DNA of 64,000 nt from Onthophagus taurus (lineage: Eukaryota > Arthropoda > Insecta > Coleoptera > Scarabaeidae): positions 12,159,501-12,223,500 of the forward strand of contig NC_091971.1 of the NCBI RefSeq assembly GCF_036711975.1, written 5' to 3'. Numbering within the stretch: the first letter of the stretch is position 1; every line of letters begins with the position of its first letter. The notes under the pieces were generated by a model that searched no databases, was not told where the DNA came from, and worked only from the letters and a program-made list of their open reading frames with translations. The position numbers were made by a program, and so were the translations under genes. Of the stretch, positions 1 to 64,000 are shown piece by piece.

Positions 1-407
1 ATATTAAGTAAATATGTATATATGTTTAGCTGCTCGTAGGCCAACAATAAACAAATTGGAATGTTCCAGTATGGAATTATCTTATAATCTAAAATTAAAG
101 CTATTTCATTCATAATATGTACATGAAAAAATAAGGAATAAAGACAATAATAAAAAAATTATATAATTTTATAACTACTTTTTGAAAATATAAAAATCTC
201 CATTTTCGGTGATGTAGGTGTTATCTTGATGTAAAAAATTAGTCTTGATCTCATGGACTCACCGTACTTACAGCTAGAATAAATTTTATGTTATGTTAGA
301 ATTAAAAATAATATTAAAAATGATAATAATTTGATAAATTAATGATTTATTTTATATTTAAAATGATGAGTGACGAATCTTGATGATTTTTTAATGATCT
401 TGATTAT
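1..407. other. AT-rich region downstream of the receptor gene
   Basis: No coding segment is supported here. The part next to 407 is probably the 3' UTR of the minus-strand receptor gene that ends at 408; a minus-strand AATAAA (TTTATT on plus near 347) could serve as its poly(A) signal. The UTR boundary is inferred. Confidence 0.4.
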
Positions 408-3400
408 TTATATATCTCTGGTCTTACTCTTTGGGCTATTAGACATTGCCGGATTATCATAAGCGTAAACGATACTATCCTCAGCAGGAATCCTACTTAT
501 TCCCGTTGTCATCGTGGATGGACTATCAGATTTAACGGTTGTATCGGGAATATCAATTTTTAAATCCAATTTTTTATCATTATGCTCAGCTTGAACATTA
601 TTTCCAACACCGTTTGATTTATTTCCATCTTGCTTCTAAAAAAACAATTTAAGCGTATAAACAAAAATCCAGGCATTAAACATTTTTTTAACAATAGAAT
701 TAAAACTTCCTTTGCTTAGGCCCACTTTTACCATCCTCCTGATAAACTATCTAGAGTATAGTTGCCATGGTTACCACGGTTTTAAGCGCTCTCATTGGCT
801 AAGAACTGGATTTATCTATCGGATAAATTTATCAGGAGGTGGTAAAAGTGGGCCTTAATGAGTTAATTCAACTGTATTCTATAGTTGGTAATCATCGTTA
901 TTTATTGCTTTATGTATATCAAGCCATAACGGCATCAACGGCAAAATGGTTATCTTTTACTTAGCTGCATCGTTGAACAGGATGTTTAAATTTGCAACCA
1001 ATAGTTAAAGCGGTACGATCGCAAATAAACTTCAATCGCTACAATGTTTGTTTAAAATTTGCGCAAATGCCTATTTCAATACGATGTGATAAATGTTTTT
1101 TGTGTTTCCTGGAAAATCAAATAAACGTCGTTTATGCAGTTTTAGCTCCACAATAGCTGATATATCGAAATCAAGAAATTTAAGATTGATAAAACATTGC
1201 TGCCTAATTAGATGCACAGAATTAAGCAAAAGATATAGGTTGAACCTCATTTTCAGCACATGTCCTGTATGCTGTTGGACCAATATTTTCGTAATGAAAT
1301 GCTTCCTGATATAGTAACACACCACAAATATTTATGCCACTACACCCGACTGTCATTACTCATTACAGACGAAATGTTGTCTCTAATAGGGTTATAAGAG
1401 ACTATAAGGGACCAGTACAAGTGAATATTCAAAACGATCTTGAAAACAATATGAAGCAAATTAGATTTGACCAAATACTGCACAAGTTCCATCTGTATCG
1501 TAACCATTTTTTAGTCAACAATGATCGTTTTCGCAATTTAAGCCGTCTAATTACAAATTTGAATCATAATTTTAAATTCATGGTAGCTACATTGGGATTA
1601 TTGATTCTATATAAAAAGTATTTACTATTCCCAGAGGACTAGGTACTGTTGATGAAAGACTAAATACTACTGGCAGAGAGTAGATACTATTTGCAGAAGA
1701 TTACATACTGGTGTCAGAAGGCTAGATATTGATGGCAGAAGGGTAGATACTGTTAATAGAAGATCGGACGCTTCTAATAAAAGATATTACTGGCAGAAAG
1801 TAGATACTACTACTGCTGGTAGACGACTATGTATTGATGGCAGAAGGCTACATGGTGCTAATAAAGGATACTACTGGCACAACACTAGATAATGCATGAA
1901 AAATAAGCACAAGTTTTAGTTTTTGGAATATTTTAAAAATTCACAAAGATATGACTGTTTTTACCGTGCATATACTGGTTGAAAATGTTTATCTTAAACT
2001 CTTCTCCTGAAAACTTGTATTTATTGAAATAGTTCATAAGATTACACAAAATCTAATCGACCGATTTATTAATCCGGTCGTATTTTGCACATAAATACAT
2101 TCTCTATAGCCGGAACTATAATTATTTCAATCCGCTAAAATTTACATTTTTTTTAGTCTGTTAAATTGAAGAAACACATATTATGAAAGACATGTTAATT
2201 TTTAACAAGCCGCCATTTTTGTTTCTTTCATTTTTTAACAAAGATTTTAGTACAAGCTAGTATCACAACATTAGTGATTAAAATAAATTTGGTTTTATTC
2301 CTTTCGTAGTGTTAGAAGAGGAGTTATTGTGTGAACGATGCAGAAACATATAGCTAAAATAAAGCTATATACTCGTAATGGAAAACTAAATATAGCTAAT
2401 AAAAACCTAAATAGCAGACTAAAATGCAGAATACTAGATATTTCTGTCAAAAGACTCGAAACTACAGGCAAAAGACTAGATAGTGCTAGCAGAAAACTAG
2501 ATATTGATGGTAGAATGCTACATATTGCTATTAAGAGATTGCACACTGCTAATAAAAGATACTGCTAGCAAAAGATTAGGTGTCGCTGGCAGAAGACTAG
2601 ATACTGTTAATGGAATACTAGATACTCCTAATAGAAGGCTATATAGTGCTAATGGAAGACTAGATACTGCTAATGAAGGACTAAAAACTACTTGTATAAC
2701 ACTAGATATTTCTGTCGAAAGATTCAAAACTGGAGATAAAAGACTACACACTGCTAGTAGCAAAATAGAAACATTTTAATTACAGTACATTCAAAGCTTA
2801 TAGATAAATCAAAATGTTGAGGTCAATCAAAATGATAGCTCGCGGAAAAGTTATCAATTTATAAAATAATAATAATATACAACTTGCAGAAGATTGCATT
2901 CTGCTGTCAGAAGACTAAATAATATTGACAGAACGCTAGCTCCTGCTGATTGAAGATCGTACACTGCTAATAAAAGATACTACTGGCACAAGGTGGATAC
3001 TACTTGCAGAAGACTATTATTCATAGCAGAAGGCTAGATACTGCTAGCAAAAAATAGTAACACCTAATTACTATTTATATTTGAAATTTAAAAAAATCGA
3101 TTTTTTATTCACTATTTTGATTCTATAATGTATGGATGATCAGCAGAAGCTTTAGTTTTTGGAATATTTTAAAACATGTCGAAAATATGACCATTTTCTC
3201 TTCTAAAAAGTTTGGTTTCTTTCATTTTTTTAACAAAGATTTTAGTATAGGCTAGAATCACAATATTAGGTGTCGCTGGCAGTAGACTAGATAGTGTTAA
3301 TGGAATAGTAGATACTGCTAATAAAGGACTAAATACTACTTGTATAACACTAGATATTTCTATCGAAAGACTCAAAACTGCAGATAAAAGACTACACACT

Positions 3401-6400
3401 GCTGGTAGCAAAATAGAAAATTTTCATTACAGTACATTTAAAGCTTATCGATAAATCAAAATGTTGAGGTCGAATTTTTGTTTAATTAGAATACTTTCTA
3501 GATAGCTCGCGGAAAAGTTGTCAGTTTATAAAATAATTAATAATAAACAACTTGCAGAAGATTGTATACTGTTATCGGAAGACTAAATGTTACTGACAGA
3601 AGGCTAGCTCCTGCTGATTGAGGATCGTACACTGCTAATAAACGATACTACTTTCACAAGGTGGATTCTACTTGCTGAAGATTAAATACTGCGGATAGAA
3701 GACTAGATATTGATGGCAGAAGGCTAGATAGTGCTAGTAGAATATTGGACACTGCTAATAAAAGATACTGCTGGCAGAAGACTAGATACTGCTAGTAAAA
3801 GATTAAGAATCGCTAAAATGCTATTTTATGAAGAAAACATCAAGCTACCATCTGTACAAAATTGAAATTTTTTCGTCAGATAGTTTTTAAGAAAAAAATT
3901 CGCAAAATGGACTAAGTTGCCGGCACCGTAAAAAATCGGGTACTTTTTTCATTTAACTCGCGATAAAAAGAAAACCGCGTATTTGAAAATTTTGAAATTA
4001 ACATATGTTATGTAGAAATGTTCAGTGATTACAACAAACTTTGTCGCAATTTTCTTTATTGAGCGGTTGCGAAGATATCTGTCTTTAAAGTGAGGTTCCT
4101 TGACTTTTGGCACCGATAATAGATACTGTTAATGGAATACCAGGTACTGTTAATAGATGGCTATATATTCCTAATGGAAGACTAGATACTGGTAATAAAA
4201 CACTAAATACTACTTGCAGAAAACTATATATTGCTGTCAAAAGACTAGACAGTGCTGACAAAAGACTAAATATTGATTGTAGACAGCTACATATTGCTAG
4301 CAAAAGATTAGGTGCTGCTGGCAGAGGACTAGATACTGCTAATGGAATACTAGGTAATCGAAAGACTCAAAACTGCTGGCAGAACACTATAAACATTTTT
4401 AGTCAAAACGTATAGACTCATAAAAATGTTGAGGTCAAACTTTTGCATGATTAGTACAGTTTTAGACACCTCGCGAAAAATAATTAGTTTATAAAACAAT
4501 CAGTGCAGTATCAAAATTAATGAATGTTATAAAAATAATTTCCGGGCTATTAAAATATCAAATTATGACTCAAGATAGATGTTTTATTTCCCTAAAACTG
4601 AGAAAAATAAGCAAACAAAATTTTCAACAAAATAACAACAAAATACAACAAAATAGTCGGAATGGAATAGTTCTAGCAGGAAGTGAACATTTAGCAGCTG
4701 ATGGTTGTGGAGATTTACATAAAAATATCAAAATGGTTGGAATAAACATTAAATGTGTTGGCATTTTCGGTTTCAACCGTTTATAATCTTTCCAAAAGAA
4801 TATAACGCTAATCTTGTGAGAGAAATAGTTGTTGGTATGGACAATAAAGGCAAAGAAAATTAGCCATTAAATTGCTATCTATAAGTGTAAGCTTTGTTAG
4901 GGAAACTCTGACTCGCATAAAGCGATTGACGAGTTTCTTTATTTCTTCAGAAATGATTTTAGAACAACATGTAGCAATTCAGATGATAACCTAACCTGAT
5001 ATATATCTGTTAGTAAACAATTTATTACTTTGTTGAATTATTTAGATCTTAGATACATAACCTGAAACATCATTTTTTTAAACAGTCACTTTTAACATCA
5101 TCCTAAACTTGCATAAAAATCTAATTTTGTAGTTAAATGTTCTTTATAAAGTTTATTATTTAATTTACGATAAATATAATTCTTACTTCTTAGTTTAGAA
5201 TTTAAAAAAATTGTTAGTTTTAATAAAAATTTTAATTTAATTTTCTTTTATAATATAATTTCTTTAATAATAAAAAATCCTCGATAAATCTGCATTAAGC
5301 AAATTAAAGTGGCGACCACCCTGTTAAAAAAAATTATAATAATAAAATTAAAAAGAGTTACCTTAAAAACAGCTCGTATGTTTTTCAAACTAATTTTTTT
5401 CTGTTGATTCAAAATCATGATTAACAATCCAATAAAACCTAGTATCAAAATGACTATGAGTGCTATAGATACGTTAAATTTTACTTTAAGACCATTAATT
5501 AAAGCTAAAAAACAATAAATTTTAAACTTAAAACTAATAATTTCAAAATTTACTTACAAATTGTATCTGGGGATTCGTTTTCTTTCTCATAATACCGTTG
5601 ATCGAAAAAATACACTGCAACGAAAAACCTTATTATTATTACTTATTTAAGAAATCTAGACCACGTTCTTAATTTTCTAAAACTCTCAACGTTTTCACTT
5701 TGAAATTGTTTAGAATAAACTAACTGTTATTGGAGCGTCCATACATTTAAAAACATTCAATCACCGCAAAATTTATTCATAATTTTTAATGATAAATCAT
5801 TAATAATCATTTTTATAGAAAAAATGATAAAACTTTTTCGTTACTAATTCTAAATTCATTTATAATCAATCGGCCGCTTTTGTATTATTCATCCATTCAG
5901 AACTATGGAAAAAATTCAACCAAAAGATAAGAATTAAACTATTTTAACCACATAAGAATTTAAATTTGAATCATTTGCATTCCTTTAAAAAGATAGCTTA
6001 ATTTTAGGTCGTAATACGACATTGAAATCACGTTTGAATGAGGTGATTTATTTGTGTTGAGTAATTTGAGCTATTGTTAATTTAGTTGTTTAATCGGCTG
6101 ATTACATATTTTCTTTTGGTTTGTATTTCACGTTGCTGAATCATCAAATATTATCGCTTTAAATGTTACATAAAAAATGTTATCTTCATTTTTAGAGGTA
6201 AATAATTAAACTTTCAAATGTGTCGTAGATAACTTGAAATTATTAACTGGTATTTAATTTGACCACTAATTCTATTTTAAATACCCACCGAAAAATTTCT
6301 AAGAAAATAACAAATTAATCTTACACAATCAATATATTTTTAGCCACGATACATCATCAAAACAGAAAAAAAAGTGCGCAAAAAGAATTAAATCAGACGA

Positions 6401-6665
6401 AATTTATTACAGAAATTTTATTTCAAAAAATCTCCTCCATTTTTATTTTCTTACCTTGGCATTCCGATAAACATTTACTTTGATCAAAATTGTGATCAGG
6501 TGAACAAACTTTTCTGCAATGTTCGCAATGATCAGTTTGTCGATCACAATAATTATAAATCTCGCATCGATGTTGTCCACAAGTTGGCCCCAAAAGGCGT
6601 TCCTCACTGAAACTTCCACCGATGAAGAATAAGCAAACCACCAAAATCGCTGCACTTTTTGCCAT
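408..6665 (-). CDS. grnd: TNF receptor, grindelwald-like
   Basis: Four exons on the minus strand: 6665-6455, 5614-5558, 5504-5362 and 635-408. All junctions are GT-AG and the phases (1, 1, 0) keep one frame of 212 residues. Residues 1-20 form a signal peptide. A compact cysteine-rich domain follows, with Cys at 29, 34, 40, 47, 50, 54, 65 and 69, then a sequon at N83 and a single membrane helix at about 101-121. The short basic-then-acidic tail has a YAYDNPAM motif at 194-201. Signal peptide, eight-Cys domain, one TM and a small intracellular tail match Drosophila Grindelwald, the receptor for the TNF Eiger that acts in JNK signalling and binds the polarity protein Veli (family knowledge). The two middle exons are very short. 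The last intron (636-5361) is enlarged by repeats. Another small Cys-rich receptor cannot be excluded. Confidence 0.8.
719..854. mobile_element. 136-bp Harbinger-like MITE
   Basis: The ends are inverted repeats starting GGCCCACTTTTACCA on both sides and extending through CCTCCTGATAAA. They are flanked by the direct repeat TTA (716-718 and 855-857). A 3-bp TWA duplication with GG-starting termini is typical of PIF/Harbinger elements. It has no coding capacity and lies in the last intron of the grnd-like gene. Confidence 0.75.
1639..4400. repeat. 21-bp minisatellite, several blocks
   Basis: Blocks at about 1639-1885, 2340-2770, 2885-3060, 3270-3420, 3545-3820 and 4120-4400 consist of diverged copies of a 21-bp unit close to AGACTAGATACTGCTAATGGA. 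Because 21 is a multiple of three, each block opens long frames on both strands that read as heptapeptide repeats (RLDTANG-like on plus, SSLLLAV-like on minus). These are repeat artefacts rather than genes. The same unit recurs at 15945-16105 and 18310-18640. Confidence 0.85.
3835..4118. mobile_element. Solo arm of the foldback element
   Basis: About 280 bp closely match the right arm of the foldback element at 11395-11686, including the distinctive TTTAACTCGCGATAAAA and GAGCGGTTGCGAAGATATC segments. The terminal AAGTGAGG...CTTGACTTTT is also shared. The other arm is absent, so this is a solo or truncated copy inside minisatellite DNA. Confidence 0.75.
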
Positions 6666-7230
6666 TTTTCAAAATCGACTACATCTTTTTTGAAACTACC
6701 TCAATGGTGGGTTCTTTTTGGTGCATTTGTTCTCAATAGAAACGGTAAGCAACAGGTGGTGTGGTACGTCTAAGGTGAGTCACTGTTAGAGTGACGCTTT
6801 CGAGGTAGTACTGCTTCACTGTGTGCAGTCTGTGTGAAAAACGGCAAGAATGTTACCGAACAGGTAACCGAACCCCACCTGTTTCGGTAACGTTATTGTT
6901 CGGATTTAAAAGCGGGAAAATTCAATTTATAAAATTTCCTTAAAGAAACTGCAAAATATTTTTTGTTAAAGTGGTCTTTTTCAAAACCATTTTGATGAAT
7001 TAATTAAGAAATGGTTTTAAAGACGTATTGTATTAAAATGTTTTGTTTTTTTTTATGGTCGAATTTTTGTTTGTACTAAGATAAGAGAATGTGTGTCTTA
7101 AGATTATAATGTTTAAGATGAAGTTTAAATAATAGAGGTTGTAAACAATGATAAAAATTTTAAATTTAAATTTGCAAGAATCATTTTTATATTTTTGAAT
7201 GTATTTCATAGAACATTTTTATTACTCCGA
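6666..7230. promoter_or_regulatory. Upstream region of the grnd-like gene
   Basis: This contains the presumed promoter and 5' UTR of the minus-strand receptor gene. An imperfect inverted repeat, GTTACCGAACAGGT / ACCTGTTTCGGTAAC, lies at 6852-6891 and includes E-box-like CACCTG/CAGGTA cores. I could not place a convincing Inr or TATA box. Beyond about 6900 the sequence is plain AT-rich DNA. Confidence 0.3.
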
Positions 7231-7317
7231 AAGAATTGAAGAAAGTTGACCGATTTAACGTTTAAACATGCTCGTTTTCCCGGTATGATGTGACGTCATC
7301 ACAATGGCGGTATCAAA

Positions 7318-8930
7318 TTAATTAATTTCCAGTGTTTAGAGTGACTATAAGATGTTAATTTTGTTTTTTAAACTTAAAGTGTAACATCTCCACGAACAAA
7401 ATACTTCCAAACTGTACTATATTCATCACATGGTGGCTAGAGAGCTAGAAAAGAGGCTAGAGAATTTTGTCAGATTTATTTTTAGCAATGCAAAGTAGAC
7501 ATAAACCAAGATTGTTAACACAAAATAACTTACGTAGTTAGGGAAGATATGCCTAAATTCATATCTGACTTTGGGTTCTAGATTACTTGATTAAGACAGC
7601 CGATAAAACCCAGTGCTTGACATCCCCAATAATTGGCATTTTTGTCATCATGGATAAATCCTTGATTTATGCAAGGCTTTATTAAGTGTTTCTTCAAAGG
7701 AAATACTTTTTCCTAGAAATACGAACGGCTTTCATGTATTTGTCTCTATCTGGCAAAATAATAACAAGTCAGTCCTTCTGTATGGGTGTGAAACATAAAA
7801 GGACACCAAGAGGATGTCGAACAAATTACCAGTATTCATTAATGAAAGCCTGCGCATTATAAACGTGAGGTGGCCGGAGATGAGATCCAAAAAAATGTTA
7901 TGGGAGACAATAAACCAACCACAGAAATGGCCACATGCTAAGGCAGCCCCATGTAGGAGATGGGCAAGCTGCTAACATCACAAAACGTCATCATGACGCC
8001 ATATTAATGACTTATTTTAATATTAATCTAATTCAATAATTGCGCGTAATTAATTTCCAGTGTTTAGAGTGACTATAAGATGTTAATTTTGTTTTTTCAC
8101 AACTTAAAGTGCAACATATCCACGAATAAAATACTTCCAAAGTTCACTATATTCATCACATGGTTATGATCACATGGTGGCTAAAGAGCTAGAAAAGAAT
8201 TTCGCCAGACTTATTTTTAGCAATGCAAAGTAGACATAAACCAAAATTGTTAACACAAAATAATTTGAATAGTTAGGGAAGACATGCCTAAATCAATATC
8301 TGGCATGTTTGCTCATCTTATAAAGTTCCCCCGACATATTTGACGTTGGTTTCTAGGATGCTTTGTTAAGTGGAGCCGATAAAACCCAGTGCTTGACATA
8401 ACTAACAATTAAAAATTTTCTCATCATCGATAATTCCTTAACTCTGGAATGCTACTTGAGGTACACCTGTACCCCAAGACCGTCGTGAATTTGTACCCTA
8501 TTTGGTGAAATAAGGACATTTCAAAAAGAATAAAGCTTCGCTCGCTGAACAGCAATGTAAAATCAGTCTTCCTTTATGGGTGTGAAGCAAGGAAGATCAC
8601 GAAGGGGATGTTGAATCCAATGAAGACTTGTGGGAGAGAACAAACCGACAACCAATTAGTGATTAAATCAAGGAGAAGAGATGGCGTTGGATTGGTCACA
8701 CGCCAAGGAAGCTTCATGGAGCAAATGAGATGTCAGCGCTTGACTAGAACCCCCAAGGAACATTGCGATGAGGGCGCGAAGAAAGACGTGGAAGAGTACT
8801 GTTGAGGAAGAAGCAATGGAAGTCGGGAAAAAGGTGGAGAGAAGTAAAACGCCTATGTTCCACCAAAAACGGCAAATAGTAAATAAATCTGTACATTCTT
8901 TTCATCAGTTGCTATATAAATATAATATTT
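7318..8930 (+). mobile_element. Two degenerate LINE 3' ends in direct repeat
   Basis: Two copies start with the same roughly 120-bp sequence (about 7318 and 8049; TTTCCAGTGTTTAGAGTGAC in both). Each carries a decayed reverse-transcriptase C-terminus: about 7770-7970 and 8565-8800, with a tyrosine-glycine-CE 'YGCE' box followed by basic and Trp-rich sequence as in RTE-like LINEs. Many stops and frameshifts are present. They are probably two 5'-truncated insertions or a tandem duplication. Confidence 0.6.
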
Positions 8931-9368
8931 TCTTCAACACAGCAGGCTTAGTCTCTCGTCTAGGTAAGTTTAGAGTAGGGATGCTAACGAGGATGATAAC
9001 TAAAATGAATTTAATAAATCATTCTTGAGTTACAGTTGGTATAGTGGTGCATATTTCTAGCACAATTCTTGCAAATATTTGTATCAGTATCATAACTAAA
9101 CTAGCTGTTCTCGCAGCTTCCCTCCCTGGTTTAATATTGAAGTATAGCAACATGGTGTTTATCTTTTTTCTACTGCATAAAATTATAAATTCGTCTAAAT
9201 AGATCATCAAAACACTGTTAACACATTGGTACCTAGTTGAGATAATAATCACATGTAGCTGAAACCATAATGTTTTCTATCAACCAACAGTTAATAGCCC
9301 ATAATGTTTAAAGTACACCCAACATGATGGGTTCACCGGTAGCATGGAATTGAGTCAAATATATTAGG

Positions 9369-9405
9369 CCTGTTTTGGTTCAAGAGTTCTGTCAAAACAG
9401 GCCTA
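9369..9405. repeat. Short perfect hairpin
   Basis: AGGCCTGTTTTG and its exact complement CAAAACAGGCCT are separated by about 14 bases, giving a 12-bp stem. Its role is unknown; it may be a MITE relic. Confidence 0.5.
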
Positions 9406-9429
9406 TTGAATTGCAGAAGTGCAGAAATA

Positions 9430-9580
9430 AACATCGCACAGTTTACAAGAGTTGGCCGAAATGAAGAGACTTCGCCAATTCGATTATTTAATAATCTTTA
9501 GCGACGAGTTTCATTGTCGCTATAATGGTTTCGCTAATAAACACAGTTGCTGAGCCATAAGGGCATTTCTAATGTACTAC
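9430..9580 (+). pseudogene. Mariner/IS630-type transposase remnant
   Basis: One frame reads through an IIFSDE-x-H-x6-G-x-ANK pattern that resembles the second catalytic Asp region of insect IS630/mariner-type transposases (FSDE-x-H...G-x-VNK). A TGA stop follows within a few codons. The rest of 9030-9770 shows no other supported feature. Confidence 0.4.
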
Positions 9581-9779
9581 ATCACAATCTTGGGTTGGGT
9601 CCAAATCGTCGAGGTCGCTTGCGGGCGAGTCGCTGCATTAGATTAATATGAAATCGTCATTTTGGAGAATTCTAGCGCTTGGCCCGCAAGCAACCTTGGC
9701 GGTTTGAGAGTAAATCTTTTCTTGTAAGTGAGTTGGTATTTTTACCAAGATATTATTAGCAAATTAAATAGTATTTGGC

Positions 9780-11765
9780 TTAAAATTCTATTATACCAAA
9801 ACAGCAATCAGGGTTTAGAGAGGGGTATAGTTGTACTACGTTACTGTTGAATGTATGGGATGATATAATTTCGGCAATTGATAAGGGTAAAATGTGTGCA
9901 TTGGTTTTGCTTGACTACAGTAAAGCTTTTGACACTATTAATCACGAGTTACTGCTGTCCATTTTGGGATATATTGGTTTCGAAAATTGTTCTGTGGATC
10001 TTTTGGGGAGTTACCGCCGTCAGTTGGTTCGGTTGGGCAATGAATACTCGGATCACCTTAAGGTTCCTTCTGGAGTTCTGCAGGGATCCATATTGGGGCC
10101 ATTATTATATATTATTTACACGTTTAATTTGCATTCCTCGGTGAGGAACTGTAAAATGCATTGTTTCGCTGATGATACACAGATCTACATTGATTTTCCT
10201 GTTGATAATAATCTACATTGATAGGGGATCTAGAGAATTTGGTGAAGGCTTAAAACTCAATTCCACAAAGTCGACATATATGATATTCGGAGGAACTAGG
10301 GGTAAGGAAACTTTAAATGATTTCAGAGTTGACGTTGGTGGTGTCACCTTAAATAGATACGGACCTAAGATTTAGACAACACATTAGTAATTGTATAAAA
10401 AAAGCTTATATGAACTTAAAAAATATATATGCAAGCAGGAAAATGTTGCCTAAAAAGCTGTTATTAAATACTCTACTATCCGTGCAAAAAGTCAAGGCCC
10501 CTCACTTTAGAGATCGATATCTTCGTAACCGCTCGATGGAAAAAATTGGGGTAAAGTTTATTGTAATCAGTGAACATTTCTGCGTATCACATGTTAATTT
10601 GGAAATTTTCGGGTCCGCGATTTTTCTTTTAGCACGAGTTAAGTGAAAAAAGTACCCGATTTTTGAAAGTGCCACCAACCTTGTCTACTTTGCGATTTTT
10701 TTTCTCCAAACTATTTGACGAAAAAAATTCAAATTTGAATTGGTGGTAAACCGATGTGTTCTTAATGTGGGGCATATTTTATTTTTTCGATATTCCATAT
10801 AGTTTCGCGGAAAATCGCGGATTAGTAGGATGCGGTTATTTCGAAAACCACCTGGCGGATTTCAACGCGGTTTTTACCAAAATATGTCAAATAATGTCGG
10901 TTGTCGGATTCCGTTATGAGATTTTCAAAATTAAGACTCCCTAATATTTTAAGAGCGATTTAATGGAATTACAAATTAAAGAGAAACAGAAATAAGCTAT
11001 GCGGGGAGAGAAGGGTTCCGTCCAATCGGAACAGATGGTTTGTCCCAGACAGTACGTCGCGCCTTTATCTTACCTACATAAAGAAATAAGGCGCGACGTC
11101 CTGTCTGGGACGCACCATCTGTTCCGATTGGACGGAAACCCCGTCACCCCGCAGAGCTTATGTCTGTTTCTCTTTAATTTATCATTCCATTAAATCGCTT
11201 TTAAAAAATTAGGGAACTCTAATTTTGAAAAACTGGCAAGGGAATCCAATAACCGACATTATTTGACATATTTTGGTCAAATCAGCGAGGAAATCCACCC
11301 AGCCGTTTTCGACATAACGGCGTCTTACTAAACCGCGATTTTCCGCGAAAATGTATGGAATATCGAAAAAATAAAATATGGCACTCATTAAGAACACACC
11401 AGGCTACCACCTGTTCAAAATTTAAATTTTTTCGTACGATAGTTTTCAAGAAAAAAAATTGCAAAGTTAACAAAGTTGCCGGTACCGTAAAAAATCGTGT
11501 ACTTTTTTCATTTAACTCGCGATAAAAGGAAAATCGTAGATCCGAAAATTTTCAAATTAACATATGTTACGTAGAAATGTTCAGTGATTACAACAAACTT
11601 TGTCGCAATTTTTTTTATCGAGCGGTTGCGAAGATATCGATCTCTAAAGTGAGGGGCCTTGACTTTTTGCACGGATAGTAATGTTGTCTCATTTCGATTA
11701 TGCTGATGTAGTCTACGGTTCGTGTGTTCATGGACGGGATTTATGAACAAATATATAAAGAACTG
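9780..11765 (+). mobile_element. LINE reverse-transcriptase fragment, split by a foldback element
   Basis: A jockey/CR1-like RT fragment runs from about 9790. It shows an LLDYSKAFDT box (near 9910), PSGVLQGSILGP (near 10070) and the catalytic FADD (near 10165). The frame then shifts, and the thumb region continues to about 10480. The foldback element interrupts it, and the frame resumes after 11686 with SHFDYADVVYG. It is 5'-truncated, frameshifted and inactive. Confidence 0.8.
10484..11686. mobile_element. 1.2-kb foldback element with ~590-bp arms
   Basis: The two halves are near-complementary over almost their whole length, from CCGTGCAAAAAGTCAAGG on the left to its complement on the right. 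The apex lies near 11075-11105 and the flanking GC-rich stem spans 11029-11150. It interrupts a LINE RT frame. Open frames inside are mirror images in the two arms and are not genes. A transcript would fold into a very long hairpin. Confidence 0.9.
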
Positions 11766-12845
11766 GATTTGATGTATGAATACGAATTATCAACTTTAGA
11801 AGATTCTAGACATTTCTTAGACGGACAGTATTCGTGTTATTATGCAATCATTCACGAAGAAATCAGAAACATTGATGATATATTTCAGAAGAATACAGAA
11901 TTATAATATAGTATATATCATAGATATGATGCATCGTTATTAAAAGAATTAAAAATGAATCGATTTTTTTGTTCAAATATGTTTATTAACAACAAACACA
12001 TCGTTACACATCATCCCTGTTTTTGTACTAAAAATAACAATTGACCTTTTATACAGACACGACATGAGCCCTATTTTAAATTTAAATTTTATTTATTTCT
12101 GGTTTTGACATACAGAGACACTTTGGGGATAAAAGTACCTAAGTAGATTATTAAAAGTTCTAAAAATGTGTCGCAATCTAATTACTACGGTTTCTTTCTC
12201 TTTTTACACATTCATTTTAAAAAATCTATCGTATATAAACTATGACACGTTTACAGTATTAAATTGTATAATAATAATTAAATTCATTAATTTCTTGTAA
12301 TTCATGTAGTAATAATGTTTCAGTCGATTTTTTTTGCTATATCGTCATATTAGCACATATATTTTTTATTACACATCTATTATAATAAGATATTTTAGAC
12401 ATATATTTTTTTAACTGAAATTAAATTTGGCTCTACTTTATTAATTTATTAATAATTAGTCGAATTGATATGTTAGCAAACACCTTTTTTTTGCTGGTCT
12501 ACGGGTTTAATTAATTTTTTTTTTAATTTTATTTAAATTTATTAGTATTTTAAATATTTACGTTAATACTTTTATAATAATACAATATAAAAAAACACAA
12601 TTCATTAAATTTTTCGTTAATAAATTGTACTTTTTTTAACAAAATAATTAAAGCGACAGTCCTAAAATTATTATTTCGCGTATCACAATTGGTTTAATGT
12701 AGCTTAATTTAAATACTTCTCTTCTAAATACATTTTTTTTCCACATTTTAAAAAAGGGACGCAAAAATTCATTTCTAACTTTTTTTTTACATTTTTTTTT
12801 ATTTTTTTATTAAGTGTAACTAAATAAAATTAATCCAATTAATTA
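11766..12845. other. AT-rich region, probable 3' UTR of the FAS1 gene
   Basis: Very AT-rich sequence lies just downstream of the FAS1 stop codon on the minus strand, with several minus-strand AATAAA-type signals. A 60-codon frame on plus (11724-11906) has no recognisable homology. No gene is supported. Confidence 0.45.
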
Positions 12846-15800
12846 TTAAGTCGTGATATTCGGAAATGTTGATGACAATTCGGAGATATCTTCAGATGTT
12901 GTTTCCGTTTCAAAATCGTTTGTTGTAGCATCGGCGTATAAAACATCCGGTAACATTCCACCGTCTTCGGTTAACTCATCGGGAATTTTTTCAACTTCTT
13001 CAGTCGGTGGAATCGTTGTAGTTTCGGTAAATTCAGATTCTTGTCCTTTGGGAGTTGTAATTGGTAAAGAGGGAATAGGGAGAGTTTCGCCATCAACAAA
13101 AAGAACTTTATCGATGTAAAACATTGTGCCAAGATTATAAACGAATACTTCGCTTTCAATGATTGTTGCGTTATTTATTTTAACAACACCTAAAAAAATT
13201 CGATTATACAAAATAAGAAAAAAAAAGTTTTATTCTAACCATCATCTCTTGAAATCTCCATACTTCTATCGCCTAAGCTTTTCAATAAAATTCCATCTTT
13301 TAAATCTTTATCATAAAGTCTTCCCTTAACGAAATGATTCAATAAAATTTGTAGCCCCGATCCCGTCGATAAATAATTATCCGGCATTTTATCTAATCCC
13401 AATTCCTCAAACGCCGAATCCATCGGTACGAAGAAAGTGTAACCAGTGCCCGAAACGTGTGGTGCTAAATCTGCTAAATTTAAAAACCTCGTGATGTGTG
13501 TGAATCGTTTATCTCGTTCTAAAGCCAAAAAGGCATGCGATAAAAACTGGGCGCCAAACCATGGGAAAGCCAACAATGGAGGTGTTTCTTTGTCTCGGTG
13601 CTGTTGGTGTAATCTCGAAACTACAGCTTCGCTTACAAATAAAACTTCGGCTATAAACATGATGTTGCCTTTTGAAATTGGGGTATCACCTTTTATAACG
13701 GACGCCCCGTTTACCAAAAGCGAAGCTAAAAATTATTTGTCTTAAAAAATTTTGTATTCATATTCATTATTTTCATTGAAAAGGGAACAAAGAAATTTTT
13801 AATCACGAAAAACATACAAACTCGTGTATACATTTGGTTGAATGAGCTTGAATTTCAATTTCACTGCTTTGTTATTGATTTTAACTTTGATTGGTGTTAA
13901 AAAAAAAATACCTACGATTCTTCTTAAACGTAACCTCTCTTCCACCTAAAGTTTTAACGGTTTCGCCATTTTTAATCCCATCCTGTTTCAGTTTACCCTT
14001 AACAAAATGGTTAACTATGATGCTTTCAGTGAACTCGGGTACACTGAAAGGATAAAAACCCCAATCTATTGGATGCCAACGTTGAAAAGCGTGGTCCGTT
14101 GGAATAAAAACCGTATATTCAGCATCTAAAAAAATCCTGAAAATATACTAGTTTAAATTAAAAAAGTTCTTACCATCATCGATTAACCGTGAAACATTTG
14201 ATCTTGATAGAAAATGTTGAAATACCCTCACACCACTTTTTAATAACGATAAAACCTGCATAACGTTATCAATGAACGAACCGTTTTGCGTGGTATGAGT
14301 CGTTTGTTGAACATTTTGGTGTTCTTTTAACCCAACCGTTGAACAGTTTTTTCCAATTTTCAGTGTAGCATCAGGAAAGAGATAACGATCGAGGATGATG
14401 AGGTGCCCGTTTGGAACCGAGACACCTCGTTCCAGTACATTCGCATCGTTTGCTACAAAACTTCCTTTTGCACCTTCCTTAGAAACCGTTTCCTTTACCC
14501 TAACAGTTTTTCCGCTCGCCGTTGTTGCCGTTATTGCTGTTCCATTTGTTTTATTTAAATCCAACTTTTCTCCTATTACGATATGATCGAGCAACAGGTT
14601 CTTTACTAAATCCGGCTGCGATAGTAAACATTCTTTTTTTAGCTCGACCGAATTTCGAACGGCGAATATCGTGAAAGGTTGATCTGGAAAATAAAAACTA
14701 AAATTAGATTAAATTTAAAACACGGTTATAACGAAATCGTTAAAGTTATGCGCTTTTAACGCATAGATTGAGTTATGTTTATTAACGTAGACGATGGTGT
14801 GCCGAGATTTAATTAATTGTTCTTGCGCAATGATGTATAAGCTTTAATTGTAAAGCTACGAACCGTATAACAAGTCAAGGCAAGGCAATTGATGTTTAAT
14901 TAGTTAATTAAACTTCCACTTGAGTTTTATACGAATCCTACAAAAACAATAATTATAACTTAAATAAAATAGTTTTAATCTTGGTTGTTTTACAGAGTAA
15001 ATATAACAATTCTTTTACTTTAAGAAGGCGCCATCTATATTCTACTAGGATCCCTATAATATATATTAAGATTTCATGAAAGCAATAAAATTAAAACCTA
15101 GTTTTTTTAGTTTGGACGACCATAATATAAACGAATTGTATTTCATGTCATCTGCACATATTGAGCCACCGTTACTTTATTTCCATCTAAACCCATAAAG
15201 ATAAAGCAATTAGAGTTTTTTTACTTAAATATATCCATCGTAGTGAATAACTTTTTAACATCGAATCACAAGAACTCATAAATACGATTAGATGCTTAAA
15301 AATGGATGTTCCAACCAATGAAAAGTAATAAAAAATAAACATAAACACGTAAGATCCAATAAATTAACGTTTATTTTTATAGCTAACTGTAATGAATATA
15401 TTCTACTATTAAACACATTTAAGTTGCTAAGACAAAACTTAACTAAGAAAGTATTGGGAAAACTCAATAATAGCATCAATATAATAGTACGCGATCTTAA
15501 AAGTGGATGTTATTTGGCTCGTAACTCTACAGTCGTTACAAAACAGATCATCTCAAAGTAATGAAAATTAAGGCTAGGACATTGAATCGTAGTGGAATTA
15601 CTGCAACAAAACTTAAGGTTGCTATAACCTTTATTGGTGCTCGTAGACAAGTTATCAATAGGAATTGATTTGATGTTAAAAAGGAAGTTTTTAGGATTTC
15701 GATGTATATATGCTAAGCCAATTTTTTGTAAATGAAGGTAAATATTGTTGTTTAACATGGTTCTCTAGTGGCCGCACCCATAATGCCCATTTTGGCAAGC

Positions 15801-18800
15801 GTCTACCTCATTTGGCTAAGTGTCGAAAGCTGAAATTTGATGTGTTTTGCAGAAATTAAAGTTTAGTAGTACTAGTGATATATATGGTGTTTTTGTTCTT
15901 TTCAAAAATCAAACGATGTTTTCCGATTCTGTGCACAGTTTTTTGCCAGCAGTATCTATTCTTCTATTACTAATAAATAGTCATCTATTGGTAGTATCCA
16001 GGTTTTTACCAGCAATATCTAGTTTTCTACCAGTAGTAAGTAGTCTTTGGCAAGTAGTACCTATATATAGCAATATCTGGTGTTCTACAAGTAGTATATT
16101 CATCTATACTGAGGTAGCTGATATTATCAAATGTCTAAAAAAATTGAAGACATCTATGGATGCTCAACATATATAATTAAACAGGTGACTGCTGAAATAG
16201 CTCCAATTTTGACAATCATATTGCATAGAAGAGGGAATTTTTCCAGACAAACTTAAGATGGTTAGGACCTCTCCGGTATTTAAGAAGGGAAACGACAGTA
16301 AATATGAAAATTATCGTCCAATTGCCTTGCTAATGATCCAATAATCAGGATCATAAATGAGATAACAACGGCACATGATGAATTTGAAAAAACCAAATTG
16401 ATATGCTGTGATTTCAGTAAAGCTTGCGATACTGTAGATCACAGTCTACTTCTAAACAAATTGCACTTTTATGGAATAAGAGGTACATCCTATAAACTCA
16501 TTTAATCTTACCTCTCCAATAGGTATCAGTGTATGGGAAGGAGAAGTTTCCAATATGAAGAAATGCGTCTGTGGGATCCCTCAAGGTTCTATCACAGTAT
16601 ATATAACAGACAGTACTCTCACTCGGTTTGGCGGGAAGATATGCGCAGCCCTCATTACGCAGGCGAGCGGCCATTACGCTGGTTTAAATCTTGCTAATCG
16701 CCAGTGTGTCTGTGAGGTTTGTTTTTGTGCAGAGCCGTAACGACAAGTGTAAAGATTAAAATAAAATATCAAATATTATAAATAATGACGTTATTACTTA
16801 TATAATATATAACTCAATAACTAATGTTTTTATCAGTTCAGAAATTTAATTGCGAATAACTTTTTTAATTTAATATTTTCGACGTTTTAAATATTTTTAA
16901 TGCGGACCTGTTGTGTTTTATGCCAGAATAATGGCTTCGAGGTCATTGAAAATCAATTCGCCACATCAAACGTGCCGCCACTGAGTGAGAGTACTGTCTG
17001 TTATATATACTGTGGTTCTATCCTTGGCCCCTTACTTTTTATTATACAGCGTGTCCCGTATCTTCCGCATCAGAGCATTATACGGTTGTAGAATACATTA
17101 TTCTGAAGCGATCTTTCTAATAAAATTTTTTCGAAATGTTTATAATAACCGCACGGGAACTGTTTAACGACGACCAATAACTGACGACTTTGATTCATCG
17201 AAAAAGTTTATTTCTCTTTCCATGACGAATCTATTGGTGAGTACACGTGGGAAACGAGTTATCATCGGCGTAGCGGACCGGCCGAGGGTGGCACCGATTA
17301 CCTGAGTCTGATTTGCGATCTGCTGATTGGACGAAAAACAGTTCCTTTACACAGTTCCCGTGCGGTTATTATAAACATTTCGAAAAAATTTTATTAGAAA
17401 GATCGCGTCAGAATAATGTATCCTACAACCGTATAATGCTCTGATGCGGAAGATACGGGACACGCTGTATATATGTAAATGACATGCCGGACTGTGTGAC
17501 TGGAGTTACTTCCTGCTTTTACGCCGACGACACAACGTTTGTAGTGCAAGACAGTACAATGGATGATGACTGATTGGATGAGAGCAAATAGATTGGTACT
17601 AAACCCAATTCATGAAATTGTTCTGCAACTTTTTTGATAATTTCTACAGTATAACCTAAGAGTCTCTAATCGGAATGGTTAGCGATTGAACCTAGATAAA
17701 CCATTCTGACAACGTCCCCAATAGAACCCCTCCCAAGACCAAACAATAGCAGCACATTTTTTCTTTATTTTAGATCATTTGTAATTCATGATTCATTCGC
17801 TCAACCAATTTCTGTCAGTCATTAACAATTTCAAAATTCAGCCAATAATATCTCACTTGATAAGTATCTAATCAGCGATACGTTGCCAAAAAATTAAAAT
17901 GATAATGTGACAGAACAATAAAATATTATGAGATATAAGCAAAAACCCCATCTTTCGTGAGTGTTACAATAGCTATGTTAACTATAATCAGGTTTTTAGT
18001 ACTTTTACTAGGTCTTAAACCAAACTGATTTATAAAAAGCTTACTCAACCTGATCAGTAATTAGGTTGCACATCATCCTTTCAATTTTTTTGGATAATCT
18101 TGCAAAAGCATTAATAGGACTATAATTCTTAAAGTCTCTTTTATTATCATGCTTGTTATCAGACAGAAAATTATCAATTATCAAAAAATCTTTTCACATA
18201 TACATGATCCGCGAAAGTATAGTTTAGACGAGATACAAAATTAGCATAGCCAAAAATCCAGCTATATATAAAGCTGCGCTGTTAGCAAACGCCTCGAGTG
18301 AGATACTGTCTATAGAATGTATACTACTTGCAGAGCACTAGATATTGCTTGTAGAAGACTTCCTACTGCTGGTAAAAGACTAGATATTGCTGAAAAAGAC
18401 GAGATAATGCCGGTAGATGACAATATATTACTTGCAGGAGACTAGATATTGCTGGTAAAGCACTAAACACTGCCGATAGATGACTATATATTACTTGTAG
18501 AAGACTAAATACTGCTGGCAAAAGACTTGATAATGCCTATAGATGAATATATATTACTTGCAAAATACTAGATATTGCCGATAGAGTACTAGATATTGTT
18601 GGAAAAAGACTAAATACTGCCTATAGATGAATACGCCTGATGATCAAGCCTGCAACCGTGATGCAAGCAACTCTGTATGATTGGAAATATCTTGACTGCG
18701 GAACATAAGACACTATGTACAGGAAAAAGATATGAAGCGTTTCAACAACTCTTCATTCAAAATCGAAAGGAATGGTGTTGGTTTATCGACTACTGTTGGA

Positions 18801-21800
18801 CTCTAATACGTGAAACGGATCCTGAAATATACAAACGACCCTGCTCATTTTTGATTTATCAATTGATAATTACCTTAGAAATAACATTTGCTTGCTTAGG
18901 TCCAAAACCGTGTAACTTGTATATCTAATTGAAAATACCTACAAAATTATTTTAGACAAATATGGTGCTGATGGGTGATGAGGATGTTTTACACACGCGC
19001 TTTAGGGGTGTATGTTGGTATGCCACCAGAACCATAAAAGGTTGTACCACCATATTAGGAACAGGGCGAAATATAACAATACACATTTGGCTGTCCAGTA
19101 TTAATTTGGTTCATGAAATGCTAAAAGACCATAAACTAACCATAAGAACAGCAATGTGTCTAAACTAAATTTATAATAATCATAATCCAAGAATTTAAAT
19201 ACTTATTTCCACTAAATTTTGATCTTACTTAATCAAATAATGATAATTATCACATTATCGTGAATGATCTACTACATGTATTGTAATTCTCTCTCTCTCT
19301 GTAATGGAGCTGGAACCCAAATTGATCCTTGGCCTTCTCTAGAAATTTCTAGAGAACAAATATAGTACTATTAGTCATGTAAAAATTTCCAATGCGTTTG
19401 CTGTAAGGTTAAGCGAGGTTTCCCGAAGATTTGTAACAAGGAGAAGCTTCATCCAAACACGAATGAAAATAAAATCAAGTAAGGATACTTCTTTATGACG
19501 TAAACCAACGTTTATCAAATAGGAAGTGGAATAACTTGCATCTCGTCTTTTAAAACTAAATTATTAACAAAATTACTTTATTTTGGATCAGTGATATTTA
19601 ATAAAGATTAAATTTCGCCATTTTACACAAATTTATAGAAAATAATAGAAGAGAATTTATTTTTTACAGAATATTTAGTAGTCGAAGATATGTTGGGGTG
19701 GCTTCTTGTTAAAAAAGGATATCATCGCAGTTTGTGTGATAATTTTTAGAAGAAAAAGAATAAGCAACTGGAAAAAGTTGTTTCTCCTGGGACTTTCTTT
19801 ATATTAATGATGGAATGGACAGTGATTTTGCGAAAAGCCGGATTCGGCATCCCCTTCGGCTACATATCCGACATATCTATCCGGCCATAATGGCTATAAT
19901 TTCTGGTCCATTTCTAAAGTGATACCCTACATTACCACATTATTGCGATATTTGAATTAAAATGAAATTAATAAAAAATCTGATTAGATATGTCAACTTA
20001 TTTAGATCCAAGAAACCAAATGAACTTTTTTGATGCTGATTTAACTAACGAAGCAACTCTAAAAAGAGGATACTTTAATTAATAGTTATTAATTATAATT
20101 ATAATTGGCGATATTTCCACAAGGATCCTTCAAGAAATGAATTTTATAGCGTATTTTGAAAATTATCGATGAAAATTGTAACATCGAAAATTTTATCAAA
20201 ACTTCAAATATTGTTTTCTCAAAAACTAAAAGTTATTTTTCAAAACGGGTTGGTTTATTGGAAAGAGGACACTCTTATTAACACTTTGGGAAAATTTTAA
20301 ACTCATATTCCAAGAAATGGATTTTATACGTATTTTTAAAACTTAATCGGCGAAAATTCGATATTCGAAAAAATTGTCGATCATTTCAAATATTTATTTC
20401 TCAAGAACTAAAAGTGATTTTTCAAAACGACTTGTTGCATTAAAAAGAGGATACTTTAATTAATAATTGGTGATATTTCCACAAGGATCCTTCAAGAAAT
20501 TAATTTTATAGCGAATTTTGAAAATTATCGATGAAAATTGCAACATCGAAAATTTTATCAAAACTTCAAATATTGTTTTCTCAAAAACTAAAAGTTATTT
20601 TTCAAAACGGGTTGGTTCATTGGAAAGAGGACACCCTTATTAACACTTCGGGAAAATTTTAAACTCATATTCCAAGAAATGGATTTTATACGAATTTTTA
20701 AAACTTAATCGGCGAAAATTGCATAATTCGTAAAAATAGTCGATCAATTCAAAAATTTATTTCTCAAAAACTAAAAACGATTTTTCAAAACGGCTTGTTG
20801 CATTAAAAAGAGGATACTTTAATTAATAATTGGTGATATTTCCACAAGGATCCTTCAAGAAATTAATTTTATAGCGAATTTTGAAAATTATCGATGAAAA
20901 TTGCAATATCGAAAATTTTATCAAAACTTCAAATATTGTTTTCTCAAAACCTAAAAGCTATTTTTCAAAATGGGTTGGTTCGTTGGTAAGAGGACACTCT
21001 TATTAACACTTTGGGAAAATTTTAAACTCATATTCCAAGAAATGGATTTTATACGAATTTTTAAAACTTAATCGGCGAAAATTTAAAAATTCGAAAAAAT
21101 TGTCGATCATTTCAAAAATTAAATACTACTATTACTAAGTAATAGGTTATTATTATTTGGTAACTATTACTACTATCACTACTACTTTATATGTTCCGAA
21201 AAAAAGTTTTATATGTACTTTAAAAATGTTGTAAAATATCATAAAAAAGTACTAAAGATCTCACAATTTCTACTATTTATAATTTTGAGGTTTTGAAGTA
21301 TGATTAAGACTTAACTGCAAAACCATTTAACTTATTTAATCAATTACTTTTGATGATAGCCTATTTAACAAAAAAAATTGAGATATTTCATAAACGTGGT
21401 ACACAACCATTAAATTACGTTATCGAATCGAACGATTTCGATCACGTAGAGAAGCCGGGTACGTGCAAGTTCTTAATTGAAAAGCGTTAGGCCAAAACAT
21501 GGTTAGAGACCGAAATTCAGGAACGACAATTTCCGGCGTCCGAAATTGCTCTCTCTCGTTTAGGCAAACGCGATAATTGCTTTAGGTACGCGGCGCACTT
21601 CCCGGTTTTCGTCGGTTCTTCGTAAATATTTGTTGCGCACCGCGAGATTTCGAAAGAGTTTGTAACCACGGTGAGGCTCTTTTCGACGATAAAACAGGGG
21701 TACCCTTAATTTGGATCCTTAATAAAATCGCTTTCTGTTCCCCCTTTTCTTTTTCCTACCTCTGTTGGTAGTAATTAAATTTTCTCAAGGAGGCTCCTTA

Positions 21801-24800
21801 ACACTTCATTTGTAGCGAGTAAATTTATTACTTAATTAAGTTTGAAATGTATAAATAAGTTTATCTATGACTGCTTGGATAAGTCATTATTACCACACTC
21901 ATTTGAGTTACGTAATGAAGTTCATTACCGCACTAGTTTCATTACGTAACGCATTTTTAACCCAATCAGAACAGACTTAATTTATTGAAACGAGTAACAA
22001 TACAAAAGAACAAGTGCTACCTATTTAAAGAAAAACAATCCCTCTGTCCCACATTATAGTATGCATTTCCCTAAAATTTATGGAATAAGGAAAGTTATCG
22101 ATAACGATTATCGATAACGTTGTACCAGGCATTAGATTCAAATTGATTGGTTCCAAATTTATGATAATGGATCAAGATAATATAATTCATAAGCAATACC
22201 ACCATATTTATCTCAATTTCTTATGCCAAAGCCAGGAAATCCCACAATATCAAAATTGACATTAAATTCTGTTATGATTAAAAAACGGAAAGTGATAGAG
22301 AAAAACGCTTTCCATAAAAATTAATGATAAAGAATCAAGATAACATAATCCATCGTCAATGCCACCATAGATATCATCATTTCTTAGGTTCAAGCCAGGA
22401 ATTCTCAAAATATCAAAATTGACAATCATCTGCGTTAAATTCTGTTATAAGTAGAAAATTAAAGGTGATAGAGAATAACGTTTCCCATAAAAATGAAAGA
22501 TAATGAGTCAAGATAACATAACACAGTACAACACATGATTTCGGGACTCAATTCTGATAATTGTTTATGAAAGTAGCCCCAAAAAGAAGAACTTCTGCAT
22601 CATTCGTATGGTCATGGTACATCAAATACTTGCGGAGGTTTGTTGGTAGAGTTCTAAAATTGTGCAGTTTGAAGATGAACGCACCGAAGATGAAGATGAC
22701 ACTGAAATTTGTGGACACACTGAACAAAACATGCCCTTGAATCTTATGTGTAACTCGGATGATGATGCAGACTCAGAACATGAATATGAACAACCTACTA
22801 AGAAAATAAGGTCATCAGAACCACAAGCGTCAACTTCAACGAGGATGGATAGTGACACTAATTGAAAATGTTCTAAATTTTGTTTCATATAACATATACA
22901 TAACATATAAAAATCTTCATACATTTATTTATAACTGCGAAACTGTTCCTTTTTAAGGTTTTGGATTTTTTATGAATTAAAAATATAAAATTTAAATTTT
23001 TTAGGCAAAAAATAGTTTTTTTCTTCATACATTTATTTATAACTGCGAAACTGTTGCTTATGTAGCGAAACGTTGTATGAACAGATTAAAGGAATTGTAA
23101 TTCTTAATTTTTTTAAATTTGTTTCAGCTTATTCGGACTAGTGGTTCTCCAGTTATGACAAACAAAAGAGCCTAAAACGTGACAAATTCCCCTATACGAT
23201 ACTTACTAACTTCAAATTAATTTTTAAATTATTATTTGATGTACCATGACCATACGAATGATGCAGAAGTTCTTCTTTTTGACGCTACTTTCATAAACAA
23301 TTATCAGAATTGAGTCCCGAATCAATCACCTGAAAAATGTTGTACTGTGTAATCTATAGTCAATGCTACCATAGAAATCACCATTTCTTAGGTTCAAGCC
23401 AGGAATTGTCAAAATATCAAAATTGGCAATCATCTGCGTTAAATTCTGTTATAATTAGAAAATTAAAGGTGATAGAGAAAAACGTTTCCCATAAAAATCA
23501 ATGATAATGAATTAAGATAACATAATCCATAGTCAATGCCACCATAGATATCATTATTTCTTAGGCTGACGCCAGGAATTCTCAAAATATCAAAATTGAC
23601 AATCATCTGCGCTAAATTTTGTTATAAGTAGAAAATTAAAGGTGACAGAGAAAAACGTTTCCCATAAAAATTAATGATAATGAATCAAGATAACATAATC
23701 CATAGTCAATGCCACCATAGATATCACCATTTCTTAGGTTGAAGCCAGGAATTCTCAAAATTGACAATCATCTGCGTTAAATTCTGTTATAATTAGAAAA
23801 TTAAAGGTGATGGAGAAAAACGTTTCCCATAAAAATTAATGATAATGAATTAAGATAACATAATCCATAGTCAATGCCACCATAGATATCATCATTTTTT
23901 AGGTTCAAGCCAGGAATTCTCAAAATATCAAAATTGACAATCAGCTGCGTTAAATTCTGTTATAAGTAGAAAATTAAAGGTGATAGAGAAAAACGTTTCC
24001 CATAAAAATTAATGATAATGAGTCAAGATAACATAATCCATAGTCAATGCCACCATAGATATCATCATTTCTTAGATTGAAACCAGGAATTCTCAAAATA
24101 TCAAAACTGACAATCATCTGCGTTAAATTCTGTTATAAGTAGAAAATTAAAGATGATACAGAAAAACGTTTCCCATAAAAATTAATGATAATGAATCAAG
24201 ATAACATAATCCATAGTCAATGCCACCATAGATATCATCATTTCTTAGGTCAAGCCAGGAATTCTCAAAATATCAAAATTGGCAATCATCTACGTTAAAT
24301 TCTGTTATAATTAGAAAATTAAAGGTGATAGAGAAAAACGTTTCCCATAAAGATTAATGATAATGAATCAAGATAACATAATCCATAGCCAATGCCACCA
24401 TAGATATCATCATTTCTTTGATTGAAGCCAGGAATTCTCAAAATATCAAAATTGACAATCATCTGCGTTAAATTCTGTTATAAGTAGAAAATTAAAGGTG
24501 ATAGAGAATAACGTTTCCCATAAAAATGAATGATAATGAGTCAAGATAACATAATCTATAGCCAATGCCACCATAGATATCACCATTTCTTAGGTTCAAG
24601 CCAGGAATTCTAAAAATATCAAAATTGACAATCATCTGCATTAAATTCTGTTATAAGTAGAAAACTAAAGGTGATAGAAAAAAATGTTTCCCATAAAAAT
24701 TAATGATAATGAATCAAGACAACATAATCCATAGTCAATGCCACCATAGATATCATCGTTTCTTAGATTGAAGCTAGGAATTCTCCAAATATTAAAATTG

Positions 24801-27800
24801 ACAATCATTTACGTTAAATTCTGTTATAAGTAGAAACTTAAAGGTGATAGAGAAAAACGTTTCCCATAAAAATGAATGATAATGAGTCAAGATAACATAA
24901 TCCATAGTCAATACCACCATAGATATCATCATTTCTTAGGTTCAACCCAGGAATTCTCAAAATATCAAAATTGACAATCATCTGCGTTAAATTCTGTTAT
25001 AATTAGAAAATTAAAGGTGATAGAGAATAACGTTTCCCATAAAAATTAATGATAATGAGTCAAGATAACATAATCCATAGTCAATGCCACGATAGATATC
25101 ACCATTTCTTAGGTTCAAGCCAGGAATTCTCAAAATATCAAAATTGACAATTATCTGCGTTAAATTCTGTTATAACTAGAAAATTAAAGGTGATAGAGAA
25201 AAACGTTTCCCATAAAAATTAATAGTAATGAATCAAGATAACATAATCCATAGTCAATGCCACCATAGATATAATCATTTCTTAGGTTCAAGCCAGGAAT
25301 TCTCAAAATATCAAAATTGACAATCATCTGCATTAAATTCTGTTATAAGTTGAAAACTAAAGGTGATAGAGAAAAACGTTTCTCATAAAAATTAATAATA
25401 ATTAATCAATACAACATAATCTATAGTCAATGCCACCATAGATATCATCATTTCTTAGGTTCAAGCCAGGAATTCTCAAAATATCAAAATTGACAATCAT
25501 CTGCATTAAATTCTGTTATAAGTTGAAAACTAAAGGTGATAGAGAAAAACGTTTCTCATAAAAATTAATAATAATTAATCAATACAACATAATCTATAGT
25601 CAATGCCACCATAGATATCATCATTTCTTAGATTGAAGCCAGGAATTCTCAAAATATCAAAATTGAGAATCATCTGCGTTAAATTTTGTTATAATTCAAA
25701 AAATAAAGGTAATAGAGAAAAACGTTTCCCATAAAAATTAATGATAATGAGTCAAGATAACATAATCTATAGTCAATGCCACCATAGATATCACAATTTC
25801 TTAGGAATTCTCAAAATATCAAAATTGACAATCATCTGCGTTAAATTCTGTTATAAGTTGAAAACTAAAGATGATAGAGAAAAACGTTTCTCATAAAAAT
25901 TAATGATAATTAATCAAGATAACATAATCTATAGTCAATGCCACCATAGACATCACCATTTCTTAGGTTCAAGCCAGGAATTCCCAAAATATCAAAATTG
26001 ACAATCATATACGTTAAGTTCTGTTATAATTAGAAAATTAAAGGTGATGGAGAAAAACGTTTCCCATAAAAATTAATAATAATGAATCAAGATAACATAA
26101 TCCATAGTCAATGCCACCATAGATATTACCATTTCTTAGGTTCAAGCCAGGAATTCTCAAAATATCAAAATTGACAATGATCTATGTTAATTCTGTTATA
26201 AGAAGAAAATTAAAGGTGATTGAGAAAAACGTTTCCCATAAAGATTAATGATAATGAGTCAAGATAACATAATCCATAGTCAATGCCACCATAGATATCA
26301 CCATTTCTTAGGTTCAAGCCAGGAATTCCCAAAATATCAAAATTGACAATCATCTGCGTTAAATTCTATTATAAGTTGAAAACTAAAGGTGATAGAGAAA
26401 AACGTTTCTCATAAAAATTAATGATAATTAATCAAGATAACGTAATCTATAGTCAATGCCATCATAGATATTACCATTTCTTAGGTTCAAGCCATGAATT
26501 CCCAAAATATCAAAATTGATAATCATCTGCGTTAAATTCTGTTATAAGCAGAAAATTAAAGGTGATAGAGAAAAACGTTTCCCATAAAAATTAATGATAA
26601 TGAATCAAGATAACATAATCCATAGTCCATGCCACCATAGATATCATCATTTCTTAGGTTCAAGCCATGAATTCTCAAAATATCAAAATTGACAATCATC
26701 TGCGTTAAATTTTGTTATAAGTAGAAAATTAAAGGTGATAGTGAATCAAGATATTATAATTCATAACCAATGCTACCATAGATATCAATAGTTAAGTAGA
26801 TAGCAATTCTTAATAAAATTGCTCTCAGACGCATAGATATCGAGAAAGATATGAAAATTCATGAATAAAGAAAAGTTTCGCCGTGAAGAGCGTTTACATT
26901 GAACCAGCTGAATTGTGTTTAAATGTGTAAAATTTTCATTAAAGTATGTTTAAATTAAGTTACAAATTGAATTACTAATTTTACAAAAACAATCAAGCAG
27001 TTTCCACAGTTTTATATACCATAATTTGAGACAAATTGTAAAGAGAAATGTATACCATAATTTGAAATAGAGGGAGTACTGTAATTGTTATGTTTTTACA
27101 TTTCAAAACACTTATTCCAGATGAGTAAACGTGTTATTGTAACTGACATTAATTCAAAATCGTCAACAATAATTTCAAAATATTCTTATAAATGTTAATA
27201 ATTACATACTCGTAATACATAATTACAGTACTCGTGTGATTACACGACTAAGATGCAATTCTCCACACTTGTAATATAAGTAACTATTATTTAGGGTTTT
27301 TCCTAAAAAGATATTTTGATATGAAAAACCTCCCTTAGGAGAAAAATAAAGCGTACATCACGTAAAAGACTGTCGTAAAACGTAGGAGAACGCATTTCTC
27401 TCGTCATCTACGAGAGGACAAGGTAGAAGGAAAGTTTCATAAATTAAACCGCTCAGCGCGGATAATAAAGTGTCAGAAACCGCTTCGGTTAAATTAGCGA
27501 CATTCATTTTAGAGAGATGGGGAGCTCGAGTCAATAACAGGATCCTCTTCGGTTCGATTCACCTCCTCTTCGATTCACCGGTCCGAGAGAGGCTCATGTA
27601 ATAAAGTCCGATTGGATCAGCTAAAAAGAAGTCACGAGATCGGAGGCCTTGATGAGGTTTCGACGATGAGGCGGCGGTTATCTGACGCAGATTGGAAACT
27701 GCTATATTTCGGGGCATGATCGACATCAAGCGGTATATAGATACTTCATTACTGTAAACATGAGGTTCTTTGTATGATGATATTGAGGAATTTGTATTGT

Positions 27801-30800
27801 TAAATAATTTACCGTTAAAAAAAAAAAACAAATTAAAAGAGTTTCGATTTTCCTTGAAGTCATGACACAAACATCAATAAACTTCTATTACTAACAGGAA
27901 ATACCGTTTCGGTATTTCGATAGCACGAAACCAAAAAGAAAAAGAAAAATCTGTTATCAATTAAATTCTTGGTTAGTTAACATTCCAACACAAACCGCTA
28001 TGAACACATTCTTGCGTAACAAAAGTATCCCAAAAACTATGTTTATGGGTTATGAAAGTTTTAATCAAACCACAAACAACTAAAATACGTAGATGCAAAA
28101 TAAAGAAATGAATCGATGATGTAATCGAGAAATTGTGACTCATCGTTTATAATTCAATTACATGCTCTTCACGTCGTCGTCGTTGTCGTCGATTTGCGTG
28201 CGTGTCAGACGTAATTTGAGTTCTTCAATTAAGTAACAATCGCTTTCTATTGCGTTAATTTTGAATATGTCGTGAAAGCACTTTTCAATTAAAATTAAAA
28301 ATCGTTTAGGAAAAACATGGAAGTTTTGAAACTGTTTAAATCGTTTTCCTTATTAGTTTCTGCCAAGAACTATAAACATTCAGCTCGAGGGGGGTCACGT
28401 CCATAGAGGGGGGCAACCATTGTTTCGCTATCTCCGAGTCTCCCCCGGTGCCTGCAACGTTTCCGACATGGTATCAAATGCAATATAAATTCCGCACTTG
28501 CACAGCCAGTTATGTCACGAAGTTAGCCAGTAAATCTCTCCTTCCGGCTCTGGCTTTGGAACTCCTGCTGTTCCCCTTCATGAACGGCAACGACTACGAC
28601 GACGTCCGGCAATATTATGAAGAATAAGAAGAACAGTTTTGTTGAAGTGGCCTAATCTCATCAAGATAATTTTTTTTTTGAAAATATTCCAACGAGATGG
28701 TTCTGGTGGAGGTTCTCGAACTCAATATCGACCTAAAAGAGCATATCACGGATTCCTCCCACTTCCAGGTCCGAGTTGGAAACTTTGCTTTCAGAGTGGA
28801 GAACGTAGCCGTTCTCCTTTTAATCTTTATTGGAAAAGGAAGTGGAGAATTGGAGGAGAGATGCATTCGCGAGATGGTGAGATCAACTTACGTTGGTACG
28901 TTGGTAGGTAGCTTGGTGGAATTCCCGTGATTTTATCGATGATGGAACGTCTGGCGCACCTTATTTTCAGAATCACATTTTACATTTGAATAACGAATCT
29001 AAATCTTTGCTTCACTAAGAAGAATTACATTTTTTTTATAACAGATTTTAAGCACAATTTTAATGTGGAGGTCAAAATGAATGATTTATTTATTTCAAAA
29101 GAAGAAAGGTGATGGAAATTCTCATAACAACAATCCCCCCAGTTAGAACCGTCATGGTGAACGACACAAATCCACACGCTCATTAATCTTCAGCCTAAAT
29201 AACGACCTCAACTCATGGGCATTACAAGTTCGTCCAATCGTTAATCAATGTCATCGGTCTAAATATAACTTGCGGTTAAATTTAAACAGCCCTCAGGGGG
29301 GCGTTTCCGTACATACGTTCGCACGCATTCGAAAAGGACATTTGCACATCCACTATACATACAGACTGTTCTAAAAGGAATCTATAAAAAAATGTTGAAT
29401 CACAAAACTGTTCATAATTGATACAAATTTAAACAAAGTTATTCTATGTGATGGAAAAATTAGTTCTTTGTTCTCATCACCGCGACCTTTGACATCTATT
29501 GTAACTTAATCCCTCCAAAGATTTAGGGCAAATGACCTGGACCTGTATTCCAGGATCATATTTTAGATCATCAGGGACACAAAGATTATCAAAAATCTAT
29601 GACATCTATTGCAACTTAAGCCCTTCAAAGATTTAGGACAAATCCTGCTCCTTGATGAACCTTAGTATTGCTATAAAGTCTTGTTCTTTTATGTCAGTAA
29701 GTGTCAGGCAAAGTTTTCCGAAAATTTAGTGTGAATACACAAAATGTGACAAGTTTGATCCTCAGCTTGTCCAATCTTAAATAGATGGTATTTTTTTTAT
29801 GAAATTTGGCAAGCCTAGAATGCCATCCCTTGCTAATACTCCATTGGTGTTGTCAAAAGAACTCAAATATCTTTAGCAGATTTGAGATTAATAAATAACT
29901 GGCTAAATAGCAGTAAACTTATTTTAAATGATAGCAAGTCATATTTTATGAGGTACACCATCAGAAAGGATACCACTACTAGCTTTTCTAGCTTTCCAAT
30001 TCATGAAAATGATTGTTGTGTGGGCGATTGCAATTGTAAAAGGATTACATCTGTGCAAGTTGCTACTTATTTGGGTGTATTGATTGACAATCATTTGAGA
30101 TGGAATGCTCATATTGCAAGGATGGTCCACAAGACTCGGACAAATGACCTGGACCTGTATTCCAGGATCATATTTTAGATCATCAGGGACACAAAGATTA
30201 TCAAAAATCTATGACATTTATTACAACTTAAGCCCTTCAAAGATTTAGAACAAATCCTGCTCCTTGATGAACCTTAGTATTGCTATAAAGTCTTGTTCCT
30301 TTATTTCAGTAGGTGTCAGGGGAACCTTTCCAAAAATTTTGTGTGAATACACAAAATATGACAAGTTTGACCCTCAGCTTGTCCAATGTTGAATAGATGG
30401 TATATTTTTTGAGGAAGCCTAGAATGCCATCCCTTGCTAATACCCCATTGGTGTTGTCAAAAGAACTAAAACATCTTTAGCACATTTGAGATTAATAAAT
30501 AACTGGCTAAATAGCAATAAACTTATTTTAAATGATAGCAAGTCATATTTTATGAGGTACACCATCAGAAAGGATACCACTAATAGCTTTTCTAGCTTTC
30601 CAATTCATGAAAATGATTGTTGTGTGGACGATTGCAATTGTAAAAGGATTACATCTGTGTAAATTGCTACTTATTTAGGTATATTAATTGACAATCATTT
30701 GAGATGGAATGCTCATATTGCAAGGATGGTTGACAAGATTCGACGTTCAAAAGATTACGTCATGTATGCGATTTCAAAACTATTAAGATATTTTACTTTG

Positions 30801-33800
30801 GAATTATACAATCAATCCTGCAGTATGGCATTTTGGCATGGGGCTCATTTTGGCATGTTTGCTGAGTGTGACTTATTTACTATTAAACAGTTATACACAG
30901 TTTGGCGACTGTCTCACATGGTTACTCTACTCGGATTGCATCCCAGAATCGTGCTGTTATACCGCCCGTAAATAAGACTGTAGGTCAAAGACATTACTCT
31001 TACCATTCCATTAAAATATACAATAAGTTTAGGGAATACCTAACAGCACAGAACCTTACGTTGGTGAAATCTAGGTGGAAATACTTTTCAAAAAGATGGG
31101 TGAAATCACTTAATGATTGCATGATAGATGGAATTTTTTCAATTATGGTTTAGTTCTTTCAAAGTTGAATTGAGTGTTGTATGATTTGTTATCTTTGTTC
31201 ACAGTAAGAGTTGGTACTGTTTTCTGATTTAACCCAAAATAACAGATTTTTTAATAGAAATGTTCGATAGCAAAAAAAATTAACCAGAACACATATAGCA
31301 TCTTTTTCATATACATAACTAAATTATATGTATATGTTTAAAAGTTTGTATGTGCCTTTATAATCATGATAAACATGAAAAAATAAAATTTCCATTAACT
31401 TGCTTTACATAGAAAATATTCACTTCAGTTAATAACATTTAGCCAACGAATTTTAGTGAAAACGTTCGTTCTTGTTATTAAATATAATTTCATTCTCCAC
31501 TTCCTTCAAATTTCATCAAGGTCGATAAAGCAATATTAAATCCGGCGAATCTCCATACAGATTGGATAGACGATTTGGGTTATCATAACAACACTTTTGC
31601 TGCATAAGCGGGCGAAGATAAACATTAATGGATAGAAGGGGCAGAATCATTTTGTGCTTTTAACAAATTGTTTATGAAGTGAAATAAATCGCATTTCAAC
31701 TCGAATTTCAAGACTTGAATATCGATTATTCCATTTTAATGAAATCTTGGAAAGGTTTGGGGAAATTGTTGAACTCAAACTCTAACTCAAAAATGATGTC
31801 TATCATCAAACGATACCAGAATAAGGCAAGGTTGGAGGCGAAGGAGACAGTGAAGAGGAAGCTATGGAAGGTAATAAACGACGTATGGATGGGGGAGAGG
31901 TTTCCGGACAGATGGAGGATGAGGATAATATCCCCACTGTATAACAAGGGGAGTAAAAGGGTGGTGAGCAATTATAGAAGGATCACCCTGTTGGACACAA
32001 CTTTCAAAATTTATGCAAAGATACTGCTGGGAAGGTTGAAAGAGCAAATGGAGAGGGGGGAATTGTTGCCGGATGGGCAGGCGGGATTCAGGAAGGGAAG
32101 AGGGGCAATTGACAATATATACATTCCGAAACAACTGGTAGATAGGGAGTTGAACAAGAAGGGGGGAAAGCTGTATGGATAGAGTGGGGGAAGAGTATTC
32201 TGGATAACAAAGGGATTGAGACAGGGGTGCCCCATTAGTCCCGCACTATTTGCAATATATACGGCGGACTTGGAAAAGAGACTTGCGAAGGGGCAAATGG
32301 GTGGGGTGCTGATAGCAGGAACGATTTGACGATTTGGTGGTAGTGGTTAGAGAGGCAGTGGAGATGAAGGAGATGATGAGGTCCCTGGAAAGATATTTTA
32401 AGGCGAAGGGGTTGGAGGTAAACGTTTAGAAAACAAAGATAATAAAGTTCTGCAAAGGAGGGAGAAGAAAGAAAGAGGAATGGAGGTGGCAGGGGAGAGA
32501 GATAGAGCAAGTGAAAGAGTACACGTACCTGGGATAAAGAGCGAACAGAGTGATGGGACAGGTTTGGGGGGAAAGAACTATTGGGAAGGAGGTGGGAAAA
32601 AAAAGGTTATGTTTGATGGCTTGGTAAGGAATACAATGATGTACAGCGCAGAAGTATGGGAATGGAGAGAACAAGGTTTGCTGGAGGATATACAAACACG
32701 ATATGAGAGATTGGTACTAGGATTGGCAAGGGAAATTCCAGGGTATATAGTAAGGGAGGAGGTTAAGGTGGATGCAGTAAAGGTGGAGGAAGGGAGAAGA
32801 GCAGTGAAGTATGAGGAAATGATAGAAGTAAAACTGCATTAAAGGATCCTGGTAGAGTGCTGGAGGGGAAATTAAGGAGAGGAGGCTGATCTTTGGGGAA
32901 AGAGACAGGGAAGAATATTATAGAAGAGTGAAATAGAAGAGTGGAAAAAGATGAAATGTGGAGAGAACTGAGAGATAGGAACATGGATATACTGAGGCAG
33001 GAAAGAAGGTCACAGATACGAGAAGAGAGATACAATGAAAGGTATAGGGAGATAGTGACAAAGGAGCTGCCAAAGTATTTGTTGATGGAGGGGGATGATG
33101 AAGGGAAGAGATTGGTGGCCAGATTCCTCTGTGGTAATGAGGAGAGGGGGCATAGGTACTGGGCGGACGTTATGGAGAAGTGGTGTAGGCTGTGTGGAGA
33201 GGATAAAAAAACAATAAAACGCTTATTACATCTTGGTCACTTTAAGTTGTTGACTTATTCAGTTATTTCAATTATCTTAGATTGAATAAAGACATTTAGA
33301 CTGTTCCTGCATAAATACTACTTTTTTGGAACATCGGATCAATATAGAACTACGTTAAGCATCACTTATTAAAGTTTTTTTTGGTGTAATTATTATTTGT
33401 TTCCATTATTCGTATTAAAATAAAATAAAGAATTGCACTTTTTAATGGATAGTGTATTATATTTTCGTTCTACCGGTTTCGACTCAACTTAGAGTCATCT
33501 TCAGGAACACGTCACAATTTGAACTAAAGCCATGGTATTATTATTGAACATTTGTTCGTGATTAAAAAACAGTAAGGAAATCAAAAACTTAATAAACGCG
33601 CAATTATAGGCGGATGCGATGAGCGATGAACTGGCTGACAAGATGGTTGACAATACTTATTAAAGTGTTGGATTTCACTGACTTGGTAGCGCAAGTCGGT
33701 ATCAACTGTTTTTTGGAATTCTTGCTACACATTTAGGTGATTCCACCTTGATAAAACTTAATTCTAACATGATGGCATAAAGATGAAGAATGTTACACGT

Positions 33801-36007
33801 TTTCTCATATTTGGTGAGTTTTCAATGACAGCAATCTGTCATCTGAACGACTTATTTCTATAAGAACTTCTCTCTAAACATTTATCTTCGCAGTAGAAAC
33901 TTTCTTTGCAAAAATGTTTAACAATAAACTTTATCCAAACTTGAATGACAAGAAATATTTCCAATTACATAACATATTGTATATGAAAAACAACTTTTTA
34001 TCTTAGGATCTACCTGGAATACTTTGTAAATCGTGTTTCTTCTTCCAGCTTATGGTAAACATGAAGAATCTGATGAATGAGATGGGATCTAATATATGAT
34101 GTATTTCAAGATCATATTTTAGATCATCAGGGACACAAAGATTATCAAAAATCTATCATATCTATTGTAACTTAAGCCCTTCAAAGATTTAGGACAAATC
34201 CAGCTCCTTGATTAACCTTAGTATTGCTATAAAGTCTTGTTCTTTTATGTCAGTAAGTATCAGTCAAACCTTTCCGAAAATTTTGTGTGAATACACAAAA
34301 TATGACAAGTTTGATCCTCAGCTTGTCCAATGTTGAATAGATGCTATTGTAAGGACATGTAGCATCGACACACCATCGGACATGTTGGTAAGGCAGAAAA
34401 CCTCTTTGGTTTTCTTTTGCGTGGAGTCGTTTCGTCTTTCGTAAGTCCATAAAGATGTTTATCGATGCTCCTTTCTGCCCCTTTTCAAGGTTCAAAACAG
34501 TGCAGCAGTTTATGACAAGAATTTCAGCTTGAAAGATGGTTGTGTCCGAACTTAAGAGCAACTTAATGCGGCTATTTAGTACCTACTCCGGATTGCCTGC
34601 TACTCCACATAAGCTCAATGAGCCAATCGTCGTTTAAGACCCCAGTTCTTCCAAGGAGTTTTATCCATAGGTATTTGACCTTTGTTTTGAGGTTAATAGC
34701 ACTACCTTCAATGAAGGGTACTCTCAGTAACCTAAGATAAAGAATGTTATTCATAGTAGAAACTTTCTTTGCAATAATGTCTAACAATGAACTTTATCTA
34801 GTCTAAAAAGAGATATTTCCAATCACATAACATATTGTATGTGAAAAACAACTTTTTATCTTAGGATCTACCTGGAATACTTTGTAAATCGTGTTTCTTC
34901 TTCCAGCTTATGGTAAATATGAAGAATCTGATGGGATCTAATATGTGATGTATTCCAGGATCATATTTTAGATCATCAGGCATAATCAGGATCAGAAACA
35001 TTTTCAGAAATCGTTTAAATATATTTGACTCATCTTAAATATGCATACTGTTGTTATACTACTAAAGCATTGTATGGACGGACTTCCGGTATCCCCTACA
35101 TCCTCCTATATCGTAGAATTTGACTTTGTAGGAATTGTGTTCGTATAAGCGTTAAATCTACCCCAGGAGGCATTAAGTTAAAGCGAGGACAAAGTTATTG
35201 CCCGTTGCTTCGTAAATGGTCGTGTAAATCTTCGGTTGGTTTTCGGAGGATGTAAATGAAGTTGTTGCCCTCGAAATAATACTGAGATTATATCTAGATG
35301 TTTATCTGAAGGATTTTTTAATACGGTCTTATTAAAAACATCTTAATCGTAATGAAAGTTGGAAATAAAAACATAAAGTGTTCATAAACAAGGTTAAAAA
35401 AAGTGTAGGTGAATCATTAAAATAGTGACTAATTAGAATAATTAAATTAATGAGGTGAGCTAAAAAAGTAAGATTCGAATAATTTATAATTTTTTTTATG
35501 AATAATTTTTCCAAGGAAAATTTTATTAAAAAAAGTTTTTCCAACTAAATGTAAATTACTGAAACGTTATGAAACGGTTTTCTTGTAACTTTCATTAATT
35601 ATTTATAATATATAAAAAATGATATCAAAAAAATAAATAACAAATCAAAAAATCTCATCTCAAACACGGAAGAGCAAGGTCACGGATGTTGTTACTTTTC
35701 CCGTTTGAGTTCCCCCCCGTGGCCCCCATTATCCAATTGAACTTTATCTATTCGATAAAGCGTCGCGACGCAATCGCCGTTCTTTTAAATTTATCAAACA
35801 ACAACAACCAAAAGGAAAATAATTATGCTTACCGGACACGTTGACCGCCTCTGAATTAAAAACCAGCCATAAGGAAAAAAACTGATCAACGGCATGATTG
35901 ACAGTTAGCTGTCCATCGATGCCTGATGTATCCGGAAGTTGCAAACCGCCGACGATAAATAGAAGGCGAAGGAATACCGGGAGCAGCAGGAACCGTCGGT
36001 CCGGCAT
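12846..36007 (-). CDS. Secreted fasciclin-domain protein, midline fasciclin/TGFBI-like
   Basis: Five coding exons on the minus strand: 36007-35833, 14683-14174, 14125-13916, 13725-13240 and 13189-12846. All GT-AG introns are phase 1, and the total of 1725 nt encodes 574 residues. Exon 1 carries a signal peptide (about residues 1-22). Three FAS1 domains follow: PFTIFAV with LLLDHIVIG in the first, TVFIPTDHAF with IIVNHFVKG in the second, and TFFVPMDSAF with ILLNHFVKG in the third, each ending in a hydrophobic I/V-L-F-V type strand. The C-terminal 65 or so residues are rich in Thr, Glu and Pro, with no GPI signal or TM, so secretion is likely. FAS1 proteins act in cell adhesion and extracellular matrix. 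The link from exon 1 to exon 2 across 21 kb is inferred from phase, frame closure and fit to the first domain. The remaining junctions are firm. The closest family by memory is Drosophila mfas. Confidence 0.8.
15945..16105. repeat. 21-bp minisatellite, inverted orientation
   Basis: About eight diverged copies of the same 21-bp unit seen at 1.6-4.4 kb, in the opposite orientation (TACCAGCAATATCTAGTTTTC-type). Confidence 0.75.
16594..17013. mobile_element. 420-bp MITE with 9-bp target duplication
   Basis: The termini are inverted repeats of about 31 bp beginning ACAGTATATATAACAGAC. The flanks are exact 9-bp direct repeats GGTTCTATC (16585-16593, 17014-17022) in the RT codons for G-S-I. A 9-bp duplication suggests the Mutator superfamily (inference). 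The short open frames inside are not supported as genes. Confidence 0.85.
17047..17467. mobile_element. 421-bp MITE with long terminal inverted repeats
   Basis: The termini are CAGCGTGTCCCGTATC and its complement, with inverted repeats extending about 120 bp. The flanks are TATA (17043-17046 and 17468-17471); removing one copy restores the frame F-I-I-Y-V-N-D of the host RT. It lies only 33 bp from the neighbouring 420-bp MITE. The superfamily is unknown. Confidence 0.8.
17985..18145 (-). mobile_element. Degenerate LINE RT fragment
   Basis: Read on minus, one frame gives KNYSPINAF-A-LSKKIERMM, matching the NYRPIxLLxxLSKxxE box of non-LTR reverse transcriptases, with stops soon after. Only a small part of the domain remains. 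Confidence 0.45.
18310..18640. repeat. 21-bp minisatellite
   Basis: About 15 diverged copies of the 21-bp unit (AGACTAGATATTGCTGGTAAA-type), with a longer-period alternation that includes ACTATATATTACTTG. It is the same family as in the grnd-like intron. Confidence 0.75.
18655..18850 (+). pseudogene. Mariner-like transposase remnant
   Basis: A frame from about 18680 reads ILTAEHKTLCTGKRYEAFQQ and, further on, W-T-L-I-R-E-T-D-P-E. This resembles the mariner segments R-W-V-P-H-x-L-T-x-E-Q-K and D-E-T-W-I-H-x-x-x-P-E. The catalytic Asp region is altered and no complete domain is present. Confidence 0.45.
18930..19989. other. Unassigned intronic DNA with a perfect palindrome
   Basis: No gene is supported. 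A perfect 22-bp palindrome lies at 19335-19356 (TTCTCTAGAAA and its complement), containing GAAATTTC-type heat-shock-element-like spacing. Around 19840-19900, CCGGAT/ATCCGG motifs occur that resemble the hAT terminus at 48.3 kb. Confidence 0.35.
19990..20076 (+). pseudogene. hAT transposase fragment
   Basis: A short frame begins STYLDPRNQMNFFD, matching the conserved TxLDPRxKxxFF segment of hAT transposases. It runs straight into the first satellite unit (at AAAAGAGGATAC). Only this piece of the transposase is visible. Confidence 0.6.
20064..21118. repeat. Dimeric ~362-bp satellite, array A
   Basis: About three tandem units of 362 bp (for example TTAATTAATAATTGG spaced 20459 to 20821). Each unit consists of two diverged homologous halves, one with GGATCCTTCAAGAAATTAAT and one with CATATTCCAAGAAATGGAT. 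The array ends in unit sequence followed by TACTAAGTAATAGGTT-type sequence, as at array B. Confidence 0.9.
21119..22085. other. Unassigned DNA with a GC-richer island
   Basis: 21410-21760 is clearly richer in GC and CpG than its surroundings and contains no repeat that I recognise. It could be a cis-regulatory element of the FAS1 gene; no coding frame is evident. The remainder is AT-rich. Confidence 0.3.
22090..26780. repeat. 174-bp satellite array
   Basis: Roughly 22 tandem copies of a unit of about 174 bp, recognisable by CCATAGTCAATGCCACCATAG, GCCAGGAATTCTCAAAATATC and AACGTTTCCCATAAAAATTA. Copies are highly similar in the centre and more diverged at the edges. The array is interrupted once by a MITE (22522-23349). 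The unit shares no obvious sequence with the other two satellites. Confidence 0.95.
22522..23349. mobile_element. 828-bp Harbinger-like element inside the satellite
   Basis: The termini begin CACAGTACAACA on both strands, with inverted repeats of about 100 bp that differ by a small indel. They are flanked by TAA duplications (22519-22521, 23350-23352) in satellite sequence. The 3-bp TWA duplication fits PIF/Harbinger. An acidic open frame (22662-22865, 67 codons, rich in Asp, Glu and Ser) may be the tail of a lost element protein. No transposase core is present. Confidence 0.8.
26790..29530. other. Unassigned intronic DNA with GC-richer segments
   Basis: GC- and CpG-richer, non-repetitive patches occur at about 27350-27760, 28140-28210, 28380-28640 and 28690-28930. 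Overlapping open frames exist in 28615-28930 on both strands, one starting after an AG (28697, 77 codons), but I recognise no domain. They may be regulatory DNA or an unrecognised exon. Confidence 0.3.
29540..31160 (+). mobile_element. Degenerate LINE with internal duplication
   Basis: A CR1/jockey-like RT C-terminal part appears twice in direct repeat, at about 29820-30140 and 30440-30770. Both copies contain INNWLN-S-LILNDSKS, YLG-LIDNH and LRWNAHIARMV. The second continues through a decayed thumb region to a C-terminal stop near 31153. The non-coding segment at 29550-29730 is repeated at 30165-30350 and again near 34110. Stops and frameshifts show that it is inactive. Confidence 0.75.
31715..33290 (+). 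mobile_element. LINE RT fragment of a second clade
   Basis: A purine-rich element differing from the other LINEs in composition. The frame 31715-32182 reads WRMRIISPLYNKGS, NYRRITLLDTTFKIYAKIL and GQAGFRKGRG, the fingers boxes of a non-LTR RT. A further box, LRQGCPISPALF, lies near 32215. Later frames (32480-32842, 32941-33285) correspond to the C-terminal region with a cysteine cluster near the end. Several frameshifts disable it. The catalytic xxDD box is destroyed or lost. Confidence 0.75.
33291..33880. other. Unassigned intronic DNA
   Basis: No gene is supported. The segment ACCGGTTTCGACTC...AGAGTCATCTTCAGGA at 33470-33508 resembles a motif common at insect retroelement ends. I cannot assign it. 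Confidence 0.3.
33885..34990. mobile_element. Direct-repeat LINE-derived segments
   Basis: About 33885-34140 and 34745-34990 are near-identical direct repeats. Each ends in the TCATATTTTAGATCATCAGG sequence also found at 29550 and 30165. Between them, the minus strand (34250-34790) carries decayed RT thumb-like sequence (KVKYLWIKL, LNLEKGQKGASINI) typical of jockey/R1-like LINEs. Confidence 0.5.
34991..35832. other. AT-rich end of the large FAS1 intron
   Basis: No gene or repeat is recognised. The segment adjoins the splice donor of exon 1 (G|GTAAGC on minus, exon end 35833). Confidence 0.4.
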
Positions 36008-36051
36008 CGTGGCACTCCGCAGGACGACTGCCTTGCGACGACGACGGCAAC

Positions 36052-36086
36052 GCGACCGAAACCGACCAAAGTGGGACGTAGACTGA
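36052..36086 (-). promoter_or_regulatory. Inr + DPE core promoter of the FAS1 gene
   Basis: On the minus strand TCAGTC (36086-36081) matches the arthropod initiator TCAKTY, with A+1 at 36084. GGTCG occupies exactly +28 to +32 (36057-36053) and matches the downstream promoter element RGWYV. There is no TATA box. The predicted 5' UTR is 77 nt, to the ATG at 36007. Confidence 0.6.
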
Positions 36087-37080
36087 GGTGCACCTCCACC
36101 ATATTATTATTGTACAGAGTGTAGGGCTTCGTGGCGGAAAGAGACGGAGGATGCAGGAGGGAGTGCTCCTGCTTTTTCCTTTTTTTTTATTTTTTTTGGG
36201 CGAGAGAGAGCGAACAGGAACCCGATCGATTTGAGTGGTGCGCCGATGGAGGGCGCTAGACGACGAGGAAATGTTCGATCCAACGGGGGTTTTTTGAATC
36301 ATATTGAGTTGAATGGTACATGTTGGCGAGTGGTTGAATAGGATTTTCAATGAACAATACTAATTGGGAAAATGGACGTCTTTTGTTGTAGCTACAATGA
36401 TTAGATTTGAATTGGGATTTATTAATTTTACAAAATCAAAAATGTTCAAAAAAAAAGTAAAATCAATTAAAGAAAAACAATCTTTCTCATGACAAGACGT
36501 TTATTATGAATCCACCAAACGTGGAAACAATCGCATTAATGGGGTTAAATGCGACGAAGCGGAGGGTGAAGAAGAAAGATAGAAACTTTTAAAAATCTAA
36601 TTAAAGTGCGCCGGCACGCCAAAAGGATTACTGACGCAGCCGGTAATTGGCAGACAGTTTGTGGGGACGCTGAAAATATCCCCCTTCGCGAGCATCGTCT
36701 TTTGTTTTTCTTACAACATCTCCGCAAACGTTTGTTTTCGCAACCCCTTAAGCAACGCAATAACGCGAAATAAATACGTAAAGACCCCTTGAGATAAAAC
36801 AAACAAAATCAATTTTTCCTTTAACTTTTTTATTCAACTAACAAATCTTATATGAAAAAAACCAAAAAATAGATTAAATGTATTCATAAAATATTAAGGA
36901 AAAGACTTACCTTAAATAACTTTTCATATTCAGAATGAGTACTTTTACACATAATGTTTTAGTTCTCTTTTCATTTGACACTAACTAATATTTCCACTGC
37001 TTTATGCAAAAATCATTTGAACACTTTTTTTTTCTAAAGCTGACCCAAGAGCTGAAGATGTCTAAATAAATTAAGAGCCT
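36087..37080. other. Region upstream of the FAS1 gene
   Basis: 36087-36260 is GC-richer and probably proximal promoter. A second GC-richer patch lies at 36540-36800. The open frames there have no recognisable domain. The rest is AT-rich. Confidence 0.35.
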
Positions 37081-37585
37081 TTAACATACATTAAAACTCT
37101 TCTGAACACTTTTGAATACTTCTGAACATTTCTGAACACTTCTTTATATTACATTATATCTTAGTTTCTGCATTTAGACATAACAAAGCCCAAAGATCTA
37201 TCACCACATTGACTTTTGTGACACCAGCTCATTCCCAGCTCAGGCAACCTTCTCACAGAAGACAACTCTTTGGCTTCTCGCCTTTTTGACAGTTTTCTAC
37301 TTTTCGAAAATTGTACTGCAAAGATTCTACCTTTAGGTACCAAGTAACGTGTTTGTGAGAACATATTTCATCAAAGCAGTTTTTTTTAGTAGAAAGCAGA
37401 TCTGATTTCTTGTAGACCTTTGCCACTTTATTTTAAAACTTGGAAAACATCTCAAAATATATTTTTAATAGGTCTGCAACATCAAAAATAGCAAAAAAAG
37501 CAATTTTTCTTGTACATAACCTCAAATATTTCGAAATACTGACGTGATGGTCCAATTCTGAGCTCGGATTCTGATTCCACGCAGC
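37080..37585. repeat. Dispersed repeat, copy 1
   Basis: 37180-37585 matches 39735-40125 in direct orientation (CTTTTTGACAGTTTTCTACTTTTC, TTGACGTGATGGTCCAA-type and GAGCTCGGATTCT segments). The preceding CACTTCTGAACAC tract (37090-37165) recurs at 38395-38490. No termini or coding capacity are seen; it is probably a non-autonomous element. Confidence 0.6.
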
Positions 37586-39734
37586 ATATTATATTCATTA
37601 TATTAATAATTCGGAATCATTTTTATTCCTTAATCAGGGTTACTGAACAAAAGAAAACAAGGCAATAAACAACAAAATCTAATCGATCTAAAATTAAATT
37701 AATCTACTTACAAATGGAAAGCGATTTAATCAGCTCAAGCAACATCGGCATTCAATCACCTCCAAAAGCGTCAAAAAACGAAATTTTTGTTAACAATGAA
37801 CCAACATTAACTTATTCTCTAACTCCAAAGTAAAACCAAAAAAAAAAATTAAAGTTTAAGAAAAAAGGAGGCTGTTTTATTGAAATCCTTGAAAAATTGG
37901 TCGCGTTTTCTGAGATTATTTTTCCTCGTTCCTTTAATAGTTATTTAACCAACAAGTCTAATAATGAAGGCGATTAATTATCGAGATATTTTAACGTTTG
38001 AGATAATTAATCGCATTTTAATATACGAGTTAGTTACAATATTTTTCCGTTGACTGTCCTTTCAACAAAATAGAGAAAATCCATCGTTGAAAAATCTCCC
38101 AATTCTATCACTGGCAAAATAAAAACCTCACTCTTAATTGTGTCAAAAGTCAAAACTTAATATTGTAGTCTTACCGAATAGATATAGTGGTCGATTGGGT
38201 CGGTATTACCGATTTGATTGGAGAAAAATTGACTACTATATTAGTTCGGTAGGACTTTCTTAAAATCGTTTATTAATAGAAAATCATTTATTAATAGGTG
38301 TCATTAATGAATGATTTTGTATACATTTATAAATCATATTAATACACAGTCGACGGAAAAATACATTTTTTAAATTTGTGTGAACACTTAGTAACAAAAC
38401 ACTTCACAACACTTCTAACTCTTCTAAACACTTTTTTCTGAACATCTTTGAACACTTCTTTATATTACATTATATCTTAGTTCCTGGTTTTAATTCCGTC
38501 GACAATACAAAGTTCTTTAACTCTTATATACACTCGTCATATTTTTGCTTAACCTAAACAAAAATTGAAAACTTGTATTTTGATCGTTTTTTGCAGCAAA
38601 CATGCCAAGAACCTGTAATTTTTTTCCTTAGTGTCTTGAGATTGAATCTTGTTCTAGAGAAATAAAAGAAGGGGCTCAAGCACAACTGTTCTATCGTAGT
38701 TGTGTTCTATTTGGCCATTCACGGAACAATCTTAATAAAAGCTTTTGCCAATTTCTTCTTATTTTAGGGACTAACCCTGTTTTCTTCCTTTCTCCTCTTC
38801 CTTCCTCTTCCCACTTCCGTTCGGAAGGATTACTATCTTATGATGACGACGTCCAATTTTCATGCTAGCGTTTTAATGGTCTCCCTGAGAATCACCTAGT
38901 GCCTGGTTTTTGCGTTTGAATTTTCTTTGCCAATGTTTCTGCTCCCATCCTTTCTCCTTATCCGTGTAATCCATCCGTGTTCCGAGGTGTTAATGATTCT
39001 TAGAGCCGTTCCGTAAACTTTGCTCTTTTTCCAGACTTGGAACAATTGAGCTTGGGATTGAGCTACTTAATCCATCCAGCAGCCAACCCCAAGCGGAATT
39101 ACAAGGAACTACGTCACTAGCTGTTTTTCTTTTGACTTATTTTGTTGTTCTCATCATAAATTATGTATTCACCAACATTCGCTACAACTAAGATATTGAA
39201 AAATATAGTACAGATATGGTGACCTGTCTATCGTGTATGGTAATGACTAATATCGAAAAAGGCTTGAGGTGAAACATCCTGCACGCAAGTAGCTTAATTT
39301 AGCTACCAATTTTTATTCTGCAGATATTGTTAGGAATTTGAAAATAAAGTAAGATAGTTTCTGTTGATGTTATGCATCAACAGATAATATTATAATTATT
39401 ATTATTATTATTATTATATCAATGGCCGTTATTACAAAAGATTTCTATATTCTTGAAAAATTCATGTTCATGTGTTGCCGTTGTTTTCTCCGTACGAAAG
39501 AAACTGGAATAGTTTTAGCTAGTAGTATCTGGAACTTGAGATCGGGGATTCTTTCCGAGTCATCTGATTCTTGGTTGTTTAATTACCATAAAATACAGCT
39601 AAATGGAAGCAAAAGAGATAAAGGAAACGTTGATATTAGAACAACGGATTTAGACATCCGAAAGATTTCAGTTTTGTTCTGATCAAATAATTTAATTCAC
39701 TCCCTTTAAAGATTTTCAAACCATTGTGCAGTGT
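37586..39734. other. Unassigned intergenic DNA
   Basis: An imperfect hairpin of about 95 bp lies at 38167-38262 (GTCTTACCGAA / TTCGGTAGGAC ends). An (ATT)n microsatellite is at 39393-39418. 38600-39120 is less AT-rich and may be decayed retroelement sequence. The open frame 39422-39682 has no recognised homology. Confidence 0.4.
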
Positions 39735-40125
39735 GATTTAACAAAGCCCAAAGATGTATCACAACACTGACCTTTGTGTTGCTCCAAATACCGGATATAT
39801 TCGGATACCATCTTTCCTTTACTAATGTAGAGAAATGTAGAAAAACAACTCTTTGGTTTTCGCCTTTTTGACAGTTTTCTACTTTTCAAAAATTGTACTG
39901 CAACGATTCCAGTCAGTTCTTTTGTAGAAAACAGATCCCATTTCTTGTAGATTTTTTGCCACTTTATTTTAAAACTAGGAAAACATCTCAAAACATAATT
40001 TTTTTAATAGTTCTGCAACTTTAAAAGTAGCAAAAAAAAGCCATTTTTCTTGTACATAACCTCAAATATCTCAAAATCTTGACGTGATGGTCCAAATTCT
40101 GAGCTCGGATTCTAATTCTACGCAG
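39735..40125. repeat. Dispersed repeat, copy 2
   Basis: Second copy of the repeat at 37180-37585, in the same orientation, with an internal difference where the first copy has about 60 extra bases. Confidence 0.6.
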
Positions 40126-40711
40126 AAAATTACTTCGAAAATGATCGTCAAACACCAAACATAAAATCAAATTGTGTTATTTACAAACTTTTTAAACAAT
40201 TTAATATTTCTAGGGTAAATTAATTTTTAATTACTAAGCTTAAAGTCCCTAGATTATCAAAGTACCGCGGTTTGCCGCCATTTTGGCTCAAAATTCAAGC
40301 GGGAAATTTAAAATTACGTCGTTCTGTTGATAAAATTACGCCAAATTTCCTTTCTTCTTTTTTCTCGTGGTACTCCGAAAAGTCATCTTACTGCTATTTT
40401 TGCAACTCCAAAGGCAAAAAGACGGCATTATCTTTATAAATAAGTGGTAACATGCACTGACAAGCTGTCAAACCGCGAAAGAAATACAATTTTAAAAGGC
40501 CGGTAATGCAGGACCCGGTAATATTATTTTTATATTTTAAACATTTTAAACTTTATATTTGTTATGGTAAATGGACATTATATATACTGTCAATATTAAA
40601 CTCGACCAAGATATCTCGAAGGTTGATCCGTTTTCTGAACTCTTCTAATCTGCTTGATAGATTCTCTTGATTCCTCATGAACTCTCAAAGAAAGAAACAA
40701 GATGTTAAATA
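40126..40711. other. Unassigned intergenic DNA
   Basis: No gene is supported. The sequence ends at an (AAT)n tract at about 40709-40728 that forms the 3' tail of the adjacent minus-strand LINE. Confidence 0.4.
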
Positions 40712-42830
40712 ATAATAATAATAATAAATGCCTTTATTAGAAAATAAGCTTAATTGTACAAAAAAAAAACATACAAAAGAAAATAGGCGAGTTCCAGCTT
40801 GTACTAGTTAGTACAGCTGCTCTAACTAACCTAAGAAACAAAAAAGAAAAACATGACTCGCCCAAAAATTACAGAGCAAAAGCTAGATACAACAACAAGA
40901 TTGCAAAACATGTCAGATCAGCGTTTGCCCCCATGTAGACATTGTTCAAGAAAACAAGAATATTTCTGTGTAAATTTAAACCTTCGTAGTGAGAACCCCT
41001 TGCAATTATCGTCCACCTCATTATATTTCGAAGTTATTTGAAATATGTATGATCTCTGAAACAAAGACAAACGATAGAAGGGTGGCGACAGTCTTCCGCG
41101 AAATCGCGTATTTATTCGGTGGACATCATTTCGGAAAGTTATCAGTTGGTAGAGATATTGTGGTTCCTTGCAGTTTATAATTTTATGGTATAGGCACAAA
41201 CACTGCACTTTCCTACGATGATACATATTTAGCCATCCCGCATCCTTCAGTTTATAAGATATTCTGTTATATTTTCTAATTCCATATATATACCGAAGAC
41301 ACGAATTTTGCACTCGTTGAATACGTGTTACATCGCTAACGTCAATGCACGGATGGTAGACCTCAGCACAATAAGTGAATTGAGCCAACACAGAGGCTTC
41401 GCACAACACCTTTTTCAGATGAATACCAAGGTAGTGTCGATGAGGAAACAACATCCTCAGATGATAATAAGCCCTGGATATACAGTTGGAGACATGCTTC
41501 TTATAGCGAAAACTGTTGTCCATAATCATACCCAAATTCTTTACCTCACTAACCAAAGGAATGTTACAACCATCAATTTGCAAATCAATACTTTCCCGAA
41601 AACCATTACATATAGCGGAATTTCCAAAAAGTATAGCATTGGATTTACTCGGATTAAGATGTAGACCGTATTCCCGAGCCACTTTATGAATGTAATCAAG
41701 GTCTTTTTGCATATTCGTAATACCCAACGCGAAGTCGCGTGGATCAAAGGAAACATACATCTGCAAGTCATCCGCTTACATATGGTACTCACAATGATTT
41801 AACCCCCTAACGATTTGAGATGTATATAAAGAAAATAGAATAGGCCCTAAAATAGTACCTTGTGGTACACCCTTGCTCAAACAGCGAAATTCAGACAAAG
41901 CATCACCGATTCTAACCGACTGATGCCTATTACTTAAATAATTTTCAATTAAGTTTAAAGCGGATTCACTGAAGCCAATATACTTTAACAATCCACAAGC
42001 AAGTCATGACAAACACTATCAAAAGCTCTACTAAAATCCAACAAGACTACCAACGTACATAATCCTTTATCTCGAGCCTGTAAAATATCATTAGTTACCT
42101 TGAGAAGAGCAGTACCGCAGCTATGGTTTCTACGAAAACCAGATTGATGCTTCGGTAAAATATTATTAAGTTGAACAAATTGATGCAACTGATTAAACAT
42201 AATTCTTTCCAGAACTTTAGATAAAATTGGCAATATGCTAATCGGCCGCAGATCTTTAGGCTCAGATGGGTCACGTTTTTTTGGGATAGGAACCACAATT
42301 GACAACTTCCAACAGTCAGGTACATCCGAAGTTTCAATGCAAACATTGAGTAAATGTGTCAAGTAGGGTAATATAAATGGAAGACACATATTCAACATAC
42401 TCATACTGATATTATCAGCACCGGCAGCTCTAGAAGAAATTGAGGAAATAGCTTTTATTACATCAGCTTCTGATACAAAGACAAACTTAAAATTAGTTTG
42501 AATCAAATTTAAAGGCGGTAAGTCATTAAAACTGAAACGCGTTGCAAGGTTCAAAGAAGGGACTGAATCAATAAAGAAATCGTTAACCTCATCTGGTCGA
42601 TTCAAGTGAGCAGGGATTTGCTGTGAACATTTCGTACCACAAATACCCAAATGATTCAATTGTTTCCACAGTTCAGCACCCCGAGACGTCTGATATAAAA
42701 ATTCCAGATATGATTTTCTTTCTCTTCTAATGCAGGTTGTAGTAAAATTCCTCAGCTCCCAATCAGGTGAAGGAGGTCCAATGGAACAAAACACCAACAC
42801 ACCCAATCCAATGATGCATTAGTTTATCGT
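40712..42830 (-). mobile_element. 5'-truncated jockey/CR1-like LINE
   Basis: A nearly complete RT reads on minus from about 42806 to 40918. Visible boxes are VVPIPKKRDPSEPKDLRPIS, SGFRRNHSCGTALL, LLDFSRAFDS, KGVPQGTILGPILF and LNPSKSNAILF, followed by a thumb and C-terminal region. A frameshift lies near 41990. A TAA (41778-41776) replaces the Tyr codon of the catalytic YADD box. The 3' end is a short trinucleotide (AAT on plus) tail near 40712. It is comparatively young but inactive. Confidence 0.9.
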
Positions 42831-43189
42831 GCAGGTATCTTAAATGTTCAAATTGGTTACTGCCCCATCTTGTTTGGAACCAAATCCCTGTAATCAGTTA
42901 CCAGTTGCTGAAACCTGCATCCATCATAGTCTTGTAGCAGATGCAAAACAACCTACACCAATAAAGGGGTATTTGTATCATAAACAGTATTCAAGCATTC
43001 ACTTTTAGCAAAATTTTTTCAACTGTCATAATTGAATTTGGCTTTTCAGTGCCCCAGATTTGCACATTATAACGATTCATTTTGCCGGATATATGGTACA
43101 CAACTTTGAACATCAATTTGCAATGCTTCCTACATACTTATAATATGTAATATCTTAAAATTTGATGTTAGATGGAAAAACTCTTGAGA
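42831..43189. other. Unassigned intergenic DNA
   Basis: Nothing is recognised. It may include more of the neighbouring LINE or another decayed element. Confidence 0.3.
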
Positions 43190-43560
43190 AACGCGTCTAA
43201 AACCTGTTCGTTTTTGGATAACGAGTCGAAGTAAGGAAGGAAAAGGGAAGGGGGATGGTGGTGGTAACGTTATGAATAACGGATTCGACATGTGGTGCCT
43301 TGAACGCAGTGAGAATACGCGATTTTATTCCGCGCACGCGAGTGTTCTTAAACGCGAGGTAAACCCCTCTCGTAGCCCCTTTTTGGCTTTGGGCTAAAAC
43401 CGGCCCGGAGTTGTTACGCACTTGACGTAATAACGACGGTAAAAGTTTTGTACCTAGCACGGCGAGTTTATGGCGAAACCCTCTAGGAAGGGGATTTAGT
43501 CTTTTGTTCGTCTCTTTTGATAGGTCTATAAGTTGCCGTTTTAATAATTCAAAATGTGAC
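43190..43560. promoter_or_regulatory. CpG-rich island upstream of spermidine synthase
   Basis: A GC- and CpG-rich segment stands out from the AT-rich surroundings about 300 bp before the spermidine synthase start. A minus-strand frame is open through it with no ATG and no recognised domain. It may be a divergent promoter or a 5' exon of an unseen gene. Confidence 0.35.
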
Positions 43561-43852
43561 GTCCTCTTCAGTTGATCCTTCTTCTAAACGATAGAGTACG
43601 TAGAGAGGTAGATAAATAACTAATAGGAAGAAAAGAACTTAGTTTGTTTTCAAAGATTTATCTTTTTTTTAAATAATTTTATCAAAATAAAATTTAAATA
43701 CAAAAGCTCAAACAAAATTATTAGTTGTTTTTACGGTTTTATCTTAAAACGAGCGACCTCTGACCTTGAGTGCCGATAAAATTTGCTTCTACTAGCGTTT
43801 GAGAAAAGAGGCGCAGCATGCGAAGCATTTGGTGTTTAGCGTTTGCCACGAC

Positions 43853-44785
43853 ATGGACAACATCAAAAACGGCTGGTTCACCGAAAATAATACTTTGTGG
43901 CCTGAACACAAACTCTCGTTAAAAATAGAAAATATTTTACATCAAGAAAAATCTAACTATCAAGATATTTTAGTAATTAAAACGTAAGTTTTACATCTTT
44001 ACTTCATTAATTACAATTATTTCATTTACTGATATAATCGATTAAACAGAAAATTCCATGGAATAGTTTTAATATTAGATGGCATAATTCAATGTACTGA
44101 ACACGATGAATTTTCTTATCAAGAAATGATCTCTTTCCTACCACTTTGTGCTCACCCTAACCCTTCAAAAGTACTTATAGTTGGTGGTGGAGATGGTGGA
44201 GTTGCTCGTGAAGTAGCCAAACACCCCCTGGTAAAAGAAATTGTCCAGGTGGAAATCGATGAAAGAGTAATTGAAGTGAGCAAAAAGTTTTTACCATTTA
44301 TGGCAATTGGATTTCAATCCCCAAAATTAACGCTAAAAATTTGTGATGGTTTTGAATATTTACGCCAAAATCCCGGCCAATTCGACGTTATCATAACGGA
44401 TTCAAGCGACCCTATCGGTCCGGCAAGTAATCTTTTTACAGAGTCCTATTTCGGATTGTTAAAGAAAACTTTGAAAAGTAACGGGATTATTTGTTCTCAA
44501 GCTGGATCGATTTGGGAAAATTGCACTGAAATTAGGAACTTAATGAACGGTTGTAAGCAACATTTTAATGTGGTAAAATATGGTATTTCTTCCGTACCTA
44601 CATATCCAACTGGGCATATTGGGTTCATTTTGGCGAGTGATGATGAAAAGAAAGTATTTGAAGAACCGTGTTTTAAATTTAATTCTCAGGAATTAGAAGA
44701 TAAGAAATTAAAGTATTATAGTTATGAAATGCATAAATCTGCTTTTGTGTTACCAAATGTATTCTCTAAAATTTTATATGAATAA
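43853..44785 (+). CDS. Spermidine synthase
   Basis: Two exons, 43853-43983 and 44050-44785, with a 66-bp GT-AG phase-2 intron; 288 residues, the usual length. It transfers aminopropyl from decarboxylated S-adenosylmethionine to putrescine (polyamine synthesis, cytosol). The N-terminal NGWFTE...LWP strand region is followed by DGIIQCTEHDEFSYQEMI (residues 54-71). GGGDGG (89-94) binds the nucleotide substrate and E111-I-D113 the ribose. D142-G is present, and DSSDPIGPA (160-168) contains the catalytic Asp160 and Asp163. YPTGHIGF lies near the end. The ATG at 43853 begins MDNIKNGWF, matching the family start. Two substitutions are notable: His62 where Arg is usual (CTERDEF) and His where Gln is usual (YPxGQIGF). 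An AATAAA overlaps the stop (44781-44786). Confidence 0.95.
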
Positions 44786-44879
44786 AGAATTTTAATAGAT
44801 TAGATTATTTGGTAATAAAAAACAAATATATAATTAATCTTTTTTGACAAACTTGTATTATAATGATTTCTAGTACTAT
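44786..44879. terminator. 3' end region of spermidine synthase
   Basis: A short AT-rich segment with AATAAA at the stop and a TAATAAAAA further on (about 44812). The poly(A) site is not directly visible. Confidence 0.4.
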
Positions 44880-47800
44880 TTTAAAAGTTTATTTCTCAAG
44901 AACTAAAAGTGATTTTTCAAAAGGGCTTTTTGCATTAAAAAGAGGATACTTTAATTAATAATTGGTGATATTTCCACAAAGAACCTTCAAGAAATTAATT
45001 TTATAGCGAATTTTGAAAGTTATCGATGAAAATTGCTACATCGAAAATTTTATCAAAACTTTAAATATTGTTTTCTCAAAAAGTAAAAGTTATTTTTCAA
45101 AACGGGTTGGTTCATTGGAAAGAGGGCACTTTCATTAACATTTTGGGAAATTTTCATACTCATATTCCAAGAAATCGATTTTTTTAAACTTAATCGGCGA
45201 AAATTGTAAAATTCGAAAAAATTGTCAATCACTTCAAAAATTTTTTTCTCAAAAACTAAAAGCGATTTTTCAAAACGGCTTGTTGCATTAAAAAGAGGAT
45301 ACTTTAATTAATAATTGGTGATACTTCCACAAGAATCCTTCAAGAAATTAATTTTATAGCGAATTTTGAAAGTTATCGATGAAAATTGCAACATCGAAAA
45401 TTTTTTCAAAACTTTAAATATTGTTTTCTCAAAAAGTAAAAGTTATTTTTCAAAACGGGTTGGTTCATTGGAAAGAAGACACTTTTATTAACATTTTGGG
45501 AAATTTTCATACTCATATTCCAAAAACTGGATTTTATACGAATTTTTAAAACTTAATCGGCGAAATTGCAAAATTCGAAAAAATTGTCGATTATTTCAAA
45601 AATTTATTCCTCAAGATCTAAATTTGATTTTTCAAAACGGCTTTTTGCATTAAAAAGAGCGTACTTTAATTAATAATTGGTGATATTTCCACAAAGAACC
45701 TTCAAGAAATTAATTTTATAGCGAATTTTGAATGTTGTCGATGAAAATTGCAACATTAAAAATTTTATCAAAACTTCAAATATTGTTTTCTCAAAAACTA
45801 AAAGTTATTTTTCAAAACGGGTTGGTTCATTGGAAAGAGGGCACTTTTATTAACATTTTGGGAAATTTTCATACTCATATTCCAAGAAATCGATTTTTTT
45901 AAACTTAATCGGCGAAAATTGTAAAATTCGAAAAAATTGTCGATCACTTCAAAAATTTTTTTCTCAAAAACTAAAAGTGATTTCTCAAAACGGCTCGTTG
46001 CATTAAAAAGAGGATATTTTAATTAATAATTGGTGATATTTCCAAAAGGATCCTACAAGAAATTAATTTTATAGCGAATTTTGAAAATTATCGATGAAAA
46101 TTGCAACATCGAAAATTTTATCAAAACTTCAAATATTGTTTTCTCAAAAACTAAAAGTTATTTTTCAAAACGGGTTGGTTCATTGGAAAGAAGACACTTT
46201 TATTAACACTTTGGGAAATTTTCATACTCATATTCCAAAAACTGGATTTTATACGAATTTTTAAAACTTAATCGGCGAAATTGTAAAATTCGAAAAAATT
46301 GTCGATCATTTCAAAAATTTATTTCTCAAGAACTAAAAGTGATTTCTCAAAACGGCTCGTTGCATTAAAAAGAGGATACTTTAATTAATAATTGGTGATA
46401 TTTCCAAAAGGATCCTACAAGAAATTAATTTTATAGCGAATTTTTAAAATTATCGATGAAAATTGCAACATCGAAAATTTTATCAAAACTTCAAATATTG
46501 GTTTTTCAAAAACTAAAAGTTATTTTTCAAAACGTGTTGGTTCATTGGAAAGAAGACACTTTTATTAACACTTTGGGAAATTTTCAAACTCATATTCGAA
46601 GAAATGGATTTTATACGAATTTTTAAAACTTAATTGGTGAAAATTGCAAATTTGAAAAAATTGTCGATCATTACAAAAATTTATTTCTCAAGAACTAAAA
46701 GCGATTTTTTCAAAACGGCTCGTTGCATTAAAAAGAGGATACTTTAATTAATAATTGGTGATATTTCCACAAGGTTCCTTCAAGAAATTAATTTTATAGT
46801 GAATTTTGAATGTTATCGATTAAAATTGCAACATCGAAAATTTTATCAAAACTTCAAATATTGTTTTCTCAAAAACTAAAAGTTATTTTTCAAAACGGGT
46901 TGGTTCATTGGAAAGAAGACACTTTTATTAACACTTTGGTAAATTTTCATACTGATATTCCAAAAACTGGATTTTATACGAATTTTTAAAACTTAACTGG
47001 CGAAATTGTAAAATTCGAAAAAATTGTCGATTATTTCAAAAATTTATTTCTCAAGATCTAAAAGTGATTTTTCAAAACGGCTTGTTGCACTAAAAAGAGG
47101 ATACTTTAATTAATAATTGGTGATATTTCCACAAAGAACCTTCAAGAAATTAATTTTATAGCGAATTTTGAAAGTTGTCGATGAAAATTGCAACATTGAA
47201 ACTTTTATCAAAACTTCAAATATTGTTTTCTCAAAAACTAAAAGTTATTTTTCAAAACGGGTTGGTTCATTGGACAGAGGACACTTTTATTAACACTTTT
47301 GGTAAATTTTCATACTCATATTCCAAGAAATCGATTTTATACGAATTTTTTAAACTTAGTCGGCGAAAATAGCAAAATTCTTAAAAATTGTGGATCAATT
47401 CAAAAATTTATTTCTCAAAAACTAAAAATGATTTCTCAAAACGGCTCGATGCATTAAAAAGAGGATACTTTCGTTAATAATTGGTGATATTTCCACAAGG
47501 ATCCTTCAAGAAATCAATTTTATAGCGAATTTTGAAAATAATCGATGAAAATTGCAACATCGAAAATTTTATCAAAACTTCAAATATTGTTTTCTCAAAA
47601 ACTAAAAGTTATTTTTCAAAACGGGTTGGTTCATTGGAAAGTAGACACCTTTATTAACACTTTGGGAAATTTTCATACTCATATTCCAAAAACTGGATTT
47701 TATACGAATTTTTAAAACTTAATCGGCGAAATTGAAAATTCGAAAAAATTGTCGATCATTTCAAAAATTTATTTCTCAAGAACTAAAAGTAATTTTTCAA

Positions 47801-48295
47801 AACGGCTTTTTGCATTAAAAAGAGGATACTTTAATTAATGATTGGTGATATTTTCACAAGGATCCTTCAAGAAATTAATTTTATAGTGAATTTAGAAAGT
47901 TATCGATGAAAATTGCAACATTGAAAATTTTATCAAAACTTCAAATATTGTTTTCTCAAAAACTAAAAGTTATTTTTCAAAACGGTTTGGTTTATTAGAA
48001 AGAGGACACTTTTATTAACATTTTGGGAAATTTTCATACTCATATTCCAAGAAATCGATTTTATACGGATTTTTAAAGCTTAATCGGCGAAAATTGCAAA
48101 ATTCGAAAAAATTGTCGATCAATTCAAAAATTTATTTCTCAAGAACTAAAAGTGATTTTTCAAATTGGCTTGTTGTATTAAAAAGAGGATACTTTAATTA
48201 ATAATTGGTGATATTTCCACAAGGATCCTTCAAGAAATTAATTTTATAGCGAATTTTGAAACTTATCGATGAAAATTGCAACATCGAAAATTGGA
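44880..48295. repeat. Dimeric ~353-bp satellite, array B
   Basis: About nine to ten tandem dimeric units (TTAATTAATAATTGG at 44951, 45304 and onward) of the same family as arrays A, C and D. The array ends in the middle of a half-unit at CATCGAAAATTGG, followed by TACTAAGTAATAGGTT and an hAT-like terminus. Confidence 0.95.
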
Positions 48296-48381
48296 GTACT
48301 AAGTAATAGGTTTTTAATATCCGGCCGGATTTTAATAAATAGCCGGATACCGGATAATTGCCGGATATCCGTTCCACCACT
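48296..48381 (-). mobile_element. hAT-like terminal inverted repeat
   Basis: Read from the right on minus, the sequence begins TAGTGGTGGAACGGATATCC and continues with repeated CCGG-containing motifs (ATTATCCGG, TATCCGGC). The CAGTGGTGG-like start with subterminal ATCCGG repeats is characteristic of insect hAT elements. The matching left end was not found, so this is either a truncated element or the end of one that contains satellite array B. Confidence 0.6.
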
Positions 48382-48855
48382 AATAATTTCTATTATTTTC
48401 AGGAATTTTTTATATTTGATTTATTATTATTAACCATAAATATATCTACAAATCTAACGTTTTTGAATAAATTGCTTTGGGCGTTAACTTTCAATTGCAC
48501 TACATTCCTTGTACACACTCAAGGTAAATGAAACTTTTCATCGTGGAAGAAATAACAGCCGCTCGTTTCGCGTTGTGGTTCAAACTTTATCCGTATGTGT
48601 AGTTTTGCACCTTCTTTGCACATTCATCACCAGAACCGTAGGGATGGGATCTTTTTTCCATCTTCACCAACCGCCTTTTTCTTTTTCAACGCCCAAGTTT
48701 TTATCGCCTGTTTAGGTTTTTATTGTCCGATGGTTGTAAAGTTAAACTTTACGCTATGAAAAGTGAGTTATATATAACTTCAAGCTTTTTGCGCAATAGA
48801 AAAAGTCGATAAGAAGTGATTCTATTGGAATCCAACAAAAAAATTTCTTTATTAA
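48382..48855. other. Unassigned DNA between hAT end and P450
   Basis: No gene is supported. The part next to 48855 is presumably the P450 3' UTR, with a minus-strand AATAAA (TTTATT on plus near 48848). A frame at 48509-48715 has no recognisable domain. Confidence 0.35.
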
Positions 48856-51800
48856 TTACATATATAATTCATACATTCTTTTTTGAAAAATAACAGGAAT
48901 TCCATCAATGCTTCTAAACATTATATCAGCTTTTAATTTAACATCATGGTCTTTAACAGAACAAATTTCAAATTCTCTCAGGATTTTTGCTAAAAATAAT
49001 TTCATCGAAGCATACCCTATATTTTTACCTAAAAAAAGTGTTATCAAAAATTGTTTTTTTTTTTTTAATAAAGTAGAAATCAATTACCCGGACAATATTT
49101 TGCTCCATATCCGAAGGATAAGTGTGCTTTTTTCGCATTTTCCGTCATATTTTCCGGTAAAAACCGATCCGGGTTAAAAACGTTTGCGTTCTCAAAGTTT
49201 TCATTCGATTTAAAAATTTCTGCCAGATTAAAAATGACTTGGGTATCTTTCGGAATTATCATATCTTTAATTTCAACGTCTTTCGTTAATAATCGATCAA
49301 CGAATGGTGATGGGAAAAATAAGCGTAACGCTTCGTTGACAACACAATGTAAGTACGTCATATTATTTAAATCGTTTAATGTTATTTCTCGTGATGACTG
49401 AGGTCCAACAATCGAAAGAATTTCTTCTAAAATCTTTTCTTGTAGTTCGGGACGTTTTGCTAATTCATACAAAGTAAGTGCTAATGGAACAACTGAGGTT
49501 TCGAAACCCTTTAAAAAATGGATTAAATTATCCATTAGCAAGCTTTGTTTAAGTCAATTTAAATAAAACAAAATTTTCCTCTTTCTTGCTATTTATTTTA
49601 TTATGCTTCTAAATCGATTTCGAGGAAACAATCCTCATCTTCAGTAGAATCTTATATAAAAAAAATTTTTTAAAAACAATATGAAATAAATCCAAAGTTT
49701 CTATACATTTACTTACTGTCGGTTTAGTTGAAAAAATATATTAATCATCAAATTTAACACATCCTCCAAATTTAACTTCATCTTTTTTATCCAAACTTGA
49801 AAATTTCTTACTTTAATAATTGAACAAATATAATAGAATATCAAATTCAAAACCAAAAGTTAAAATACACTTAAAACAAAAACCAAAATAATATAAAACA
49901 AAACACGCGTTTACATTTGACAAAAGATACGAAAAATTACTGAAGGTCAAAAGGAACAAGCAAGAAGGAAATTTTTTTTATATAAGATTCTACTGAAGAT
50001 GAGGATTGTTTCCTCGAAATCGATTTAGAAGCATAATAAAATAAATAGCAAGAAAGAGGAAAATTTTGTTTTATTTAAATTGACCTTTAAAAAAGTTTAA
50101 TGAAATATTTAATATACAATGTTTTTAGAAATATAATGAAATTCCCCTAATTCGAACTTCTATATTTCGAATATTATGTCGATTTTTACTAACTCGAATT
50201 TTTTGTAGCTCGAATTACACTACTATGGAATAACTTCACCTTTATTAAGTTCTATATGTCGAATTTTCCAAAGAATAAACTATTTGAATCCCTTCTGTAA
50301 GGCACCTCTTTTTATTCCAGTGATTTTATGGTTCGAACAAGCGCTGAATAAAAGCTTAACCTAACACCAGAAGGTTACTAGACTAAGAACAACAAAGTTA
50401 GTTCGTGTAGTGTTAGTTCTAGTTTTACACTTGCACTGTTACTAGAACTAACACTGTATCTAGAACTAGAATCATTCAAATTTAGCCATCTTGAGATACG
50501 CACGGCTAAACCCAAATGTTTCTAGTTTTAGGTCTAATATTTGTTCTAGTGACAGTGCAAGTGTAAAACTAGAACTAACACTATACCTAGAACATTTGGG
50601 TTTAGCCAGATATATCTTATACAGATCATCTTCTAATCATATCTTGGTTATATGCTTAGCTTATGCTATTCCTAACGATTTCGAACCTTTGCTATTCATG
50701 CGTTTTTTATATCGTATTTTTAATACAAAAAGGCGTTTTGAAAAATCACTTTTATTTCTTGAGCAATAAATTTTTGAAATAATCGACAATTTATTCGAAA
50801 TTGGAATTTTCGCCGATTAAGTTTTAAAAATTCGTATAAAATCCATTTCTGGGAATATGAGTATGAAAATATCCCAAAGTGTTAATAAAAGTGCCCTCTT
50901 TCCAATAAACCAACACGTTTTGAAAAATAACTTTTAGTTTTTGAGAAAACAATATTTGAAGTTTTGATAAAATTTTCAATGTACCAATTTTCATCGATAA
51001 CTTTCAAAATTTGCAATAAAATTCATTTCTTGAAGAAACCTTGTGGAAATATCACCAATTATTAATTAAAGTATCCTCTTTTTCGACAATTTATTCCAAT
51101 TTTGCAATTTTCGTCAATTAAGTTTTAAAAATTCGTATAAAATCCATGTCTTGGAATATGAGTGTAAGAATTTTGGAAAGTGTTAATAAAAGTGTCCTCT
51201 TTCCAATGAACCAAACAGTTTTGAAAAATCACTTTTAGATCTTGAGAAATAAATTTTTGAAATAATCGAAAATTTTTTCGAATTTTACAATTTTCGCCGA
51301 TTAAGCTTTAAAAATTCGTATAAAATCGATTTCTTGGAATATGAGTATGAAAATTCCCCAAAGTGTTAATAAAAGTGTCCTCTTCTCAATGAACCAACAC
51401 GTTTTGAAAAATAACTTTTAGTTTTTGAGAAAACAATATTTGAAGTTTTGATAAAATTTTCGACGTTGCAATTTTGATCAATAATTTTAAAAATTTGCTG
51501 TAAAATTAATTTCTTGAAGGATCCTTCTGGAAATATTACCAATTATGAATTAAAATATCCTCTTCTTAATGCAAAAAGCCGTTTTGAAAAATCACTTTTA
51601 GTTCTTGAGAAATAAATTTTTGAAATAATCGACAATTTTTTCGAATTTTGCAATTTTCGCCAATTAAGTTTTAAAAATTCGTATAAAATCCATATCTTGA
51701 AGTATGAGTATGAAAATTCCCCAAAATTGTAATAAAAGTGTCCTCTTTCCAATGAATCAACCCGTTTTGACAATTTTTTCGAATTTTGCAATTTTCGCCA

Positions 51801-54468
51801 ATTCAGTTTTAAAAATTCGTATAAAATCCATATCTTGGAATATGAGTGTGAGAATTTCCCAAAATGTTAATAAAAGTGTCCTCTTTTCAATGAACCAACA
51901 CGTTTTGAAAAATAACTTTTAGTTTTTGAGAAAACAATATTTGAAGTTTTGATAAAATTTTCGAGGTTTCAATTCTCATTTATAATTTTCAAAATTCGCT
52001 ATAAAATTAATTTCTTGAAGGATCTTTGTGGAAATATCACCAATTATTAACTAAAGTATCCTCTTTTTAATGCAAGAAGCCGTTTTGAAAAATCACTCTT
52101 AGATCTTGAGAAATAAATTTTTGAAATAATTGTCAATTTTTTCGAATTTTGCAATTTTCGCCAATTAAGTTTTAAAAATTCGTATAAAATCCATATCTTG
52201 GAATATGAGTGTGAGAATTTTCCAAAGTGTTAATAAAAGTGTCCTCTTTCCAATGAACCAAACAGTTTTGAAAAATAACTTTTAGTTTTTGAGAAAACAA
52301 TATTTGAAGTTTTCATAAAATTTTCGATGTTGCAATTTTCATCGATAACTTGCAAAATTCGCTATAAAATTTATTTCATGAAGCATTCTTGTGGAAATAT
52401 CACCAATTATTAATTAAAGTATTCTCTTTCTAATGCAAAAGGGCGTTTTGAAAAATCACTTTTAGTTCTTGAGGAATAAATTTTTGAAATAATCGTTTAG
52501 TCGTGCGTCTGAAGACCAAGAGTGCCATTAAATAATTAGCAAAAATTTATCGTTTAAATTTTACTAAATAAAAGTAAAAAACGCATGAATACTTGGTTCG
52601 AAACCGTTAGGAATAGCATAAGCTAGGCCTATAACCAAGATATGATTAGAAGATTATCTGTATAAGATATATCTTTATAAATTGGAATACTGCGGAGTAC
52701 GAGCTGTGGCATTAGACCTTTTGAAGTTAGCTTAGCAAATAAGTACTTATTATTGGTAATAAATGGTCAAGGATTTGGAAGTCAAGGACTTGGACCTCTA
52801 CATTTAGAGCACACATCCAGAGTTTACAATAGCTTTGGAAAAATAACTAAAGAATTAGTAGCCTGGAAGTATTCCTGCTTCTGCGTCTCCTATAATACTG
52901 AGGTTCAGCTATCTTTTCATCGCCTTGAAAGTATTCCTACAGGTCTTTTTATATATGTTTTGCCATCCCTTGTATTTATATCTACAATTAGAAACATTCG
53001 GGTTTAGCCGTCTTATGAGATGTACGGCTAAATCCAAATGTTTCTAGTTCTATATCTAATATTAGTACTAGTGACAGTGCAAGTATAAAACTAGAACTAA
53101 CACTATACCTAGAACTAGAAACATTCGGGTTTAGCCGCACGTCTCTAAAGACGGCTAAACCCGAATGATTCTAGTTCTAGGTATAGTGTTAGTTCGACAT
53201 AGTAACACTGCTAGTGTAAAACTAGAACTAACACTAGACCTAGAACTAGAAGCATTTGGGTTTAGCCGCATGTCTCTAAAGACGGCTAAACCCGAATGAT
53301 TCTAGTTCTAGGTATAGTGTTAGTTCTAGTTTTAATTGTTATTCAGCGCTAGATTGTTGTATATTTTAATTGAAGTAGTTGAAAGTTTAAATATACATAT
53401 TAGAAAAGTATATTGCTAATTTTTTTTTCTTTAGAGCTGAAATTCAACTATTTTTTGTCTAACTCCCTTAGTGATTCGAGTTAGGGGAACTTCACTATAT
53501 TTTGACTTACACCTCCAATTATTGTATTCATATTATCAACAATTTTATCATCTGACATTCCACTATCTATAAAAGCATATATTAAATTGCACTTCTCCCT
53601 TTGATCGATTGGAATTTTTTTATGGCGCTCCAATAAATTTTCCATAATTTCAATAACATTTTCGGCGTATCCCAAAGATAAGCGATAATTTTTAGTAAAT
53701 TTGTATAAAATCCCCATCATACTTGAATTCATTTTTTCTAATAACAAATTAAAATATTTTGTTCTATTCTCCATGTAGTCGTTAATTTCTTTTTGTGTGA
53801 TTTTTATTTGAGAATCCATCATGGATTCTAAAAAAAAATAAATAAATTAAAACAAAATTTAGATTACATTTTCTAAGAATATATTAACCAATTATGATTT
53901 CGGCGTGAATTCTTTCTAAATTGGATTCCAATTCAATCGGTTTTTCTAAATTCTCATAAATCATTTCCATGAATTCGTTATATTTTTCGTTATAAACAAT
54001 CAAACGATTCGATATATAATCTCGTGTGAATGTTTTAATCACAATTTGTTTATCGTTGTGCCAATTTTCTCTTGATTTCGTTGTAGCTAATCCTTCTCTT
54101 AACAAAGATTCAGCTTCAGAAAATGCGGGGGTATAAAAATTGTCGTTGGATTTATAAATCTTTTGAATAAACTCCATATCTGTGGTCATTATAATTGGCG
54201 GCATCGGTTTAATCCATATTTTAACAATTGGGCCGTATTTTGTATTTAGTGATTGAAAAAATTTTAAAAAACCTTAAATTAAAAATAATGATGTGTTAAT
54301 AATAAATTTGAGGTTTTAGTTACCTTCGGATGAATTTCTGTAGTGGTTAATAATATCCTTGAATGATGGACCTGGAATTTTTTCGATACTCTTAAACTTA
54401 TTAACATTATTTTTATATCGAAATATTAAATAAGCAAATGGAAAAATTAAAAGAATTGGAACCAACAT
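48856..54468 (-). CDS. Cytochrome P450, CYP4-clan type
   Basis: Five exons on minus: 54468-54324, 54272-53889, 53827-53511, 49508-49088 and 49028-48856. All introns are GT-AG (51, 61, 4002 and 59 bp), and the frame of 479 residues is open. It is a microsomal heme monooxygenase. There is an N-terminal membrane anchor (about 2-16), then IPGP (31-34). A Trp of the C-helix follows, and the ESMMDSQ segment matches the ExxMG region of CYP4 proteins. The I-helix oxygen-binding motif GGFETS (282-287) is split by the 4-kb intron. Also visible are ExxR (341-344), FNPDRF (393-398) and the heme loop FGYGAKYCPG (414-423, Cys421). The heme loop has Lys419 where Arg is usual. The substrate is unknown; insect CYP4-clan enzymes act on fatty acids, odorants, hormones or xenobiotics. 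The gene is duplicated as a pseudogene at 59.5-60.6 kb. Confidence 0.9.
49553..50084. mobile_element. 532-bp MITE in the P450 intron
   Basis: Terminal inverted repeats of about 118 bp begin GTCAATTTAAATAAAAC at both ends and include TTCGAGGAAACAATCCTCAT. It starts 44 bp upstream of the exon 4 acceptor. Flanks read TTTAA at the left and CTTTAA at the right, so the target duplication is ambiguous. Confidence 0.85.
50134..53498. mobile_element. 3.4-kb nested inverted-repeat element enclosing a satellite
   Basis: The outer ends match as inverted repeats: TGAAATTCCCCTAATTCGAA on the left, and the complement of TTCGAGTTAGGGGAACTTCA on the right, with TATA beside both. Further inward are paired AGCGCTGAATAA motifs (50342; complement at 53340-53351). 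Next come palindromic CTAGAACTA-rich blocks (50393-50600, 52985-53330), then a third inverted pair (about 50605-50715 and 52570-52685). The core is satellite array C. The termini and apparent TA flank suggest a Tc1/pogo-like element (inference). Confidence 0.7.
50720..52498. repeat. Dimeric satellite, array C (inverted)
   Basis: About five units of the same dimeric satellite in the opposite orientation to arrays A, B and D, with several partial units and internal deletions. It lies entirely between the inner inverted repeats of the 3.4-kb element, inside a P450 intron. Confidence 0.9.
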
Positions 54469-54533
54469 CTTTTCAAAATTATTTAATAAACGAACCAGTT
54501 AAAGCGAATACCCATTTCTTTCTTGATAAAGTT

Positions 54534-54540
54534 GTTTATA
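54534..54540 (-). promoter_or_regulatory. Possible TATA box of the P450 gene
   Basis: TATAAAC on minus, 66 bp before the ATG. Some flanking sequence (CTTTATCAAGA, TATTCG) is conserved upstream of the P450 pseudogene. No clear Inr is seen. Confidence 0.35.
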
Positions 54541-54854
54541 ATGATAAAGAAAAAGTTGAAGAGGTGAATGTGACATAAGTTATCTCCAACTCCTATCTTT
54601 TTTTTAAATTTATTTGATCAAAAAGTGTAATCCAACTTCTTATTTAATACAAATTGATTCTTTTCACTAATTTGAAACAATACTTTTTCTGCATTTCAAA
54701 ATTACGTCCTTTTTTTCAATTTAATATTATTTTACCACAGATATCATACAGTTACGACACTCCCGGCAGTATCTATCATATTTCAGGAGTGCCATAAATG
54801 ACCTATATTCTCAGATCCCGTTAAATAGGTTTTTAGAAAAGGTGCTAAATCCAA
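54541..54854. other. AT-rich P450 upstream region
   Basis: Presumed promoter and intergenic sequence; nothing further is recognised. Confidence 0.3.
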
Positions 54855-55480
54855 AATAAACATTGTTAGAATCTATAACGAGGGTTTACCACAAAGCAAA
54901 CCATAAATGCAACAAGATATCAGGTGCAGTTTGCAACCCAATATGGAGGAATAAACATCAATCGCAAGCAAAGCCAGAATATACAAGAGGCCTGATCTTA
55001 AATATCCGGCGGAAGCGAAAGCTGACACAGCTGAGATGCCTGAGAACAATTAACATGAAAACGCTATGTGCAATATCCGGGTATACTGTAATGGATCGTA
55101 AGAGAAATACAGAAATCAGAAAAAAATGATACACATTAGTCCAACAGATACACATTTTCAGAGACGAGGAGGATAGAATGGACATGTATCAAGAATGGAT
55201 GGCCAAGCACGACTGGTGTTTGATAAAATATACAAGAAATAGCAAAACATATGCAAAAAGACTTATAGGAAAATCGTTAAAGCGATGGAAAAACAGCTGG
55301 ACCTCAGTATCACAGGAGAAGCAGCACCAGGAATGTCGAAGCGTCATAACAAGATAGATGAGGACTTAAACGATGTATACATCAGATATTCTGTATTAAA
55401 AGAATTAGAAGTATTGGTACCTTTAAGGAATTATTCTTCTACTACAAAAACGCTGTTTTTGTTCCTAAACAGATAGGAAA
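54855..55480 (+). mobile_element. Degenerate LINE C-terminal remnant
   Basis: Decayed frames resemble the C-terminal part of RTE-like LINEs: a Leu-Arg rich 'TQLRCLRTIN' region, RMDGQARLV-like sequence in a shifted frame near 55190-55220, and KRLIGKSLKRWKNSW near 55260-55300. Multiple stops are present and no catalytic core is seen. Confidence 0.45.
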
Positions 55481-57185
55481 AAAATTAACCTTTAGTATAG
55501 ATAATTATTGGGCAAAACCATACAATTATCAACCTGAAAATGTCCGAAAACTATCGATTAAAACCTTAGCATTGCAATTTCGTACTTCTCCGAACACAGC
55601 ATTGAATTAAATGAATTATCAAGTGTAATATTACTAATGTATGTAAAAATGCGTTTATAGTCTGACAATGAGGTTGGTGTCTAACATTATAATAGAACAA
55701 GTTCTCTGTTACTCGTTTTCAACTCCTAATAGACTGGCGCTCAAAATGTAGCCCATCTTAGAGTGATTGATCGTTAGAAGTGCAAAACCGTACCTGTCTG
55801 GTTTTATGGATAGACTTTATGTCCTCACTACATCCACATCGACTACGGAACTACAGATGTTGTTTAACAATGATGGAAAATTTTGAAAATAAATCTCAAG
55901 ACTATTATATATAGGCTATCTCATTCTAGAACATTTGTTGACGACATCTATAATCAATAAAGCGTTATCTCTGTTATTATACCATCAATAATCAGCAGGG
56001 TATAAGAACGATCAGCTGTTTTTACCTTTTTTACTGCTTTTTTCGGGCCAAATAAATTCTTTACCAGATTTCTTTTTATATTCTCCCTCGACAATTGGAA
56101 TTATGGTTATCAAATACCGGGTGGGCACGAGAACAAAGTAGATACGGAAGGAGTAATACTTTCGTTATAGAAAGTAGAGGAGTGCACTAGGTGACCTTGC
56201 ATTCCTCGACTTATAGCATTTCACTGTCAATTACCACCATGGTGTCGTGGAGACTACAATATCTTTAAAGAACGGATAAAAAACCACTATAATGATAAAA
56301 TGTTGAAAATGTGTCAAAAAAGTGAAAAAGTCAGAAAAGCGATATTGACATGCCTCAGTTCCTCAACTCACTTACAATTTAGATCATGCAGAAAAGATAT
56401 ATAATAGATTACCCCAAAGGAATGTAGTTTCAGCAGAAAATGCTTGAACTTTAAGGACAAAATGAAAACATAATGGTTTTTCATCCAAATCAACTAAAAA
56501 TTCGTTACACCTTGTAATATAATAGAAAAAAGAACAATATTAAAAAAATATTACAAAATCTTTACAATTCATCGTCGGGATACATTTTCGTTTCAAAATC
56601 ATGACATTATTCTATTTTATAACTTTCGGTATCGATGGATAGGTTCATACTGGTGGTATAGCATCGATTTTAACTTTATTTTAACTTATTTTAACATTTC
56701 GTGGCATTAACAGATAAACGATTTCACTGTTCTCAATAAGCCCGTAATTGATCCATTTTGTACCTATCATATTTGAATACGTCTATCTTTTATTATTCAA
56801 AATAATGATGCAAAGAGTTTTTCAAATACGGATTTCAGACTGTTCACGTAGATCAATATATCCTGCTGAACTTCGATGACAGTGAACTTTTATAAATTTT
56901 TACATCTTTCTTTCAATAACCTCAAATGCATCTTGTCGGAGTATAGAACTATGTTCAGGTTCTGAGAAACGATATACTATATTGGAAAACCATGCAGTTT
57001 TAGCCAAAATGGCCAAGTGTTGCCCAATGAGACCATTGTTTCAGTGTATGCGTAAATGTAGTGTGTTTTAACTTGTCTGATGATTAATTTTGATTTTGTT
57101 GGCTCCTTTTAGTGTTACAAGTGCCATTTTAGCTTGAGCTACCATGTTTTTCCAGTAATTTCTCACAAGTCAGGATGTCGATGTA
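55481..57185. other. Unassigned intergenic DNA
   Basis: No gene, RNA gene or repeat structure is recognised in this 1.7-kb stretch. Confidence 0.35.
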
Positions 57186-57189
57186 CTAG

Positions 57190-59355
57190 TGATGAAAAAA
57201 CTAAAAGTTATTTTTCAAATCGTGTTGGTTTATTCAAAAGAGGACACTTTTATTAGACCTGGAAGTGATTTTTCAAAACGGCTTCTTACATTAAAATGAG
57301 GATACTTTAATTCATAATTGGGGATATTTCCGCAAGGATCCCTCAAGAAATTAATTTTATAGCGAATTTTGAAAATTATCGATGAAAATTGCAACATCGA
57401 AAATTTTATCAAAACTTCAAATATTGTTTTCTCAAAAACTAAAAGTTATTTTTCAAAACGGGTTGGTTCATTGGAAAGAGGACACTTTTATTAACACTTT
57501 GGGAAATTTTCATACTCATATTAAAAGAACTGGATTTTATACGAATTTTTAAAAACTTAATCGGCGAAATTGCAAAATTCGAAAAAATTATCGATCATTT
57601 CAAAAATTTATTTCTCAAGAACTAAAAGTGATTTTTCAAAATGGCTTGTTGTATTAAAAAGAGGATACTTTAATTAATAATTGGTGATATTTCCACAAGG
57701 ATCCTTCAAGAAATTAATTTTATAGCGAATTTTGAAAGTTATCGATGAAAATTGCAACATCGAAAATTTTATCAAAACTTTTCTCAAAAACTAAATGTTA
57801 TTTTTCAAAACGGGTTGGTTCATTGAAAAGAAGACACTTTTATTAACATTTTGGGAAATTTTCATACTCATATTCCAAGAAATCGATTTTATACGAATTT
57901 TTAAAACTTAATCTGCGAAAATTGCAAAATTCGAAAAAATTATCGATCATTTCAAAAATTTATTTCTCAAGAACTAAAAGTGATTTTTCAAAATGGCTTG
58001 TTGTATTAAAAAGAGGATACTTTAATTAATAATTGGTGATATTTCCACAAGGATCCTTCAAGAAATTAATTTTATAGCGAATTTTGAAAGTTATCGATGA
58101 AAATTGCAACATCGAAAATTTTATCAAAACTTTTCTCAAAAACTAAAAGTTATTTTTCAAAACGTGTTGGTTCATTGGAAAGCGGACACTATTATTAACA
58201 TTTTAGGAAATTTTCATATTTATATTCCAAGAAATCGATTTTATACGAATTTTTAAAAACTTAATCGGCGAAATTGCAAAATTCGAAAAAATTATCGATC
58301 ATTTCAAAAATTTATTTCTCAAGAACTAAAAGTGATTTTTCAAAATGGCTTGTTGTATTAAAAAGAGGATACTTTAATTAATAATTGGTGATATTTCCAC
58401 AAGGATCCTTCAAGAAATTAATTTTATAGCGAATTTTGAAAGTTATCGATGAAAATTGCAACATCGAAAATTTTATCAAAACTTTTCTCAAAAACTAAAT
58501 GTTATTTTTCAAAACGTGTTGGTTCATTGGAAAGAGGACGCTTTTATTAACATTTTAGGAAATTTTCATATTTATATTCCAAGAAATCGATTTTATACGA
58601 ATTTTTAAAACTTAATCGGCGAAAATTGTAAAATTCGAAAAAATTATCGATCATTTCAAAAATTTATTTCTCAAGAACTAAAAGTGATTTTTCAAAATGG
58701 CTTGTTGTATTAAAAAGAGGATACTTTAATTAATAATTGGTGATATTTCCACAAGAATCCTTCAAGAAATTAATTTTATAGCGAATTTTGAAAGTTATCG
58801 ATGAAAATTGCAACATCGAAAATTTTATCAATTCTTTTCTCAAAAACTAAATGTTATTTTTCAAAACGTGTTGGTTCATTGGAAAGAGGACGCTTTTATT
58901 AACATTTTAGGAAATTTTCATATTTATATTCCAAGAAATCGATTTTATACGAATTTTTAAATCTTAATCGGCGAAAATTGCAAAATTCGAAAAAATTATC
59001 GATCATTTCAAAAATTTATTTCTCAAGAACTAAAAGTGATTTTTCAAAACGGCTTTTTGCATTAAAAAGAGGATACTTTAATTAATAATTGGTGATATTT
59101 CCACAAGGATCCTTCAAGAAATTAATTTTATAGCGAATTTTGAAAGTTATCGATGAGAATTGTAACATCGAAAATTTTATCAAAACTTCAAATATTGTTT
59201 TCTCAAAAACTAAAAGTTATTTTTCAAAACGGGTTTGTTCATTGGAAAGAGGACACTTCTATTAACACTTTGGGAAATTTTCATACTCATATTCCAAGAA
59301 CTGGATTTTATACGAATTTTTAAAGCTTAATCGGCGAAAATTGGAAAATTCGAAA
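57190..59355. repeat. Dimeric ~352-bp satellite, array D
   Basis: About six units, spaced 352 bp in the centre (TTGGTG at 57681, 58033, 58385, 58737). Four successive units share an 11-bp deletion between ATCAAAACTT and TTCTCAAAAAC relative to arrays A and B, so this is a locally amplified subfamily. The array separates the P450 gene from its pseudogene. Confidence 0.95.
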
Positions 59356-59511
59356 AAGTTTAAAATCATAGAAAATTTAGCAAAATAAAGATTATTATTA
59401 CTCGGTGTGAATAAGAATATTATTTTAACAAAAATAAAAATAATCTTAGATATCCATGTTATTTATGTAAGTATTTATGTATTTAAAATTTACACTAAAA
59501 ATTCATACTTA

Positions 59512-60638
59512 TTAGACTCTTTTCTTGAAAATAACGGGAATTTCATTCACACTTTTGTACGTTAAATCGGATTTTAATTGAACTTCATGGCCATTAACCG
59601 GATAAATTTTAAATTCTCTAATAATTTTTGCTAAAAATAGTTTTATAGAGGCATAAACCATCTTTTTGCCTAAAAATTTAAAATTTATAAAAAAAAAATC
59701 AGTTTTCAACCTTCATGTTTTATCGATAACATTTCCTTGTTCAAACCTATCTGGGTTAAACTCGTTAGCATTTTTAAAGTATCCATCATATTTAAAAATT
59801 TTTGATAGATGAAAAACTACTTGTTTTCGCCTAAAAGAAAAATTTCTCCTATTAAATTTAAACATTTTTGTGGCATTCCAACAAATTTTTATAACATTTT
59901 CAGCACATCTCAAAAATGAACGATAATTATTTGCAAATTTATATAAAATTCCTATCGAATTCATTTTTCCTAATAACAAATCAAAATATTTCATCCAATT
60001 TTCTATGGATTCGTTAATTTCTTCTTGTGTTATTTTAATTTTAGAATCCATCATCGAATCTAAAAAATTTAAAACGAATAAAAATCATTTAAAGTTTACT
60101 TAAATTAAAATTGAAATAACTAGCCAATCTACATCAATCGATTTTTCTAAATTCTTATAAATCATATCGAAAAATTCGTTATATCTTTTATTATAACAAA
60201 TTAAATGATTTGATATGAAATTGCGAATGAAAGTTTTTAATATAACTTGTTTATCATTCATCCAACTCTCTTTTGATGTTGTAATCAATAAGCCATTTCT
60301 AAATAAAGATTTAATCTCAGCAAGAATAATGATTCGATTTGTAAATTTTATCGATAAACTCTGAATCTGTTGTTATTATAATTGGTGGCATCGGTTTAAT
60401 CCATATTTTAACAATTGGGCCATATTTTGTATTTAACGATTGAAAAAAATTTACTAAACCTATAAAATTTACAATTGTAGCAGATAAAACGTAATAAATT
60501 TAATTACCTTCCGACGGTTTATAAAAAAGCTTAATAATATCGGTTATTGTAGGTCCTGGAATTTTATTTATTGATGTAATTTTTATATTTGAATATTAAG
60601 TAAAGAAATAGTATAAATATTAAAATTGCAATAAACAT
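59512..60638 (-). pseudogene. Cytochrome P450 pseudogene, tandem duplicate
   Basis: Parallel to the intact P450 at 48.9-54.5 kb. The exon 1 anchor starts at 60638, and a frameshifting deletion before IPGP leads to an in-frame stop. Exon 2 (about 60461-60110) has stops and a frameshift before the C-helix Trp. Exon 3 (from 60059) keeps MMDSKIKITQEEINE, then jumps directly to FNPDRF. The I-helix, ExxR region and heme-binding Cys loop are therefore gone. The last exon (59675-59512, ending IPVIFKKRV) is preserved. No active enzyme can be made. Confidence 0.9.
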
Positions 60639-61039
60639 CTTTAACCTAAACGCTGTTTAAAACTGCACGAATAGCAACTTATTTTCTCTTGATAAGTTTA
60701 TTTACAAAGATAAACTAAAAGTTAAAGTTCGATCTAAACACCAAATAAAAACAAGAAACCGAACAAGTTGCCAGTCTCATAAAGGAGTTGTTAATAAATT
60801 ATGAAAGCAAACTGGAAAAGTTCTTCTACTAGACGAGCTAATTAAGCAAGTTACTCCACCCAAAGGAGAAATAACGATACATCGAACTAACTAACTATGA
60901 TCCTATCTCAAAGAACCGTTAATAATTATTAAAAAAGGAGGTTGTTCAACTTTACGTAACATAAATAGAATTTTTTTGTTCAATTTATTTAAATAATAAG
61001 TAAAGTTCTAATAAAATTTAAAAAAATATAACGTTGAAT
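60639..61039. other. Upstream of the P450 pseudogene
   Basis: The first 60 or so bases keep similarity to the intact P450 promoter region (CTTATCAAGA on minus). The rest is AT-rich and unassigned. Confidence 0.35.
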
Positions 61040-63130
61040 AAGAACTAAAAATCATAACAACCATGTTTGTGGGGAATAAGAAATTATTTATGGCACATTG
61101 AATACTTATAAAATCAGCGTTAAAATGTTCTTTGTTTCATCTTTAAATCTTAATTCGTTTTTGAGAAACAACTTTTTAAATTCTATTCGTTAAATCGGCA
61201 ATTCAACCATGCAGAGTTGAGTTTAAAAAATCATAACAACCATGTTTGTGGGAAATAAGAAATTATTTATGGCACATTGAATACTCATAAAATTAGCTTT
61301 AAAATGTTCTTTGTTTCATCTTTATATCTCAATTCGTTTTTGAGATATAGCTTTTTAAATTCTACTCGTTAAATCGACAATTCAACCATGCAGAGTTGAG
61401 TTTAAAAAATCATAACAACCATGTTTGTGGGAAATAAGAAATTATTTGTGGAACATTTCATACTCATAACATTAGCTTTAAAATGTTCTTTATTTCATCA
61501 ATATATCTCAATTCTTTCTTGAGATACAACCTTTTAAATTTTATTTGTAAAATCGACAATAATACAACATGCCGATTTGGGTTTAAAAAATTATAACAAC
61601 CATATTTGTAGGAAATAAGAAATTATTTATGGCACATTGAATACTCATAAAATTAGCTTTAAAATGTTTTTTGTTTCATCTTTATATCTCAATTCGTTCT
61701 TGAGATACAACTTTTTAAATTCTATTCGTTAAATCTACAATAATCAAACATGCAGAGTTGGGTCTAAAAAATCATAACAACCATGTTTATGGGAACAAAG
61801 AAATTATTTATGGCACATCGAATACTCATAAAATTAGCTGTAAAATGTTCTTTGTTTCATCTTTATATCCCAATTCGTTCTTGAGATACAACTTTTTAAA
61901 TTCTTTTCGTCAAATCTATAATAATCAAACATGCAGAGTTGGGTTTAAAAAATCATAACAACCATGTTTATGGGAACAAAGAAATTATTTATGGCACAAT
62001 GAATACTCATAAAATTAGCTTTAAAATGCTCTTTGTTTCATCTTTATATCTTAATTCGTTTTTGAGATACAACTTTTTAAATTCTATTCGTCAAATCGAC
62101 AATTCAACCATGCAGAGTTGGGTTTAAAATATCATAACAACCATGTTTATGGGAACAAAGAAATTATTTATGGCACACTGAATACTCATAAAATTAGCTT
62201 TAAAATGTTTTTTGTTTCATCTTTATATCTCAATTCGTGGTTGAGATACAACTTTTTAAATTCTTTTCGTCAAATCTATAATAATCAAACATGCAGAGTT
62301 GGGTTTAAAAAATCATAACAACCATGTTTGTGGGAAATAAGAAATTATTTATAGCACATTGCATACTCATAAAATTAGCTTTAAAATGTTCTTTCTTTCA
62401 TCTTTATATCTCAATTCATTCTTGAGATACAACTGTATAAATTTTAATCGTCAAATCTACAATAATCAAATATGCAGAGTTGGGTTTAGAAAATCATAAT
62501 AACTTTGTTGTTGGGAAATAAAAAATTATTTATGGCACACTGAATACTCATAAAATTAGCTTTAAAATGTTTTTTGTTTCATCTTTATATCTCAATTCGT
62601 TCTTGATATATCACTTTTTAAATTCTATTCATCAAAGCGACAATTCAACCATGCAGAGTTGGGTTTAAAAAATCATAACAACCATGTTTATGGGAACAAA
62701 GAAATTATTTATGGCACAATGAATACTCATAAAATTAGCTTTAAAATGTTCTTTGTTTCATCTTTATATCTTAATTCGTTTTTGATATACAACTTTTTAA
62801 ATTCTACTCGTTAAATCTACAATAATCAACATGCAGAGTTGGGTTTAAAATTTCATAATAACTATGTTTATGGGAACAAAGAAATTATTTATGGCACAAT
62901 GAATAGTCATAAAATTAGCTTTAAAATGTTCTTTGTTTCATCTTTATATCTTAATTCGTTTTTGAGTTTTGTTTTTTGAATTCTACTCGTTAAATCTACA
63001 TAATCAACATGCAGAGTTGGGTTTAAAATTTCAAAAAATCATAACAACCATGTTGTTGGGAAATAAGAAATTATTTATGGCACATTGAATACTCATAAAA
63101 TTAACTGTAAAATGTTCTTTGTTTCATTTA
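61040..63130. repeat. 179-bp satellite array
   Basis: About 12 tandem copies with a period of about 179 bp (CATGCAGAG at 61208 and 61387), marked by AATCATAACAACCATGTTT, GAAATTATTTATGGCACA and TTTCATCTTTATATCTCAAT. Repeated short open frames of 60-66 codons (for example 61758, 61939, 62118) recur once per unit and are artefacts. Sequence differs from the other two satellites. Confidence 0.95.
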
Positions 63131-64000
63131 TCCGTATTAATCCGTTATATTGAGGTTTTACTGTATTTTGGTTTTATTTTATCTTAAAAAGACAGAAACA
63201 GTATCGATTAATAAAACGAAACCCACAATCTAAGACTATTGTCCAAATGTCAGATTTGTTGTGACATGGCAACACCTCCACTGTGATTTCAAGTTGATGT
63301 ATCGGTTCCTCTGGAGAAGGAACTCGTCGTTTTCGTCGTCTTTCTTGTCAACGTTTCTTACACCCGAAATGGAATTGCTGTGTTTTGAGCTCAAGTGGAA
63401 AATGATTGATGAGATAGATTCACTAAAAAGAATCTTATTAAAAATACCTTTTTTTAAAATTTTATTGGAAAATTCATTTTACTGTGTAAAAGTATCTCGG
63501 AATTAGAAGTTACCTTTTAAATTTTATGCAAAAATCGAATTGTATATTGTAATTGAACTGGAAAATGTTAAAACATTCGCCTATATTCAAAATACGTCAT
63601 ACTTAAACCTGCTGAAGTAATTAAGGTAGACTTTTCTTGGAAGGGAAATTTTATGGACAAAATGTGTGCTACTGGAGTGATGTTAGTCCATATCTATGTC
63701 AAAATCTGCCAGCTTATGCTTACAGAGGTCTTGGTTAAGGAACACTTTTGTCGGGTCGCTTTTGCTGCCTTCTATTTTCCATTAAAGAATTATATTAAAC
63801 AGTGCAGATTAAAATTCTGCTATAAAGCAGACATTTTAATTAACCTTGCTAAAACTTGATTCTGTTTTTATGATAGACTTATGAGTAATGACCTGGACGT
63901 ACTGAGTAATAAGCGAATCAAAGATAACCAATGCGTTTTGGCTTTTTCTCAATCAAAACATATGATGTGGCAATATGCAGAAACTATCTTGCTTGTCACT
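63131..64000. other. Unassigned DNA at the window end
   Basis: No gene or repeat is recognised. Open frames at 63261-63506 and 63653-63859 lack identifiable domains. Confidence 0.35.

Follow-up and report, generated by a model that had tools for sequence, protein, structure and literature searches.

Sequence analysis of a 363-bp satellite as the likely interior of a non-autonomous hAT transposon family in the beetle Onthophagus taurus

Introduction

Satellites riding on MITEs are already known. The nearest described system is miDNA4 of Xenopus (Scalvenzi and Pollet 2014, as presented in the reviews PMC12628747 and PMC9659126), a MITE that contains a satellite as one monomer or as an array of variable length, and whose authors are said in the same reviews to propose the capture of a pre-existing tandem repeat. 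The reviews also present Xstir/Xmix of Xenopus (Hikosaka and Kawahara 2004), in which tandem repeats are located on a MITE. In Crassostrea gigas, dispersed satellite-like arrays are described as the central repeats of non-autonomous elements, the Cg_HINE Helentrons (PMC7492417); in Tribolium castaneum, a beetle satellite was reported in the TCAST transposon-like elements, which have inverted repeats and target duplications (PMC3411249); and Tetris of Drosophila virilis is reported as a DNA transposon linked to a satellite (PMC4079207).

In this study, we analyzed a 363-bp satellite of Onthophagus taurus which, on the sequence evidence, forms the internal part of the elements of a non-autonomous hAT family. 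The mechanism is the same as in the known satellite-carrying elements, with miDNA4 as the nearest, while the carrier differs: according to the reviews miDNA4 belongs to Tc1/mariner, whereas 8-bp duplications and a hAT transposase relative were found here, and the order of events, unlike in the accounts of miDNA4, can be read from a satellite-free lineage and the transposase relative. The repeats of Xstir/Xmix are thought in these accounts to be derived from the MITE's own internal sequence, unlike the capture proposed here. Cg_HINE elements belong to the Helentron superfamily and are described with 13 repeat clusters in 11 elements, in contrast to one satellite in one hAT family; the TCAST elements are described as 34 mariner-like elements near genes, with 3-bp duplications and with satellite pieces in long inverted repeats, and the accessible account (PMC3411249) describes no internal array of variable length as observed here; and Tetris is described as a foldback element with the repeats in its terminal repeats, in contrast to an internal array in a hAT element. 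A literature search over titles and the starts of abstracts named no hAT-borne satellite, a result which says little about subscription journals; the word 'hAT' is absent from the text of PMC12628747 and occurs in PMC9659126 in two reference titles only, and four exact sequences of the satellite and the termini gave no match in the literature searched. What sets the present case apart is the hAT carrier, and the succession of events is recorded rather clearly.

Materials and Methods

The window is the whole stretch of DNA analyzed, 64,000 nucleotides in length (C6:12159501-12223500), and the genome searched comprised 291 Mb in 33 contigs. Loci were collected by searches with the end of array B (30 loci), the 16-mer TACTAAGTAATAGGTT (30 loci), and the transposase remnant (10 loci), and references for the 5' part and the 3' part were mapped, along with the satellite, onto the collected loci. 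The ends and duplications of the two elements in the window, A and B, were placed by eye.

Results

Anatomy of the family

The satellite unit, as seen in array B of the window, is 363 bp long and consists of two halves of ~180 bp which are ~70% alike; as a tandem array of one unit, it agrees in this respect with a classical satellite. The mapping showed a common plan for the family, in which the satellite lies between a 271-bp 5' part and a 339-bp 3' part and is separated from each by a single base C. In the 5' part, the terminus TAGTGATGGAACGG is accompanied by CCGG-rich repeats and by codons for STYLDPRYKMNFFDADLTNEAT, the satellite is entered at TAAAAAGAGGATACTT and left at TTAATTAATAAT, and the 3' part is composed of ESDNSDSSVS..., NKVVFNEKSPIGVELDYYLQCPTPKRDTNSCEWWSTK, a stop, CCGG-rich repeats, and the terminus CCGTTCCACCACTA, with transposase remnants present in both parts. 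Many copies are shortened or have other breakpoints (e.g., L015, L021, L022, and L031). In L037, L048, and L061, the 3' part is additionally interrupted, by an insertion or a break, at about position 97. The canonical left junction reads ...GAAGCAACTC joined to TAAAAAGAGGATACTT..., and the canonical right junction ...TTAATTAATAATC joined to GAAAGTGATAAC...; allowing up to 3 mismatches, 627 left and 702 right junctions were counted in the genome, in comparison to 0 for the reversed controls.

In the hAT superfamily, terminal inverted repeats are short and follow the YAGNG pattern, which TAGTGATGGAACGG / CCGTTCCACCACTA of the present family fit. The decayed hAT gene L096 has 86% to 90% DNA identity to the coding remnants of the element and contains the hAT dimerisation domain (Pfam PF05699, E 4e-14), while the Pfam search of the element's own fragments gave no match above the cut-off. 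No intact parental transposase was found, the longest open frame among the matches listed being 171 aa (150 of 2250 candidates scored). The family has no transposase gene and a high copy number, as expected for MITEs, but not their small and uniform size, since the 18 copies compared range from 0.34 to 4.5 kb, mainly due to array length.

A 627-aa hAT frame with a BED finger and a dimerisation domain was also found in L097 (C11:3120900-3124100), and frames of equal score and length are present at three other places. L097 was rejected as the parent, as its DNA matches the remnants in a single 32-bp stretch at 81% identity and no convincing termini were seen. The 627-aa frames are distant relatives of the remnants, and may represent a hAT family of a different lineage that was active recently.

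Elements and arrays in the window

Element A is bordered by two identical 8-bp target site duplications (CTTTATAT, 19797-19804 on the left and 21185-21192 on the right). Its 5' part, comprising the terminus and a transposase remnant which reads MSTYLDPRNQMNFFDADLTNEAT, is located at 19805-20058 (+ strand) and is 87% identical to the 271-bp 5' part; it precedes array A (20060-21120, +), about 3 satellite units in the same orientation as array B, confirming an earlier statement that this array directly follows a hAT transposase fragment. The element is completed at 21121-21184 (+) by a degraded 3' end, which contains TACTAAGTAATAGGTT (at 21133) and whose limit was placed by eye. On the left of element B, the target site duplication (ATGATTTC, 44863-44870), also placed by eye, agrees with the right copy (ATAATTTC, 48383-48390) at 7/8 positions, and it is followed by a possible remainder of the 5' terminus (TAGT; 44871-44879, +), weak on its own, the rest being deleted. 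Array B, which is the satellite of element B, covers 44880-48292 (+) with about 9.5 units of 362-363 bp, and the 3' end at 48292-48382 (+), with the stop-codon region, CCGG-rich repeats, and the terminus CCACCACTA, is 97% identical to positions 249-339 of the 3' part. The canonical right junction is absent from both elements, and the canonical left junction is also absent from element B.

The preliminary description had argued from TACTAAGTAATAGGTT as a junction shared by arrays A and B. At array B, the satellite ends at 48292, and TACTAAGTAATAGGTT at 48297-48312 and the inward TAGTGGTGGAACGG terminus at 48369-48382 follow in the order described; the 16-mer is also present beyond array A, at 21133-21148. 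The satellite, however, stops 12 bp before TACTAAGTAATAGGTT in array A and 4 bp before it in array B, and TACTAAGTAATAGGTT as a common breakpoint was rejected, as the breakpoints of the two arrays differ. It is transposon 3'-end sequence around the stop codon of the transposase remnant (...CEWWSTK, stop), and not a junction. Allowing up to 2 mismatches, TACTAAGTAATAGGTT was found twice in the window against 0.09 expected (1/100 shuffles reaching this count), and with up to 1 mismatch it was found 516 times in the genome in comparison to 27 for the reversed control; the terminus alone was weaker in the window, with 1 match against 0.09 expected and 8/100 shuffles reaching this count. As an argument, a shared junction at TACTAAGTAATAGGTT was thus less strong than the conclusion drawn from it, which is supported.

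Array C (50710-52495, - strand) consists of the same 363-bp satellite, with no hAT ends seen, and has on its two flanks inverted copies of a ~100-bp sequence (50608-50709 and 52575-52674) which are 91% alike. We considered array C as a second mobile carrier and rejected it, because a search of the genome with its junction and flank returned 2 candidates, both being the array C locus. Since junction and flank were found at this one locus only, array C probably represents a local inverted duplication whose arms enclose the satellite. Array D (57187-59360, +), again of the 363-bp satellite and with no 3' part seen, adjoins on its left edge TAGTGATGA, as at the hAT 5' terminus (TAGTGATGG), with 9 bases alike. 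Other repeats in the window are a second satellite with a 173-bp period (about 20 units at 23350-26745, in the region 22330-26745), near the left end of which an element with inverted ends was noted by eye at about 22530-22630 and 23235-23345; a third satellite with a 181-bp period (11.5 units, 61047-63127); and degenerate 21-bp tandem repeats (like AAGACTAGATACTGCTAGCA) at two separate places, 1656-4341 and 18337-18620.

Target duplications and an empty site

Outside the window, 18 distinct copies had two recognisable termini; 15 of these copies were satellite-bearing and three were satellite-free or stub. For the satellite-bearing copies, the duplications matched at 8/8 positions in eight (L021, L026, L030, L049, L051, L060, L072, and L079), at 7/8 in four (L002, L025, L031, and L050), at 6/8 in two (L052 and L055), and at 3/8 in one, L004, despite both of its termini; the satellite-free or stub copies scored 8/8 (L010 and L036) and 4/8 (L056). 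When elements A (8/8) and B (7/8) were included, the 17 satellite-bearing copies comprised nine with 8/8, five with 7/8, two with 6/8, and one with 3/8, as the 8-bp duplication characteristic of hAT elements would have it. The paired termini with 8-bp duplications which the preliminary description had proposed to look for were thus found at 7/8 or 8/8 in 14 of 17 copies, in comparison to a control of unmatched left and right ends, where 7/8 was reached in 1/306 and the mean was 3.1. In L002, about 3.7 kb of a total of 4.5 kb is satellite, and therefore a long array can lie between target duplications. In L026, the 5' part is reduced to its initial 47 bp, and the duplication is 8/8; if the loss preceded the insertion, these 47 bp sufficed.

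The 18 copies were also compared with the collected loci and the window for empty sites, and a counterpart was obtained for L049 alone, the only other match being that of L072 to itself. The counterpart of L049 is located in the window at 53090-53146 (+) and aligns over 57 bp with 94.7% identity and no gap, reaching 24 bp past the joint; the same landing repeat without insertion is found in L024 (an alignment of 165 bp at 88% identity with one gap, extending 15 bp beyond the joint). The insertion site of L049 lies in another, widespread repeat family. This repeat, with inverted copies (CTAGAACTAGAAACATTCGGGTTTAGCC...) at 50405-50610 and 52979-53334 of the window, also matches L012, L024, L037, L048, L049, L056, and L058.

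Satellite content of the family

The first 30 exact TACTAAGTAATAGGTT places in genome order (L039-L068) had satellite upstream in the same orientation in 26 cases, with short stretches in L046 (40 bp) and L044 (105 bp), and with a break between the satellite and the rest of the 3' part in L048 and L061. The other four were L039 and L056, which have both parts and are satellite-free, and L066 and L068, which are 3' fragments. From the satellite side, the first 100 exact satellite anchors on C1, covering one 5-Mb stretch (1.43-6.28 Mb), were joined into 24 clusters when same-strand neighbours were at most 4 kb apart (28 clusters at 3.3 kb). The results showed hAT sequence at one or both edges in 22 of the 24, 15 of which were determined from sequence reading and 7 from the coordinates of adjoining hAT matches or junctions; in the remaining two (near 1.43 and 1.63 Mb), the arrays extend beyond the stretches read, and no hAT part was seen therein. 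The 8 best arrays (L001-L008, where L001 is array B and L008 is also part of the C1 census) had hAT sequence at an edge in 7 cases, counting the short 5' terminus in L007, while L006 had none at the one edge reached.

Genome-wide, 7,817 satellite anchors correspond to ~2.8 Mb or 1% of the genome and to 11-12 anchors per canonical junction, in comparison to a mean of ~4.8 units in 15 of 16 paired junctions. Much of the satellite must therefore belong to arrays longer than these, to copies whose junctions have decayed, or to sequence that is not part of the family. The arrays read are dispersed and up to about 6 kb long. It is conceivable, although we hold it at somewhat below even odds, that nearly all of the satellite in the genome was dispersed through one capture by one hAT MITE, with those arrays that lie outside the family, array C among them, representing escapes from its elements. 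If so, the transposon would be the seed of new satellite arrays rather than a passenger in old ones.

Array length

Complete arrays between both canonical junctions (n=18) measured 382 to 2188 bp, and after subtraction of a 28-bp stub, 10 of the 18 deviated by no more than 0.1 unit from a whole number. Junction pairing, based on coordinates only (67 exact left junctions among 100 listed against 100 right junctions listed), yielded 16 pairs spaced by up to 15 kb, and for 12 pairs the length deviated by at most 0.12 unit from a whole number (0, 1, 3, 4, 6, and 7); a pair of 27.45 units may be two copies joined. Zero-unit stubs were found in L036, C2:8430395, and C11:19912518, and the longest array read, in L005, is about 5.7 kb or near 16 units. 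Judging from these lengths, variation by whole 363-bp units is apparent for many arrays.

Order of events

At the position of the satellite, L096 has coding sequence and no satellite, and 36 bp of this sequence are missing from the family; the satellite therefore sits at the scar of an internal deletion. In L039 and L056 the scar is closed without satellite, in L039 in frame (EAT-ESDNS). Both copies share the L096 base at site 250 of the 5' part and at sites 120 and 146 of the 3' part, where the derived base was found in 25/27, 60/60, and 46/47 satellite-bearing copies, respectively; these three diagnostic sites were picked after the fact, and the comparison rests on two satellite-free copies, of which L039 has no recognised 3' terminus. 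At the sites separating the satellite-bearing majority from L096, the outgroup base was present at 3/37 in L039 and 6/37 in L056, and at 0 or 1 in ten satellite-bearing rows. The ancestral bases common to L039/L056 and L096 point to one capture before the burst, and the likely order, as read from these bases, is a satellite-free MITE, then one satellite capture, then a burst. A tree of 21 copies was star-like, with copies 2.4% to 6.9% from the consensus and little internal support, and L039 and L056 were grouped at 0.87.

Two kinds of evidence bear on whether arrays are inherited with their copies. A base C after TTGG was found in 10/20 junction-adjacent monomers at the left junction in comparison to 10/258 others (Fisher p 4e-8), a marker which suggests that arrays moved together with their edges. 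Monomer identity was 0.929 within the same array, 0.908 between different arrays, and 0.891 for the first monomers of different arrays (10 first monomers); in this whole-monomer comparison, first monomers were not more alike across arrays, which speaks against block inheritance of arrays.

Discussion

The scenario we propose is that a hAT element reduced to about 0.6 kb by internal deletion would have acquired the 363-bp satellite once, at the deletion scar in its transposase remnant, perhaps through template switching or during gap repair. Several hundred copies, each with its array on board, would then have been produced from this element by a hAT transposase acting in trans, and the arrays would have expanded and contracted largely by whole 363-bp units, through unequal exchange or slippage, as the copies decayed. 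Taken as a whole, i.e., a hAT-family interior, a single capture, and a burst in trans, we give this reading a probability of roughly 0.85; the value is not put higher because the reading includes the single capture, because L039 is without a recognised 3' terminus, and because the monomer comparison argues against block inheritance.

A very different reading would be that hAT elements inserted by chance into or beside existing arrays, or that satellite was repeatedly inserted into hAT copies, with no joint mobility. Satellite without hAT ends, as in array C, and the deviating breakpoints of L015, L021, L022, and L031 would agree with it, but we regard it as extremely improbable, since in the tested copies the satellite is enclosed by the termini, and these in turn by the duplications, since satellite and 3' part are co-oriented wherever both were mapped, and since near-identical junctions recur 627 and 702 times, where the preliminary description had expected random ones if its own proposal were wrong. 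That proposal, in which a mobile hAT derivative contains or once contained the satellite and carried it along as it spread, is borne out by the paired termini, the duplications, the one empty site, and these junctions.

Another possibility is that the satellite was not captured but was born inside the element from the element's own sequence, which would explain that satellite-free and satellite-bearing copies differ exactly at the satellite and that zero-unit stubs exist (L036, C2:8430395, and C11:19912518). We consider such an origin unlikely: the similarity of the 363-bp unit to L096 DNA was not beyond chance (best E 0.29), the unit, being a dimer of ~180-bp halves ~70% alike, would be older than its present form, and the L036 stub has the derived base at the first diagnostic site and so looks like a contraction. 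Slightly less probable still is that the satellite was present since the start of the family and that L039 and L056 are later losses, even though the closed junction is rare, with 2 exact genome matches (L039 and C7:3962455, the latter by match position), and the two copies group with a support of only 0.87. Against later loss stand the three ancestral bases which both copies share with L096, the coding sequence without satellite that L096 has at that place, and the intact reading frame EAT-ESDNS across the closed junction of L039.

How satellites are dispersed through chromosome arms is an old question, and here one genome provides the vehicle, a likely order of events, and the change of array length in unit steps. 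As each insertion is a separate starting point, the hundreds of copies are replicates, and the family is a good system for measuring the expansion and contraction of tandem arrays.
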